A model generated the notes under the pieces. It did no database searches. It saw only the letters and a program-made list of their open reading frames with translations, and was not told the origin of the DNA. A stretch of DNA of 44,326 nucleotides, from positions 1 through 44,326 of IMG/VR virus record IMGVR_UViG_3300005518_000010. One strand, written 5' to 3'. Positions 1 through 44,326 of this stretch are shown here, piece by piece. Positions within the stretch are counted from its first letter, which is position 1. Each line of letters starts with the position of its first letter. The stretch comes from a virus. Position numbers and translations under genes: made by a program.

Positions 1-90
1 GTTGATCCGGATCGACTTCTGGCTGTCCATCAGCGCGATCGACAACGCCGCTAGGGCGACGGTGAGAGTGCCCGCGCGGGCGGCCATGAA
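1..90. repeat. Terminal redundancy, left copy (circle closure)
   Basis: These 90 bases are identical to 44237-44326. The tape measure reading frame runs through the join without interruption, so this is the overlap left when a circular or circularly permuted genome is assembled as a linear contig, not a biological duplication. Removing one copy gives a 44,236-bp circle. Confidence 0.95.
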
Positions 91-1398
91 CGCCAGCCCC
101 GTGCCCGCTATCCGCCCGGCAGCGCCAGTGGCGATCAGGTTGACCGACAGCGTGGCCACGCCGGCACGTAGCTTGACGATCGCGGCGAAGGTCAGCAGGG
201 CGATGCCCGTGGTGCCGGCCAGAACAGTCCCGGCGGCCAGCACCGGTCCCGGCAGGGTGCCGATGGCGTTGGTCAGACCGGTCGCAGCCTGGGTAAGCAT
301 CCGCAGCCCACCGGATGCGCCCGAGCCGGAGGTGATGAACAGCGTCTCCAGCGACCCGGTCAACGCCTCAACGTCGCCGGCCAGGTTGTCCAGCTTCTGC
401 GCCGCCACCCGAGCCGCCGCGCCCTGGTCGTTGACGGCGTCGATGTATTCCTGGATGCCTTCGGCGCCCTCCTCGTAGAGGACGTTCGCGGCCCGGATCG
501 CGTCCGAGCCGAAGATGGTCTGCATGGCGGCGTTGCGTTGCGCCGGCGCCATGTCCTTGAACGCGGTCTGCAGTTGGCCGGCGATGCTGACCGAGTCGAC
601 CAGGTTACCGTTGGCGTCATACATCGAGATGCCGAGCTCTCCCATCAGCTCGGCGGCCTCATCCAACGGTGCCGCCAACCGCAGTAGCGCGGTCTTCAGC
701 GACGTCGCCCCGTCGGAGCCCTTCAGCCCGCGGTCGGCGAACGCGCCGAGGATGGCGACGGTCTCCTCCAGGCCAAAGCCGACCTGCGCGGCGATCAGAC
801 CAACCTGCTGCAGCCCTTGGCCGAGGTCTTCCACACCGGCGGAGGACTTGTTGGCCGCGGCGGCGAGCACGTCGGCGATGTGCTCCATGTCCGCGCCGCC
901 GAGGCCAAACGTGTTCATCGCCGCGGCGCCGATCTCGGCGGCGGTGGCGAGTTCCAACGACCCGGCCGCGGCCAGGGACAGCGCCCCGGTCAGTGCGCCG
1001 CCGAGAATGTCGGCGGTGGAGATACCGGCCTTGGCCAGTTCCGCCTCGGCCTGCGCCGCCTGCGACGCGGAGAACGACGTAGCCGCACCCGCGTCCAACG
1101 CCGCCTGCCGGAGCTTGCCTAGGTCTTCGGCGGTGGCGTTGGCGACCGCCCCGACCTCGGACATCTGCTTGTCGAACTTGGCCGCGGCGACGATGGCGAC
1201 ACCGGCGGCACCGACCAACGCCAACCCGACCAGGGTTGCCGCGCCGGCCAACTTGTCGAGGTCGGCCTTGCCTTTCTTGCCGGTCTTGTCGATCGTCTGG
1301 CCGAGGTGGGTGGTGGCGGCCTCGGCCTCTTTCGCGTCCTTCTTGTACCCGTCGACGAGGAGCCGGAGGCGTACGCCGATCGAACGCATGGAGGCCAC
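1..1398 (-). CDS. Tail tape measure protein, N-terminal part (continues at the right end)
   Basis: This is the first 466 codons of the tape measure protein, which sets tail length and passes through the tail tube during DNA entry. The frame is open to base 1 and continues from 44236 to a stop at 43181, giving 817 residues in all. A GTG start at 1398 (ASMRSIGVRL follows) sits 9 nt after GGAGG; an in-frame ATG at 1389 is the alternative. Residues about 74-280 (KFDKQMSEVGAV, then an Ala-rich helical region) match the TP901-1-type tape measure core. Hydrophobic stretches at about 52-73 and near 390-440 are usual for the family. It lies just behind the tail chaperone frameshift gene, the normal siphophage order. 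Confidence 0.93.
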   Translation of the reverse strand, partial: MASMRSIGVRLRLLVDGYKKDAKEAEAATTHLGQTIDKTGKKGKADLDKLAGAATLVGLALVGAAGVAIVAAAKFDKQMSEVGAVANATAEDLGKLRQAALDAGAATSFSASQAAQAEAELAKAGISTADILGGALTGALSLAAAGSLELATAAEIGAAAMNTFGLGGADMEHIADVLAAAANKSSAGVEDLGQGLQQVGLIAAQVGFGLEETVAILGAFADRGLKGSDGATSLKTALLRLAAPLDEAAELMGELGISMYDANGNLVDSVSIAGQLQTAFKDMAPAQRNAAMQTIFGSDAIRAANVLYEEGAEGIQEYIDAVNDQGAAARVAAQKLDNLAGDVEALTGSLETLFITSGSGASGGLRMLTQAATGLTNAIGTLPGPVLAAGTVLAGTTGIALLTFAAIVKLRAGVATLSVNLIATGAAGRIAGTGLAFMAARAGTLTVALAALSIALMDSQKSIRIN

Positions 1399-1401
1399 GG
1401 C

Positions 1402-2375
1402 CTACCCCCTCCGCTTCGGCTTACGTCGTGGTGGGCGGGGCTTCTTCACCGCAAGGTGAATCATGCCGGCGGCCTCGGGATGCTTCTGGTGCGTCTCCCG
1501 CGACTGGGCCAGCGCCAGACAGCGAAGGCACACAGCGGGCGGCAGCGGCTCAAACTTCCACCGCTCGTAGTCCAGGGTTTCGACCAGATCCCCGCCGCAG
1601 CGGCGGCACTCGTTGTCCTCACGCAATGCCAGCGCCAGCGCCCACGCGCGCGAGTCTTCGTCCCAGCCCGGGCGGGTCACCACCGTCGTGCCGGTCAGGG
1701 CTCCGTCGGCGTCGTAATGCTCGTGAACCTCGGTGGACGGCGCCCCATCGAAAACTGCCAGCGGTGCGCCCCACGCGCGGGCGGCGGCTACTCGTCGACG
1801 GAGGTCTGGGTCGTCGAGCGCCTGTGCCGCAAAGGGACAGCATCATCCCCGCGGCTGCAGTTCCACGCCGCCAGGAACAGCGACTCGGCCTGCTCGATGG
1901 TGGCGAAGCCGAGCAACCAGTCCAGCATCCCGTCAGGCACCGGCTCGACCGGGTCGTCCGGCTCGGCCCGGATTCCGACGACGGCGGCCCGGATCATCGG
2001 CTCCCGCATCGTCACCGGGTTGCATCCGTGGATCCGGTCCCAGCCCTCACGCGGCTTACCTTCGTCGTCCAGCCGCGGCGGATGGGCCGCCTTCAGCGCC
2101 TCGAACGGGGTGCCCTGCAGGCCCTCCACAACCACCAGCAGCGTGTCGTCCGCGGCCTGCTCGTAGAGGCTGTCGAGCAACTTGTCCAGTTCGGCGATCT
2201 TCGCCGCGTTGGACTTCGACGCCAGTCGCCCGCCACCTGGGGACCGGTCGAGGGCGGCGATGTCGTCCTGAACGCCCTGGATCTGCTCGGCCAGTTCGCC
2301 GCCGCAAACAATGGGCACCGTGCGACGGGGACGCGTCGCACGGGCCATCAGTTCGGCGATCCGGGCGGGTGTCAC
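1402..2375 (-). CDS. Tail assembly chaperone fusion made by -1 frameshift (G-T type)
   Basis: The zero-frame chaperone (2375-1788) and a second frame ending at 1402 are joined by a -1 shift at the slippery heptamer CCCTTTG (1836-1830). The second frame has a stop just before the heptamer and then stays open through the first gene's stop. It reads AAQALDDPDLRRRVAAARAW, then residues ending in a basic KKPRPPRRKPKRRG tail. The fusion would be 324 residues (182 codons, then 142). The extension has a CRRCGG...CLRC cysteine pattern. This is the lambda G/GT arrangement that is conserved before tape measure genes: both products bind the tape measure protein during tail assembly and are absent from the virion. 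A GTG at 1683 could start the downstream frame alone, but coding sense clearly begins about 150 bases earlier. Confidence 0.85.
1788..2375 (-). CDS. Tail assembly chaperone, unshifted (G-type) product
   Basis: This is a 195-residue zero-frame product starting at GTG 2375, which overlaps the major tail protein stop (GTGA). Its middle is charged and helical (KSNAAKIAELDKLLDSLYEQ), followed by LDWLLGFATIEQAESLFLAAW, the kind of sequence seen in the first of the paired actinophage tail chaperones. The last 13 residues after the slippery site are Arg/Ser/Thr-rich and look like read-through of the other frame. It would act with the less abundant frameshift product in tail tube polymerisation around the tape measure protein. 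Confidence 0.85.
   Translation of the reverse strand: MTPARIAELMARATRPRRTVPIVCGGELAEQIQGVQDDIAALDRSPGGGRLASKSNAAKIAELDKLLDSLYEQAADDTLLVVVEGLQGTPFEALKAAHPPRLDDEGKPREGWDRIHGCNPVTMREPMIRAAVVGIRAEPDDPVEPVPDGMLDWLLGFATIEQAESLFLAAWNCSRGDDAVPLRHRRSTTQTSVDE
1830..1836 (-). promoter_or_regulatory. -1 ribosomal slippery heptamer
   Basis: On the minus strand the sequence is C CCT TTG, a fit to X XXY YYZ. CCT and TTG are zero-frame codons and re-pair as CCC and TTT. About 11 nt downstream, a TCGACG/CGTCGA stem can form, which could stimulate slippage. The -1 frame has a stop four codons before the GCG at which shifted translation resumes, so the shift must occur between that stop and the zero-frame stop at 1788. 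Confidence 0.8.
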
Positions 2376-2878
2376 GAAGCGAGCACCTGCACCAAACCGG
2401 GCGTTCCCGGCGGGCGGAGGTAGGCCGCCTGCTGCATGAGCCACGGCGAGTTGGCGGTGCGGCCAGCCGGGTGCTGACGACCCAGCTTCACCGCGTAGGG
2501 CTGCACCCAGTCCCACGCCGCCAGCGGGGTGTCGAACGGCACGGCCGGGCGCTCCACGAAGTAGCCTTCGGTGCCCTCGATCAGGGTCAGGCGGGCTTCG
2601 TCGTCGTCCGGGCTTTCGGTGTTGAACACGTACATCAGCGGGAAGTCGTAGCCTTTGCGACCCGGACCCGAGTAGTCGGTGTCCGAGCACAGACGGTTGT
2701 CGGTGATTCCCGCCTCGTTCAGCACCGGCGCCCAGCCGGTGTCGGAGAAGTAGCAGGACATGTCGAGCACGCCGCCACCGTTGAGCTCGGTCAGGGTGGG
2801 GAACTCCGGGTCCGCCAGAGTTGGCACCCAGAGAACCAGATCGGTGCCGTCGAAGGTGACGGACGCCGGCTGAGTCAT
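2372..2878 (-). CDS. Major tail (tube) protein
   Basis: This is a 168-residue protein that starts with ATG overlapping the previous stop (ATGA). It lies between the tail terminator/connector genes and the tail chaperones, which is where the tail tube subunit sits in siphophages. The sequence is beta-rich and acidic (VTFDGTDLVLWVPTLADPEF) with an ERPAVPFDTPLAAWDWVQPYAVKLGR segment, the style of actinophage tube subunits. The assignment rests on position, size and overall character. No catalytic motif is expected. Confidence 0.75.
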   Translation of the reverse strand: MTQPASVTFDGTDLVLWVPTLADPEFPTLTELNGGGVLDMSCYFSDTGWAPVLNEAGITDNRLCSDTDYSGPGRKGYDFPLMYVFNTESPDDDEARLTLIEGTEGYFVERPAVPFDTPLAAWDWVQPYAVKLGRQHPAGRTANSPWLMQQAAYLRPPGTPGLVQVLAS

Positions 2879-3141
2879 AGCGACTCACTCTCCTTCATTT
2901 CGGCGACCGCGGGCTTCGCGGCTCGCTTGGATTGCGGGACCAGCACCGCGAGCGGGCGCTGGGGCTTGGCGGGGCGGGGTTTGCCGCCGTGACGGCCGGG
3001 CAGGGCCTGGCCGAGGGTGTTGTGGTAGAACGGCACCTCTTCGGCGACGCCGCGCTCGAGCAACATCTGCATCCGTTCGATGCCGACGTCGTACTGGTGG
3101 CCGGTCACCTTGTCGCGCACCCGCGCCCAAACCTGCGCCAT
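2875..3141 (-). CDS. Small protein between tail terminator and tail tube genes, function unknown
   Basis: This 88-residue protein starts at ATG 3141, fused to the upstream stop as TGATG. The N-terminal half is mixed charged (AQVWARVRDKVTGHQYDVGI), and the C-terminal third is Lys/Arg/Pro/Ala-rich (GGKPRPAKPQRPLAVL). Its place between the tail terminator and the tube protein suggests a small structural or assembly role. No family was recognised. The longer upstream extension in the same frame is Arg-rich and overlaps the previous gene, so it is not used. Confidence 0.6.
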   Translation of the reverse strand: MAQVWARVRDKVTGHQYDVGIERMQMLLERGVAEEVPFYHNTLGQALPGRHGGKPRPAKPQRPLAVLVPQSKRAAKPAVAEMKESESL

Positions 3142-3575
3142 CAGGAGATCTGCCTTCCTGGCTGGTCTTCCAGCCGGTAGACGGCGGTGATCGTGACGGT
3201 GGTCTGTGCCACCGGTTCGGTTACGTCGGCGTCGCGTGTCTGCTCGTGCCGGATCGGGTAGACCGACCTGCCGTCGAGTTCTGGTATCGCGTCCAGCCAC
3301 GCCTCTTTGACCTGTGCGGCCATAGCCCTGGCCTCGATGTCGTTGGCGCCGACGCAGTGGGCGAACGCGCGGGTGACGGTGCGGGTCGACCAGTGCTGCA
3401 GCCGGTCGCCGTCGGCGTGCTGGCTGACGAAGTGCACCGACACGTAAGGCGGTGCGGCGCCGGAGGGGACTGTGGTCGGGCCGCCGGCAACGGCGGGGTA
3501 GACGGTGATCGGGCGGGCGCGCAGCAGCGCCAGCATCGCGTTTGCGTGGCCCTGCTCGTCGCCGTAGTCGGTCAT
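3141..3575 (-). CDS. Tail terminator / tail completion protein
   Basis: This is a 144-residue protein. It starts MTDYGDEQGHANAMLALLRA and then shows alternating beta strands typical of the gpU-like tail completion fold (PPYVSVHFVSQHADGDR, then TVTRAFAHCVGAND, then TTVTITAVYRLED). It is placed directly after a gp10-like connector and before the tube gene, the usual site of the tail terminator, which caps the tail tube and joins it to the connector. It overlaps its upstream neighbour by ATGA. Confidence 0.7.
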   Translation of the reverse strand: MTDYGDEQGHANAMLALLRARPITVYPAVAGGPTTVPSGAAPPYVSVHFVSQHADGDRLQHWSTRTVTRAFAHCVGANDIEARAMAAQVKEAWLDAIPELDGRSVYPIRHEQTRDADVTEPVAQTTVTITAVYRLEDQPGRQIS

Positions 3576-3949
3576 TGCACTAGCCTCGCGGCGAGCTCTT
3601 CGGAGGCCTTGATGAACCGCGGCGCCTCTTCATCCAGCGCCGGCTCGAGGTGCGGGTGTGGCGCGTTGTACGGCCCGCCGTACTCCAGCAGGTTGCCCAG
3701 CCCCCACTGCCGCCGCCCCTTGGCCGGGCCGATCTCGCCCTCGATCTCCTGGGCTCTGACGGTCACGTCGTAGTTGATCGAGTTGGCGTAGTAGGGGATG
3801 TGCGGGCCGCGGGGCGCCTTGGCCCGGGCGGCGGTCTTGATGTTCAGGCTGCCCTTGCTGACGATGGCGTAGCCGGCGACCGACACCACTTCGGCCGCGC
3901 GGGCGAGGTCGCGCGCGTACGCGACGAGTTCGGTGATGTCGGCGTCCAT
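3572..3949 (-). CDS. HK97 gp10-like head-tail / minor tail component
   Basis: The protein is 125 residues, with ATG at 3949 within TGATG. The central part carries the usual pattern of this family: a helical start, then KTAARAKAPRGPHIPYYANSI (removal of acidic residues before a small-molecule-like APRGP turn), a beta strand (YDVTVRAQEIEGEIGP), a GNLLEYGG turn, and HPHLEPALDEEAPRFIKA at the end. The terminal PHLEPAL(D) block is diagnostic for gp10-like tail-completion proteins. It sits between the adaptor genes and the tail terminator. Confidence 0.75.
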   Translation of the reverse strand: MDADITELVAYARDLARAAEVVSVAGYAIVSKGSLNIKTAARAKAPRGPHIPYYANSINYDVTVRAQEIEGEIGPAKGRRQWGLGNLLEYGGPYNAPHPHLEPALDEEAPRFIKASEELAARLVQ

Positions 3950-4362
3950 CAGGCCGTCACCTGCTCGAAGTGGAACCGCCGCGCGGAGGCGTGGCTCTTC
4001 GCCGGCTGGGCGCGCAGCCACGCCACCACACCGACCAGGGCCGGGTCGTTCGTCGACGCGGTGATGGTGCAGCGGTCGCCCGCCTGCACCGCCGTTGACG
4101 TCGCCACCGGCAACTGCAGCTCGCGCGATATGGCCAACTGCGGCTGATCGGGGGCGGTGTTGATGTCGCGCGGATATCCGCCACGTTCCTGCACCCGGCA
4201 CGGCCCGGTGTAGACGGTCGAGGTCGTCTCCGTCGTCGCGCCGGTGGTTTCGTTCGTGGACGTTCCGGTGACCCGCACGATGGTGCACGTGTCGGGGAAG
4301 CCCCGCGTGGCACTGGCCGCGAAGGCGCGCGCGCGGGCCAGGACCGAGTTGGCCGTCATCAT
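3949..4362 (-). CDS. Head-tail connector, DUF6093-like
   Basis: This is a 137-residue protein with two consecutive ATG codons (4362 and 4359); the first makes an ATGA overlap with the upstream stop. After an Ala/Arg-rich helix it has beta sequence with PDTCTIVRVTGTSTNET, YTGPCRVQ, and LQLPVATSTAVQAGDRCTIT. This resembles the actinophage stopper-like family DUF6093, in which a GPC(R)VQ turn precedes a beta barrel. The family call is from memory of the pattern. The role as a connector follows from gene order (adaptor, this protein, gp10-like, tail terminator). Confidence 0.65.
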   Translation of the reverse strand: MMTANSVLARARAFAASATRGFPDTCTIVRVTGTSTNETTGATTETTSTVYTGPCRVQERGGYPRDINTAPDQPQLAISRELQLPVATSTAVQAGDRCTITASTNDPALVGVVAWLRAQPAKSHASARRFHFEQVTA

Positions 4363-5228
4363 CGCCTCGACAAGGTGACGTGGGCGGTGTAGCCGTAGGC
4401 CTCGCGGATCGCGGCGACCATGTACTCGGTGAGCCACATTCGCGCGTCGGCGTCGCCGTAGCTGACCTGGTAGTCGTCGATCGACTCCGATGATGCGGTC
4501 CCGCCCGGGTTGCCCCAGCCCATGGCGCCCAGCGATAGGGTCATGTCCTTACCGAGTTGCAGCCACTGCGACCCGGCCGGATACCCGGACGTGAACGAGC
4601 ACGTGACCTGCGACGGCGGGGAGTAGGTGCGCATCCACCCGCCGGCCCGCCACAGCATCTGCTTGCGCAGCACCCAGTCGGTGATGACCTCGCCGTCGAT
4701 CTGCACCTCGGCGACTTCCTGCACCGGCAACTGCGGCAATGGCAGGTAGTAGTCGCATGGGTCGCTGACGTCGATCAGCACGTCCTCATGTTCGACCTGG
4801 ACGATGCGCTGACCGCCGGCCGCGCGCTGCACCTTCGACGTGGCCAACTCGACGAGCATGGTCAGCGTCTGCTGTTGCGCCGTGGTCAGCGAGGTGTAGT
4901 CCAGTTGGAGGAACAGCGCCAGGTCCTGCGCGGTCGCCAGTTGGTCGCCTCGGGTGAACGGTGCGGCCGTCGGGGCGAGGTTGACCACGACAGTGCTGTA
5001 CTCGACGCCCTGCCCGGTGTTGGTGACGGTCCACGCGAACACCCAAAGGCCGGCCTGGTTGAGCGTTACTTCGTCGGCGGTCCACGTGGCGCCGCCGTCG
5101 GCGGTCGACTCGCCGGTGCCGGCTGTGATGGTGCCGTCGGGTGCGGTGATGGACAGCGAGGCGAGGGTGGTGCCGTCGAACGGGCTGACGGTCAGCGTGG
5201 GTGTGAGCAGATCACCGACGTCGGTCAC
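4359..5228 (-). CDS. Head-to-tail adaptor with N-terminal Ig-like domain
   Basis: This 289-residue protein starts with GTG at 5228. Residues 1-88 are a beta sandwich-like region (TLTVSPFDGTTLASLSITAP ... GLWVFAWTVTNTGQGVEYST). Residues 90-289 look like a gp6/gp15-type adaptor: QDLALFLQLDYTSL, TMLVELATSKVQRAAGGQRI, VQEVAEVQIDGEVI, and a long final helix. The adaptor binds the portal and receives the stopper protein. The N-terminal Ig-like part is an addition to the usual roughly 150-180-residue adaptor and could be exposed on the virion neck. Confidence 0.7.
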   Translation of the reverse strand: MTDVGDLLTPTLTVSPFDGTTLASLSITAPDGTITAGTGESTADGGATWTADEVTLNQAGLWVFAWTVTNTGQGVEYSTVVVNLAPTAAPFTRGDQLATAQDLALFLQLDYTSLTTAQQQTLTMLVELATSKVQRAAGGQRIVQVEHEDVLIDVSDPCDYYLPLPQLPVQEVAEVQIDGEVITDWVLRKQMLWRAGGWMRTYSPPSQVTCSFTSGYPAGSQWLQLGKDMTLSLGAMGWGNPGGTASSESIDDYQVSYGDADARMWLTEYMVAAIREAYGYTAHVTLSRR

Positions 5229-5230
5229 GA

Positions 5231-6871
5231 TCAGCCTCCTGTCGCGACGAGCACGGTCTGGGTTGGTGTTGCGTCAAGCTCCGACGTGGCCGAGGTGGTG
5301 CCGCTCAGGTCGTCCTGCCCGGTCTCGTAGGCGTCCAGGTCGGCCATGTCTTCGCCCGCCACAAGTAGGCGCTGGCCTTCGACGACGGCGAGGCCGAGGA
5401 ACGCCAACACCGCGGCCGCTGTGCCGAACACACCCCGGACACCGGAACTGGATGCGGCAAAGACGAAGCTGCCGACGGCTTGCCCCTGGACGGCGCTGCC
5501 GCCCGCGACGCCGCTCGCGGCCCCGCTGAACGTAAACGCGCCAGCCGCGGCGCCGACATGTCCGGCCACGCCCTGTGCTGTTGAGCCGAAGGTGAGGGCG
5601 GCAAGCCCTTGACCTTGGACGGCTCCGGCGATTTCACCGCTGGCGGCACCGACGAACGCGTAAGCGCCGAGCCCGGTCGCCACAACTCCCGGCACACCGG
5701 CGGCGGCACCGGTGAACGTGAACGCGGCGGTCGTTGCGCCGACGACGCCCGTAACGCCCTGTCCGGTACTGGTGAACGTGAACGCGGCGGTCGTTGACCC
5801 CACCACGCCCGGGATGCCCGAGCCAGTGCCTCCGAACGTGAATGCGCCGGCACCCTGCCCGATCACGCCCGGCACACCGCTGGCGGCGCCCGCAAACGTG
5901 AAGACTCCGGCGGCTTGGCCCTCTGGCCCAGGGGTCTCCACATCGCCGCTGGCCGCGCCGGTGAACGTGAAGGCGCCGAGCGCAGCCCCGACAACACCGG
6001 CCACGCCCTGAGCTGTCGACCCGAAGGTGAAAGCGGCGGTTGTTGCGCCGACCACACCGGGCACGCCGGCAGCGGTGGACCCGAAGGTCACGGCCTTGAC
6101 GGCGGCTCCGACGACGCCCGGCACACCGCTGGCCGTGGACCCGAAGGTAAAAGCGCCCAGGCCGGTGCCGGTCACGCCCTCACGGAGTCGCACGATAGCG
6201 GTCGCGCCGCATGTGCTCGTGGCTGAGGTGTGAGTCCAGGTTGGTGCGTTGGCGCTGCCGGTGCTAACCGATGCGTCGAACGAATACGCGCCGGAGTCCG
6301 TGCCGCTGGTCGAACGGGACGCGTTGCGCTGGGTGCGGGCGCCGAACGTCGCGCCGGTCTGGGTGATGGCCGGCGAGGTGATCGTCTGCGCGGCGTCGGT
6401 GTCGGTCGAGTTCGCCGCGACAAGCATGTCGTTGGGCAGCAGAGTCGTGGCCCAAGCCCCACACCCGGCCGACCAGTCCGCGCCGTGGGTGGTGTCGGCA
6501 CCGGACACGAGGACCGGATCGTGGAAGATCCCCGTGGTGGCAGAGTAGATCGACATAGCGCCGGCCGACGACACGCCGACGTCGTTGGTGACCGTTACCG
6601 AACCACTCTCGGAACCGGTCAGCCGCTTGTACCAGACACCGACCTTGGTGGTGCCGGCGTCGTTGGCCGAAGCGCCGGTACCGCCGGCCTGGGTACCGAT
6701 CGGGGTGAAACCGGTTACCGTGCCGAACACCGCGCCGGACAGTTTGACCGCGGCCACCAGGATTGCGATACGCCCGGCCGCAACCCCGGACGGGTAGGCC
6801 ACGCTGATGGAGGTCGTGCCCTGCGCGCTGGCAGCCGGGGAACCCGTCGAACCCTCATGTGCGATGGTCAT
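5231..6871 (-). CDS. Tandem-repeat surface protein of the neck/decoration region
   Basis: This is a 546-residue protein. Residues 1-230 form a beta-rich, Ser/Thr-rich domain (one Cys pair candidate, C137/C221). Residues 238-499 are about 13 copies of a 19-23-residue unit with the core GAFTFxSTAxGVPGVVGA; aromatic Phe pairs and Gly/Pro turns recur at fixed spacing, suggesting a beta-solenoid or fibrous rod. The last 45 residues are acidic. It is low in charge, and the repeats have few Lys/Arg. It lies between a fibre-like gene and the adaptor and beside the glycosyltransferase block, so it may be a virion fibre and a possible sugar acceptor. That link is inference. No known family was assigned. 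Confidence 0.7.
   Translation of the reverse strand: MTIAHEGSTGSPAASAQGTTSISVAYPSGVAAGRIAILVAAVKLSGAVFGTVTGFTPIGTQAGGTGASANDAGTTKVGVWYKRLTGSESGSVTVTNDVGVSSAGAMSIYSATTGIFHDPVLVSGADTTHGADWSAGCGAWATTLLPNDMLVAANSTDTDAAQTITSPAITQTGATFGARTQRNASRSTSGTDSGAYSFDASVSTGSANAPTWTHTSATSTCGATAIVRLREGVTGTGLGAFTFGSTASGVPGVVGAAVKAVTFGSTAAGVPGVVGATTAAFTFGSTAQGVAGVVGAALGAFTFTGAASGDVETPGPEGQAAGVFTFAGAASGVPGVIGQGAGAFTFGGTGSGIPGVVGSTTAAFTFTSTGQGVTGVVGATTAAFTFTGAAAGVPGVVATGLGAYAFVGAASGEIAGAVQGQGLAALTFGSTAQGVAGHVGAAAGAFTFSGAASGVAGGSAVQGQAVGSFVFAASSSGVRGVFGTAAAVLAFLGLAVVEGQRLLVAGEDMADLDAYETGQDDLSGTTSATSELDATPTQTVLVATGG
5375..6160 (-). repeat. Coding tandem repeat array (about 60-nt units)
   Basis: The DNA behind the repeat region shows recurrent motifs such as GGTGAACGTGAACGCGGC and GAAGGT(G/C)A on the plus strand at roughly 60-69-nt intervals. 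Some units are almost identical over 30-40 nt (for example 5708-5740 and 5768-5800), while others have diverged. This suggests recent unit duplication and slippage, so the unit number is likely to differ between relatives or within the population. Confidence 0.85.
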
Positions 6872-6894
6872 GGCTCACCGCCCGCCGGAAAATG

Positions 6895-7287
6895 TCAGGA
6901 CGCGACGGACAGTGTTAGGTCCAAATCACCGACGGGGATGGTGAACGTGTCCCCGACCAGAACCGCGTTGGCGGTCATCGTCCCCGAGCAGAGAAAGGTT
7001 CCGTTGGTGCTGGCGTCGTGAGCCGACCAGTGGGTGTAGTCCTCAGCCGTGTCGACCTCACCCGTGGTCCAGCTGACCGCCACGTCGTTGGCGATAGCAC
7101 CGCCGGACGCCGCACCGAACGAGACCTGCTTGCGGGTGGCGTTACCGGCGATCGCGGTCGTACCGGCCGAGCCCGGATCGGCCGTGTGCAGCTGGATCCA
7201 AAACGCGGTAGGTGCGGTGATGTTGCCAGCGTTGCCCAGCGCATCCAGCACCGACGCGGCGAAAGCTGAAGCCAGTCCGGTCGCCAT
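6895..7287 (-). CDS. Tail-fibre-like / decoration protein
   Basis: The protein is 130 residues, ATG 7287 with GAGGAG 8 nt upstream. It starts with a short hydrophobic helix (ATGLASAFAASVLDALGNAG) and continues WIQLHTADPGSAGTTAIAGN, the conserved LHTADPG motif of a small tail-fibre-like family often found in phages. Beta-rich sequence follows, with VSWTTGEVDTAEDYTHWSAHD. The family is usually annotated as a tail fibre or virion surface protein. It heads the pair with the repeat protein after the sugar genes. Confidence 0.65.
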   Translation of the reverse strand: MATGLASAFAASVLDALGNAGNITAPTAFWIQLHTADPGSAGTTAIAGNATRKQVSFGAASGGAIANDVAVSWTTGEVDTAEDYTHWSAHDASTNGTFLCSGTMTANAVLVGDTFTIPVGDLDLTLSVAS

Positions 7288-7303
7288 GGGGTTATCTCCT
7301 CGT

Positions 7304-7843
7304 CTAGCTCTCGTGCCACAGGTGGAAAAGGTCCGCGGTGCCGCGCCACGGCCGGCCGAAACGGGGAACCAGTTGGGTTTGCCAGACCTCGTCTTCGCGC
7401 CGGCCCATGACCGGCATCGGGCACGCCTCGAACACGTCGCGGCGCATGACGACCATGCCGCCGCCGGACACCGCCCGGTGCGGTGGCCGCTCCAACGAGC
7501 CGCGCGGACTCCAGTCGCCGTCGGCCATGACCTGCTCGCTGGCGTCCTTCGTCAGCCGCAGGATCCGCGCGTGCGGCACGGCCCACTTGGCGCCGGCCCG
7601 CACCGCGTCGACGGCCCGGCCGACTTCGGTGCACCACACGTCCGCGTCGGAGATGACGAGAACGTCGCCGCCGCAGGAGCGCACACCGTTTGCGACGACA
7701 CGGCCCTTGCACCATTCGCCGTCGGTATCGGTGGTCGTCAGCGACCAGTCGGAGTGCTCGCGCCGCCACAGGTGGAACAGGAAGTCCCAGGCAGGCTGCC
7801 GGTCTGGGCTTGGCCGCCAAGGCACGACCACGGCAACGCTCAC
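7304..7843 (-). CDS. Glycosyltransferase, GT-A fold
   Basis: This is a 179-residue enzyme starting with GTG at 7843, overlapping the upstream stop (GTGA). It starts VAVVVPWRPSPDRQPAWDFL, the nucleotide-binding strand of GT-A enzymes. SCGGDVLVISDADVW supplies a DAD metal/nucleotide motif, and the downstream part has SGGGMVVMRRDVFEACPMPV and a GRREDEVWQ acceptor-side segment, as in galactosyltransferase-like GT2/GT7 proteins. It is the last of five glycosyltransferases in the island, and probably acts on virion proteins or transfers an unusual sugar made by the epimerases. Donor and acceptor cannot be read from sequence. Confidence 0.75.
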   Translation of the reverse strand: MSVAVVVPWRPSPDRQPAWDFLFHLWRREHSDWSLTTTDTDGEWCKGRVVANGVRSCGGDVLVISDADVWCTEVGRAVDAVRAGAKWAVPHARILRLTKDASEQVMADGDWSPRGSLERPPHRAVSGGGMVVMRRDVFEACPMPVMGRREDEVWQTQLVPRFGRPWRGTADLFHLWHES

Positions 7844-8532
7844 TGCATCAACGCCCGCACCGTCGCCACGTCTGCCGCCATCTGCCCCTCGTCGTGCCAG
7901 GCGATGTAGGTGGCCTCGTCCCGGCCCCACTGCGTCGGGTTGTTGAACCGCTCGTACTGCTCATCCCAGGTCGACTTGCCCACGATGTAGTGCATGTGTT
8001 CGATCATGGTGTCGGGCAGGTACCGGATGCAGTCGGCCTCTTTGCCCAACGCGACCAGCGCCGTGTCGCAGAACAGGTGCTCCACTTTCGCCGGCACCAT
8101 CCGACCCAACGCCCGCACAATGTCGGTGGTCATCGCCCACGCCGTTGGCAACGTCTCGTCCTGGTAGCCGTCGGCGCCGTACACGATGCCGGTGCGCATC
8201 TCCTGCAACACCTGCACCCAGCGCTGCGCCCAGCCGACGGTGCGCGGCACATGGTCGTCGCCCATGAACCCGAGGGCGAAGTACGACCCGACCTCCTGCT
8301 CGACCGCCACCTCGAGCTTGTGGACGCACGGCCGCCACACATCCCACACCACCAGCCGTGCGCCCGGCGGAAGGTCTATCGCCTGATACGCCGGCAGCGC
8401 CGGGTCATCGGCGTCGACCTCGATGCGCAAGTCGGCTGACCCCCACGCCGCGGTGTGCGACCACGCGGTCAGCAGGCGCTGGATGTTCCACGTTCGAGTG
8501 CGTGCCGGGACGATAACGAGGAGGGGGGCCAA
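7840..8532 (-). CDS. Glycosyltransferase-like protein with uncertain (TTG) start
   Basis: From a TTG at 8532 (GGAAGG 8 nt upstream) the product is 230 residues. It starts LAPLLVIVPARTRTWNIQRLL, like the actinophage GT family, and carries VDADD and GFMGDDHVPRT, the acidic metal-binding motif, plus a C-terminal VEHLFCDTALVALGK helix. No ATG or GTG precedes the conserved N-terminus in this frame except far upstream in non-coding-looking sequence. It overlaps the upstream glycosyltransferase by about 128 nt in another frame, which is unusual here. A G6 run near the start leaves room for an indel. The core enzyme call is good. The start is weak. Confidence 0.65.
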   Translation of the reverse strand: MAPLLVIVPARTRTWNIQRLLTAWSHTAAWGSADLRIEVDADDPALPAYQAIDLPPGARLVVWDVWRPCVHKLEVAVEQEVGSYFALGFMGDDHVPRTVGWAQRWVQVLQEMRTGIVYGADGYQDETLPTAWAMTTDIVRALGRMVPAKVEHLFCDTALVALGKEADCIRYLPDTMIEHMHYIVGKSTWDEQYERFNNPTQWGRDEATYIAWHDEGQMAADVATVRALMQ

Positions 8533-9229
8533 CAGGGTGCCCTTCCGGTAGTGGGCTGGCCGGGTGCCAGGCGAAGTTGGGCGACCCGATGTCAAGCGGT
8601 CGCCACGGGTCGCCGTTGTCGTCGAAGCGCCGTATCTGCGCCGTCGGGTCGACCCACGCCGACATGGACGGATTCCACCAGTAGTGGTAGAGGATCCGGT
8701 CGACGAACACCTCGAGCCGCAGCCGGCCACGCAACTGCGCCACCCAGTGCCGGTCTTCCGGCTGGCCGAGAGGCGCACCGATGAACTTGGCCGTCCGGGC
8801 CAGGTCGGTGCGGATCGGGTTGGCGCAGGTGATGTCCCGACGCAGATGGTCGGCGCCGACGTCGAGCCAGGTGCCGTGGGACAGGCTGTGATGGGACAGG
8901 GCGTAGGGCAACCCGTCCTTGTACACCTGCAACTTCAGCCCGACATACTCCGGGCGCAGCGCCAGCGCCTTGGTGATGGCGGACACGTAGTCGTCGGAGA
9001 CGGTGTCGTCGTCGTCGACGAAGGAGACGTAGTCGGTGTCGGCGGCCTCGAGCAGTGCCTGTTTCTTGGTCGCGACGTCGACCTCGCCGTTGTCCCAGTA
9101 CGCCAGCACCTTCACGCCACGGGCGCGGTCGACCTGCGGCAAAAGCCCGTCGAGCATCTGACACAGGTACTCGCCGCGCTGCCCGAGGGTGGGGACAAGG
9201 ATCGTCCACGTCGGGGTCACGGCCGCCAC
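8405..9229 (-). CDS. Family 2 glycosyltransferase
   Basis: This is a 274-residue protein. It starts TWTILVPTLGQRGEYLCQML, a GT2 opening, and has the triplet YVSFVDDDDTVSDDYV with a four-Asp metal site. RHWVAQLRGRLRLEVFVDRILYHYW is the acceptor-side region. Residues beyond about 230 are His/Pro/Arg-rich and lie over the next gene's start, so the true end may be shorter or the reading frame may have been extended by an indel. It overlaps the epimerase upstream. It belongs to the glycosylation island between capsid and neck genes. Confidence 0.75.
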   Translation of the reverse strand: MAAVTPTWTILVPTLGQRGEYLCQMLDGLLPQVDRARGVKVLAYWDNGEVDVATKKQALLEAADTDYVSFVDDDDTVSDDYVSAITKALALRPEYVGLKLQVYKDGLPYALSHHSLSHGTWLDVGADHLRRDITCANPIRTDLARTAKFIGAPLGQPEDRHWVAQLRGRLRLEVFVDRILYHYWWNPSMSAWVDPTAQIRRFDDNGDPWRPLDIGSPNFAWHPASPLPEGHPVGPPPRYRPGTHSNVEHPAPADRVVAHRGVGVSRLAHRGRRR

Positions 9230-10284
9230 CGGTCAGCGTTGACCGCGTGTATCTCCTTCAGGATGGCCGCCGCGTCGTAGGTGGGTTTCCAGTGCGGGTA
9301 GCGGGTGCGGAGTCTGGTCGTGTCGGTGACCCACCAGCGGTGGTCGCCGCGGCGAGGGTCGAGGTGTTCGACAGTGGCGGGCCGGCCGGCGATGCCTTCG
9401 GCCAGCGCCAGCGCCTCCAAGATGGACACGTCGGTTCCGAGGCCGCCGCCGAGGTTGAACACCGTCCCCGGCTTAGGCGGGTCACGCCAAATGGCCTCGA
9501 TCGCGGTCACGACGTCGTGAGCGTGGAGCTGGTCGCGGACCTGCTTGCCGCCGTAGCCGAAGATCCGATAGGGCCGGCCGGTGGCCACGCAACGCATCAG
9601 GTAGGCGAGCATGCCGTGCGCCTCCGTGCCCGCGTGCGCGGGGCCGGTCAGGCACCCGGGCCGCAGGATCGTGGTGCGCAGCCCGTAGGCGTGGCCGTAT
9701 TCCTGCGCCATCAGGTCCGCCGCGGTCTTGCTCGCGCCGAACAGCGAGTGTGGGCCGCCGTCGATCGACATGGTCTCGTCGATGCCGTAGGTCCATTTCA
9801 GCCCGCCGGGCAGATCGAACCGGGTGGCGTACTCGACCAGCGGCAGGTCGTTCGGATGCGGCCCGTACACCTTGATCGTGGACAGGTAGACGAACACCGC
9901 ATCCGGCGCGTGGCGGCGGGTCGCTTCGAGCATGTTGAGCGTGCCGCCGGCGTTGATGTCCCAGTCGGTCAGCGGGTGCTCGTCGGCGTAGTCGTGCGCC
10001 GGCTGCGCCGCGGCGTGCACCACAACCGCCACGTCCTTGCCGTAGCGGGCCAGCACCGAATCGACCCGGCCCCGGTGGCAGATGTCGGCCGGGATGTGCG
10101 AGTAGCCGCTGCCGAGGTCGGCGCCGAGCCGGTCCAGGTTGTCCTGTACCGACGCGTCGCCGCCGAAGAACTGGCCGCGCATGTCGTTGTCAATGCCCGC
10201 AACGTGCAGCCCCAGTGCACTGAAGTGGCGTGCCGCCTGCGAGCCGACCAGCCCGCCCGAGCCGGTGACGATCGCGACGCTCAC
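9217..10284 (-). CDS. CDP-paratose 2-epimerase-like NAD-dependent epimerase
   Basis: This is a 355-residue extended SDR enzyme, started here at GTG 10284 (GTGA overlap). It has the Rossmann motif GSGGLVGSQAARHF, AAAQPAHDYADEHPLTDWDIN and the catalytic block IDGGPHSLFGASKTAADLMA. RPGCLTGPAHAGTEAHG and YGGKQVRDQLHAHDV follow. These segments match the CDP-paratose/tyvelose 2-epimerase (RfbE) family closely, which interconverts C2 configuration of CDP-3,6-dideoxyhexoses. The real substrate in this phage is unknown. It would feed the neighbouring glycosyltransferases. Confidence 0.8.
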   Translation of the reverse strand: MSVAIVTGSGGLVGSQAARHFSALGLHVAGIDNDMRGQFFGGDASVQDNLDRLGADLGSGYSHIPADICHRGRVDSVLARYGKDVAVVVHAAAQPAHDYADEHPLTDWDINAGGTLNMLEATRRHAPDAVFVYLSTIKVYGPHPNDLPLVEYATRFDLPGGLKWTYGIDETMSIDGGPHSLFGASKTAADLMAQEYGHAYGLRTTILRPGCLTGPAHAGTEAHGMLAYLMRCVATGRPYRIFGYGGKQVRDQLHAHDVVTAIEAIWRDPPKPGTVFNLGGGLGTDVSILEALALAEGIAGRPATVEHLDPRRGDHRWWVTDTTRLRTRYPHWKPTYDAAAILKEIHAVNADRWRP

Positions 10285-11204
10285 GACTGCCACCCGGGCA
10301 GCCAGTGCTCGGCGTACCAGAGCGCCGTCTCCAGGATGCCAGCACCCAACGGCTTAAGATCTTCGACGTCCATGCCAATCGGCGCCAAGGTCGCCGGATC
10401 ACACGTGATGTACGCACCGGGCGTCTCGCCCGGCCGCATCGGCAAATGGACGATCTCCGAGACGTTGCCGGTTAGTCCGGCTGCGGCCTTGACGACCAGG
10501 TCGGCCACCTCTAGCACGGCGGTGTGTTCTTCCGGGCCGCACTCCATGACGTCGGGCACCACGACTCCGGCGGCGGCGGCCTCCAACGCGAGCACCAGAG
10601 CCAGAGCTCCGTCGCGCACCCACACCATGTCAGAGACCTGTTTGCCGTCGCCGTACACCTCGACCGGGGCGCCGGACAGGGCGCGGGCGATGAACGCCGG
10701 GGTGATTTTACGGACCTTCGATGTGCCGTACGGGGCGGCCATTGACTGCCGCGGCCCGTACGCGTTGACCAGGCGCACCTGGTTGAGTCTCAGACCGCGA
10801 TCGCGCACGTACATGTGGCCGAGCGTTTCGACGCACGTCTTCGACGCGCTGTAGGGGTTGGAGAATCCGGCATTTCCGACCGCGATGTTGACCACTGGCA
10901 GGCCGTACTGGACGCCAGCTTCCATCACGTTCATACCCGAGATGACGTTCGTCATCACTGCCGGGCGCGGGTTGTGCACCGTCTCCGCCGTGCCGAGTAC
11001 CGAGGCGAGGTGGATGATGCCCTCGACGTGCGCGGCGAGCTCGGTGACCGCTACGTCGTCGCGGGTGTCGCCCAACATGACGGTGACGTCGCGGTGCGAC
11101 CGGCCGATGTGGTCGAAAATCAGCGGCTCGTGCCCGCGCTCAATCAGCACATCAACGACGTGTGAGCCGATGAACCCGGCGCCGCCGGTCACGCCTACGC
11201 GCAT
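10281..11204 (-). CDS. NAD-dependent sugar epimerase/dehydratase
   Basis: This is a 307-residue short-chain enzyme with GGAGFIGSHVVDVLIERGH at its start (GxxGxxG) and the catalytic YSASK (NPYSASKTCVETLGHMY). YGPRQ and VEVYGDGKQVSDMVWVRDGA are typical of UDP-glucose 4-epimerase or NDP-sugar dehydratase/epimerase proteins. It overlaps the HNH gene upstream and the second epimerase downstream, so the two epimerases look translationally coupled. They probably act in one pathway making the sugar that the glycosyltransferases attach. The exact reaction cannot be assigned. Confidence 0.8.
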   Translation of the reverse strand: MRVGVTGGAGFIGSHVVDVLIERGHEPLIFDHIGRSHRDVTVMLGDTRDDVAVTELAAHVEGIIHLASVLGTAETVHNPRPAVMTNVISGMNVMEAGVQYGLPVVNIAVGNAGFSNPYSASKTCVETLGHMYVRDRGLRLNQVRLVNAYGPRQSMAAPYGTSKVRKITPAFIARALSGAPVEVYGDGKQVSDMVWVRDGALALVLALEAAAAGVVVPDVMECGPEEHTAVLEVADLVVKAAAGLTGNVSEIVHLPMRPGETPGAYITCDPATLAPIGMDVEDLKPLGAGILETALWYAEHWLPGWQS

Positions 11205-11665
11205 GCCGCTGCTCCCAACCGAGCTAGGTCATAACGCTTATGGCAGGACCGGCAAAGGGCCAACCAGTCGGTAAGATCTCTCCGGTACTCGCCGGACTTG
11301 TTCGCCCAATCCAGCGGTTTGTCGGTCTTCCCGCAGTGCTCGCAGGCGTCGGGCTGGTCCCGGTAGCGACGAACCCAGTCATGCAGGGCGTCATATCCGA
11401 CCTCGTCGCCCTTCCATGCGTGGTGACTCGGACCTGTCCGGCGACCCTTGCGTGGGCGTGGCGTCGCAGTGCCGGCGTTGTGCGGTGCCTGGCCCGGCGA
11501 GAACCAAGCGCGATTCGTAACCTTGATCTCGTAGGTAAGCCCAGACGGTCTCGTTCGGTAGGTGTAGAAGCACGCCTTCGAGCAGTACCTGCCCCGGCCG
11601 ACCGCGACCCTGCGAGCATCAGCCTCAAATCCTTGGCCGCATGGACACGTCACCCCGACCTTCAC
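11195..11665 (-). CDS. HNH homing-type endonuclease
   Basis: The product is 156 residues from GTG 11665, which overlaps the upstream stop (GTGA). The N-terminus has a zinc-like CPCGQGF ... CSKAC pattern. The C-terminus has CEHCGKTDKPLDWANKSG, then WLALCRSCHKRYD, the paired CxxC motifs and histidines of an HNH nuclease. It sits within the sugar operon between a glycosyltransferase and an epimerase, as free-standing homing endonucleases commonly do. It may have been inserted there and is not needed for sugar synthesis. Confidence 0.8.
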   Translation of the reverse strand: MKVGVTCPCGQGFEADARRVAVGRGRYCSKACFYTYRTRPSGLTYEIKVTNRAWFSPGQAPHNAGTATPRPRKGRRTGPSHHAWKGDEVGYDALHDWVRRYRDQPDACEHCGKTDKPLDWANKSGEYRRDLTDWLALCRSCHKRYDLARLGAAACA

Positions 11666-12285
11666 GGAACGGCCAGGCCGTAATGGCGGGCGATGTCCTG
11701 ATGCACCCGGTGCCGTTCCTGCGGAGTCATGGAGGTATTCCTTCCGCCTCGGTCCGAATGGGCCAGGTAGACGGCGTCGGTGTGCTCGAACGTCGCGCCG
11801 GCCTGCCAGCACTCCACCCAGAACGCGTAGTCCTCGTACACCGGCCACTCCCGCCACCGGCATTTCTGCGCGATGTCGGTGCACACCATGGCCCCGACCA
11901 CCAGCCAGTTGCCGAACGCGAGACAGTCGCCGACGCACATATGGGTGTGACCCCATACGTTCATCCGCTTCGGCTCGCGGCGGCGGGCGCGGGACAGGTT
12001 CGGGTGCCGCAGGTAGGCCACCATCGGTGCCCGCACGTCGGCAGAGCCGACAGCCATCTGGTCGATGTAGTCGGCCGGAAGTTCGTCGTCGGCGTCCAGA
12101 TGGATGACCCATTCGGTGTCCACCTGGTCGAGGCCGTTGTTGCGGGCCTCCGCCACCGTAGCGCCCTCACCGACCAGTACCGGCACACCCAGCGCCTTCG
12201 CCGACGGTATGGCCCGCTCGTGCGCCCACGTCCGCCACGGATCCCCGGTGTAGGGGACCACGACGGTTACGTCAAGCGTCGCCAC
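11662..12285 (-). CDS. Family 2 glycosyltransferase
   Basis: This is a 207-residue enzyme starting at GTG 12285 (ATLDVTVVVPYTGDPWRTW follows); the start overlaps the previous gene by 19 nt. It has VVVPYTGD at the nucleotide-binding strand, VAEARNNGLDQV, and the metal motif VIHLDADDELPADYI. A later YEDYAFWVECWQAGA block is the usual catalytic-base ED region of GT2 enzymes. Upstream residues in the frame are Arg-rich and non-conserved, so the shorter start is used. It is one of five glycosyltransferases in the island. Confidence 0.8.
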   Translation of the reverse strand: MATLDVTVVVPYTGDPWRTWAHERAIPSAKALGVPVLVGEGATVAEARNNGLDQVDTEWVIHLDADDELPADYIDQMAVGSADVRAPMVAYLRHPNLSRARRREPKRMNVWGHTHMCVGDCLAFGNWLVVGAMVCTDIAQKCRWREWPVYEDYAFWVECWQAGATFEHTDAVYLAHSDRGGRNTSMTPQERHRVHQDIARHYGLAVP

Positions 12286-12920
12286 AGCCTGCGCCTGTAC
12301 GAGAAGATCGGCATGCCGGCCCGGTACCGTTCCGACATCCCCGCGTAGGTCACGTCCCACTCACCCTTGCCCCACATCGGGTGGAGATGTTCGACGATCG
12401 CATCGGTGGCGTGCGCGTACGCGCCGCGGGCGCGGGCGGTGTCGACCGCCTCATCGTCGACGAACTCGTGCGGGTAGCCCTCGTGGAAGAACTTGCCCGG
12501 CTCGTCGATGGTGCCGAACTGCTCGACGTAGGCGCGGGTGACGAGCATGTGCGTGGACCCCCGCCCGGTTGCGGTGCGCCCGTTGCCGAGGTCGTTGGTC
12601 CCCACCACGCCGATGCCGGGGGCCAGATGAGCGCAGGCCGCCTCATACCAGCCGGGGTGGAACTTGAGGTCCGAGGCGCCGGTGAAGATGTGCTCTTCGG
12701 CGCTCGCCTTGATGCCCGTGTTTATCTTGCGGGCGTAGTCGCCTGTGTCCTGCCACTCGACGAACAGATGCTCTTCGCCAGCCACCGTCTCGGCGACTTC
12801 ATCGTCACCGGGGGTCAGCAGGAACAGCACCCGGGCGTCGCAGGTCGATCTGATGGACTCAAGCAGCGGCGCCACGTGCTGCGGCCGGCCGAGCATCGGC
12901 ACCAGAATGACCAGGCTCAC
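12267..12920 (-). CDS. Glycosyltransferase, GT-A type
   Basis: This 217-residue protein starts with GTG overlapping the upstream stop and reads SLVILVPMLGRPQHVAPLLE, the start common to actinophage GT-A enzymes. IFTGASDLKFHPGWYEAAC holds the short acidic motif (SD), and VGTNDLGN and EGYPHEFVDDEAV follow, with histidines in the C-terminal half. It opens the sugar block directly after the capsid and its small neighbour. It acts in the host cytoplasm while virions assemble. Substrate unknown. Confidence 0.75.
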   Translation of the reverse strand: MSLVILVPMLGRPQHVAPLLESIRSTCDARVLFLLTPGDDEVAETVAGEEHLFVEWQDTGDYARKINTGIKASAEEHIFTGASDLKFHPGWYEAACAHLAPGIGVVGTNDLGNGRTATGRGSTHMLVTRAYVEQFGTIDEPGKFFHEGYPHEFVDDEAVDTARARGAYAHATDAIVEHLHPMWGKGEWDVTYAGMSERYRAGMPIFSYRRRLWRRLT

Positions 12921-13174
12921 GCCTTCGCCGACTCCTTCTTCGCCGCCGCAGCCTTCGCAGCAGCATGCGCGGCGACCATCTCCGGCGGCGCCTCATACAC
13001 AGCCGGCTCGACGCTGACCGAGAAAAGCTCCTCGCGGCGGGCTTTCCCCTTCAGCGTCTCGATCATGCTGAATCCGGTACTGGGCGACCCGTCCTTGTTG
13101 GGGGCGTCCTCGTAGAGGAGGAAACGCGGCTTCTCGCCCTCAACGCGCACAACGGTCACTCTTTGCAGGGTCAT
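12917..13174 (-). CDS. Small protein after the major capsid gene, function unknown
   Basis: This protein is 85 residues, ATG 13174, with GAGGAGA 5 nt upstream. The first 50 residues are beta/alpha mixed (LQRVTVVRVEGEKPRFLLYE ... FSMIETLKGKARREE) and the C-terminus is an Ala/Lys-rich helix (HAAAKAAAAKKESAKA). Its place between the capsid gene and the sugar genes fits a head protein or a decoration protein. No family was recognised. Confidence 0.6.
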   Translation of the reverse strand: MTLQRVTVVRVEGEKPRFLLYEDAPNKDGSPSTGFSMIETLKGKARREELFSVSVEPAVYEAPPEMVAAHAAAKAAAAKKESAKA

Positions 13175-13193
13175 TCGGTCTCCTCGTTAGGGG

Positions 13194-13225
13194 CCTTGGG
13201 CGGGTCGGGTCCGACCCGCCCAAGG
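13194..13225. terminator. Perfect palindrome after the capsid gene (attenuator candidate)
   Basis: A 15-bp arm (13194-13208) is followed by two bases and its exact inverse (13211-13225). It lies between the capsid stop (13234) and the next start (13174). There is no U-tract on the minus strand, so it is more likely a partial terminator or 3'-end stabiliser that raises capsid mRNA over the downstream genes, rather than a full stop. Confidence 0.6.
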
Positions 13226-13233
13226 CGATTCGG

Positions 13234-14124
13234 CTAGGCGCTGACGCCGAGGTTGACGTCCACGTCGCAGGCAACCAGGCACTCTGGGCGGACAACCTTG
13301 CCGCCGTAGAGGTGCAGGCCCTTGACGGCGTCGGAGAACGCGTTCTCCGGCCGGTACGCCTCGATCTTGTTGATCTGCTGCGCCCACGTGGTGCCCATCG
13401 CGTGGCCGGCAATCACGTAGTTGGAGTAGTTCGGGGCCGACCCGCCGTAGGTGCCGACGGGCAGGTTGTTCGACACCAGCACCCGGAAGCCGGCAACCTG
13501 GCCGATCTCGCCGTTGAGGATCGGCGTGCGCGCGCCGTACTGCGACGCGTCGATGAACCGACTGTCGCCGATCATCAGGCCCTGGAAGTCGGGCGACACG
13601 GCCAGCCAGCGGCCCTCCAGCGGCACGCTGTCGCGGTCAAGTTCGACCTTCATCCGGCGGATGAGCAGGAACGCCGAGTTGCGACTGGCTTCGCTGTCAA
13701 CCAGGTACAGCGGGTCCAGCGTCGTGCCGGCCCCTACCGCCATCAGCGCGGCGAGGAACGTGTCGGCGGTGTCGCGCAGCTTGAATGCCGAACGACGCCG
13801 GGCCGAGGCCATCAGGTTGCCACCGTCGCGGACCTGCCGGGCGTCGATGTCGTCGATCTCCCACGCGAAGTACGGCGTCTGGTCGATGAGCAGTTGCTGG
13901 TTGCTGGTGGTCAGCGTCGCCGGGTTGATCGTGGTGGAGTTCTTGGTGTACGTCGAGATCGTCGGGTCGGTCAGTGAGCCGATGTTGACGGTGTCGCCGT
14001 ACTGGCTGACCTCGCCTTCGTAGTCGGTGTTCACGACACCGGCCTGGCCGAAGACCAGGTTCTCTTCGAGCGTGGTGAGGAGGCTGGCTGCCCAAACCTC
14101 GGGGATAAAGGTGTCGACAGCCAT
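13234..14124 (-). CDS. Major capsid protein
   Basis: This 296-residue protein has ATG at 14124 with AGGAGA upstream. It starts AVDTFIPEVWAASLLTTLEE, which resembles the N-terminus of P22 coat/Gp5-like capsid proteins of actinophages, and has WEIDDIDARQ, SAFKLRDTADTFLAAL and a beta-rich P-domain region (VPLEGRWLAVSPDFQGLMIG). GFRVLVSNNLPVGTYGG follows. It lies directly after the scaffold gene, as expected, and no protease gene was seen, so processing is probably not required. It would build the icosahedral shell. Confidence 0.88.
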   Translation of the reverse strand: MAVDTFIPEVWAASLLTTLEENLVFGQAGVVNTDYEGEVSQYGDTVNIGSLTDPTISTYTKNSTTINPATLTTSNQQLLIDQTPYFAWEIDDIDARQVRDGGNLMASARRRSAFKLRDTADTFLAALMAVGAGTTLDPLYLVDSEASRNSAFLLIRRMKVELDRDSVPLEGRWLAVSPDFQGLMIGDSRFIDASQYGARTPILNGEIGQVAGFRVLVSNNLPVGTYGGSAPNYSNYVIAGHAMGTTWAQQINKIEAYRPENAFSDAVKGLHLYGGKVVRPECLVACDVDVNLGVSA

Positions 14125-14133
14125 GGCTGTCTC

Positions 14134-14718
14134 CTATCTCTTGCGTGCGGATTCGTAGTCGATTCGGCCTTCGGCTTGGGCCTTGGCCACTTCGGCGTGC
14201 TTGCCCTCCGACATCAGTCGTCTGACGTCGTCGCGGCTGAGCGTGCCGGGTTTGCTGGTGTCGTTGCGCGGCCCGCTGTCGGCGCCGGCCTCGAACCGTT
14301 TGCCGGCTATCGCCAGGTGCGGTTTGCGTTTGAGCAGGTCGGCCAGGGCCTCGTCGATGGCGCCCGTGTCGACGTTGCCGTCGGCGATGAAACTGTCGAC
14401 GTGGGATGCCAGCAGAGCGCGGGCGTCCTCCGGGTCGGCGAACAACTTGGCCGCCTTGGTTTCGACCCGGTCGAGTGCACGGTCCTTCAGGACCTCGGCG
14501 CGTGCCTCAGCTTTGCCGGCCTCCCGGGCCTTCTCCACCTCGGTCTTGTTCGCCGCGTCGCGTTCGGCTTCCATCTCCTTGAGCCGCTTACGCAGGTTGG
14601 CCGTTTCGGACCGCAACTTGCGGGCGGCCTCACGGTCAGCCTTTGACGTGTCGGCGGGGGCTGGTTCCTGCTCCTCGAGTTCGGCCTCCGGGGCCTCGTC
14701 GAAGTCGTCGTCTGCCAT
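14134..14718 (-). CDS. Capsid scaffolding protein
   Basis: The 194-residue protein starts MADDDFDEAPEAELEEQEP, an acidic run, and is then mostly charged helix (SKADREAARKLRSETANLRK, then LKEMEAERDAANKTEVEKAR), with a short C-terminal domain ending DVRRLMSEGKHAEVAKAQAEGRI and a basic tail. That is the classic layout of a scaffold: coiled-coil core with a basic C-terminal coat-binding helix. It is directly before the capsid gene. A GGAGG lies 11 nt before ATG 14718. It should guide capsid assembly and then exit. Confidence 0.85.
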   Translation of the reverse strand: MADDDFDEAPEAELEEQEPAPADTSKADREAARKLRSETANLRKRLKEMEAERDAANKTEVEKAREAGKAEARAEVLKDRALDRVETKAAKLFADPEDARALLASHVDSFIADGNVDTGAIDEALADLLKRKPHLAIAGKRFEAGADSGPRNDTSKPGTLSRDDVRRLMSEGKHAEVAKAQAEGRIDYESARKR

Positions 14719-14772
14719 TCGGGGTCGCCTCCAGGGCGGGGTTAAACCCGCGCCTCCGGGGCGTGGGCATGG

Positions 14773-14795
14773 AAAAGGCCCCGATGTCAGGGCCT
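14773..14795 (-). terminator. Intrinsic terminator before the scaffold gene
   Basis: On the minus strand an AGGCCC/GGGCCT stem (14795-14790 with 14781-14776) encloses an 8-base loop and is followed by a TTTT run that overlaps the last base of the stem (14776-14773). It lies between the small 81-residue gene and the scaffold gene, so it separates the MuF group from scaffold and capsid. Scaffold and capsid may need a promoter here or read-through. Confidence 0.7.
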
Positions 14796-14825
14796 CGTTT
14801 GGTGCTTCCCGCTGGCGCGGGACGT

Positions 14826-15071
14826 CTAGACAGGCTGTGCGAACGCGTACTCGGGGAACTGTGCCCCGTCATACGCCGGTGTCCACTGCAGGCCGTGGTC
14901 GCCATCGACGGGCTGGCGGTGGTCGACCTGGTTGTTCCAGATCCTGTCCGGGATGCCGGCGGGGAACGCGGCGCACCACGGCTTGGTGATGCCGTCGGGG
15001 GTGTCCGGGTTGAACGGTGACCGGTAGCGGTCACAGGTGGGGGTGCACTGAGACTGAGCGCGGGAAGTCAT
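14826..15071 (-). CDS. Small protein downstream of the MuF gene, function unknown
   Basis: This 81-residue protein starts with ATG overlapping the upstream stop (ATGA). Early cysteines (TSRAQSQCTPTCDRY) and one at ITKPWCAAF stand out, followed by aromatic-rich NNQVDHRQPVDGDHGLQWTP. It is the second of two small genes tied to the MuF polyprotein. A head protein is likely from position. An immunity or chaperone role for the toxin-like domains is possible but has no motif support. Confidence 0.55.
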   Translation of the reverse strand: MTSRAQSQCTPTCDRYRSPFNPDTPDGITKPWCAAFPAGIPDRIWNNQVDHRQPVDGDHGLQWTPAYDGAQFPEYAFAQPV

Positions 15072-15274
15072 GGTGTCGGCTCCGCAAAGTAGAGGTAACC
15101 GTTAGACCAGCCATCTCGCATGATCTGCTGAGCGATGACCTTGTCGCCCTCGCGGTGGCGCTGGCTACGCAGAACGCCATCTGCAGCGCCCTCGAAATGC
15201 GGCGTTCCATCCTGGTCCACCGTGAGCGACCCGGCCGGGCGTTCGGTCGTCACCACTCGTAGTCCACGCGTCAT
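15068..15274 (-). CDS. Small protein overlapping the MuF gene end, immunity candidate
   Basis: The 68-residue protein begins with ATG that overlaps the MuF stop (ATGA), so translation is coupled. It is beta-rich with TTERPAGSLTVDQDGTPHFE and a C-terminal RDGWSNGYLYFAEP. It carries no known domain. Genes placed straight after MuF toxins are the usual site of immunity proteins, so that is the main idea to test here. A capsid-associated role is the alternative. Confidence 0.5.
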   Translation of the reverse strand: MTRGLRVVTTERPAGSLTVDQDGTPHFEGAADGVLRSQRHREGDKVIAQQIMRDGWSNGYLYFAEPTP

Positions 15275-18200
15275 GAAGCCAGCATATTCCGCGTGCCAAC
15301 TGCCCGCTTTTCAAGCTCGCGCAGCTGGCGGATCATCGCGTTATACCAGTCAAGTCGGCCTTGGGCCGCAAAGTCCGGTCGTAGCCGGACCAACCGGCGG
15401 CGGATGACCGCCAAATCGGCTTTCGATATGTCGACTACTGCCGCCAAGACTGGATCGCCAGTGAGCGTGTCGGCCCCGCGGAGATACCCGCTGAAGTCGC
15501 CCCACAGACCATAGGGAACCTTCGGATCGAAGAATGGATCCGCAAAATCGCCGAAGTTCCCGCCGAAGTCGATGGCCGCGATCCGACCGTCAGGCAGGCG
15601 GATCCAGTTGCCTGTGTTCCGATCGCCACCATATGTCAGGTAGTCCGCGAGCCCGATCAGCCGGCCATCATCCGAGTCGAGAATGGCCCGCGGGACCGTT
15701 GCGCCGTAAGAGACGATGTCATCTCCCAGGGTGCCGTCAATGTACTCAATCGCTGCTGTGCGGCGGTCGAATCGCAGAACGGCTGGGGCACGAACTCCGA
15801 GCGCATCGAACACGCGTGACGCGAGTTCTTCTTGAGTGACGAGCAAGCGGCCTTCGCTGTTGTTCGGGTAGACCTTGCGCACAACCATGCGGCCGTCTAG
15901 GTCTACCTCGATAGTCGTATGGCCTTGCGCGCCTCCACCCACCGAACGGACGCGCAGTGCACCGCCAGCGTTGATGATGTCATCGACTTCACGCCGTCGC
16001 GCTTCGTAGGCCGCAGGACTCCAGGTCTTCGGGGTGGTGGGTTTTGGCACGATCGCCGTAACCCGGGCCTTCTCCACCTGCAGCACCGTGCCGTCCGGCA
16101 ACGTCAACGTCGACCCGCGCCGCACCACAACCACCTGAGCACCGGCCGGGATCTTCGCCGTGGACTCCATCGTGGCCGGGTCGAACTTGACCTTCGCGCC
16201 CGCGCGGGAGATCGGCTTAACCTTCGCCTTCGTTCCTGCCCGGGTCAACGCGGTGCGCAACGCGGTCGGCTCACCGGACGCGAGCGCGGCACGCAACGCC
16301 TTCACAACGTCCGGGTCGACGGCCACCGCAGCGTCCAGCCGTTCGCGGATGGCCGCCTTCGTCGCCTTGCCGGAGATCAGTTCGTCCACTTCGGCGAGCA
16401 GCTTGGCGGTGCCGGTGCGGGACTCGATCAGCGCGGTGCGCTCGGCCGCAGCCGCACGCAACGCCTTCGCCTCAGCTGCAGCACGCTGCGCCGGGGACAT
16501 GCGCAGCGCCTCAACCAGTTGCGCCTTGGTCGCCTTCGCCGGCAGGAACGTGACGCCCTGGTCGGCGGCCATGGTGCGGAGTTGGGCGACGGGGAGCTTG
16601 GCCAGGTCGGGGGCGACAGTGCGGGACGGCGTCACACCAAAGTCCGCCAGACGCAGCGGCGAATCGCCCTTCTTCAGCACTCGCCAAGGGATCTGCTGCC
16701 GGGCAAGTGCAGCAATCGTGGCCTGGTCGGGCGCCTGGCTGAAGACAACACCTGCGATGTCTTCAGCCCGGATGCCACCATGGATCTGAGCCTCGACATA
16801 ACCGCGCCGAGTCCAGTCCGGTTCGGTGATCTGCTTCAGGTCGCGGAAGCCCAGAGACTCGGCGGTCGGAGCATCCACGGGCGTCGGGCGCAGGAAACCA
16901 ATCTCGTCCAGGCTGTCGCCGACCGTCGCCGTGGTTCGAGCTCGGACCTCGGGCTTCAGGACGATCTGAATCTGGCCATACGAACTGAGGACGTCTTCCT
17001 GACCCTCGAGTTCGCGGATGCCCGGGATCCTGCGCCCAGCGGCGAGCGCCGGCTCAACGTCATTGATCGCGACATACCCATAGACCGGCCGCTCGGCAAC
17101 CGGAATACCGACAGGCACACCCATGACGGTTTCGCCAAGCTCACGACGCTCATGCGAAACCGACAAGCCCGGAGCGCGCCGACCCGTCTCGAATGACGTC
17201 TTGAACCGGCCGCTGGCCAGAATGTCCTGCAGGCCGTTCTCGCCACGGCGAACGACGATCGGCTTCCCGTCGAACAGCGCCTTTAGTTCGGTCGCGACCC
17301 TCGCCCGATATTCAGTCGGCGTCAGGCCAGCCTTCTTCGCGGCCCGGCCGATCTCTCGCCGGATGCTGGCGTCCTGCACCGCGCGCTCGACGAAGGCACG
17401 CTCGCGCTCGTAGATGCGCTGCAGCCACGCCGCGTCCGCAGCACTGAGGTTGCCAGACGTCGATATGGATCCGAGCCGGTCCTGAACCGTGGCAAAGATT
17501 TGCGGATCGCGTCCAACCAGACGGGCGACGCGAGCCTGTTCATCGGCAGTAAGGCTCGTTTCGAGCTTCGCCAAGAGTCCAGCCCTCGGCTTTGCCGTCG
17601 GCACACCCTCGTCCAGTAGCCGCACAATGTCGGCCTTCTTCGCCCCCGCCGGGATGGTGACACCACGCTCGCGGGCCAAGGTGCGCAACTGCGGGACGGT
17701 CATACGCGACAGGGGTACCGCCGCCTGGACGCCCGAGCGCAGTGCGGCCATCTCCGCCTTGGCCTGATCGGTTAGGAAGTAGCGAGTTACGGTCTGCTGT
17801 GCACGACCGGCGACAGTCTCACCGGTCAGCCGGCCGGCCTCTTTCCGCACTAGCCCCTGCGAAACGAGCGCGTCCAGATCCTCAGAGAGCCCAATTGCGG
17901 TGCCGGGATCGGCCTCTATCCGGGCCAAGAGATCGGCCTTGGCCCGCCTCGTCGCCAACCGGCCGCCAGCCAAACTGGGCAGATTGGCGAGATCAGACGC
18001 GGCGGCGACCGGTCGCACGCCTGCGGCCTCAAGAATCCGAACTATGTCCGACTTCGCCGATAGCGGCGGGATGGTGACGCCGTGCTGACGAGCCAGGTCC
18101 CGCAACTGCGGGACGGTCATCGAGTTCAGCCCGCTGGCCGCACCCCGAGCCGGGAACCGTGCCACCGGCCCGCCGAGCGCGGTGAACCCGCCGGCCCGGT

Positions 18201-19956
18201 ACTCCCGCTCCAACACCTCGACGATGCGACGCGACGCCAGCGACGCCTGTTCGCCGCGGAGCATCACGTCGGTGAACGCCTCGGCGATCATCTCGTGCGT
18301 GTCTTTGGACGCGTAGGCGGAGATTTCCCGCTGGATGAACTCGTCGGTCAGCAGGTCGGCCTGATACGACAAGGTCTCCACCCGCAGCAGAACCTCGGCG
18401 TGGATCCGCTCCCCGAGGTTGTCCATGTCGAGGATGTGGCCGAACTCGTGGATAGCTACGGCGGTCGGGTTTCCGGCGCCGCGGGTGTTCCAGCCGGCGG
18501 GGCCCAGCCGCCACCCATCGACATCGGCGCTTAAGTTGTGCAGCAGTGCCGGACGGTTGGCGGTGTTCGCCCAGCGCGCGTTGAAGTGGATCGCGCCGCC
18601 GCCAGCCTCAGCAAACTCCTTCTCCGATAAGTTGAAAACGAACCGGATCTCGTTAAGCCGCGCATCGGGGAAGCGTTCCAACCCGCGCAGCACACCCTCG
18701 GCGTATTCGCGCCCGGTCGCCAACGACGTGCCTGGCGGAATATCGATCAACACGTGGCGGCCGGTGAGACCACGAATCTCCGCTCGCCACGCATTCTCCA
18801 GCTGTGTGGTCGTCTTCGCCCGCATCAACGCCGGACGGACCGTGACCGGCTCGCCAGCGGGGCCGAGCAGACCGCCCGGACCGGGCAACGACGGGCGTCG
18901 GGTAATCGGCGGCACCGGCGGCAAGCCCAACGCCTCAAACCGCGCATGCACGTCGGCGAACAGTTCCTCGACCGTCGGCAACACCCGCGGCGGATCGACC
19001 AGGTAGCCGTTGCGGTACAGCAGCGCCAACGCCTCGTCCCGGTTGTCCCCGGCGATGCGGTAGATCTCGTTCGTGGTCAGCCGCGGCTGACCCTTCAGCC
19101 GCGCGCCGGCCTGGCCCAGCCGGGTCGTGCCTTCGAGGGTGGTGCCATCGGGACGGCGGACCCGGCGACGGCCCGTGCCCGGCACATACATGCCGCGCTG
19201 GGCGTTGACGACCTGGTTCAGGTCCGCGCCCTCGGCGATGGCCCGCTGGTCGGCCTTGGTAAAGCCCGCGCGGGTGCGTTGCGACGCCGTCATCCGGTCA
19301 TAGATCTGCTGCGGAGACTTCGCCTTACGGGCCTTACGCCGACCTGACGGGACGTGCACACAGTCGCAGCGGGGATGACGGAGGAAGCCGGCGTTCCACT
19401 CGTATTCCTTGCCGGCCAGGATCAGGCACCGGGCGCACGAGTTGCCAACCGCCAGACGGGTGTAGCCGGTCGCCGCGCGGTGGGATGTGAGCGCCACCTG
19501 GTCGGCCAGGCGGCCGGCGTCGGCGACCTCCGTACGCACGATCATGTCCAGGTTCGACCGGCCCATGCCCATCGCCCGACTGAGGTCGATGCCGTCGGAG
19601 ATGGACGACAGCGTGATGAAAGCCGGGTGCGTAAACAGCGACATCAGCGACCCGCCCTCGGCGGAAACCCCGGCGAAGCCGGCCGGGTCGACCGCCGAAA
19701 CCGCCTCTTCGGTGACGTCCTGCGCGCCGAGCGCCGCCGACACATACGGGTCGGCTGAGCGGGCCGCACCCAACTGCGCACCGGACACGACGGCGGTGAG
19801 CTCGGGCACCTGTGCAGCCCACGAGTTGACGATGTCGTTCGGGTTGACCTCGGACCACATCTGCCCGGCCACCTCGGCCGACGCGCCGACGAACACCTCG
19901 CGCTGGCTGTAGTGATCCAGGCTCAGGTCGTTAAGCTGCTGCGCTGGCGCGGCCAC
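15271..19956 (-). CDS. Giant MuF-type capsid polyprotein with protease, DUF3626-like and kinase-like domains
   Basis: This 1,561-residue protein begins with GTG 19956, overlapping the portal by 26 nt. Residues 1-320 are MuF: helical, with NSCARC (174, 177) and CDC-H (197-201). Residues 370-590 hold a metalloprotease-like domain with HEFGH (503-507) and a HEMIAEAF helix (554-561) for the third ligand. SAP-like units MTVPQLRxLARxxGVTIP occur at 613, 752 and 1121. Residues 895-1105 resemble DUF3626 (RGENGLQDILASGRF, YGYVAINDVE, VGDSLDEIG, YVEAQIHG). Residues 1330-1480 look kinase-like: Gly-rich loop GGGAQG, K1361, GGDRNTGN (D1445, N1450), IDFG (D1463). The MuF part is normally in the capsid. Toxin-bearing MuF proteins are known in temperate phages, but this stack is far longer than an ordinary MuF head protein. 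Confidence 0.85.
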   Translation of the reverse strand: MAAPAQQLNDLSLDHYSQREVFVGASAEVAGQMWSEVNPNDIVNSWAAQVPELTAVVSGAQLGAARSADPYVSAALGAQDVTEEAVSAVDPAGFAGVSAEGGSLMSLFTHPAFITLSSISDGIDLSRAMGMGRSNLDMIVRTEVADAGRLADQVALTSHRAATGYTRLAVGNSCARCLILAGKEYEWNAGFLRHPRCDCVHVPSGRRKARKAKSPQQIYDRMTASQRTRAGFTKADQRAIAEGADLNQVVNAQRGMYVPGTGRRRVRRPDGTTLEGTTRLGQAGARLKGQPRLTTNEIYRIAGDNRDEALALLYRNGYLVDPPRVLPTVEELFADVHARFEALGLPPVPPITRRPSLPGPGGLLGPAGEPVTVRPALMRAKTTTQLENAWRAEIRGLTGRHVLIDIPPGTSLATGREYAEGVLRGLERFPDARLNEIRFVFNLSEKEFAEAGGGAIHFNARWANTANRPALLHNLSADVDGWRLGPAGWNTRGAGNPTAVAIHEFGHILDMDNLGERIHAEVLLRVETLSYQADLLTDEFIQREISAYASKDTHEMIAEAFTDVMLRGEQASLASRRIVEVLEREYRAGGFTALGGPVARFPARGAASGLNSMTVPQLRDLARQHGVTIPPLSAKSDIVRILEAAGVRPVAAASDLANLPSLAGGRLATRRAKADLLARIEADPGTAIGLSEDLDALVSQGLVRKEAGRLTGETVAGRAQQTVTRYFLTDQAKAEMAALRSGVQAAVPLSRMTVPQLRTLARERGVTIPAGAKKADIVRLLDEGVPTAKPRAGLLAKLETSLTADEQARVARLVGRDPQIFATVQDRLGSISTSGNLSAADAAWLQRIYERERAFVERAVQDASIRREIGRAAKKAGLTPTEYRARVATELKALFDGKPIVVRRGENGLQDILASGRFKTSFETGRRAPGLSVSHERRELGETVMGVPVGIPVAERPVYGYVAINDVEPALAAGRRIPGIRELEGQEDVLSSYGQIQIVLKPEVRARTTATVGDSLDEIGFLRPTPVDAPTAESLGFRDLKQITEPDWTRRGYVEAQIHGGIRAEDIAGVVFSQAPDQATIAALARQQIPWRVLKKGDSPLRLADFGVTPSRTVAPDLAKLPVAQLRTMAADQGVTFLPAKATKAQLVEALRMSPAQRAAAEAKALRAAAAERTALIESRTGTAKLLAEVDELISGKATKAAIRERLDAAVAVDPDVVKALRAALASGEPTALRTALTRAGTKAKVKPISRAGAKVKFDPATMESTAKIPAGAQVVVVRRGSTLTLPDGTVLQVEKARVTAIVPKPTTPKTWSPAAYEARRREVDDIINAGGALRVRSVGGGAQGHTTIEVDLDGRMVVRKVYPNNSEGRLLVTQEELASRVFDALGVRAPAVLRFDRRTAAIEYIDGTLGDDIVSYGATVPRAILDSDDGRLIGLADYLTYGGDRNTGNWIRLPDGRIAAIDFGGNFGDFADPFFDPKVPYGLWGDFSGYLRGADTLTGDPVLAAVVDISKADLAVIRRRLVRLRPDFAAQGRLDWYNAMIRQLRELEKRAVGTRNMLAS

Positions 19957-21472
19957 GTGGCGGCCCTATCGCCGGCTTCGCCGGCTTCGCGGGCTCGCCG
20001 GCGAGCGCGTTGGCGAGCATGCCCGCCGGTGCCTTGGCCGCCTCCGAGTCCCGCATCTCCAACATCCGCAGGACTTCAGGCTGAGACAGCCCGTACCGTT
20101 CGGCGATCCACTGGAACGGGAAGCCCAACGCGCCCAACTTCTGCAACGCGTCCACCAGCTGCGCCTCGGACCGGTTCTCCGCGTCCTTCCACACGACCTG
20201 GCCGAACCGGCACTGGTCGGCGATCTTCTTCTCGTCCCGCACCAGCGCGAACATGCGGAACACCTCACGCGCGGGCGGGGAGAAGAAGATGTGCTGCTCG
20301 TTGACCTTAGCCACCAGCCCCGCCTCGGCAGCCTTCATGCCCTCGGCGTTGACGTTGACCATGCCCTTACCCAGGATCAGGTAATGCGGCGGCGTGCGGG
20401 TCTGCGCCGCAATGTGCGTCACCGCGGTCTCGATCACGCCGGTGAACACGTCCAACTTTGCCGCGTCCCACTGGCCGATCTTCGCGTTCTGACCGGTCAA
20501 CCAGAGGATCCGGTCCTTCGCCAACTCCTTCAGGTCGACGGTCTGCTCGCCGACCTTGTTGCCGGTCGCGTCGAGGATCGGGATTTTCGGCGGCTCCTGA
20601 CCCATCACGACCCGCGCCGGCATCGACGCGAAGTCGGCGGCGGTGAACAGATACGCCCACAGCAGATTCACTGCGTCCTGCATGGCGATCGTGCCGGCGA
20701 TGTCCGACAGCGGATCGGAGCCCAGCATGGGCCGGTTGGGGAACTCCACAATCGGCACGACACCCAGCGGGTTGGGCATCAGGTTCGGCTCGCCGCGCAC
20801 CTCGCGCGGCTTCCAGCCCGAATCGTCCCGCGTCGCAACAGCCAGCCCGGATGTGGTGGCGAAGAACTCGTAGCCCTGCGCGCCGGGCGGGATGGCCCCG
20901 GCCGGTTTCTGCTCCGTGTGCCGGTTGGGCCGCTGCCACTTCCACACCTGATCGTCGGTGTAGAGGGTCGCGTACTCGTCATCCTCGTCGCACCACGTCT
21001 TCAGCGCCGCGGTGCGCCGCCCGGGACGTTCGGCGTCGTAGTCGACGATGACCTGGTCGGCGCGTTCCCACGTCGCGACCGGCTCGTCATCCTCGCCGCC
21101 CCACACCAGCACATACGAACGGCGGGCGATGATCGAGTGAAGGAAGCCCTGCGACGACTGGGCCTCCATGTCGTTGGCCTGCCAGTCCCGCCACAGGTCC
21201 TTCTCCGTGTCCGACACGGCCGGGTCCTCATCCAGGCGGAACCCGTCGATCCGCAGCCGCTCAGACGACGAGTTCGCCACCGGAGCACACCAGTTGTCGG
21301 AGAAGTCCCGGTACCGGTCGGCGTGGTACTCCGACCATTTCTCGGTGGCGAACCGCAGCCGCTGCACCCCGCGGTAGTACGCCTCCGCCACGCTGATTAG
21401 CCCTCGGCGTTCGGCGAGCCGGCCGTGGAGCTTCTTCACCAGGACCAGAGCGTCGTCGGCGGAGATCGTCAC
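19931..21472 (-). CDS. Portal protein (SPP1 gp6-like)
   Basis: This is a 513-residue portal from GTG 21472 (TISADDALVLVKKLHGRL follows); a longer frame upstream is Arg-rich and overlaps the terminase. Sequence markers are YYRGVQRLRFATEKW, DFSDNWCAPVANSSSERLRI and GVVPIVEFPNRPMLG, then SDIAGTIAMQDAVNLLWAYL, all typical of the SPP1 gp6-like portal family. The C-terminal part (EGMKAAEAGLVAKVNEQH, later helices) forms the crown. It forms a dodecameric ring through which DNA is packaged and the MuF protein is placed inside the head. Terminase, portal and MuF are in the usual order. Confidence 0.9.
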   Translation of the reverse strand: MTISADDALVLVKKLHGRLAERRGLISVAEAYYRGVQRLRFATEKWSEYHADRYRDFSDNWCAPVANSSSERLRIDGFRLDEDPAVSDTEKDLWRDWQANDMEAQSSQGFLHSIIARRSYVLVWGGEDDEPVATWERADQVIVDYDAERPGRRTAALKTWCDEDDEYATLYTDDQVWKWQRPNRHTEQKPAGAIPPGAQGYEFFATTSGLAVATRDDSGWKPREVRGEPNLMPNPLGVVPIVEFPNRPMLGSDPLSDIAGTIAMQDAVNLLWAYLFTAADFASMPARVVMGQEPPKIPILDATGNKVGEQTVDLKELAKDRILWLTGQNAKIGQWDAAKLDVFTGVIETAVTHIAAQTRTPPHYLILGKGMVNVNAEGMKAAEAGLVAKVNEQHIFFSPPAREVFRMFALVRDEKKIADQCRFGQVVWKDAENRSEAQLVDALQKLGALGFPFQWIAERYGLSQPEVLRMLEMRDSEAAKAPAGMLANALAGEPAKPAKPAIGPPRGRASAAA

Positions 21473-21482
21473 AGTCGACCCC

Positions 21483-23120
21483 CTAAGCCCCGTATGCGTA
21501 GCTGGCCGATGGCCACAGTCCGTCCGCCGTGCAGTCGAAAGCGGCCTCGCGCGCGAGCGCGGAGGACATGACAGCGTCAATCTTGTTCCGGCTCACCGGC
21601 CGGTCCTTGCGGATCAACACACCCTGCGGCCGGTGGTCCATCTGCGCGTTGCCGATGTGCCGCGACGTCACCGGACACCCGTCGTGGATGAACGCCTTGG
21701 CCATCACGTCGGTACGCAGGCGCTCCAACGCCTCGGCCATCTGCCTCGGCCGCCACGTCGCCCAGCGCAACACAACCTTGTCGCCGAACCGCGACGCCCA
21801 CTCGTCAATCTCCGACTGCCAGTACGGCGGGTCGGCGTAGAGCCGGACCACCTGGTAACGCTCGAACAGCTCCGCCACAGCGGCGTTTACCTCATGCCGG
21901 GGTGTGTAGCCGCCGTACTGGGACGGATCCCAGATCATCGGCTTGCCGCCGGCCCGAAACGTCGGCGTGAACTGGTAGCCGTCCTGCGTCTCGCAGCGAA
22001 TCACAGTCCAGTCGTCGGAGTCCGCGCCGTCGAACCCGACGCAGATCGGCACCCAACCCGGCACCGGCCTCGACGGCACCGTGGGCGGGCCGAGCTTGTC
22101 CCAGTCGATGCGCCGAAGCCACGTGTCGTCACCCGGCACGACCTGGTTCAGGTAGAACCGGCGCGACATGCCCTCGCGCGTGCGCGGGTCCATGATCTCG
22201 GCGACGTGCCGGTCAAGGTCCAGCCAGGTCGAATCGCCCCGGGCGGCGGTCAGACCGGCCCGCAACCGCACCGGGTCGGACATGTCGATCTCCGGCGACT
22301 CGAGCGAGTCATACAGGAAGTCGGCCTTCGCCCGGCCGGTCAGTGACGACTCGTGTGCCTCGAAGTCGAGCTCCGCGTCAGACCCCTCGCCGGGGTTGTG
22401 CGCGTTGTTGATCGACAGGGCGCGGGCGTCACCGCCGCGGGCCTTCGTGTTGTTGCGGGCGATGACCTCAGCCATCGCCAGGCCGTCGTTGTTCTCCAGC
22501 CAGTTCTGCGTCTCGTTCTTCAGCGAGAACGTCGTCCGCTTACCCTCAAGCGCCCGCGGCGAGGAGGTGACCGCCTCGAGTAACCCGTTACGGGTGTAGA
22601 TGATCTCCTTGCCGAGGTCGATGCCGTACTCGGCGATCGCATCGTCGGAGAACAGCGACGGGAACAGCCGCATCGTGTTCTTCGTCTGATCCAGCGACAC
22701 GGCCGCGGTGATGACCCACGGCGAAGGGTGGGCAACCGCCAGCGGCTCGTTGTTCGGCCCCCAGCCGGCGAACCGGCACGGCCCACACAGCTCCACCGCG
22801 CAGATCGTCGCCCCGACCGGGTCCTTGCCCCAGCCCTTCATCCGCCGCAACATGCCGCGGCGGTAGACGAACCGGCCAGCCTCGTCGACCGCGTACCACC
22901 ACAGGATGAAGCGGGCCTGCTCGTCGGTGTAACGCCACGGCTTGCCGGCGTCCGGGCCGTCCGAATGACGCAACCACCGGGCCGTCCACGCCAACGCCTG
23001 CCAGCCCAGAGTCGACGGCGGGAGGATGAACTTGCCGTGCGGGCCGCGCTCCCACGTCGGACCGATACAGACAGGCTCAACCGGCGAGGCGTTCGCGGTA
23101 CTCGGCAAGGGACGGGACAC
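21483..23120 (-). CDS. terL: Terminase large subunit
   Basis: The protein is 545 residues from GTG 23120, which follows GGAGGAGG at 9 nt and overlaps the small subunit by 44 nt. Residues 94-100 (KGWGKDP) look like the ATPase P-loop, with WWYAVDEAGRF before and LSLDQTKNT-like (AAVSLDQTKNTMRLF) motor sequence after. The nuclease half carries CVGFDGADSDDWTVI, VVRLYADPPYW and RNKIDAVMSSALA, which supply the acidic metal-binding residues. It cleaves and pumps phage DNA into the prohead. It belongs to the actinophage group of TerL proteins. Confidence 0.92.
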   Translation of the reverse strand: MSRPLPSTANASPVEPVCIGPTWERGPHGKFILPPSTLGWQALAWTARWLRHSDGPDAGKPWRYTDEQARFILWWYAVDEAGRFVYRRGMLRRMKGWGKDPVGATICAVELCGPCRFAGWGPNNEPLAVAHPSPWVITAAVSLDQTKNTMRLFPSLFSDDAIAEYGIDLGKEIIYTRNGLLEAVTSSPRALEGKRTTFSLKNETQNWLENNDGLAMAEVIARNNTKARGGDARALSINNAHNPGEGSDAELDFEAHESSLTGRAKADFLYDSLESPEIDMSDPVRLRAGLTAARGDSTWLDLDRHVAEIMDPRTREGMSRRFYLNQVVPGDDTWLRRIDWDKLGPPTVPSRPVPGWVPICVGFDGADSDDWTVIRCETQDGYQFTPTFRAGGKPMIWDPSQYGGYTPRHEVNAAVAELFERYQVVRLYADPPYWQSEIDEWASRFGDKVVLRWATWRPRQMAEALERLRTDVMAKAFIHDGCPVTSRHIGNAQMDHRPQGVLIRKDRPVSRNKIDAVMSSALAREAAFDCTADGLWPSASYAYGA

Positions 23121-23487
23121 CCTCCGGCACCTCCTCCGGCGCGGCCTTCTCGACCTTCATCCGAGCCCGCAGCCGGTCGGCATGGGTAGCACCCATCAGC
23201 GACTCGTTCTGCCGGATCTCGGCCATCAGAGACGCCGACGGGTGGCGGAAGTACTGGTCGACGAGCGGCACCATGACGCGCAGACGCTGCCAGTCCGTAG
23301 GGGTGAACACCTGCGTCTGAGGCGCCGACTCCCAGGTCCGGTACCACTCGCGCGTGCGCGCCAGCGTGCCGCGCAGGAACGGCTCAACCGGCTCGAGCTC
23401 GTCCTCTGTGGCCTTCACACTCACCTGGAGGCCCGCGTAGAGGTCGGCGTTGCGCCGGCGGCGGTTCTCTTTGGGCGGAGATGGCAC
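23077..23487 (-). CDS. terS: Terminase small subunit (P27-type)
   Basis: This 136-residue protein starts with GTG 23487 (PSPPKENRRRRNADLYAGLQ), a basic N-terminus for DNA binding. The central LARTREWYRTWESAPQTQVF and TDWQRLRVMVPLVDQYFRHP segments are typical of P27-family small terminases. It ends with an acidic EEVPEGVPSLAEYRERLAG tail and overlaps the large subunit. It recognises the packaging site, probably in the gap just upstream. Confidence 0.85.
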   Translation of the reverse strand: MPSPPKENRRRRNADLYAGLQVSVKATEDELEPVEPFLRGTLARTREWYRTWESAPQTQVFTPTDWQRLRVMVPLVDQYFRHPSASLMAEIRQNESLMGATHADRLRARMKVEKAAPEEVPEGVPSLAEYRERLAG

Positions 23488-23640
23488 GGGAAATCACCAG
23501 CTACTCAGAGTGACGGGGACAGTGGATCTTGGAAGGGTCTAGGCGTACAGAAACCGAGCTACCTCTCCGGCGGTTCGTCTTTGCCGGGCACTGGGAGGTA
23601 CCCCCCCACCCTTTTGCCCGACTTGTCCAGTCACAGAGAG
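23488..23640. other. Gap before the small terminase, cos/packaging site candidate
   Basis: This is a 153-bp non-coding stretch between the HNH gene and the small terminase. It contains GGTACCCCCCCACCC on the plus strand (C7 run at 23600-23606) and short hairpins, with no ORF. The HNH nuclease that borders it is the usual partner of TerL at cos sites. A cohesive-end site here is inferred from location only. I cannot locate the cut positions. Confidence 0.4.
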
Positions 23641-24024
23641 TCACGCCCGAGCCCATCCACCAGGCTGATGCTTCGATGTCTCAGCGTTGTGACAGTGCGC
23701 GCATAGCCCCCGCCCATGGGCGGGGTCGTTGGGGTCCATGCCCTGCTCGACCAACTCACGTCTGGACAGTGGGTAGTGGTCTGCCACCGTGCTGGGTGCT
23801 AGGCATCGCCGCCCATGTCCATGCCCCGTGGTGGTGCATGTGCATAGGGGATCGCGCGTGAGGACTGGCCCGCGGAAGTGCCTTGCGTGTCTCTCGTCGT
23901 AGCCCCGCTGCCGTGCTGTGCCTCGTGCCTGCTCTGCCTGCCCCTTGCATCGGGGGCATTGCCCCGCCCTGGGGATGAGGGCGGGGCATCCGGGCGTAGG
24001 ACAGACGCTCAACGCCCTACGCAT
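23641..24024 (-). CDS. HNH endonuclease next to the terminase
   Basis: This is a 127-residue nuclease. Zinc ligands come from CPTPGC and CPRC near the start; RQRGYDERHARHFRGPVL and TVADHYPLSRRELVEQGMDP hold the HNH histidines, and GLCAHCHNAETSKHQ the final HxxxH-like part. This is the terminase-associated HNH family of long-tailed phages, which assists TerL cleavage at cos. It lies just before the small terminase and after the Ig-like gene. No strong ribosome site is visible before ATG 24024. Confidence 0.85.
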   Translation of the reverse strand: MRRALSVCPTPGCPALIPRAGQCPRCKGQAEQARGTARQRGYDERHARHFRGPVLTRDPLCTCTTTGHGHGRRCLAPSTVADHYPLSRRELVEQGMDPNDPAHGRGLCAHCHNAETSKHQPGGWARA

Positions 24025-24029
24025 GGGGG

Positions 24030-24536
24030 CTACACGTCAGGGGTGACTTCTTCCTCGTCCCCGTCCACGAAGGTGAATGAGGCTGCGTCACCAGCGATGA
24101 CGTTGATGGCCTCGACCCGTTCGATGACAGCGCCCACGTCTGGGGTTGCGGTGAAGGTGAGGTTCGCTACGCCGACGGGGCCGACTGCTGCGATGACGCA
24201 GGAGCCGTCGCCGTTGTCGGTGAGGTTGACCAGGGCCGGGTCATCCACGGCGTAGGCCATGGTGCCGGCGAAGGTGGTGGCGTTGCCCATTTCGTCTACG
24301 GCGGAGGCTGACCGGGTGCGCTTCTTGTCGGCGTGCAGGTCCATGGTTACGAGTGCCTTTCCGGGTGCTGGTCTTGCGGTGGTGGTGCCCGGTGTGTGGT
24401 CTTCCGGGCGGGCTTTGGTCTCGGCGCCGTAGTGCACGGCGAAGCTGACGCGCTTGCCCTTGACTAGGCGGCGGGTCTGCAAGATGGTGTCGCCCTCGTC
24501 GGTGATCTGGCCGAGGGGCAGGTATTCGTTGAGGAT
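24030..24536 (-). CDS. Ig-like virion protein, apparent ATC start
   Basis: A strong site AAAGGAGG (24550-24543) lies 6 nt before ATC at 24536, and the frame from there reads ILNEYLPLGQITDEGDTILQ, a sensible protein start. No ATG or GTG exists in this frame between the upstream stop and the coding region; TTG at 24482 and a CTG are alternatives. That would give 168 residues (149 or 150 from TTG). Residues 60-150 have Ig-like beta content (ATTFAGTMAYAVDDPALV, VANLTFTATPDVG), and the end is acidic. The role may be head decoration or fibre. The start is unusual and the function is inferred from position. Confidence 0.6.
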   Translation of the reverse strand: MLNEYLPLGQITDEGDTILQTRRLVKGKRVSFAVHYGAETKARPEDHTPGTTTARPAPGKALVTMDLHADKKRTRSASAVDEMGNATTFAGTMAYAVDDPALVNLTDNGDGSCVIAAVGPVGVANLTFTATPDVGAVIERVEAINVIAGDAASFTFVDGDEEEVTPDV

Positions 24537-24568
24537 GGCCGGCCTCCTTTGGGGCGGTCCGGACAGCG

Positions 24569-24598
24569 AAAATGCCCGGCCTCACTGAGGTCCGGGCA
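24569..24598 (-). terminator. Intrinsic terminator at the end of the early operon
   Basis: The minus strand reads TGCCCGG, then CCTC/GAGG with a three-base loop and a single bulged base, then CCGGGCA, followed by TTTT (24572-24569). That is a long GC stem with a U-tract. It lies between the last early gene (24640) and the first late gene (24536), which is where early and late transcription should separate. Confidence 0.8.
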
Positions 24599-24639
24599 GG
24601 GTGAACTTGGCGTCATTGTCCGCACTGCGACGATCAACG

Positions 24640-25512
24640 TCAAGCAGCCTTGGCCGCGACGGTGCGCATGAGTCTGTCCAGTACGTGACCGAGTAGGTAG
24701 CGCGGCGGCCCCTTGTACCTGGGATCTGGCGCTACGGCCTCGATGTGGCCGCGGTCGCACCAGTCCCAGATGAGCTTCCGTAGCCTGCCCGCGTCGGGGA
24801 TTACGTCGAGGTAGACGGCGAGTCGCGCCGCTTCGGACGCGGTCACCGGACGGTCCCGCAGGTCCTGGTGCATCTGTTCCCGGGAGGCTGTCACGGCGTA
24901 GCTGGTGTTGCACCGTCGGCACTTGGTCGACTCGGCTCCGGTGCGGGCGTATAGGAACGTTTCGCATGGGCACAGCCCTACGAGCTCGCCGGGCTCGTGA
25001 CGGTCGATCACGTCAACGATGGTGTGGCAGGCCCGCTCCAGGTCGTCGTAGGCCTCTTCGGCTTCGGGACGGTGCGCCAGCCAGTCCAGACTCGCGGTCA
25101 GGTAGTGCGCCAACGCCCGTAGCGGGTGCTCGTGGCCGCTTGGGATGACTTCGCCGCGCTCCTCGAGGATGTGCCGCGCCCACGTGGTCATGGTGTTGGT
25201 CGCGGCGTCGTGGCGGTGCGCCGCGTGGAGGTCGACGGGCAGGGCTGTCGGGTAGAGCGCGCCGGCACCCTCGGCTAGAAGCCACCGCAGCGAGGCCGGG
25301 TAGGTGGTGGCCGGGTCTTGCCACGCCTCGTCCGGGTCTGCTTGGCCGCCTGAGCGCATCACCTTGGCGAGCTTGGCCACGGTGAGCGTGATGTCTCCGG
25401 CTACAGCAGCTACGTCGGTCAGGGCGCGGGCCAGGTCGCGTCGGCATGCCTGGTCGACGTAGGCCGTGTCGTGGATGGGCCGACCGCAGCGAGGGCAGAG
25501 GGCTTCGGTCAT
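24640..25512 (-). CDS. Zinc-binding actinophage protein, function unknown
   Basis: This 290-residue protein starts MTEALCPRCGRPIHDTAYVD, a CxxC site, and has a second pair with CPCETFLY ... STKCRRCNTSYAVT. A C-terminal winged-helix-like segment (TASEAARLAVYLDVIPDAGRL, then LIWDWCDRGHIEAVAPDPR) can be read. It is probably a DNA-binding protein, and would be the last gene in the early operon before the terminator. No specific family was assigned. ATGA overlap with the upstream gene. Confidence 0.65.
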   Translation of the reverse strand: MTEALCPRCGRPIHDTAYVDQACRRDLARALTDVAAVAGDITLTVAKLAKVMRSGGQADPDEAWQDPATTYPASLRWLLAEGAGALYPTALPVDLHAAHRHDAATNTMTTWARHILEERGEVIPSGHEHPLRALAHYLTASLDWLAHRPEAEEAYDDLERACHTIVDVIDRHEPGELVGLCPCETFLYARTGAESTKCRRCNTSYAVTASREQMHQDLRDRPVTASEAARLAVYLDVIPDAGRLRKLIWDWCDRGHIEAVAPDPRYKGPPRYLLGHVLDRLMRTVAAKAA

Positions 25513-25937
25513 TCGTCCTCCCCACCCGTAGCCGCCCCAGCGTCAAGGGCGGCGACGGCAGCCAGCAGAGCCTCGATGTGATCGCCAGAGGCCGGGATGC
25601 GCCAACCGTCAAGGCTCGGCCCGTCACTTGCCCACGCCCGCGCCGCCTCCACCACCGTCCGCATCCGTGCCGTCTGCTCCCGCTCGGCGGCGAGGCTGGC
25701 GAGGGCGGCGTCACGCTCGGCGCGGATGATCTCGTCAGCCTTCCGGTGAGCTTTGACCATCGCTGCCGTCTGGTCTCGTTCGACACGGAGCAGGTCATAC
25801 GCCTCCCGCAGCCGGTCCCGTTCGGCGGTGAGCGAGGCGACCTGCGCCTCCAGCTCGCCGCGTATCTTGGCGAAGTCGTCTTCCCATATGGACATTGGGA
25901 TCGGAACGTCTGCGGGCCAGTCGCTGAGCGCGCTCAT
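25509..25937 (-). CDS. Coiled-coil early protein, function unknown
   Basis: This 142-residue protein is nearly all helix: residues about 20-90 run KIRGELEAQVASLTAERDRL, then LREAYDLLRVERDQTAAMV with heptad Leu/Val and Glu/Arg spacing, a clear coiled coil. The C-terminal part is a short globular DGPSLDGWRIPASGDHIEAL segment. It begins with ATG in an ATGA overlap. No known family was recognised. A multimeric or scaffold role among early proteins is possible. Confidence 0.6.
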   Translation of the reverse strand: MSALSDWPADVPIPMSIWEDDFAKIRGELEAQVASLTAERDRLREAYDLLRVERDQTAAMVKAHRKADEIIRAERDAALASLAAEREQTARMRTVVEAARAWASDGPSLDGWRIPASGDHIEALLAAVAALDAGAATGGEDE

Positions 25938-26170
25938 GTCGCGGTCCTCTCGGGTTGGGGGTCGATGGCGTCGGCGCGCTCCTCGAAGGCCTCAGCCATG
26001 GCGATGTAGCGGCGTCGCGTCGTGTAGAGCGCCGCGTGCTCGGCGATCGCCCGATCCTTGGCCGCCTCGTCGCGCAGCCAGGCAGCGAATGCCCTAAGCG
26101 CTCTGGTGACTCGCACGGCCGGGACCGCGTCGTCCACCGCCGCCGCCAGCCGCTCTCGTAGGTCACTCAC
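25934..26170 (-). CDS. Small helical early protein, function unknown
   Basis: The 78-residue product from GTG 26170 reads SDLRERLAAAVDDAVPAVRV, a mostly helical sequence with Arg and Ala and an aromatic YTTRRRYIAMAEAFEERAD. A second GTG at 26166 lies in another frame, which gives an Arg/Ser-rich product, so this frame is preferred. The product ends PERTAT because the ribosome site of the next gene is embedded in its tail. No function can be assigned. Confidence 0.6.
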   Translation of the reverse strand: MSDLRERLAAAVDDAVPAVRVTRALRAFAAWLRDEAAKDRAIAEHAALYTTRRRYIAMAEAFEERADAIDPQPERTAT

Positions 26171-26465
26171 CGGTTGTCCTCTCGGGTGCGGTTTCGATCA
26201 CAAGCCGGTACTGGTCCGCCGTCGGGCACCGATGCGAGTGCCACTGCGCGCCCGCGACTTTCCTGCTGTGGCCCCACTCTTCGCGGATGGTGCAGGTGGA
26301 CAGAGCGGCGGCGAGGACGGCACGGACGTCGGCGGTGGTGTTGGGGTCGGCTAGGAATTCGGCCCGCAATCCGTCAGCCAGCATCTCGCTGTAGCCCCAG
26401 CGTTTAATGCGGTCGTCGGTCAGCGCTACCGCCGCGGCTTCGATCATGGCTTCGGGGATGTTCAT
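26163..26465 (-). CDS. Small early protein, function unknown
   Basis: This 100-residue protein reads NIPEAMIEAAAVALTDDRIK, RWGYSEMLADGLRAEFLA, then ALSTCTIREEWGHSRKVAGA with a few cysteines and histidines in the C-terminal half. It overlaps neighbours by ATGA and GTGA. Its end (PERTTGE) encodes the GAGAGGAC ribosome site for the next gene. No family was recognised. Confidence 0.6.
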   Translation of the reverse strand: MNIPEAMIEAAAVALTDDRIKRWGYSEMLADGLRAEFLADPNTTADVRAVLAAALSTCTIREEWGHSRKVAGAQWHSHRCPTADQYRLVIETAPERTTGE

Positions 26466-26656
26466 GCGGTGGTCCTCTCGCCTCGGTGCACTGCCGCCCC
26501 CGCTTTGACCACTGCCCGCACAGCCTCGTCGTGGCCGGCTTCACGCGAGAACACGTACCCGCGTAGGCAACCGGTTGGGCATTCGAACTCGACGCGGATG
26601 CCGCCGGTGTGGTTGGGCTGTTCGGTCAGGCGCAGGGTGTGGGATTTGCGGGTCAT
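26462..26656 (-). CDS. Small early protein, function unknown
   Basis: The product is 64 residues from ATG 26656 (TRKSHTLRLTEQPNHTGGIR follows), with an ATGA overlap. It has EFECPTGCLRGYVFSRE, one CxxxC pair, and an Arg-rich tail ending GERTTA that again encodes the next gene's ribosome site. It may be a small metal-binding or DNA-binding protein. No function can be given. Confidence 0.55.
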   Translation of the reverse strand: MTRKSHTLRLTEQPNHTGGIRVEFECPTGCLRGYVFSREAGHDEAVRAVVKAGAAVHRGERTTA

Positions 26657-26871
26657 GGCGCGGCCTCCCGTCCTGGACAGCCAATCTGTGGACAGCCTTC
26701 GACGCAGCACAACTCAGAGCCGTCGCCGCTGTACTCGTTGACGTCGTGGCGCATCCACACGTGGCCACACGGGCAGTACGCCCAGGGGTTGAGTTGGGCG
26801 CAAATCGACGCGTGCCGGCCCGGCATCGGGTGGCCGCAGTACGGACAGACGCGCAGGATGGAAACCGTCAC
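26653..26871 (-). CDS. Cys-rich zinc-finger-like small protein
   Basis: This 72-residue product starts with GTG 26871 (GTGA overlap). It has ten cysteines, among them CPYCGH, CAQL, CPCGH and CCVEGCPQIGC, together with histidines. The pattern suggests two or more zinc sites. It is one of three adjacent Cys-rich small genes. A nucleic-acid or protein-protein adaptor role is possible, but no family was recognised. Confidence 0.6.
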   Translation of the reverse strand: MTVSILRVCPYCGHPMPGRHASICAQLNPWAYCPCGHVWMRHDVNEYSGDGSELCCVEGCPQIGCPGREAAP

Positions 26872-27032
26872 GACGTCTGTCGCCTCGCCTTGTTGAGCTG
26901 GCCGGTGTGCGCGTGGGCGTACGCGGCGGCGCCGGTGCCTTCGTAGCGGCAGTGCCGCCCGGGTGGGGCGCCGCAGACGGGGCAGGTGACGGTGCGGGCG
27001 AGGTCTTCGATCTGACGCTCGGCGGTGTTCAC
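26868..27032 (-). CDS. Small zinc-binding protein with CPxCxAPxGxxC motif
   Basis: This 54-residue protein begins with GTG 27032 (GTGA overlap) and reads CPVCGAPPGRHCRYEGTGAA, followed by YAHAHTGQLNKARR. The CPVCGAPPGRHC plus H-rich block is common in small actinobacterial and phage zinc-binding proteins, probably nucleic-acid related. Function not established. Confidence 0.6.
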   Translation of the reverse strand: MNTAERQIEDLARTVTCPVCGAPPGRHCRYEGTGAAAYAHAHTGQLNKARRQTS

Positions 27033-27223
27033 AGGGTGTCCGCTCGGCCACATGCCGGGCACCGACCTGGCTGCGCCGGGGGCATCACGACGGTGCATTG
27101 GCAGTCGCTGTCGAGATCGCCGGCCGTCGTGAGGTTCGGGCACCCGGCGTCCGCGCCGGTGTTGGTGTACCGGTCGTGTGGGTGTCGTCCCGCTCTGCAT
27201 GCGTCGCATGTCTTCGTTTTCAC
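27029..27223 (-). CDS. Cys-rich small protein
   Basis: The 64-residue product starts with ATG overlapping the endonuclease VII stop (ATGA). It has CDACRAGRHPHDRY, CPNL, CQC and CPACGRADTL: seven cysteines with spacing suited to zinc. Its pairing with the endonuclease VII gene (which also has zinc sites) is by position only. No family was recognised. Confidence 0.6.
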   Translation of the reverse strand: MKTKTCDACRAGRHPHDRYTNTGADAGCPNLTTAGDLDSDCQCTVVMPPAQPGRCPACGRADTL

Positions 27224-28014
27224 GGCACCTCCTCGGTCGGCTTGATGTACCCGGCGGCGGCGAAGCCCGGCACGTACTTGGGATCACCGAAGACTTCCCT
27301 TGGGGCGAACTGCTCCAGGTAGTCGGCGGCGTGGCGAAGCCGCGCGGGATCTTCGTTGGCTGATCCCAGGAGTCTGTGATTGCACCGCGAGCAGAGCAGG
27401 CCGCGTATCTCTCCGGTTTTGTGGTCATGGTCAACTGAGAGCAGGTTTTTGCGAGGCCTACCGCCGCAGATTGCACACCGTCCGTCCTGGCATGCCAGTA
27501 GCAGTTCGTACTCATCCCACGTCAGTCCGAACTGCATCCTGAGTCGGCGTTCAGAGTTGTAGAACCGCTGGCAGGGCTGGCAGTATGCGGGCACCTTGCC
27601 CTTGTGTTTCGTGAAGGCGTCCAACTGACGGAACTCCTGGCAGCGCGCGCACCATTTCGTGCCGGCGGGGGCCTCGATAATCCGCCTGCTTACCCGCTCG
27701 CCAGCCTCAGTCCGGGCCTGATTGCGTGCGACGGACTTCCGGCGCCCCCGTTCGTATTCCATCTGGGCAACGGTGTCTCCGATGATGACGCGGCATGACT
27801 CGCAGTACCTGGACCCTCGAATGCCGAGCGGCTTTTCGCCGCCACAGCGCGCGCAGGCGACCATCCGGCGCTGCTGCTTGGCCTTGTCCCGACGACCCTT
27901 CGAGACCGCATGGCATTCGTCGGAGCAGTACACGCACCGACCGGGCGGCCGGGGCTGACTGCACTCGCGGCACAGGCCACCGTTGGTTCGCTCGTACAGC
28001 GGGCGGGTGGTCAT
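27220..28014 (-). CDS. Recombination endonuclease VII (Holliday junction nuclease)
   Basis: The protein is 264 residues from ATG 28014. The C-terminal domain is clear: CAICGGRPRKNLLSVDHDHK, EIRGLLCSRCNHRLLGSA, with a CxxC, HDH and second CxxC arrangement as in T4 endonuclease VII. Two further CxxC pairs precede it (CRECSQPRPPGRCVYC and CARCGGEKPLG), so the N-terminus adds zinc-binding modules. It resolves branched DNA before packaging. It precedes the Cys-rich genes and lies next to the origin-like gap. Confidence 0.88.
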   Translation of the reverse strand: MTTRPLYERTNGGLCRECSQPRPPGRCVYCSDECHAVSKGRRDKAKQQRRMVACARCGGEKPLGIRGSRYCESCRVIIGDTVAQMEYERGRRKSVARNQARTEAGERVSRRIIEAPAGTKWCARCQEFRQLDAFTKHKGKVPAYCQPCQRFYNSERRLRMQFGLTWDEYELLLACQDGRCAICGGRPRKNLLSVDHDHKTGEIRGLLCSRCNHRLLGSANEDPARLRHAADYLEQFAPREVFGDPKYVPGFAAAGYIKPTEEVP

Positions 28015-28203
28015 CGTTTGGCCCCGGCGAGCGAAGCGAAGCCAGCCAAACCATTGAAAATTCTGTATGCGCGCGTGCGCGTTACGTAGTCGCAAGATTC
28101 GCTTCGGAGAGTAAGTACTTTCTCCGTTAGTCCGTCCGTCCGTCCGTTACCACGCATCACACGCATGTCGCACGCATGATTCGCACGCACCAAACTAAGC
28201 GTG
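28015..28203. other. Gap with iteron-like repeats, replication origin candidate
   Basis: CACGCAT occurs at 28151, 28160 and 28171, with a variant CACGCAC at 28184 (spacing 9, 11, 13). Four GTCC units lie at 28130-28145. A CGGAGA/TCTCCG hairpin (28104-28125 region) encloses AGTACT. Short AT-rich sequence (CCATTGAAAATTCTG) is at 28052-28066. The gap is the longest in the early operon and adjoins a replication-protein-like gene. This is a repeat pattern typical of initiator-binding sites. Confidence 0.5.
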
Positions 28204-28632
28204 TCAGTACGCATTGCCGCCGCCGTTCCAGCGTGCCTGCGCAGCCCTACTCGCAGACGCCGACCGCTCCTCTGGGGTCATGTTGGCCGCGCGCGCCTTT
28301 CCTCCATTGCTACGCGCCTGCGGTGAGAACATCGCATCAAGGTCCACCGCCACCCCGTTGTACTCATCAAAGTTGTGGATCACCCAACCTCCCTCGGCCT
28401 CGTCCCACAATCGAACCCGCACCAGCAGCGCGGCGTGCTTGGCCTTACCGTTCAGCCTGGGAAGCAGGCCGCGTTGGATTGCGCCGTTCGTGCCGTGCTT
28501 GCCGGCGTAGGCCAGCGAGCACACCCACACGAACGCCGCCGCCATACCTGCGTCGCCGTGCTGGTCAACCAGTTCGATGATCTTCGGGTGGTCTGGCATC
28601 GCCGTATCCAGGCGCACCCAAGGCAGTGGCAT
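28204..28632 (-). CDS. Phage replication-initiation-like protein
   Basis: This 142-residue protein begins MPLPWVRLDTAMPDHPKIIE, the start of the family of phage replisome organiser/winged-helix proteins, followed by HGDAGMAAAFVWVCSLAYAG, RGLLPRLNGKAKHAALLVRV and GWVIHNFDEYN. The C-terminal tail is Ser/Ala/Arg-rich (MTPEERSASASRAAQARW). It likely recognises the repeats immediately downstream and recruits host replication proteins. It lacks polymerase or helicase motifs. Confidence 0.7.
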   Translation of the reverse strand: MPLPWVRLDTAMPDHPKIIELVDQHGDAGMAAAFVWVCSLAYAGKHGTNGAIQRGLLPRLNGKAKHAALLVRVRLWDEAEGGWVIHNFDEYNGVAVDLDAMFSPQARSNGGKARAANMTPEERSASASRAAQARWNGGGNAY

Positions 28633-28821
28633 TCAGCGCTCCCCCATCCGCCGCGCTTCGGCGGCGCGCTCGTCGTCGGATACCTCGCGGACCCTGTGGA
28701 TAGAGGCGTCGGCTGTGGATCCGCATGTGCATATGGCCTGGCCGCGGTGGTCCCGGTGGCCGGAGTGATGCAAGACATGCGGCCGTACTGGGCCGAAGCG
28801 CTCCAACGTCAGCTCGTCCAT
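28633..28821 (-). CDS. Small protein after RecT, function unknown
   Basis: The 62-residue product starts at ATG 28821, fused to the RecT stop as TGATG. It has HHSGHRDHRGQAICTCGSTAD, rich in His and with two Cys (CTC), then a charged helix. It is a possible zinc-binding adaptor. No family was recognised. The ATG directly after its stop begins the replication-like gene. Confidence 0.55.
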   Translation of the reverse strand: MDELTLERFGPVRPHVLHHSGHRDHRGQAICTCGSTADASIHRVREVSDDERAAEARRMGER

Positions 28822-29894
28822 CAGGCACCGAAGTCGTCGTCTAGCGGTGGCTCGGCCGTGTTGAGCGCGTCGATAACCTTCTTCGCCTCGCCCTTGCTGA
28901 GCTCCTTGGTCGAACCGATTTCGCGGCCGATGACGCCGGAGATGTAGACCAGCGCCACGTCCCGGTCTTCGCGGCCGGACTGCCGCAGCAGGCCGTACAT
29001 CATGCGGGACTGTGCCCCGGTGATGTCGCCGACGACCGGTAGGGTGCCCTCAGCGTCCGGTTGCTGAGTCTCGCCGTCCTCCTGGGTCGGGCTGGTCGAG
29101 GTCGGTTCGTCGGGGCTTGTTGGGGTCGCTGTCGGTGCGGGTTGGGTCGGGTCGGGGATGCTCGGCCATGGCTGTTCCTCCTCTAGTTGCGGTTCTTCTG
29201 CGGTCTCGATCGCCACGCTCGCCGACTGCTTTCGTCGGGGGGCGACGGTACGATGTCCGTTTCCCACCTCGGCGGTGGTCTGGATGCTGTCGCGGATCTC
29301 TTCCACGGACGCGATGCCCATGAGCACGTCGGGCGCGATCCGGTCGCACACGCGGCCGGCGGCGCGGGCGTAGAGCATGTCCTGGGGCGTCTTGGTGTAC
29401 GCCTGGTTGGTGGTCCAGCCGGCTTTGCGGGCCTGGTCCATGGTGACGGTGACCTTCTCCACGTACTCGGTGCCGGCCCTGCGCCCGCATACGACGGCGC
29501 GGGTGTCGGAGATGTCTTCGGTCCACACCTCATGCCCGCGGGACTTGACGAGCGCCACTTTGATCTCGGTGTACATGCCGGGCCGTCCGTGCACTATGTA
29601 GATCTGCTGCAGGGCGGTGAGCGGGTCGAGCCCCAACGTGATGCCCTGGAGTACGGCGGCGGTGGCGTTGGCGACGGCGACGGCCCGGGCTTCGGTGCGT
29701 TCTTTGTCTGTGGCGTTGGGGTGGACTTTCGGCTTGTACGCCTCGGGCACGAACGCGGTGTCGACGAGCGGTGAGACGAGGGCGTGTGCGTCGCGGGCGG
29801 CGGCGACCCAGCGGCCCAGACGGTCAAGGGCCTCGCCAGCGGTGCCGAGTACGGCGACGGCGTTGGTGTCCATGCGGGCGATGTCGGTGCTCAC
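28821..29894 (-). CDS. RecT-like single-strand annealing protein
   Basis: This 357-residue protein starts with GTG 29894 (GTGA overlap). The conserved RecT core includes ATAAVLQGITLGLDPLTALQ, QIYIVHGRPGMYTEIKVALV and KAGWTTNQAYTKTPQDMLYA with RAAGRVCDRIAPDVLMGIAS. A Pro/Thr/Ser-rich linker (residues about 245-290) leads to a short C-terminal domain, EDRDVALVYISGVIGREIGS. It anneals complementary single strands and pairs with the RecB-like nuclease just upstream in the same operon. RecET-type recombination may also support replication. Confidence 0.88.
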   Translation of the reverse strand: MSTDIARMDTNAVAVLGTAGEALDRLGRWVAAARDAHALVSPLVDTAFVPEAYKPKVHPNATDKERTEARAVAVANATAAVLQGITLGLDPLTALQQIYIVHGRPGMYTEIKVALVKSRGHEVWTEDISDTRAVVCGRRAGTEYVEKVTVTMDQARKAGWTTNQAYTKTPQDMLYARAAGRVCDRIAPDVLMGIASVEEIRDSIQTTAEVGNGHRTVAPRRKQSASVAIETAEEPQLEEEQPWPSIPDPTQPAPTATPTSPDEPTSTSPTQEDGETQQPDAEGTLPVVGDITGAQSRMMYGLLRQSGREDRDVALVYISGVIGREIGSTKELSKGEAKKVIDALNTAEPPLDDDFGA

Positions 29895-30694
29895 TGCGAC
29901 TCCCGGGTCAGGCGGAACGTGGATGTGGTGGGCGCGATGATCGGGGCGCCGATCAGGTCCCGGGACGCGCCGACGAACTCGCGGACCTTCATCGCGTAGA
30001 GGAACGCCTTGTGGATGTTCTCGTCGGCCTCGACGGGGACGAGGTCGTAGCCGTCGGCGCGGACGTGGATGGCAGCGCAGTAGTCCACCTCAACCGCGTC
30101 GATCTCCTCGTCGTCGATGACCCACGCGTCGGCGTACCGGTAGGCCGCCAGCTGCAGTGCGGTCTCGCCGAAGATGCCAGACCGGGTTGTCTTCAGGTCC
30201 ATCAGCAACGTCTTGGGGCCGTGGTCGGGCAACGTCACCTGAGCGCAGAGGTCGGCGGTGCCGGCGTAGCCCCAGCGGTAGGACACGCAGGAGAACTCGA
30301 CGAAGTACGGCTCTACTTCGAACTCGTCGAGGAACCGGGCGTAGGACTCGACGTGGCCGGCGATCTCCTCGGGCACCTTGACGGACTTGCCCGCCAGCAG
30401 CTCCTCTGCCGCGCGGTGGACCTCAGTGCCGCGGCGCGCGGCGGCGTCCTTCTCGAGGTACCGGGCGCCCTGTAGCCGCTTGAGCCGCGCGGCCGGCTTC
30501 TGCTCGGCGATGTCATCCCAGTGGTCGACGGCGTACTCGGCGGTGGCGTTGGCTGCCCAGTTGATGAGCGCGGGTTTGGGTACGCCGTCGCCGATGATGG
30601 TGGTTACGCCGGGCACGCGGGTGCCGGCCGCGTCCTTGTAGTAGTGGCCCTTGGCGGTGTCGTGGCGGCGGATGGGCGCGACGTAGCGGCTCAT
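29891..30694 (-). CDS. RecB-family exonuclease (Cas4-like fold)
   Basis: The 267-residue protein shows the PD-(D/E)XK signature: RGTEVH (H93), GTADL (D148), LLMDLKTT (D166, K168) and QLAAYRY (Q181, Y185). No four-Cys iron-sulfur cluster is seen, unlike Cas4. It likely resects DNA to give the single strands that RecT anneals. It overlaps the RecT gene by GTGA and precedes it, the usual exonuclease-recombinase pair. Start ATG 30694. Confidence 0.88.
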   Translation of the reverse strand: MSRYVAPIRRHDTAKGHYYKDAAGTRVPGVTTIIGDGVPKPALINWAANATAEYAVDHWDDIAEQKPAARLKRLQGARYLEKDAAARRGTEVHRAAEELLAGKSVKVPEEIAGHVESYARFLDEFEVEPYFVEFSCVSYRWGYAGTADLCAQVTLPDHGPKTLLMDLKTTRSGIFGETALQLAAYRYADAWVIDDEEIDAVEVDYCAAIHVRADGYDLVPVEADENIHKAFLYAMKVREFVGASRDLIGAPIIAPTTSTFRLTRESQ

Positions 30695-30909
30695 TCCTCA
30701 GCCCTCGTCCGCCACGCGTACTCCCGCGCTTCGGCCGCCAACTCGGCCCGCAGGTCGTCGTCGGCGACACTGCCCGGGGTGTCCCCGCCGCACCACGGGC
30801 AGCCGTTGCTGTGTTCGGCCGGCGCCCGCCACGACGTTTCCCGCATCGAATGCAGCCGGGTGTGCCCGTACGGGTCGGGGCATGCTTCAGCGACGTGGAG
30901 GATGGTCAT
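30691..30909 (-). CDS. Small CxxC protein, function unknown
   Basis: The 72-residue product starts at ATG 30909 (TILHVAEACPDPYGHTRLH follows), with an ATGA overlap. It contains HSNGCPWCGGD, a single CxxC, and ends in an acidic/Arg-rich helix (AELAAEAREYAWRTRAEE). Possibly a small zinc-binding or redox protein. No family was recognised. Confidence 0.55.
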   Translation of the reverse strand: MTILHVAEACPDPYGHTRLHSMRETSWRAPAEHSNGCPWCGGDTPGSVADDDLRAELAAEAREYAWRTRAEE

Positions 30910-31202
30910 GGGGTAACCTGCCGCACGAGCTTTACCAGAGCGCCCATCCAGTTGCCTCGCCCCGGCCCGTTGGCATCGCCGAGTTCCCAGGTGTACTCGG
31001 TGTTCTGAACCGGGTTCATCCGATACCAGCGCCACTCCGGCTCGACCACCATGTACTCGGTGGTGTCGTAGTAGTCCCGCCCGAGGTAACCCGCAACGAG
31101 GCTGTCGAAAGTGGCCCGGTCGCCATCGGCGCAGCGGACGATGGCAATGGCCGGGTCCATGTCGACGAGGGTGTAGATCGCTGACTTCGGTGCTCGTGGC
31201 AT
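30906..31202 (-). CDS. Small early protein, function unknown
   Basis: The 98-residue product starts at ATG 31202, sharing one base with the upstream stop (TAATG). Residues 6-50 are beta/alpha mixed (SAIYTLVDMDPAIAIVRCAD), followed by an aromatic-rich block (EYMVVEPEWRWYRMNP) and a Gly/Arg/Trp region. Compact, soluble, no motif recognised. Confidence 0.55.
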   Translation of the reverse strand: MPRAPKSAIYTLVDMDPAIAIVRCADGDRATFDSLVAGYLGRDYYDTTEYMVVEPEWRWYRMNPVQNTEYTWELGDANGPGRGNWMGALVKLVRQVTP

Positions 31203-31624
31203 TACGCCGCCACCTCCGCCAACGAGCAAGGACAGCTACAGCCAGGACACCCCGCGTGCGCCGGCTCCCCGTCCTCCGGTGTGGCGCAGTGCGCGCACGG
31301 CTGCTCCAGTTGGCGCAGGGTGTCGACGATGGCCCAGAACTGGCCGGTGGTGGTCAACTCCTCCGGGTCGGGTGCGCGGTGCCGCCCGGGCCGGTCCACG
31401 GCGACGATCAGCCCGACGCGTGGGGGTAGGTCGGACGGTGTCTGCCGTTGCGGCCAGGTGTCGTGGAAGTCTTCGGGCAGCAGCGATTCGCGTTCGGGGG
31501 CGAGGGCGGCGGTGATGCGGGCGATGTCACGGGCGGTGCGGTCGTCGGCCTCGTCGCGGGCGAAGCTGTGCAGGATTGAGCCGACGGGCAGCAGCAGGCC
31601 GAGGCACAGGCATAAGGCGCTCAT
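31202..31624 (-). CDS. Early protein with hydrophobic start and Cys-rich end
   Basis: This 140-residue protein starts at ATG 31624 with a short hydrophobic stretch (ALCLCLGLLLPVGSILHSFA), then a helical acidic region, and ends with CAHCATPEDGEPAHAGCPGC and SCPCSLAEVAA, six cysteines. The start may be a membrane segment or a lipoprotein-like signal. The end looks metal-binding. It is one of a series of uncharacterised early genes. Confidence 0.55.
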   Translation of the reverse strand: MSALCLCLGLLLPVGSILHSFARDEADDRTARDIARITAALAPERESLLPEDFHDTWPQRQTPSDLPPRVGLIVAVDRPGRHRAPDPEELTTTGQFWAIVDTLRQLEQPCAHCATPEDGEPAHAGCPGCSCPCSLAEVAA

Positions 31625-31956
31625 GGTGTCCGTACTCCTAGGATTCGCTGGCACCGGCCGCACGGCGCCCTGCCGTCGGCCCAGCTGTCTACGCATTCGC
31701 TGTGCGGTCGGTGCGCCGCCGAGCGGACGAGGATGCGTTCCTCGCGCAGCGTCGGTGCGGCTTCGACCTGCGGCGCCAACTCGTCTTCCTCGGTGAAGTC
31801 CTCGATGGCGAGCATCGGCCAGCGCCGTTCGACCTCGGCCTGGTCGGCCATCTGGCGCCGGTCCAGTCGCCGGGCGATGACGGTGAGCACGCACCAGACC
31901 AGGAACATGACGGTGGCGAGGGCTGAGAGGGCGATGGTGACGTCTTCGGTGCTCAT
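31621..31956 (-). CDS. Membrane-anchored early protein, function unknown
   Basis: The 111-residue product starts at ATG 31956 (ATGA overlap). Residues 5-30 form one membrane helix (VTIALSALATVMFLVWCVL), followed by a charged cytoplasmic-looking part (RRQMADQAEVERRWPMLAIE) and a C-terminal CVDSWADGRAPCGRCQRIL with three Cys. Type I or II topology cannot be decided. Function unknown. Confidence 0.55.
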   Translation of the reverse strand: MSTEDVTIALSALATVMFLVWCVLTVIARRLDRRQMADQAEVERRWPMLAIEDFTEEDELAPQVEAAPTLREERILVRSAAHRPHSECVDSWADGRAPCGRCQRILGVRTP

Positions 31957-32156
31957 GTCCTGCCGCCGATCGGGTACGCCTCCACGTAGGTCGGCACCGG
32001 CTCGTACAGCACGACGTCGCACTGCGCCGCCGCCGCCAAGAATGAGGTGCGCCACGACCGGATCTCCTCCGGTGTGTGCCCGGACATCAACTCGCGGCAG
32101 GCGGGGTAGTCGCGGCGGTGCACGGCGTCGAGGGCGGCGTGGAGTAAATGCGTCAC
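31953..32156 (-). CDS. Small early protein, function unknown
   Basis: The 67-residue product starts at GTG 32156 (GTGA overlap). Sequence is THLLHAALDAVHRRDYPACR, then ELMSGHTPEEIRSWRTSFLA, all helical. No motif was recognised. Confidence 0.5.
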   Translation of the reverse strand: MTHLLHAALDAVHRRDYPACRELMSGHTPEEIRSWRTSFLAAAAQCDVVLYEPVPTYVEAYPIGGRT

Positions 32157-32728
32157 GTCGTCGCCTCCGCTGCGGCCACCCACAGTGCACGGGCCATGTC
32201 GCGGGCGAGGGCTCCGGTCACGGTGGCGACGCGGATGACGTCTTCAGGAGTCATCCACACGTTGACGTTGCCCGTGTCAAGCGCGCGCACGCCAACGGTC
32301 ACGCCGCACTTGGTTTTGTCCTCCCACGGCAACTCGACCGGCTCGGCGAACGGGTCCGGCACCAGCACGACGGGGGTGCCGAGTTGACATAGCTCCGACC
32401 ACGTCGACAACTGCCGGCTATGCACTCCCAACCAATTGGCCCCGGTGCCAGTGATGGACCTCGCCCACAGTCCGCCGCCGTCGAGACGAACGACCGTGCC
32501 GTTCGTGACCGGTTCCAGCGGCAGCGGTGGCTTGACCTCGGTCAGGAGATCCTTGGCCACGTACACGACGTAGCCGCCGTCCGTTGATGGATTGATAGAT
32601 GATCCATCAAGAGCAAGCAAGAAGGCGCACGTGCCGTACGGCGCAGGGACGGTTGGGGGGCACTCCTCGTACTCGCCCCCACCTAGCGCATCAGGCAGTC
32701 GGTAGCGGGTAGCCTTCGTGTTGGACAT
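32153..32728 (-). CDS. Early protein with a strong ribosome site, function unknown
   Basis: This 191-residue protein starts at ATG 32728, 5 nt after GGAGGAG. The N-terminus (SNTKATRYRLPDALGGGEYE) leads into a beta-rich region (AFLLALDGSSINPSTDGGYV, then VYVAKDLLTEVKPPLPLEPV) and ends in a helix (MTPEDVIRVATVTGALARDM). It is the first sizeable gene after the hairpin-rich gap, and its good ribosome site suggests high expression. No family was recognised. Confidence 0.6.
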   Translation of the reverse strand: MSNTKATRYRLPDALGGGEYEECPPTVPAPYGTCAFLLALDGSSINPSTDGGYVVYVAKDLLTEVKPPLPLEPVTNGTVVRLDGGGLWARSITGTGANWLGVHSRQLSTWSELCQLGTPVVLVPDPFAEPVELPWEDKTKCGVTVGVRALDTGNVNVWMTPEDVIRVATVTGALARDMARALWVAAAEATT

Positions 32729-32757
32729 CGCACTCCTCCTTGGTTGTCGGTGTCCTC

Positions 32758-32913
32758 GGCCCCGGGTCACCTCCGGGGCCTTCTTCTTGGGTGCGGAGCC
32801 GGCCCCACCGTGCCGTGGGGCCGGTCCGCTTCACCGCCCGGCTTCCGGATTGCACGGTCGCTGGCGGGAGTAGGTGGGCCGGGTCCGCGACCCCTCAGAC
32901 ACGGACCCGGCCC
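32758..32913. repeat. Three GC-rich hairpins in the gap at 32729-32985
   Basis: Arms: GGCCCCGG (32758-32765) with CCGGGGCC (32773-32780); CCGGCCCCAC (32799-32808) with GTGGGGCCGG (32815-32824); GGGCCGGGTCCG (32876-32887) with CGGACCCGGCCC (32902-32913). All can fold on either strand. No U-tract follows on the minus strand, though TTCTTCTT follows the first on the plus strand. The gap has no ORF. The hairpins may be processing, stability, attenuation or replication elements. Confidence 0.7.
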
Positions 32914-32985
32914 GTCGCGCCTAGCCCGGGGGGCGGGAAGGCGCGGGACCGCCGGAGCCAACAGGCGGGGGCTCGACGGCGGCGT

Positions 32986-33159
32986 TCATCTCGCCACCCA
33001 CACCAGCAGGCCGGCCGCGCCGGAGGTGAGCATCAGACCGGAGCCGACGAAGAGGAGCACGAGGCAGCCGCCGCCCTTGGCGCCGCTCCTGCGGCCGCCG
33101 GCGCGGCGTACCTTCGGGCCACGCCCGCCGCCACCTCGACGCCCGGGTGGGCGGCTCAT
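32986..33159 (-). CDS. Small basic membrane protein
   Basis: The 57-residue product starts at ATG 33159, overlapping the HTH stop (ATGA). Residues 1-30 are Gly/Arg/Lys-rich (SRPPGRRGGGGRGPKVRRAG), residues 31-56 form one membrane helix (GCLVLLFVGSGLMLTSGAAG). The topology would be N-in with a positive N-terminus. It may act at the membrane early in infection. No family was recognised. Confidence 0.6.
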   Translation of the reverse strand: MSRPPGRRGGGGRGPKVRRAGGRRSGAKGGGCLVLLFVGSGLMLTSGAAGLLVWVAR

Positions 33160-33359
33160 GCGACCTTCACCTCGATCTGGATACGCGAGGCGAACCAGTT
33201 GGACAGGGTCTGCCAACTCACGCTGATGCCGGTCGTCTGGTGAATCTCGGCCGCGATGGCCTTCCACGAGGTGTAGGGACGCCGCTGCTCGATCAGTTCG
33301 GCCAGGGTCCCGGGTAGCCGCTCCTCGATGAGGCGATAGAGCTGGCTCGGTTCCGTCAT
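33156..33359 (-). CDS. Cro-like helix-turn-helix protein
   Basis: This 67-residue protein starts with ATG 33359, directly before a palindrome in its own upstream region. It has LAELIEQRRPYTSWKAIAAE, then IHQTTGISVSWQTLSNWFAS, the HTH layout seen in actinophage Cro/excise-like proteins. It is divergent from the repressor-like gene. As first gene of the early operon it probably switches early transcription or represses the repressor. A slightly longer frame begins within the operator region. Confidence 0.75.
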   Translation of the reverse strand: MTEPSQLYRLIEERLPGTLAELIEQRRPYTSWKAIAAEIHQTTGISVSWQTLSNWFASRIQIEVKVA

Positions 33360-33360
33360 G

Positions 33361-33374
33361 GACAACAGGTTGTC
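33361..33374. promoter_or_regulatory. Operator palindrome GACAAC-AG-GTTGTC
   Basis: An exact six-base inverted repeat lies directly before the Cro-like start, within its leader. A related half-site (GTTGTC) is at 33385-33390, and a second imperfect palindrome of the same sequence lies at 33439-33452. A further GACAAC is at 33478. These are most likely the binding sites of the repressor, the Cro-like protein, or both. Confidence 0.75.
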
Positions 33375-33436
33375 ACAGACGATAGTTGTCCCGCAAGAGG
33401 ACACTCAGAACTTCTGTGAGATAACCCTCTTGGGTG

Positions 33437-33471
33437 TTGACAACTTCTTGTCCTTGGCAAACCATAGCCAC
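33437..33471 (+). promoter_or_regulatory. Leaderless promoter of the repressor-like gene, overlapped by an operator
   Basis: TTGACA (33437-33442) is followed by 17 bases and AACCAT (33460-33465), whose final T is 7 nt before the A of ATG 33472. The start point would coincide with the start codon, so the transcript would have no leader; no ribosome site is visible. The palindrome GACAACTTCTTGTC (33439-33452) overlaps the -35 box, so repression would be autogenous. Confidence 0.6.
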
Positions 33472-33846
33472 ATGGAGGACAACAACCGCGAGGGCCGGGT
33501 GGTGGCGACCATCCCAACCGACACGTTTGCCCACCGGCTTTTGCTCGTTAGGGCGCAGATGGGTCACCTCACCGTGAAGGACGCCGCCGAGAAATGCGGG
33601 CTACACCCCGCCGCATGGGCGAAGTGGGAGCAGCGCGGCTCACTGCCTCGCGACATCCTCGACGTCACGGAAGCCATCGCGGACGGCCTGGGCGTGGACC
33701 GCGACTGGCTACTGCACGGCGGTCCCCTAACTGCGCCAGTTAGGCCCGCTAGGCGCGTTAGGTTGACCTATCCTCGTCGGTCTCTTAGGCCCGGTGGCCG
33801 TGGTGCCGAGCGCCGCGCCCGCAGGCTGGAGCGCGTGCCCGCCTAG
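33472..33846 (+). CDS. HTH repressor-like protein (XRE type)
   Basis: The 124-residue protein has ATG 33472 as its start (upstream sequence in the frame is the operator region). After a short N-arm it has LTVKDAAEKCGLHPAAWAKW, EQRGSLPRDILDVTEAIADG and LGVDRDWLLHGGP, an XRE-like HTH fold, typical of actinophage immunity repressors. The C-terminus is Arg/Pro-rich, not a RecA-cleavable peptidase domain. It is likely the master lysogeny regulator acting on the GACAAC operators. It is divergent from the Cro-like gene and precedes the integrase. Confidence 0.75.
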   Translation: MEDNNREGRVVATIPTDTFAHRLLLVRAQMGHLTVKDAAEKCGLHPAAWAKWEQRGSLPRDILDVTEAIADGLGVDRDWLLHGGPLTAPVRPARRVRLTYPRRSLRPGGRGAERRARRLERVPA

Positions 33847-33938
33847 CACCTAGGTATGACCGACACCAACCGTGTCGCCGCCGTCACTGACCGTCCGGCC
33901 CTCATGGACGCCTGTTAACTTGAGTTGGATATCACACC

Positions 33939-34823
33939 ATGACGCATTACATAGACGACCATCTCACCGCACTGCGGGCAGAAGGTCGATCACCCAACAC
34001 GGTCGACTCGCGGGAAGAACTGCTCCGCCGCCTCGACCGTGACCTGCCCTACGGCCTCGACGAGGCCACCACCGGCGAACTCCAGTTCTGGCTGGGCAAC
34101 GCCGACTGGTGCAGCAAAACCCGGGAAACCTACTGGTGCCACATCGTCGCCTATTTCAGATGGTGCACAAAGGGACCCCGCCCTTTACTCGACTACGACC
34201 CCTCGCAGCCGATGACCAGGCCACGCGTCGGAAGGCACCTGCCCCGCGTCGCCAGCGACGACCAGCTCGCGCACGCCCTCACCAACCTGCACCGCCCCGT
34301 GCTCCGCGCCGTCATTCTCGCCGCCGGACTAGGCATGCGGGCCGCTGAGGTGGCCGACGCACGACGGGAACACTTCACCCGCCAGCAAGTCATCATCCAC
34401 GGCAAGGGCGACAAGATGCGCGCCGTGCCCGTGCCCGAGGACGTGTGGGACGAGATCGGCGGATGCCCCGACGGGCCGCTCATCACCCACCACGGCCAAC
34501 CGGTAGGGCGGCAGTGGGTGACATTAACGGCGTCGCGGGCGCTTACCGGGATAGGGCTGACCGAGGTCACCCTGCACTGGTTCCGCGGCGCGTACGCCAC
34601 CCGGCTACGCCGCAGCGGAGTCGACGCGTTCGCCATCCAGCAACTGCTCGGCCACTCGTCGGCGGCCACCACACAGCGGTACGTGCAGGTCGACGGGGAC
34701 GACCTCGCCGCCGCCGTTGCTAGGCTGCCGCGACTGAACCAACCAGCACGAGGATCCGTGACGTCGTCCAAGACGTCCGAGCCGGAATCTAGCCGGCTCG
34801 GACGTGCCACCGAAGCGGCATAG
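33939..34823 (+). CDS. int: Tyrosine integrase
   Basis: This 294-residue integrase carries the catalytic residues of the family: R134 (GMRAAE), K156/K159 (HGKGDK), H213 and R216 (HWFRG), H239 (LLGHSS) and Y248 (TQRYVQV). The N-terminal part (residues 1-75) is a small SAM-like core-binding domain, as in the XerC/D-like actinophage integrases. It recombines attP with a host attB. A candidate attP lies about 650 nt downstream, next to a tRNA-like sequence. No ribosome site is visible before ATG 33939. No recognisable excisionase gene is next to it. Confidence 0.95.
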   Translation: MTHYIDDHLTALRAEGRSPNTVDSREELLRRLDRDLPYGLDEATTGELQFWLGNADWCSKTRETYWCHIVAYFRWCTKGPRPLLDYDPSQPMTRPRVGRHLPRVASDDQLAHALTNLHRPVLRAVILAAGLGMRAAEVADARREHFTRQQVIIHGKGDKMRAVPVPEDVWDEIGGCPDGPLITHHGQPVGRQWVTLTASRALTGIGLTEVTLHWFRGAYATRLRRSGVDAFAIQQLLGHSSAATTQRYVQVDGDDLAAAVARLPRLNQPARGSVTSSKTSEPESSRLGRATEAA

Positions 34824-34834
34824 CCGATCCTGCA

Positions 34835-34863
34835 CCCTCACGGCCCGGACCCTGCCGTGAGGG
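34835..34863 (+). terminator. Hairpin after the integrase gene
   Basis: CCCTCACGGC (34835-34844) pairs with GCCGTGAGGG (34854-34863), a 10-bp stem with a 9-base loop, 12 nt after the integrase stop. No U-tract follows, so it is a weak terminator or 3'-end stabiliser. Confidence 0.55.
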
Positions 34864-34911
34864 GCACCCCCTGGCAGGAAGTTGCCAAACCTGGCGATCA
34901 AGGAGGCCACC

Positions 34912-35115
34912 GTGCACACTCAGCCGAAACCGGGATGGGGGAACAACGTGCGCCGCCTACGTGCCCTGCTGCGTCGACCGGACCTCGGCGAGGTTCTCGC
35001 GGCGCGCGTTGCCCAACCCGACACCGCGCCGGCCGTCGACGTTCAGGACGCCGTGCTGCGCCAGGACATGCGCTGGCTTGAGGATGAACTCGTCGGCCGC
35101 ACTTCGGTGATCTGA
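34912..35115 (+). CDS. Small protein downstream of the integrase, function unknown
   Basis: The 67-residue product begins with GTG 34912, 5 nt after AAGGAGG; an upstream ATG at 34882 lacks a ribosome site. It reads HTQPKPGWGNNVRRLRALLR, basic, then DVQDAVLRQDMRWLEDELVG, acidic helix. It could be a small regulator or excision factor from its place, but it has no HTH motif that I can see. No family was recognised. Confidence 0.55.
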   Translation: MHTQPKPGWGNNVRRLRALLRRPDLGEVLAARVAQPDTAPAVDVQDAVLRQDMRWLEDELVGRTSVI

Positions 35116-35121
35116 GCATCA

Positions 35122-35183
35122 GCCGTTCGTACCGAGCCGGGTCATCCGAACGGCCGGTCTTCTGGGCACCGCCCGTTGTGCCC
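35122..35183 (+). terminator. Two hairpins after the 67-residue gene
   Basis: GCCGTTCG (35122-35129) pairs with CGAACGGC (35147-35154). GGGCAC (35164-35169) pairs with GTGCCC (35178-35183), followed by GGGTTTG. They lie just after the stop at 35115 and would close off the integrase transcript. The rest of 35184-35470 shows no ORF and no other feature that I can see. Confidence 0.5.
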
Positions 35184-35476
35184 GGGTTTGATGGTCAGCC
35201 TTTCGGACAGCGTTGTTGACCCGCTCGTACCACCGTGTCCGGTTCACCACAATCCCTTATGGACAGTTGGACGCCCGTCGATTGATTTCCTGCCGGACTT
35301 GGGCGATGCGCCCAGTTTGTCTAGCGCGATACACCCACAATGTCCCGATGTCAAAAACCCCCCTAGGGTAGAGGGACGTTTACCCCCGCGCAGCCGCGTC
35401 GAGCACCGCTCCGCAGGCGCCGGGGGTTCCCCTCCACGGACCGCGGGCTAGCAGCAACGGCAGCCTGAACGAGTAC

Positions 35477-35521
35477 CGAGGCGTAAGACCTCGCAGCCAG
35501 GTTCGACCCCTGGCAGGTCCA
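35477..35521 (+). other. tRNA 3'-end-like sequence, candidate attP core
   Basis: A hairpin CGAGG-CGTAAGA-CCTCG (35477-35493) is followed by CAG, a full T-arm CCAGG-TTCGACC-CCTGG (35497-35513) and CAGGTCC-A (35514-35521), as in the variable arm, T-arm, acceptor end of a class II tRNA. No matching 5' acceptor GGACCTG or proper anticodon arm is found upstream; only GGACC at 35438 matches partly. Temperate phages with tyrosine integrases often use the 3' end of a tRNA gene as the att core. A degenerate phage tRNA is the alternative. Confidence 0.5.
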
Positions 35522-35552
35522 CTCCCGCCACCATCCGGGTGGCCAGTGGGAG
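35522..35552 (+). promoter_or_regulatory. Hairpin over the DUF2637 ribosome site
   Basis: CTCCC-GCCACC (35522-35532) pairs with GGTGGC (35538-35543) and, across a bulge, GGGAG (35548-35552). GGGAGGGAG (35548-35556) is the ribosome site of the next gene, so its first half would be hidden in the stem. It may limit translation until the stem opens. It begins one base beyond the tRNA-like sequence. Confidence 0.45.
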
Positions 35553-35563
35553 GGAGACCCACG

Positions 35564-36130
35564 ATGCATGACCTCAAGCAGTTGAGGCGTCTGCGTTGGA
35601 TGGTTCTAATCACGGTCCTGGCCGGCATCGCCGCGTCGATCGCGATGAACGTTCTCCACGCACCAGACTCCCTCGCAGCGCAGCTAGTCTCCGCAGGCCC
35701 GCCGCTGGCGGTCTTCGGCGCGCTCGAGCTAGTCGTACGTATCCCGTCGTCGAGTCGCGGACTGTCCGCGCTTCGCATCGCCGGGGCGGCTGTTGTGGCG
35801 CTTGGCGCGGCAGCCATCTCCTACGCGCAGCAACGCGCCGCGGTCCACGAGCTCGGTTTCGATCAGTGGGAGTCCTACATCTGGCCTCTCATCATCGACG
35901 GGATCATGGTCGTGGCGTCGGTGTCGCTCGTAGAGGTGGTCCGCAAGATCCGCCAGATAGTCGCTTCGGAGGTGGAGGCGTTGACACCCACGGCGAGGCT
36001 TCGGGCCGCGGCCGACGTGCACGAGTCGCCGGAGGTCCTGGCGTACCGGACCGAGGTGGCGAAGATGCGACGCGAGTCGGGTCTGGCGGCGATGAACGGG
36101 AACAGCAAGGCGCAGGCAACGGCGAGCTGA
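35564..36130 (+). CDS. DUF2637 membrane protein (SpdB-like)
   Basis: The 188-residue protein starts at ATG 35564. It has four predicted membrane helices: LRWMVLITVLAGIAASIAMN, SAGPPLAVFGALELVVRIPS, LRIAGAAVVALGAAAISYA and WESYIWPLIIDGIMVVASVS. A charged C-terminal tail follows (VRKIRQIVASEVEALTPTAR). FDQWESYIWPLIIDGIM and the preceding fold match DUF2637, a family that includes SpdB spread proteins of actinomycete plasmids. In a phage it may act in the lysogen membrane, for example in exclusion or spread. It lies next to the attP candidate. Its 3' end meets the late operon at a shared terminator. Confidence 0.8.
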   Translation: MHDLKQLRRLRWMVLITVLAGIAASIAMNVLHAPDSLAAQLVSAGPPLAVFGALELVVRIPSSSRGLSALRIAGAAVVALGAAAISYAQQRAAVHELGFDQWESYIWPLIIDGIMVVASVSLVEVVRKIRQIVASEVEALTPTARLRAAADVHESPEVLAYRTEVAKMRRESGLAAMNGNSKAQATAS

Positions 36131-36173
36131 TCGGACCCTAGCGTTCCGGTCGGCCGCTGGGTACAAAGAAGAA

Positions 36174-36213
36174 GGCCCCATCCCCTCCGACCGGGGGGAT
36201 GGGGCCTTTTTTT
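36174..36213. terminator. Bidirectional intrinsic terminator between convergent operons
   Basis: GGCCCCATCCCC (36174-36185) pairs with GGGGATGGGGCC (36195-36206), followed by seven T on the plus strand (36207-36213). On the minus strand the same stem is followed by TTCTTCTTTG. It ends both the DUF2637 transcript and the long late transcript. Confidence 0.9.
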
Positions 36214-36224
36214 GTTGCGCTGGG

Positions 36225-37460
36225 TCAGCGGCCAACCGCCGCCAGAGTGTCGTCGCGGTAGTTACCCGTCCATGTGCCGACACCTCCACATCCGTCTGTC
36301 CAACCGTACGCCGGCCGGTGCGGATCGGAGCCGTAGTTGCCCGTCGGACCGTAGAACCGATTGTCGCGCACCACCCACGCGCCGCTGCCGTTGTCGCTGC
36401 AGTAGAGCGTGTACGCACCGGCGCTGAGGAAGTTGTTGACGATGGTCCAGCGCAGGTTGGACGTCGGGTTGGTGATGATGCTCGACGTGATCGGGTTCAA
36501 GCCCGCGAAGGTGTTGTGCTCGATGACGACGTCAGAGCCGCCCTGCGATTGCAGGTCGTCGGCGTGCCCGGGAGCAACCTCGCGCGAGCTCAGGTACGAG
36601 TCGCGGACCACCGTGTTGCCGTTGATCTCCCCGGCGTTCTCGCAGTCGTGGATGTAGGCGTTCGTGATCGTCGCGCCGTGCACCCACACGCCATGTCGGT
36701 GCCCGTCAACACACGTGATCTCTACGTGGTCAATGCGGAGGTTGGCGGCAGCGGGCGCGTCGTCGCCGTAGATGCCGGCGAACCACCCTCCCGCCAGGCA
36801 GGTGATCTTAGAGTTGCGGATCGTCACGTTGGTCGCGAGGATCCGCAGACACCCGTTGATCGCCTTGCCGTCGATGACCGTGCCTGCCGTGCTGATCGTG
36901 AGCGACCCGGTGTACGGCGTTGGCGTGATGCTCGGCGGCACGCCCGTGCTCGCCAGCGTGGGATACCCGCACGCGGCCAACCGCGACTGGTCGATCGGCC
37001 CGAGCGAGTTCTTGAGGTCACCGAAGCAGTTACGCAGCGGCCCGGTCGGACTCGGGCTGGGCGTCGGCGTAGGCGACGGTGTGGGCGACGGACTGGCCGT
37101 GGGTGAAGGACTCGCTGGAGGTGTCGTTGGCGGGGCTGTAGTCGACGTGGGCGAGACAGAAGGCGACGCCGAGGGTGACATAGACGGCGACGGTGAGGCC
37201 GTCAGCGTGGCGCTGGGGCTCGGCGCGGGGCCTCCTAGCGGGTCCGCACAGGCCCACGTGCCGTCCGGCTGCAGGACGATGACCTGGCCGGGTTGGCACC
37301 CGATCGTGTCGCCCGCGGTGACGGCGTACACCGCACCACCGCCGGCCAGGAGCCCGACGGTGAGGCCGATGACCACACCGAGCAGACCCCGCAAACGCGA
37401 AACCGCCCCGGCGCTGGGCCGGGGCGGGCGGTGGGAACCGACGTATCTATCCGTACTCAT
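36225..37460 (-). CDS. Membrane-anchored parallel beta-helix protein
   Basis: This 411-residue protein starts at ATG 37460 (ATGA overlap). Residues 20-45 are a membrane segment with basic flank (RLRGLLGVVIGLTVGLLAGG). A Ser/Pro/Thr-rich linker (residues about 77-140, APSPSATLTASPSPSMSPSA and further) spans the wall. Residues 180-411 have beta-helix repeats: GTVIDGKAINGCLRILATNV, TIRNSKITCLAGGWFAGIYG, LRIDHVEITCVDGHRHGVWV, VIEHNTFAGLNPITSS. The fold is that of pectate-lyase-like and phage tailspike proteins. The N-terminal anchor argues against a tail fibre and suggests export to the host envelope, with the helix outside. It is last in the late transcript. Confidence 0.8.
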   Translation of the reverse strand: MSTDRYVGSHRPPRPSAGAVSRLRGLLGVVIGLTVGLLAGGGAVYAVTAGDTIGCQPGQVIVLQPDGTWACADPLGGPAPSPSATLTASPSPSMSPSASPSVSPTSTTAPPTTPPASPSPTASPSPTPSPTPTPSPSPTGPLRNCFGDLKNSLGPIDQSRLAACGYPTLASTGVPPSITPTPYTGSLTISTAGTVIDGKAINGCLRILATNVTIRNSKITCLAGGWFAGIYGDDAPAAANLRIDHVEITCVDGHRHGVWVHGATITNAYIHDCENAGEINGNTVVRDSYLSSREVAPGHADDLQSQGGSDVVIEHNTFAGLNPITSSIITNPTSNLRWTIVNNFLSAGAYTLYCSDNGSGAWVVRDNRFYGPTGNYGSDPHRPAYGWTDGCGGVGTWTGNYRDDTLAAVGR

Positions 37461-37657
37461 TTGGTCTCCGATGTCGCAGGGGAGTTCGGCACAAACCACG
37501 TGCCGAAGCCGACCGTGATGGCGGTCGAGATGACGTTGACCCACTCGTCGAAGGAGATGCCGACACCGGCGGGCGACTCGGCGCCGCGGCCGATCTGGTA
37601 GACGGCATACGCCCCGAGCAAACCCGCGGCCAACGCCTTGGCGATCTTCGCAAGCAT
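37457..37657 (-). CDS. Putative holin, two membrane segments
   Basis: The 66-residue product starts at ATG 37657 after a GAGGAG site. It has helices AKIAKALAAGLLGAYAVYQI and DEWVNVISTAITVGFGTWFV ending in PNSPATSETK. The pattern, with a W-V-P-N at the end of the second helix, is that of small actinophage holins. It is in the cassette downstream of the endolysin and would permeabilise the membrane. Confidence 0.65.
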   Translation of the reverse strand: MLAKIAKALAAGLLGAYAVYQIGRGAESPAGVGISFDEWVNVISTAITVGFGTWFVPNSPATSETK

Positions 37658-37661
37658 GGTG

Positions 37662-37973
37662 CTACTCCTCTACATCTCGGTAGTTCGGCTTGTCGTCGTC
37701 ACGCGGGTTCGGGTGCATCGCGGCGAGCATCTGCCCCTGCGACTCGAGCATCTCCAGCAGCTTGGTCATGTTGCCGTTGGTCTGGCGCTGCACCGCGGAG
37801 GACTGTTCCCTCGTCTCAGCCGACTTGACCGCCACCACACCGATGCCGGCCAGGATGCCCATGCCGACCAGGACGAACGTCGCGGTGTCCTTGCCGGTGA
37901 ATGTGAGCGCCGCGATCGTGGCGAAGAAAGCCACAATGATCGTCACGTGCTTCCAGCTGATGTCCTTCACCAC
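37662..37973 (-). CDS. Small membrane protein, holin or holin partner
   Basis: This 103-residue product starts at GTG 37973 (VKDISWKHVTIIVAFFATIA follows). Two membrane segments (residues 10-28 and 32-50) are followed by a soluble coiled-coil-like tail (QSSAVQRQTNGNMTKLLEML) and a charged end. The two-helix layout suits a class II holin, or a holin-modulating protein (several such genes lie side by side here). Confidence 0.6.
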   Translation of the reverse strand: MVKDISWKHVTIIVAFFATIAALTFTGKDTATFVLVGMGILAGIGVVAVKSAETREQSSAVQRQTNGNMTKLLEMLESQGQMLAAMHPNPRDDDKPNYRDVEE

Positions 37974-38045
37974 GGCGCCTCTGTTCTCAACGGGTAGTGC
38001 AGGCCATCAGCGGGGTCCAGGCTGCGGCGGGTGGTGCGGTGGTGC

Positions 38046-38201
38046 TCAACCTTGCCGGCGCGTTCCCCAGTAGGTGAACGCGAAATGCCCGGCGAGAAGG
38101 GCCAGCCCCAGGAACAGCAGGCTGAAGTCGCCGGTGCTGGCACCGAGTAGTCCGAGGAGCAGGGCAAGGACGAACACGATCACCGCCGCGATTGCAAGCA
38201 T
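38046..38201 (-). CDS. 51-residue two-helix membrane protein, holin candidate
   Basis: The product begins at ATG 38201, 6 nt after AAAGGA, and ends at TGA 38046. It has two membrane helices, MLAIAAVIVFVLALLLGLLG and FSLLFLGLALLAGHFAFTYW, joined by GASTGD, with a basic GTRRQG end. The short size, good ribosome site and location in the lysis cassette suggest a holin or antiholin. It is short enough to be missed by length-filtered gene finding. Confidence 0.7.
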   Translation of the reverse strand: MLAIAAVIVFVLALLLGLLGASTGDFSLLFLGLALLAGHFAFTYWGTRRQG

Positions 38202-38216
38202 GGCGGGTTCCTTTCG

Positions 38217-38528
38217 TTACGGCGCAGGCTCGCGCTTGGCGTCGGGTGGGATGGGCAGTCCGGCGGCGATGAGTGCCGCCTTCAGGTCGTCGATGCGGGC
38301 GACCATGTCGGTGCGTTGCTGGTTCACGATGACGTGCACCTCGTCGAGTTTGGCGTTGGTGGTCTCCGTCGCCAGGGCCACCCGCTCGTTCTGAACCGCG
38401 AGTTTGTCCGCCGCGTCGGTGACCCGGCGGGCCACCTCATCCTGGCGTGCGAAGTCCTGACGCTTGAGCAGCCACTGGCCGAGCAGGCCGACGCCGGCGA
38501 CGATGAGCGCCACCCAGACAGCTTCCAT
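38217..38528 (-). CDS. Membrane-anchored coiled-coil protein of the lysis cassette
   Basis: This 103-residue product starts at ATG 38528. Residues 2-21 form one membrane helix (EAVWVALIVAGVGLLGQWLL). The rest is charged and helical (DFARQDEVARRVTDAADKLA, then VALATETTNAKLDEVHVIVN), a coiled coil, with a Pro-rich end. It may regulate holins or be a spanin-like element; Gram-positive hosts lack an outer membrane, so an accessory or regulatory role is more plausible. No close family was recognised. Confidence 0.6.
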   Translation of the reverse strand: MEAVWVALIVAGVGLLGQWLLKRQDFARQDEVARRVTDAADKLAVQNERVALATETTNAKLDEVHVIVNQQRTDMVARIDDLKAALIAAGLPIPPDAKREPAP

Positions 38529-38535
38529 CGGTGGG

Positions 38536-39336
38536 CTAGTCAGCGATTTCGTCAAGTTGCTTATCGACGCGCTCTTCGATCGCATCCAATGACTCCTCCG
38601 ACAGCGTGACCTCACCTGGCACCGGCACACCGGAGGTGACCGCGGCACGGATGGTCTCGATCTTCCCGGCGACGCTCATCGGTGGCCGAGGCGCCGAGTC
38701 GAGGGTGAACAGCAGGTAGTGGATGTCGTGGACCTCGCGGAGCAGTTGTTCCTGCTGCTCTGGTGTCAGGGCCATGTCGTCGCCTCCGGTCAGTAGCTCC
38801 AGCAGGTAATCCCAGGGGAAGTTGGGGCCGGGGTCGGTGTGGTCGGTGCCGCCGAAGGCTTTGCCGAGGTCGTTGTGCGAGGTGATCCCCGGCTGGTAGG
38901 CCTGGAGTTCGGCGATGGTGCGGCGCTCGAGCGGGATGCCGTACTCGGCCGCGTCGGCTCGGATGATGGGCGCGATCTGGTCGAACATGGCCACGCCGAA
39001 CTCGTCCAGCCATTGCTCGCGGGTCTGCGAGGCGAACCCGCTCAACTCCCAGTTGATCCCCCTGTAATTGCCCGACCGGTTGCCCACGGTCCACGCGACG
39101 TCCTTGAGCAGGACGCACTGCACGACGCTGTTTGAATCCGCGCAGTAGTGGCTTGAGACGCTGCGGCCGCCCGCGCCGGTGGCGAAGTAGTTGGCCGTGT
39201 TCTCCGCCGTGGTCGGCGTCTCGTGGGCCTCCATGTCGTGAATGACGATCCATAGCGGTGGCCCGTCGGCGCGGCCCTTGGTGTAGCCGGACGCCTGGAT
39301 GAACTGGAGCTCCGGGTGGTCGGGGCTAGTCGCCAT
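38536..39336 (-). CDS. Endolysin: N-acetylmuramoyl-L-alanine amidase
   Basis: The 266-residue enzyme starts ATSPDHPELQFIQASGYTKG, and the catalytic amidase domain (residues 25-180) has WIVIHDMEAH (H33), SSHYCADSNSVVQC, and GITSHNDLGKAFGGTDHTDPG (H154, D168), the zinc-binding pattern of Amidase_2. It hydrolyses the amide bond between MurNAc and L-Ala in peptidoglycan. A C-terminal region (about 185-266) is helical, with no known binding repeat, and may serve for wall binding. It is followed by four small membrane protein genes. Confidence 0.9.
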   Translation of the reverse strand: MATSPDHPELQFIQASGYTKGRADGPPLWIVIHDMEAHETPTTAENTANYFATGAGGRSVSSHYCADSNSVVQCVLLKDVAWTVGNRSGNYRGINWELSGFASQTREQWLDEFGVAMFDQIAPIIRADAAEYGIPLERRTIAELQAYQPGITSHNDLGKAFGGTDHTDPGPNFPWDYLLELLTGGDDMALTPEQQEQLLREVHDIHYLLFTLDSAPRPPMSVAGKIETIRAAVTSGVPVPGEVTLSEESLDAIEERVDKQLDEIAD

Positions 39337-39541
39337 CGGACCATTCGCCTACCACTGCGACCGCGTACTCGCCCATCGCGGTCCGCTCCGGGTCGTCACG
39401 GACAACGGTCGTGTCGGGGGTGCCGACGACCGTGCGCCCCTCCCGCTCCGCCGCCTCGGCGTATTCCTCCAGCGCCTCGGCAACCGCCACGTCCTCCGGC
39501 TTGCTCAGGTCGAATCCGATCAGCAGGATCTTGGTGGCCAT
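39326..39541 (-). CDS. Small protein before the endolysin, function unknown
   Basis: The 71-residue product starts at ATG 39541, sharing one base with the upstream stop (TGATG), and reads ATKILLIGFDLSKPEDVAVA, then EALEEYAEAAEREGRTVVGT, a small alpha/beta-like sequence with an acidic end. It lies between tail-tip proteins and the endolysin. No motif was recognised. Confidence 0.55.
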   Translation of the reverse strand: MATKILLIGFDLSKPEDVAVAEALEEYAEAAEREGRTVVGTPDTTVVRDDPERTAMGEYAVAVVGEWSDGD

Positions 39542-40062
39542 CAGGCCTCCTCCAATGCCAGGACGCGCGCCTCGAGCGCGGCGATCGCTGCCAGTGCCCG
39601 GTCCGCCTTCGACGGGTCGCCGACACCACGCACCAGTGGCGAGTGAAACTCGACCCAGATGTTCAAGTTGCCGGAGGCCACCGCGTCATAGACCGACTGG
39701 ATCCGCAGGTCCTGGAACACGCCGAGTTTGCCGCACTCGATGCTCGCGTAGGTGTTGCCGCCGGACGGGCCGAACGAAAGGCCCTGCCTGGCTGCCGTCT
39801 CGTCTATCCCCACGATCACGGTGCCCATGTGCGCGCCGTCGGTTTCCAGGCGGATCCGACCCGACGACTTCTCGATCTTCACTTCCACGAGACCGACCGA
39901 GTTATGAGCCGAGTTGGTGTGGATGAACAGCCCCGAATTCCAGATGAAGTCTGGGTCGCTGGTGGTGTCGTGGATGCCGTCAACGATCCGGATACAACCC
40001 ATCCGGGTGGCGACCTCACAGTCGGGCTGCCACGCGTCGCGGTACTCGGCGTACTCGTCCAT
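39541..40062 (-). CDS. Minor tail / fibre-like protein
   Basis: The 173-residue product starts at ATG 40062 (TGATG). It is beta-rich (CIRIVDGIHDTTSDPDFIWN, SGLFIHTNSAHNSVGLVEVK, RIRLETDGAHMGTVIVGIDE) and ends with a short helical coil (KADRALAAIAALEARVLALE). It resembles tail-fibre distal proteins and is in a run of tail-tip genes. The exact family is unclear. Confidence 0.6.
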   Translation of the reverse strand: MDEYAEYRDAWQPDCEVATRMGCIRIVDGIHDTTSDPDFIWNSGLFIHTNSAHNSVGLVEVKIEKSSGRIRLETDGAHMGTVIVGIDETAARQGLSFGPSGGNTYASIECGKLGVFQDLRIQSVYDAVASGNLNIWVEFHSPLVRGVGDPSKADRALAAIAALEARVLALEEA

Positions 40063-40580
40063 CAGATGTCCGTGCCGGTGTCGGTCGGGTCCAGCCCGAT
40101 GTCCTCGATGACCATGTCGATAGGCGCCGTGGCTGCGCCGGCGATGCTGATGTTTCCGGTGCCGGACACCCGCGTGACGGTGAGCAGCACCGAGAACAGG
40201 GTGTCGGTGGCCGGCGAGTAGTCGATGATGATGGTGACCGAGTTGCCGCTGGTGGCGTTGGCCAGTGGTGCCTGCGCGGCGGTGAGGATCGTCGATGACG
40301 TGGTGGGCGTCGAGCCGTCGGTGGTGTATCGCAGATTGGCCGCCGCGACATCAGCGGCGACGGAGGTATCCAGCGTCAACGCCGAGGTCCAGATCTTGTA
40401 GGTCCGGCCGGCATACATGGGGATGTCGTCGAGGCGCAGTACGCCGACCTCGGTGGTGGTTGTGGTCGAGTTCGTGGTTCGGTTGCCGCGGGCGATGATG
40501 CCCAGCGGCAGCGGAGAGTTCTCATTGAGCAGGTTGTTGTAGTCGGAGGCCCGCGCCTTCTGGCCGGAGAAGACCGTCAT
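40062..40580 (-). CDS. Minor tail protein
   Basis: The 172-residue product begins MTVFSGQKARASDYNNLLNE, a start seen in actinophage minor tail proteins, then is beta-rich with Thr/Ser (TTNSTTTTTEVGVLRLDDIP, YKIWTSALTLDTSVAADVAA). It probably forms part of the tail tip. Assignment is by position and character. Confidence 0.65.
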   Translation of the reverse strand: MTVFSGQKARASDYNNLLNENSPLPLGIIARGNRTTNSTTTTTEVGVLRLDDIPMYAGRTYKIWTSALTLDTSVAADVAAANLRYTTDGSTPTTSSTILTAAQAPLANATSGNSVTIIIDYSPATDTLFSVLLTVTRVSGTGNISIAGAATAPIDMVIEDIGLDPTDTGTDI

Positions 40581-40589
40581 CCCATCCCC

Positions 40590-43181
40590 TCACAGCGCCC
40601 AGACGAGCGGCTTGTCGACTTGCACGTCGGCCAGTTGAGCGTGCGTGGTGGAGACGCCGTTGACGCTGCGGGTGACGGTCAGGTCAGCCACACCACGCGG
40701 CAGGGTGAGGAACACGACCCGGGAGATGGCAGCCGCGCCGCCGGTAACGGTGTGGGAGCTGGTCGCCGACGGCACCGAATCGGTGCTGACGGGGCCGCGC
40801 ACCACGTACAGGCTCTGGTCGTTTCCAGTGGTGGTGCTGGCCTCGACCACTTCCGTGTAGGTGGACGGGGCGACGCTGGTGTAATCGTCCTGCTTCCAGC
40901 AGAACTGCAGAACCTGAACGTCACCCTCCTGCACGTAGTGCGGGAACGAGATGTCCTGCGCGCTGCCGTTCAACTGCTCCTTCGAGTTGAGCACGGTGAT
41001 CTGACATCCGCGGGCACGCACAACGACCGCGGATGTGGTGTCACCGGCAGCACCGCCGGCGAAGGACACCGTCGGGTCGGCCATCGCCGCCGACGTAGCG
41101 TACTTGCCGAAGATGCGCATGTTGCCGAACGTGTAGAGCGAGGTGTACCCGGACAGGTCCGACACCGTGCCGGTGCCGCTGCTGCGGATCGCGGCGAACA
41201 CCAGCATGAGGTCGCCCTCAAGGTGCGACGGGTTGGTCGGCGTCACCGATGCGTTGTCGGCGTGGGCCGGGGTGCCGGCCAGGATCGACGGCGCGACCGC
41301 GGCCACAGCCGTGACCGTCACCACCTCGGCGCCAGCCAGCAGGTCTACCGGCAGGTCATCGGCGTCCTCGGTGAAGTCCGGCTGACACCCGATCCGCCAT
41401 GTGGTGGAGGTGGTGGTCTCGGCGGTCAACAGCGACATGGAGTCCTCCGCGTAGACGCCCGCCCGATACGGGCCGTAGGGGGCGCAGTTGAGTTCGACCT
41501 GCCAGAAGTTCACGTCGAGGGTTTCGGTGTAGCCCTCGATGATCAGGTCGATGGTGTTCGGCCCGACGAGGTGCACCGGCGCGTTGGTGATCTGGATGCG
41601 TGAGCCGATGTCACACGCCAGCCATGCGTCGATCAGGTCTGGATGCTCGTGAAGGTCGACCTGGATACCGAGGTAGCGAGGTTCGTCGACGGTGCCGAGG
41701 CCCACCCGCAAGCTCGCGTGTTGAACGGCTTGGTCGTCTTCTTCCAGGTTGAGGGTGGCAGCGTCGTCATACCGACCGACTGCGGCGACGCCCAACGGTC
41801 CGTCCTCGTCGACGAACCTTCCCGACGAACCGCCGGTGCGTGTGATCGTGACGTCGTTGCGAAGATAGCGGTCGTCATCGACGGGATAGAAGTCGGTGAC
41901 GTGACCCTCTTCGTAGTCCAGCGTCAACGTCACGGGCTGGTTTTCGCGCGAGCCGCGGGTGTCGAAGCCGAGCTCGCCGGTGCGGCGCTCGACGATCAGG
42001 CCTTCATCCGCGGCTTCACATTCGCGCAAAAGGTCGAGCAGGGTCTTAGTCGTCTGCGGACCCATCGGCTCGCTGGAGCCGGAGGCGACGTCGTTAGGGA
42101 TCGACTCCTCATCGCACAGCCGGGCGAACCGTACGGCGGCTTCCTCGCCGGCGTACCCGTCGGCGGCCGCGGCCCGACCCGCGGATGCGCTGATCCCGAC
42201 CAGGACCGCAACATGGCTGAGCAGGACGGTCCCGCTGGTGTGACCGCCACGGTACAAACCGAGCGTGACCGAGTTCGTGATGGAAGTACCAAAGCCGGGG
42301 AGCGAAGTGATTAGAACACCATCTACATACTTGTTAAGGTCCACGGCGGCGCCGTTTGTTGTGAACTGGTACGAGAAGTGGTGCGGCTCCCCGTCGGCAT
42401 CAGCGGTGTTAGGTCCGGCCACAAAAGTGCCCGCGGGGCTTTGGATCGCCAACACGTTGGTGGCGCCGCCCAGGTCGGACACGGCGGTGAACTCGACCTG
42501 AAAATCTGCGGTGCTGCCCTTATCGACTACCACCCATGAGATGGCGAGTTCGGCGGCCACCATGTCCAACGCGCTTGACGCCCCCGCCGGTGCCGATGCG
42601 GTCACAAACGGGAACGTTGTGACTGCACGTATCGGCGGCTGCCCGGAAAGACCGGACGGCGCTTCGGTTTGTTCGCCCTCACCTTCCAGCGGCCAATACG
42701 CCACAGGGTTGGCTGCAAGCGATACCCGGTACAGCGCCGACTTCAGCGGCGACTGTCCCTGCCCCAACCGGCGCAGCAGACCGTTGGCCCGGACCGGCAC
42801 GTGGTCGTCAATGTCCGGCCCGGTCCACCGCGGCGGCCACGACGCTACAAGCGCCGTCGACCGCACCACCGCGCCCGAGCCAGGATCCGCCGACACTCGC
42901 ACTGGAGTGTTACGTCCGAACCGGCCATAGTTGGCGCCGCCCACATTGCGGGGCGAGAAGACCCCGTCCGGGTTGATGACGTCGAAGTCGCAGGAGCTCG
43001 GACCCACCGAACCCTGCTCGCCGGCCCGGCCGCGGGTAATGACCACCGGAGCGCGGACCATGTTGTCCTCAGGGTCCGCCGACGTGATCTCGGTGAACGT
43101 CCACGACGACGGCTCCGCCAACGGGTCCGCCTCGTACGCCACCGACACGGTGATGTCGAGCGGGTCGTCGGGGAAAGCCAT
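40590..43181 (-). CDS. Large minor tail / baseplate protein with LamG-like insert
   Basis: This 863-residue protein begins at ATG 43181, fused to the tape measure stop as TGATG. The N-terminal 150 residues (FPDDPLDITVSVAYEADPLA, VVITRGRAGEQGSVGPSSCD) are the distal tail/hub-type region. Residues 155-330 have VAYWPLEGEGE, FQVEFTAVSDLGG and HHFSYQFTTNGAAVDLNKY, a LamG/ConA-like jelly roll. Then a hub-type part, and the last 230 residues form a beta-rich module (SFPHYVQEGDVQVLQFCWKQ). It is the first tail-tip gene after tape measure, where Dit/Tal genes occur. The LamG-like insert may bind host sugars. Confidence 0.75.
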   Translation of the reverse strand: MAFPDDPLDITVSVAYEADPLAEPSSWTFTEITSADPEDNMVRAPVVITRGRAGEQGSVGPSSCDFDVINPDGVFSPRNVGGANYGRFGRNTPVRVSADPGSGAVVRSTALVASWPPRWTGPDIDDHVPVRANGLLRRLGQGQSPLKSALYRVSLAANPVAYWPLEGEGEQTEAPSGLSGQPPIRAVTTFPFVTASAPAGASSALDMVAAELAISWVVVDKGSTADFQVEFTAVSDLGGATNVLAIQSPAGTFVAGPNTADADGEPHHFSYQFTTNGAAVDLNKYVDGVLITSLPGFGTSITNSVTLGLYRGGHTSGTVLLSHVAVLVGISASAGRAAAADGYAGEEAAVRFARLCDEESIPNDVASGSSEPMGPQTTKTLLDLLRECEAADEGLIVERRTGELGFDTRGSRENQPVTLTLDYEEGHVTDFYPVDDDRYLRNDVTITRTGGSSGRFVDEDGPLGVAAVGRYDDAATLNLEEDDQAVQHASLRVGLGTVDEPRYLGIQVDLHEHPDLIDAWLACDIGSRIQITNAPVHLVGPNTIDLIIEGYTETLDVNFWQVELNCAPYGPYRAGVYAEDSMSLLTAETTTSTTWRIGCQPDFTEDADDLPVDLLAGAEVVTVTAVAAVAPSILAGTPAHADNASVTPTNPSHLEGDLMLVFAAIRSSGTGTVSDLSGYTSLYTFGNMRIFGKYATSAAMADPTVSFAGGAAGDTTSAVVVRARGCQITVLNSKEQLNGSAQDISFPHYVQEGDVQVLQFCWKQDDYTSVAPSTYTEVVEASTTTGNDQSLYVVRGPVSTDSVPSATSSHTVTGGAAAISRVVFLTLPRGVADLTVTRSVNGVSTTHAQLADVQVDKPLVWAL

Positions 43182-44326
43182 CAGCTCTGCCCGAAGTAGG
43201 TCTGTGCGCTGCCCTGCCCGGCGGTGCGGACCTCGAACCGCAACGACTCAACCAACGCCGACACGACACCCCGGTCCGTGCCCGGCTTGGCCGACACGAC
43301 CACGTCCACCCGCTGCGCGCCGCCACCGCCGCTCGTGAAGTCCCCGCCGCGCGGCACCACGTCGGCGTTGTACCAACCAGCAGCGGCGGACAGGATCGAC
43401 ATGGACCGGCCGTAGTTGCCGTGCTTGGGCACGAACGCCTCACCACCGGTCTCCGGTTCGGCGTAGGCGTAGCGAGTCGGCGGCGAGGCCACATGCGCCG
43501 AGCGCAGGACTCCGGCGGCGGCGTGTTCGGTGACACCACCCCAACGGTTGTTGCCCGCCTGCCGCCCGGCGCCGAACGTCTTCGTCGTGATCTCGAAAAC
43601 GACGCTCTTATACGTCGGCACGCGGGTGATCGCGTCGATGAGTTCGTCAACCGCGCCCGCGGCCATGCCGGCGTTAATCAGCGTGTTGCGCAACTGCGCG
43701 ATGTAGTTGTCGTAAACCTTGGTCGCCTCGTCGATCGAACCGGTCTCCGCCAGTTTCGCTGCGGCGGCCGCGTCTGCGGCGCGAGCCAGGTCATCCACGG
43801 CGGCGGCGGCGGCGCGGCCCTTCTCGTCGTGAATATCCAGCGAACCATTGGAGACCTTCAAGGCCTCCTGCAGATCGTCAACAGCGGCCTCGGCACCGCG
43901 CTCGGCACCGCGGAATGTCAGCAGTTCGTTGTTGAGCTTCGGCAGCTGCCGGAGTAGCGCCGCCGCTTCCCGCTCGGCGTAGGACAGGCCGTCGCCGAGT
44001 TTGTTGGCCGGCTCGTCCGCCCCCTCAAGCGCCGCCGACAACAGCGGCAGTTGCTTCTGCGCGTACTCCATGCTGATGCCCGCAGCCTTCGCGGCCTCGC
44101 CGACCGCCGCCAGGGCCTCGTCGCGCCGCCCGCTCTGCGCCATCTTCGCCAACGCCGCGTCGGTCTTGTGCAACGTGTCGACGATGTCATCGCCGGTGAT
44201 GTTGAACTGTCGGCCGAGGTCCGCCGCGTACTTCTCGTTGATCCGGATCGACTTCTGGCTGTCCATCAGCGCGATCGACAACGCCGCTAGGGCGACGGTG
44301 AGAGTGCCCGCGCGGGCGGCCATGAA
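43181..44326 (-). CDS. Tail tape measure protein, C-terminal part (continues from the left end)
   Basis: This is the last part of the 817-residue tape measure protein; the frame is open up to the window end and continues at base 90 of the left end. The visible segment has helices QKSIRINEKYAADLGRQFNI, RDEALAAVGEAAKAAGISME, and AALLRQLPKLNNELLTFRGA, then a Gly-rich VAASPP-like turn region (GVTEHAAAGVLRSAHVASPP) and an ordinary C-terminal domain. The internal ATG at 44323 is not the start. The stop is shared with the next start (TGATG). Confidence 0.93.
   Translation of the reverse strand, partial: FMAARAGTLTVALAALSIALMDSQKSIRINEKYAADLGRQFNITGDDIVDTLHKTDAALAKMAQSGRRDEALAAVGEAAKAAGISMEYAQKQLPLLSAALEGADEPANKLGDGLSYAEREAAALLRQLPKLNNELLTFRGAERGAEAAVDDLQEALKVSNGSLDIHDEKGRAAAAAVDDLARAADAAAAAKLAETGSIDEATKVYDNYIAQLRNTLINAGMAAGAVDELIDAITRVPTYKSVVFEITTKTFGAGRQAGNNRWGGVTEHAAAGVLRSAHVASPPTRYAYAEPETGGEAFVPKHGNYGRSMSILSAAAGWYNADVVPRGGDFTSGGGGAQRVDVVVSAKPGTDRGVVSALVESLRFEVRTAGQGSAQTYFGQS
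44237..44326. repeat. Terminal redundancy, right copy
   Basis: Exact copy of 1-90, on the same strand. See the left copy. The tape measure gene crosses this join in frame. Confidence 0.95.

Follow-up and report, generated by a model that had tools for sequence, protein, structure and literature searches.

The sequence analysed here, IMG/VR record IMGVR_UViG_3300005518_000010, is 44,326 nt in length and is referred to below as the window. A sugar-gene island lies at positions 7304–12920 on the minus strand, as do the flanking genes described here. On its upstream side is the gene for a phiSASD1-like major capsid protein (13234–14124; phrog_267, 5.3e-61; 56% to gp27 of Streptomyces phage phiSASD1), followed by a small post-capsid protein, g12917 (12917–13174), which takes the place of phiSASD1 gp28 and the stop codon of which overlaps the start of GT8 in a GTGA. 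The island itself consists of five GT-A-type glycosyltransferases, two nucleotide-sugar SDRs and an HNH gene, which in gene order are the putative glycosyltransferase GT8 (12267–12920), GT7 (11662–12285), the HNH endonuclease-like gene (11195–11665), EpiB (10281–11204), EpiA (9217–10284), GT3 (8405–9220), GT2 (7840–8532) and the putative glycosyltransferase GT1 (7304–7843). Downstream are a decoration-like head protein (6895–7287; phrog_240, 2.3e-24), a fibre-like repeat protein with 23% Ser+Thr (5231–6871) and a head–tail adaptor with an extra N-terminal domain (4359–5228; phrog_442, 5.9e-16; phrog_17896, 1.1e-19).

An earlier note on this DNA placed five glycosyltransferases and two epimerases between the capsid and neck genes, and PHROG and Pfam searches recover every one of these genes. 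The list overlooked the HNH gene inside the block, which carries a CxxC...CxxCH motif (phrog_8446, 5.6e-5) and does not belong to the sugar genes. The mutual overlaps described in the same note are also present: start/stop overlaps of the GTGA kind occur at g12917/GT8, GT7/HNH, EpiB/EpiA, EpiA/GT3 and GT2/GT1, and the island genes are mostly translationally coupled. The frames of all seven sugar enzymes are uninterrupted and show strong codon periodicity, and the GC3 periodicity agrees with the frames as called. The GC3 of the HNH gene is lower, at 0.73 versus 0.85–0.91. An Rfam search returned no match.

Of the glycosyltransferases, only GT7, which is GT2-like (PF13632/PF00535; PHROG 1.2e-5), passes the cut-off of the Pfam family of that name; GT1 (phrog_1721, 1.5e-7) and GT3 (phrog_14775, 4.8e-39; FVDDDD motif) score beneath it, and a Pfam scan of the GT2 and GT8 proteins gave no match for either, GT8 being assigned through phrog_14945 (4e-9). 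The GT2 protein belongs with phrog_2675/14945 (PHROG 1.7e-60), and its model (pLDDT 95.9) has a clear GT-A fold with GT-A neighbours at Z values of up to 17.6. Within its GDDH motif the acidic metal/nucleotide residues Asp92-Asp93-His94 are invariant across 36 sequences. Among its fold neighbours a polysaccharide fucosyltransferase scores level with polypeptide GalNAc-transferases, so the GT-A fold cannot separate protein from glycan acceptors. A search of PDB sequences with GT2 found no relative at E 1, and with GT3 only a match at chance level. Relatives of GT1 occur in one contig carrying the cassette (L096, 58%) and in Streptomyces phages (about 33%), while none of GT8 were found in phage records.

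GT3 and GT2 share a long overlap (8405–8532). As relatives of GT3 stop at about residue 229, with a shift in the frame of the GC3 signal near 8560, the tail of GT3 within the overlap is probably non-constrained read-through, with the functional end of the gene probably near 8540, and we reject a functional role for the overlap on the same grounds. In one related phage (L165) a single protein, encoded at 8320–10713, contains GT3, GT2 and a methyltransferase fused in one chain, which suggests that GT3 and GT2 function together as a pair. The domain order of this fusion matches the GT–GT–methyltransferase order of A064R from the chlorovirus PBCV-1, which together with virus-encoded sugar-nucleotide enzymes builds the capsid-protein glycan (PMC9614988). 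PBCV-1 is, however, a eukaryotic virus, and the likeness seen is in domain order and in the joint presence of sugar-nucleotide enzymes and glycosyltransferases; in the window, moreover, GT3 and GT2 are separate proteins and there is no methyltransferase. Adjacent homologues of GT3 and GT2 (43% each) are found in the same order as pas33–pas34 of Actinoplanes phage phiAsp2, and the GT2 model matches Pas34 with a TM score of 0.96. The phiAsp2 genes differ in that they lie after the tail genes, that the second is fused to a putative O-methyltransferase and that no SDR pair accompanies them.

Both SDRs exceed the cut-off of the Pfam Epimerase family (PF01370), with values of 1.9e-37 for EpiA and 4.4e-33 for EpiB. 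EpiB is an extended SDR resembling nucleotide-sugar epimerases and dehydratases and retains the YxxxK motif (NPYSASK); it is 81–83% identical to its counterparts in the cassette relatives and 53% identical to proteins of Streptomyces phages that are annotated as UDP-glucose dehydrogenase. For EpiA, also an extended SDR, the closest fold is that of the CDP-tyvelose/paratose 2-epimerase RfbE (PDB entry 1ORR), with a Z value of 45.7 and an r.m.s.d. of 1.4 over 332 aligned residues, compared with a Z value of 39.1 for the next best; 1ORR is also the best PDB sequence match (5.6e-32, 29% identity). The likeness to CDP-paratose 2-epimerases proposed in the earlier note thus holds for the fold. The catalytic motif of 1ORR (HSPYGCSK) contains a tyrosine, however, where EpiA has Phe182, and in 28 of 28 aligned relatives this position is Phe or Met, with the Ser/Thr and Lys retained. 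Because the catalytic tyrosine is missing throughout the EpiA family, the named 2-epimerase activity cannot be assumed and in our view is doubtful. No other genes of the paratose pathway were recognized in the window, although the host could supply the pathway. The phage EpiA proteins form a single clade (support 100/100) separate from the bacterial ones, the neighbourhoods of which yielded only a tandem second SDR in five loci and GT-like genes in four; these were not decisive for naming the sugar.

The distance from the capsid gene to the adaptor gene is 8006 bp in the window compared with 206–516 bp in 27 capsid relatives, and no island gene was found in any of 48 capsid-relative loci. The island is therefore an insertion relative to its capsid relatives. 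Its core, EpiB-EpiA-GT3-GT2, recurs with the order kept and at 60–85% identity in six contigs (L055, L056, L057, L058, L063 and L064), where it lies between the capsid and head–tail adaptor genes wherever the flanks are present. The capsids of these phages have no detectable kinship to that of the window; one core has been reused at the same genomic place by phages with unrelated capsids.

A few mycobacteriophages are known to have glycosylated virions, with effects on recognition by antibodies. In our view the island is probably a glycosylation machine of this type, acting on virion proteins with a phage-specified sugar as in the mycobacteriophages Corndog and Che8. The earlier proposal of sugar remodelling and attachment to the virion is borne out as regards the enzymes and also their position, which stays beside head or tail genes even where the capsids are unrelated and thereby links them to the virion. 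On the other hand, placement in a late operon also suits any late function, and EpiA lacks the catalytic tyrosine; both points count against this reading. The module would be expressed late; the soluble NAD-type SDRs EpiB and EpiA would convert a host nucleotide sugar to an activated sugar possibly absent from the host, and sugars would be added one after another to an assembling virion protein by the GT3–GT2 pair and by GT8, GT7 and GT1, which vary more. The order of transfer, the sugar and the acceptor are parts of the proposal that we infer. The benefit could be masking, changed adsorption or changed stability, and the first two of these are guesses.

Between its portal and protease genes Corndog encodes two glycosyltransferases along with an O-methyltransferase and a putative GlcNAc-transferase (PMC4351075). 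A passage in PMC12363180, citing Freeman 2023, describes the virion proteins of Che8, Corndog and Myrna as glycosylated, with reports for the capsid and tail tube. What the window shares with such modules is the presence of several phage-encoded glycosyltransferase genes in the structural operon of an actinobacterial phage, near the capsid gene. The published Corndog gene map shows an O-methyltransferase there but no pair of sugar-nucleotide SDRs, whereas the window has two SDRs and no methyltransferase, and the Corndog glycosyltransferases precede the capsid gene whereas those of the window follow it.

By these precedents the likeliest acceptor would be the capsid protein or the tail tube, with a head fibre or decoration protein as possible alternatives. 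The capsid protein bears no Ser/Thr-rich acceptor signature: its Ser+Thr content is ordinary (14.5%, where the mean is 13.6%), and no Ser/Thr insertion is seen in it. The nearby repeat protein, previously put forward as the acceptor, is not co-inherited with the cassette. In L096, L061/L055 and L100 the head–tail adaptor gene directly follows the last glycosyltransferase, with no repeat or decoration gene between them, which rules out the repeat protein as an obligatory partner while leaving it a possible one; its N-terminal domain has one relative (L161) among all of the loci fetched.

The enzymes might instead act on the host surface, changing a wall polymer or a receptor in infected or lysogenic cells and so leading to superinfection exclusion or serotype conversion. 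The phage encodes an integrase and an HTH regulator, and the teichoic-acid glycosyltransferases TarP, TarS and RmlT are among the fold neighbours of GT2. We nevertheless consider this unlikely, as the island is within the capsid operon about 21 kb from the integrase (33939–34823), the same site is occupied in phages with other capsids, and the membrane flippase and membrane glycosyltransferase found near the integrase in GtrAB(C) serotype conversion have no counterpart in the island, where a simple hydropathy scan of the glycosyltransferases showed no clear membrane segment and no GtrA-like flippase is present. Another alternative is glycosylation of phage DNA bases against restriction, in the T4 or TET-linked manner. 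In its favour, phage glycosyltransferases beside SDR sugar genes are known from DNA modification, one distant fold neighbour of GT2 is named a TET-associated glycosyltransferase, and PHROG names the GT2 family 'DNA methyltransferase'. The PHROG name is misleading, an artefact of a family in which the glycosyltransferase is fused to a putative O-methyltransferase. Given also that the family is bound in location to structural genes, and that Pfam and PHROG searches of the approximately 40 proteins of the window, which may be an incomplete contig, identified no Tet_JBP, C5 cytosine methylase, thymidylate synthase or hydroxymethylase, we regard DNA modification as decidedly unlikely; a Tet_JBP scan of the whole record was uninformative, since its control gave no signal. 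Lastly, the island could have no current virion role and be a passenger, a mobile set of sugar genes that the HNH gene might carry. The HNH gene within the block, the absence of the block from every capsid relative searched and the missing tyrosine of EpiA speak for this. We nonetheless hold it to be highly improbable, as the frames are open and periodic, the core is conserved at one position in several phages, and relatives such as L061–L064 have no HNH gene, EpiB there directly following a glycosyltransferase.

Returning to virion glycosylation, such modules are themselves already known; what is new here is an exchange confined to EpiA between near-identical phages. In this one pair, which has the L062/L063 backbone in common, the capsid and neighbouring cassette proteins are 91–96% identical, EpiA alone being about 62% identical, and EpiA has been exchanged as a single gene. 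The swap suggests glycan switching. We tentatively raise the possibility, which we hold with low confidence, of modular glyco-typing, in which a core docks at one fixed site beside the capsid gene, in phages whose capsids are unrelated, and the virion glycan would be switched by replacement of the Tyr-less EpiA alone. The pair amounts to a natural experiment: a single sugar should be the main difference between its two close members, so that the function of virion sugars could be put to a direct test. Taken with its relatives, the locus further points to glycosyltransferase genes of head and tail operons as a widespread family, a subset of which is accompanied by its own sugar-nucleotide enzymes. 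At least 544 relatives of GT2 are present in IMG/VR, and in the 77 loci checked for context they lie in the head module in 48 and directly after the tail genes in 17, with 12 unresolved.

The structural operon of the window, a 44,326-base IMG/VR virus record, lies on the minus strand and runs through terminase, portal, a very long MuF-type head protein and scaffold to the major capsid protein (13234-14124). The capsid gene stands directly before a small gene and the sugar block, downstream of which follow a head protein, the repeat protein (5231-6871) and the head-tail adaptor (4359-5228, minus). The five glycosyltransferase-like genes named in the earlier note (GT8, 12267-12920; GT7, 11662-12285; GT3, 8405-9220; GT2, 7840-8532; GT1, 7304-7843) and its two nucleotide-sugar SDR genes (EpiB, 10281-11204; EpiA, 9217-10284) are all present, together with an HNH-endonuclease-like gene (11195-11665, minus) between GT7 and EpiB which it overlooked. 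Codon periodicity backs each reading frame of the block, and GTGA overlaps join most of the genes to one another and to the small post-capsid gene. The apparent 128-base overlap of GT3 and GT2 is probably a read-through, because GT3 relatives end near residue 229 and the periodicity switches frame there. The HNH gene has a GC3 of 0.73, compared with 0.85-0.91 in neighbouring genes, and is missing at this place in the relatives L061-L064; it is probably a recent mobile insertion.

The sugar block is itself an insertion. The window capsid protein shares 56% identity with its counterpart in Streptomyces phage phiSASD1, in which a 60-residue gene and then the adaptor follow the capsid gene. The capsid-to-adaptor distance is 8006 bp in the window compared with 206-516 bp in 27 IMG/VR capsid relatives. 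A scan of 38 capsid-relative records gave no Pfam Epimerase or GT2 match, and tblastn of all eight island proteins against 48 capsid-relative loci gave none. We also note a strong hairpin (13175-13237, minus; about -37 kcal/mol) directly 3' of the capsid gene, with similar post-capsid hairpins in phiSASD1, L018, L022 and L033 and none in L062/L063; our guess is a partial terminator setting capsid versus downstream expression.

The order EpiB-EpiA-GT3-GT2 recurs at 60-85% identity in IMG/VR contigs 3300028812_000228, 3300028592_000754, 3300038441_002335, 3300019996_000009 (L062), 3300020020_000673 (L063) and 3300011421_000129, lying between capsid and adaptor in those contigs in which the flanks are present. 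The capsids of these phages are of two other types, neither detectably related to that of the window, and their EpiA proteins form one clade (support 100/100) separate from bacterial homologues. The glycosyltransferases around the core vary, the relatives having a 349-residue enzyme and a GT1-like gene upstream of it, and the window GT8, GT7 and GT1 around it.

Comparison of L062 with L063 indicates high identity for the capsid protein (95.5%), EpiB (95.8%), GT3 (91%), GT2 (92%), the two proteins after GT2 (92-93%) and the adaptor (86%), whereas their EpiAs are only about 60-62% identical. DNA identity, 0.83-0.94 in adjoining windows, drops to 0.57-0.74 in a stretch of L062 from about 9140 to about 10075. 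L064 carries the L063 version, to which the window EpiA is 75% identical, and the EpiAs of L062 and L055 group together. The sugar-enzyme alleles have therefore been exchanged alone: EpiA is swapped as a single gene, with one exchange observed. Glycan switching may be the selective reason.

The EpiA model (pLDDT 90.5) is closest to CDP-tyvelose 2-epimerase 1ORR (Z 45.7, r.m.s.d. 1.4, 332 residues; next entry Z 39.1). The fold thus agrees with the CDP-paratose 2-epimerase kinship suggested earlier, but the catalytic tyrosine of YxxxK is absent throughout the family, being Phe (26) or Met (2) in 28 of 28 aligned phage and bacterial members, all of which keep Ser135, Thr/Ser136 and Lys186. Crystal structures exist of related epimerases carrying a Tyr-to-Phe change at this position (1A9Y and 6ZLJ, by entry title). 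EpiA may use another acid/base, perform another catalytic step or only bind sugar; EpiB retains YxxxK. Seven large Streptomyces phages (Quantum, Satis, Kradal, EhyElimayoE, JustBecause, Kela and Frankenweenie) each encode both an EpiB relative (about 53%) and a GT1 relative (about 33%), at distant sites; this co-occurrence is a hint that the two are functionally linked.

Members of the GT2 family are widespread, with at least 544 relatives detected by a profile scan of IMG/VR, and the family is tied to virion genes. Among the best 80, 77 loci had a GT2 match. In 48 of these the match lies in a head module, recognized by capsid, portal, protease, MuF or terminase genes upstream on the same strand, by adaptor or neck genes downstream on that strand, or by both; in 17 it comes immediately behind tail genes, the arrangement of Actinoplanes phage phiAsp2; and 12 had no assignable position. 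Capsids of PHROG families 283 and 10 are among the neighbours, and GT3 relatives are present in 48 of the 80 loci. One locus (L165, 8320-10713) encodes a natural 797-residue fusion of GT3, GT2 and a putative methyltransferase. The PHROG name 'DNA methyltransferase' for the family was discarded, as it derives from glycosyltransferase-methyltransferase fusions; phiAsp2 Pas34 is annotated 'putative O-methyltransferase'. The best solved neighbours of the confident GT2 AlphaFold2 model (pLDDT 95.9) are GT-A enzymes, with polypeptide GalNAc-transferases (Z 17.6) and the fucosyltransferase WrtF (Z 17.3) tied, so that the fold leaves the acceptor unnamed.

In our view, the block fairly probably serves virion-protein glycosylation with a phage-reshaped sugar. 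A host nucleotide sugar would be reshaped by EpiB and/or EpiA and transferred to a virion protein by GT3, GT2 and the peripheral glycosyltransferases during assembly. What we observed are the genes and folds, the position of the block and its insertion, the recurrence of the core and the EpiA swap; that expression is late, which substrate and acceptor are used, how transfer is ordered and what benefit results are inferences. Two features set the block apart from known phage virion glycosylation: a sugar supply of its own by two SDRs, and the EpiA exchange. DNA modification by the island enzymes is a weakened alternative: protein scans found no base-hydroxylating genes, although the control of the dedicated Tet_JBP record scan stayed silent and the contig is possibly incomplete. 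Host-surface modification is likewise weakened by the island's position and the absence of clear membrane components.

Under virion-protein glycosylation, the repeat protein, the nearest Ser/Thr-rich candidate acceptor in the earlier note, is not an obligatory acceptor: it is uncoupled from the cassette and absent beside it in L096, which is most closely related at the GT3-GT2-GT1 end and in which the adaptor directly follows GT1, and in L061/L055 and L100, where the adaptor directly follows GT2. In L062/L063/L064/L098, GT2 is followed by another Thr-rich repeat protein and by a decoration-like one; a head fibre is therefore a possible acceptor, not a universal one. No Ser/Thr insertion was found in the window capsid protein, and its Ser+Thr content is ordinary compared with relatives lacking glycosyltransferases. 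By analogy, capsid and tail tube would be the likeliest acceptors; their glycosylation in mycobacteriophages is reported in PMC12363180, citing Freeman 2023. Between its portal and protease genes, phage Corndog encodes two glycosyltransferases together with an O-methyltransferase and a putative GlcNAc-transferase (PMC4351075). Chlorovirus PBCV-1 offers a functional parallel, its capsid glycan being built by nucleotide-sugar enzymes of the virus and by a GT-GT-methyltransferase protein (PMC9614988); the L165 fusion matches the domain order of chlorovirus A064R.

Residues 1-105 of the adaptor form an extra N-terminal domain, 59-69% identical in L062/L063/L064/L098, all with a repeat protein at the locus; L096, L061 and phiSASD1 lack this domain. 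The MuF-type head protein (15271-19956, minus) has 1561 residues, compared with 214 in its phiSASD1 counterpart, and contains an HEFGH zincin-like motif, SAP/HeH/Rho_N segments and, by eye, a kinase-like C-terminal segment (GGDRNTGNW...AIDFGG). The cassette phages L058/L063/L064 share its C-terminal part at 42-52% identity, and the protein may act as a head-borne effector. The tape-measure gene appears to be split by the contig ends, and the record therefore seems permuted. The window also encodes an HTH regulator (33358-33846, plus) and a tyrosine integrase (33939-34823, plus), and the phage is probably temperate.
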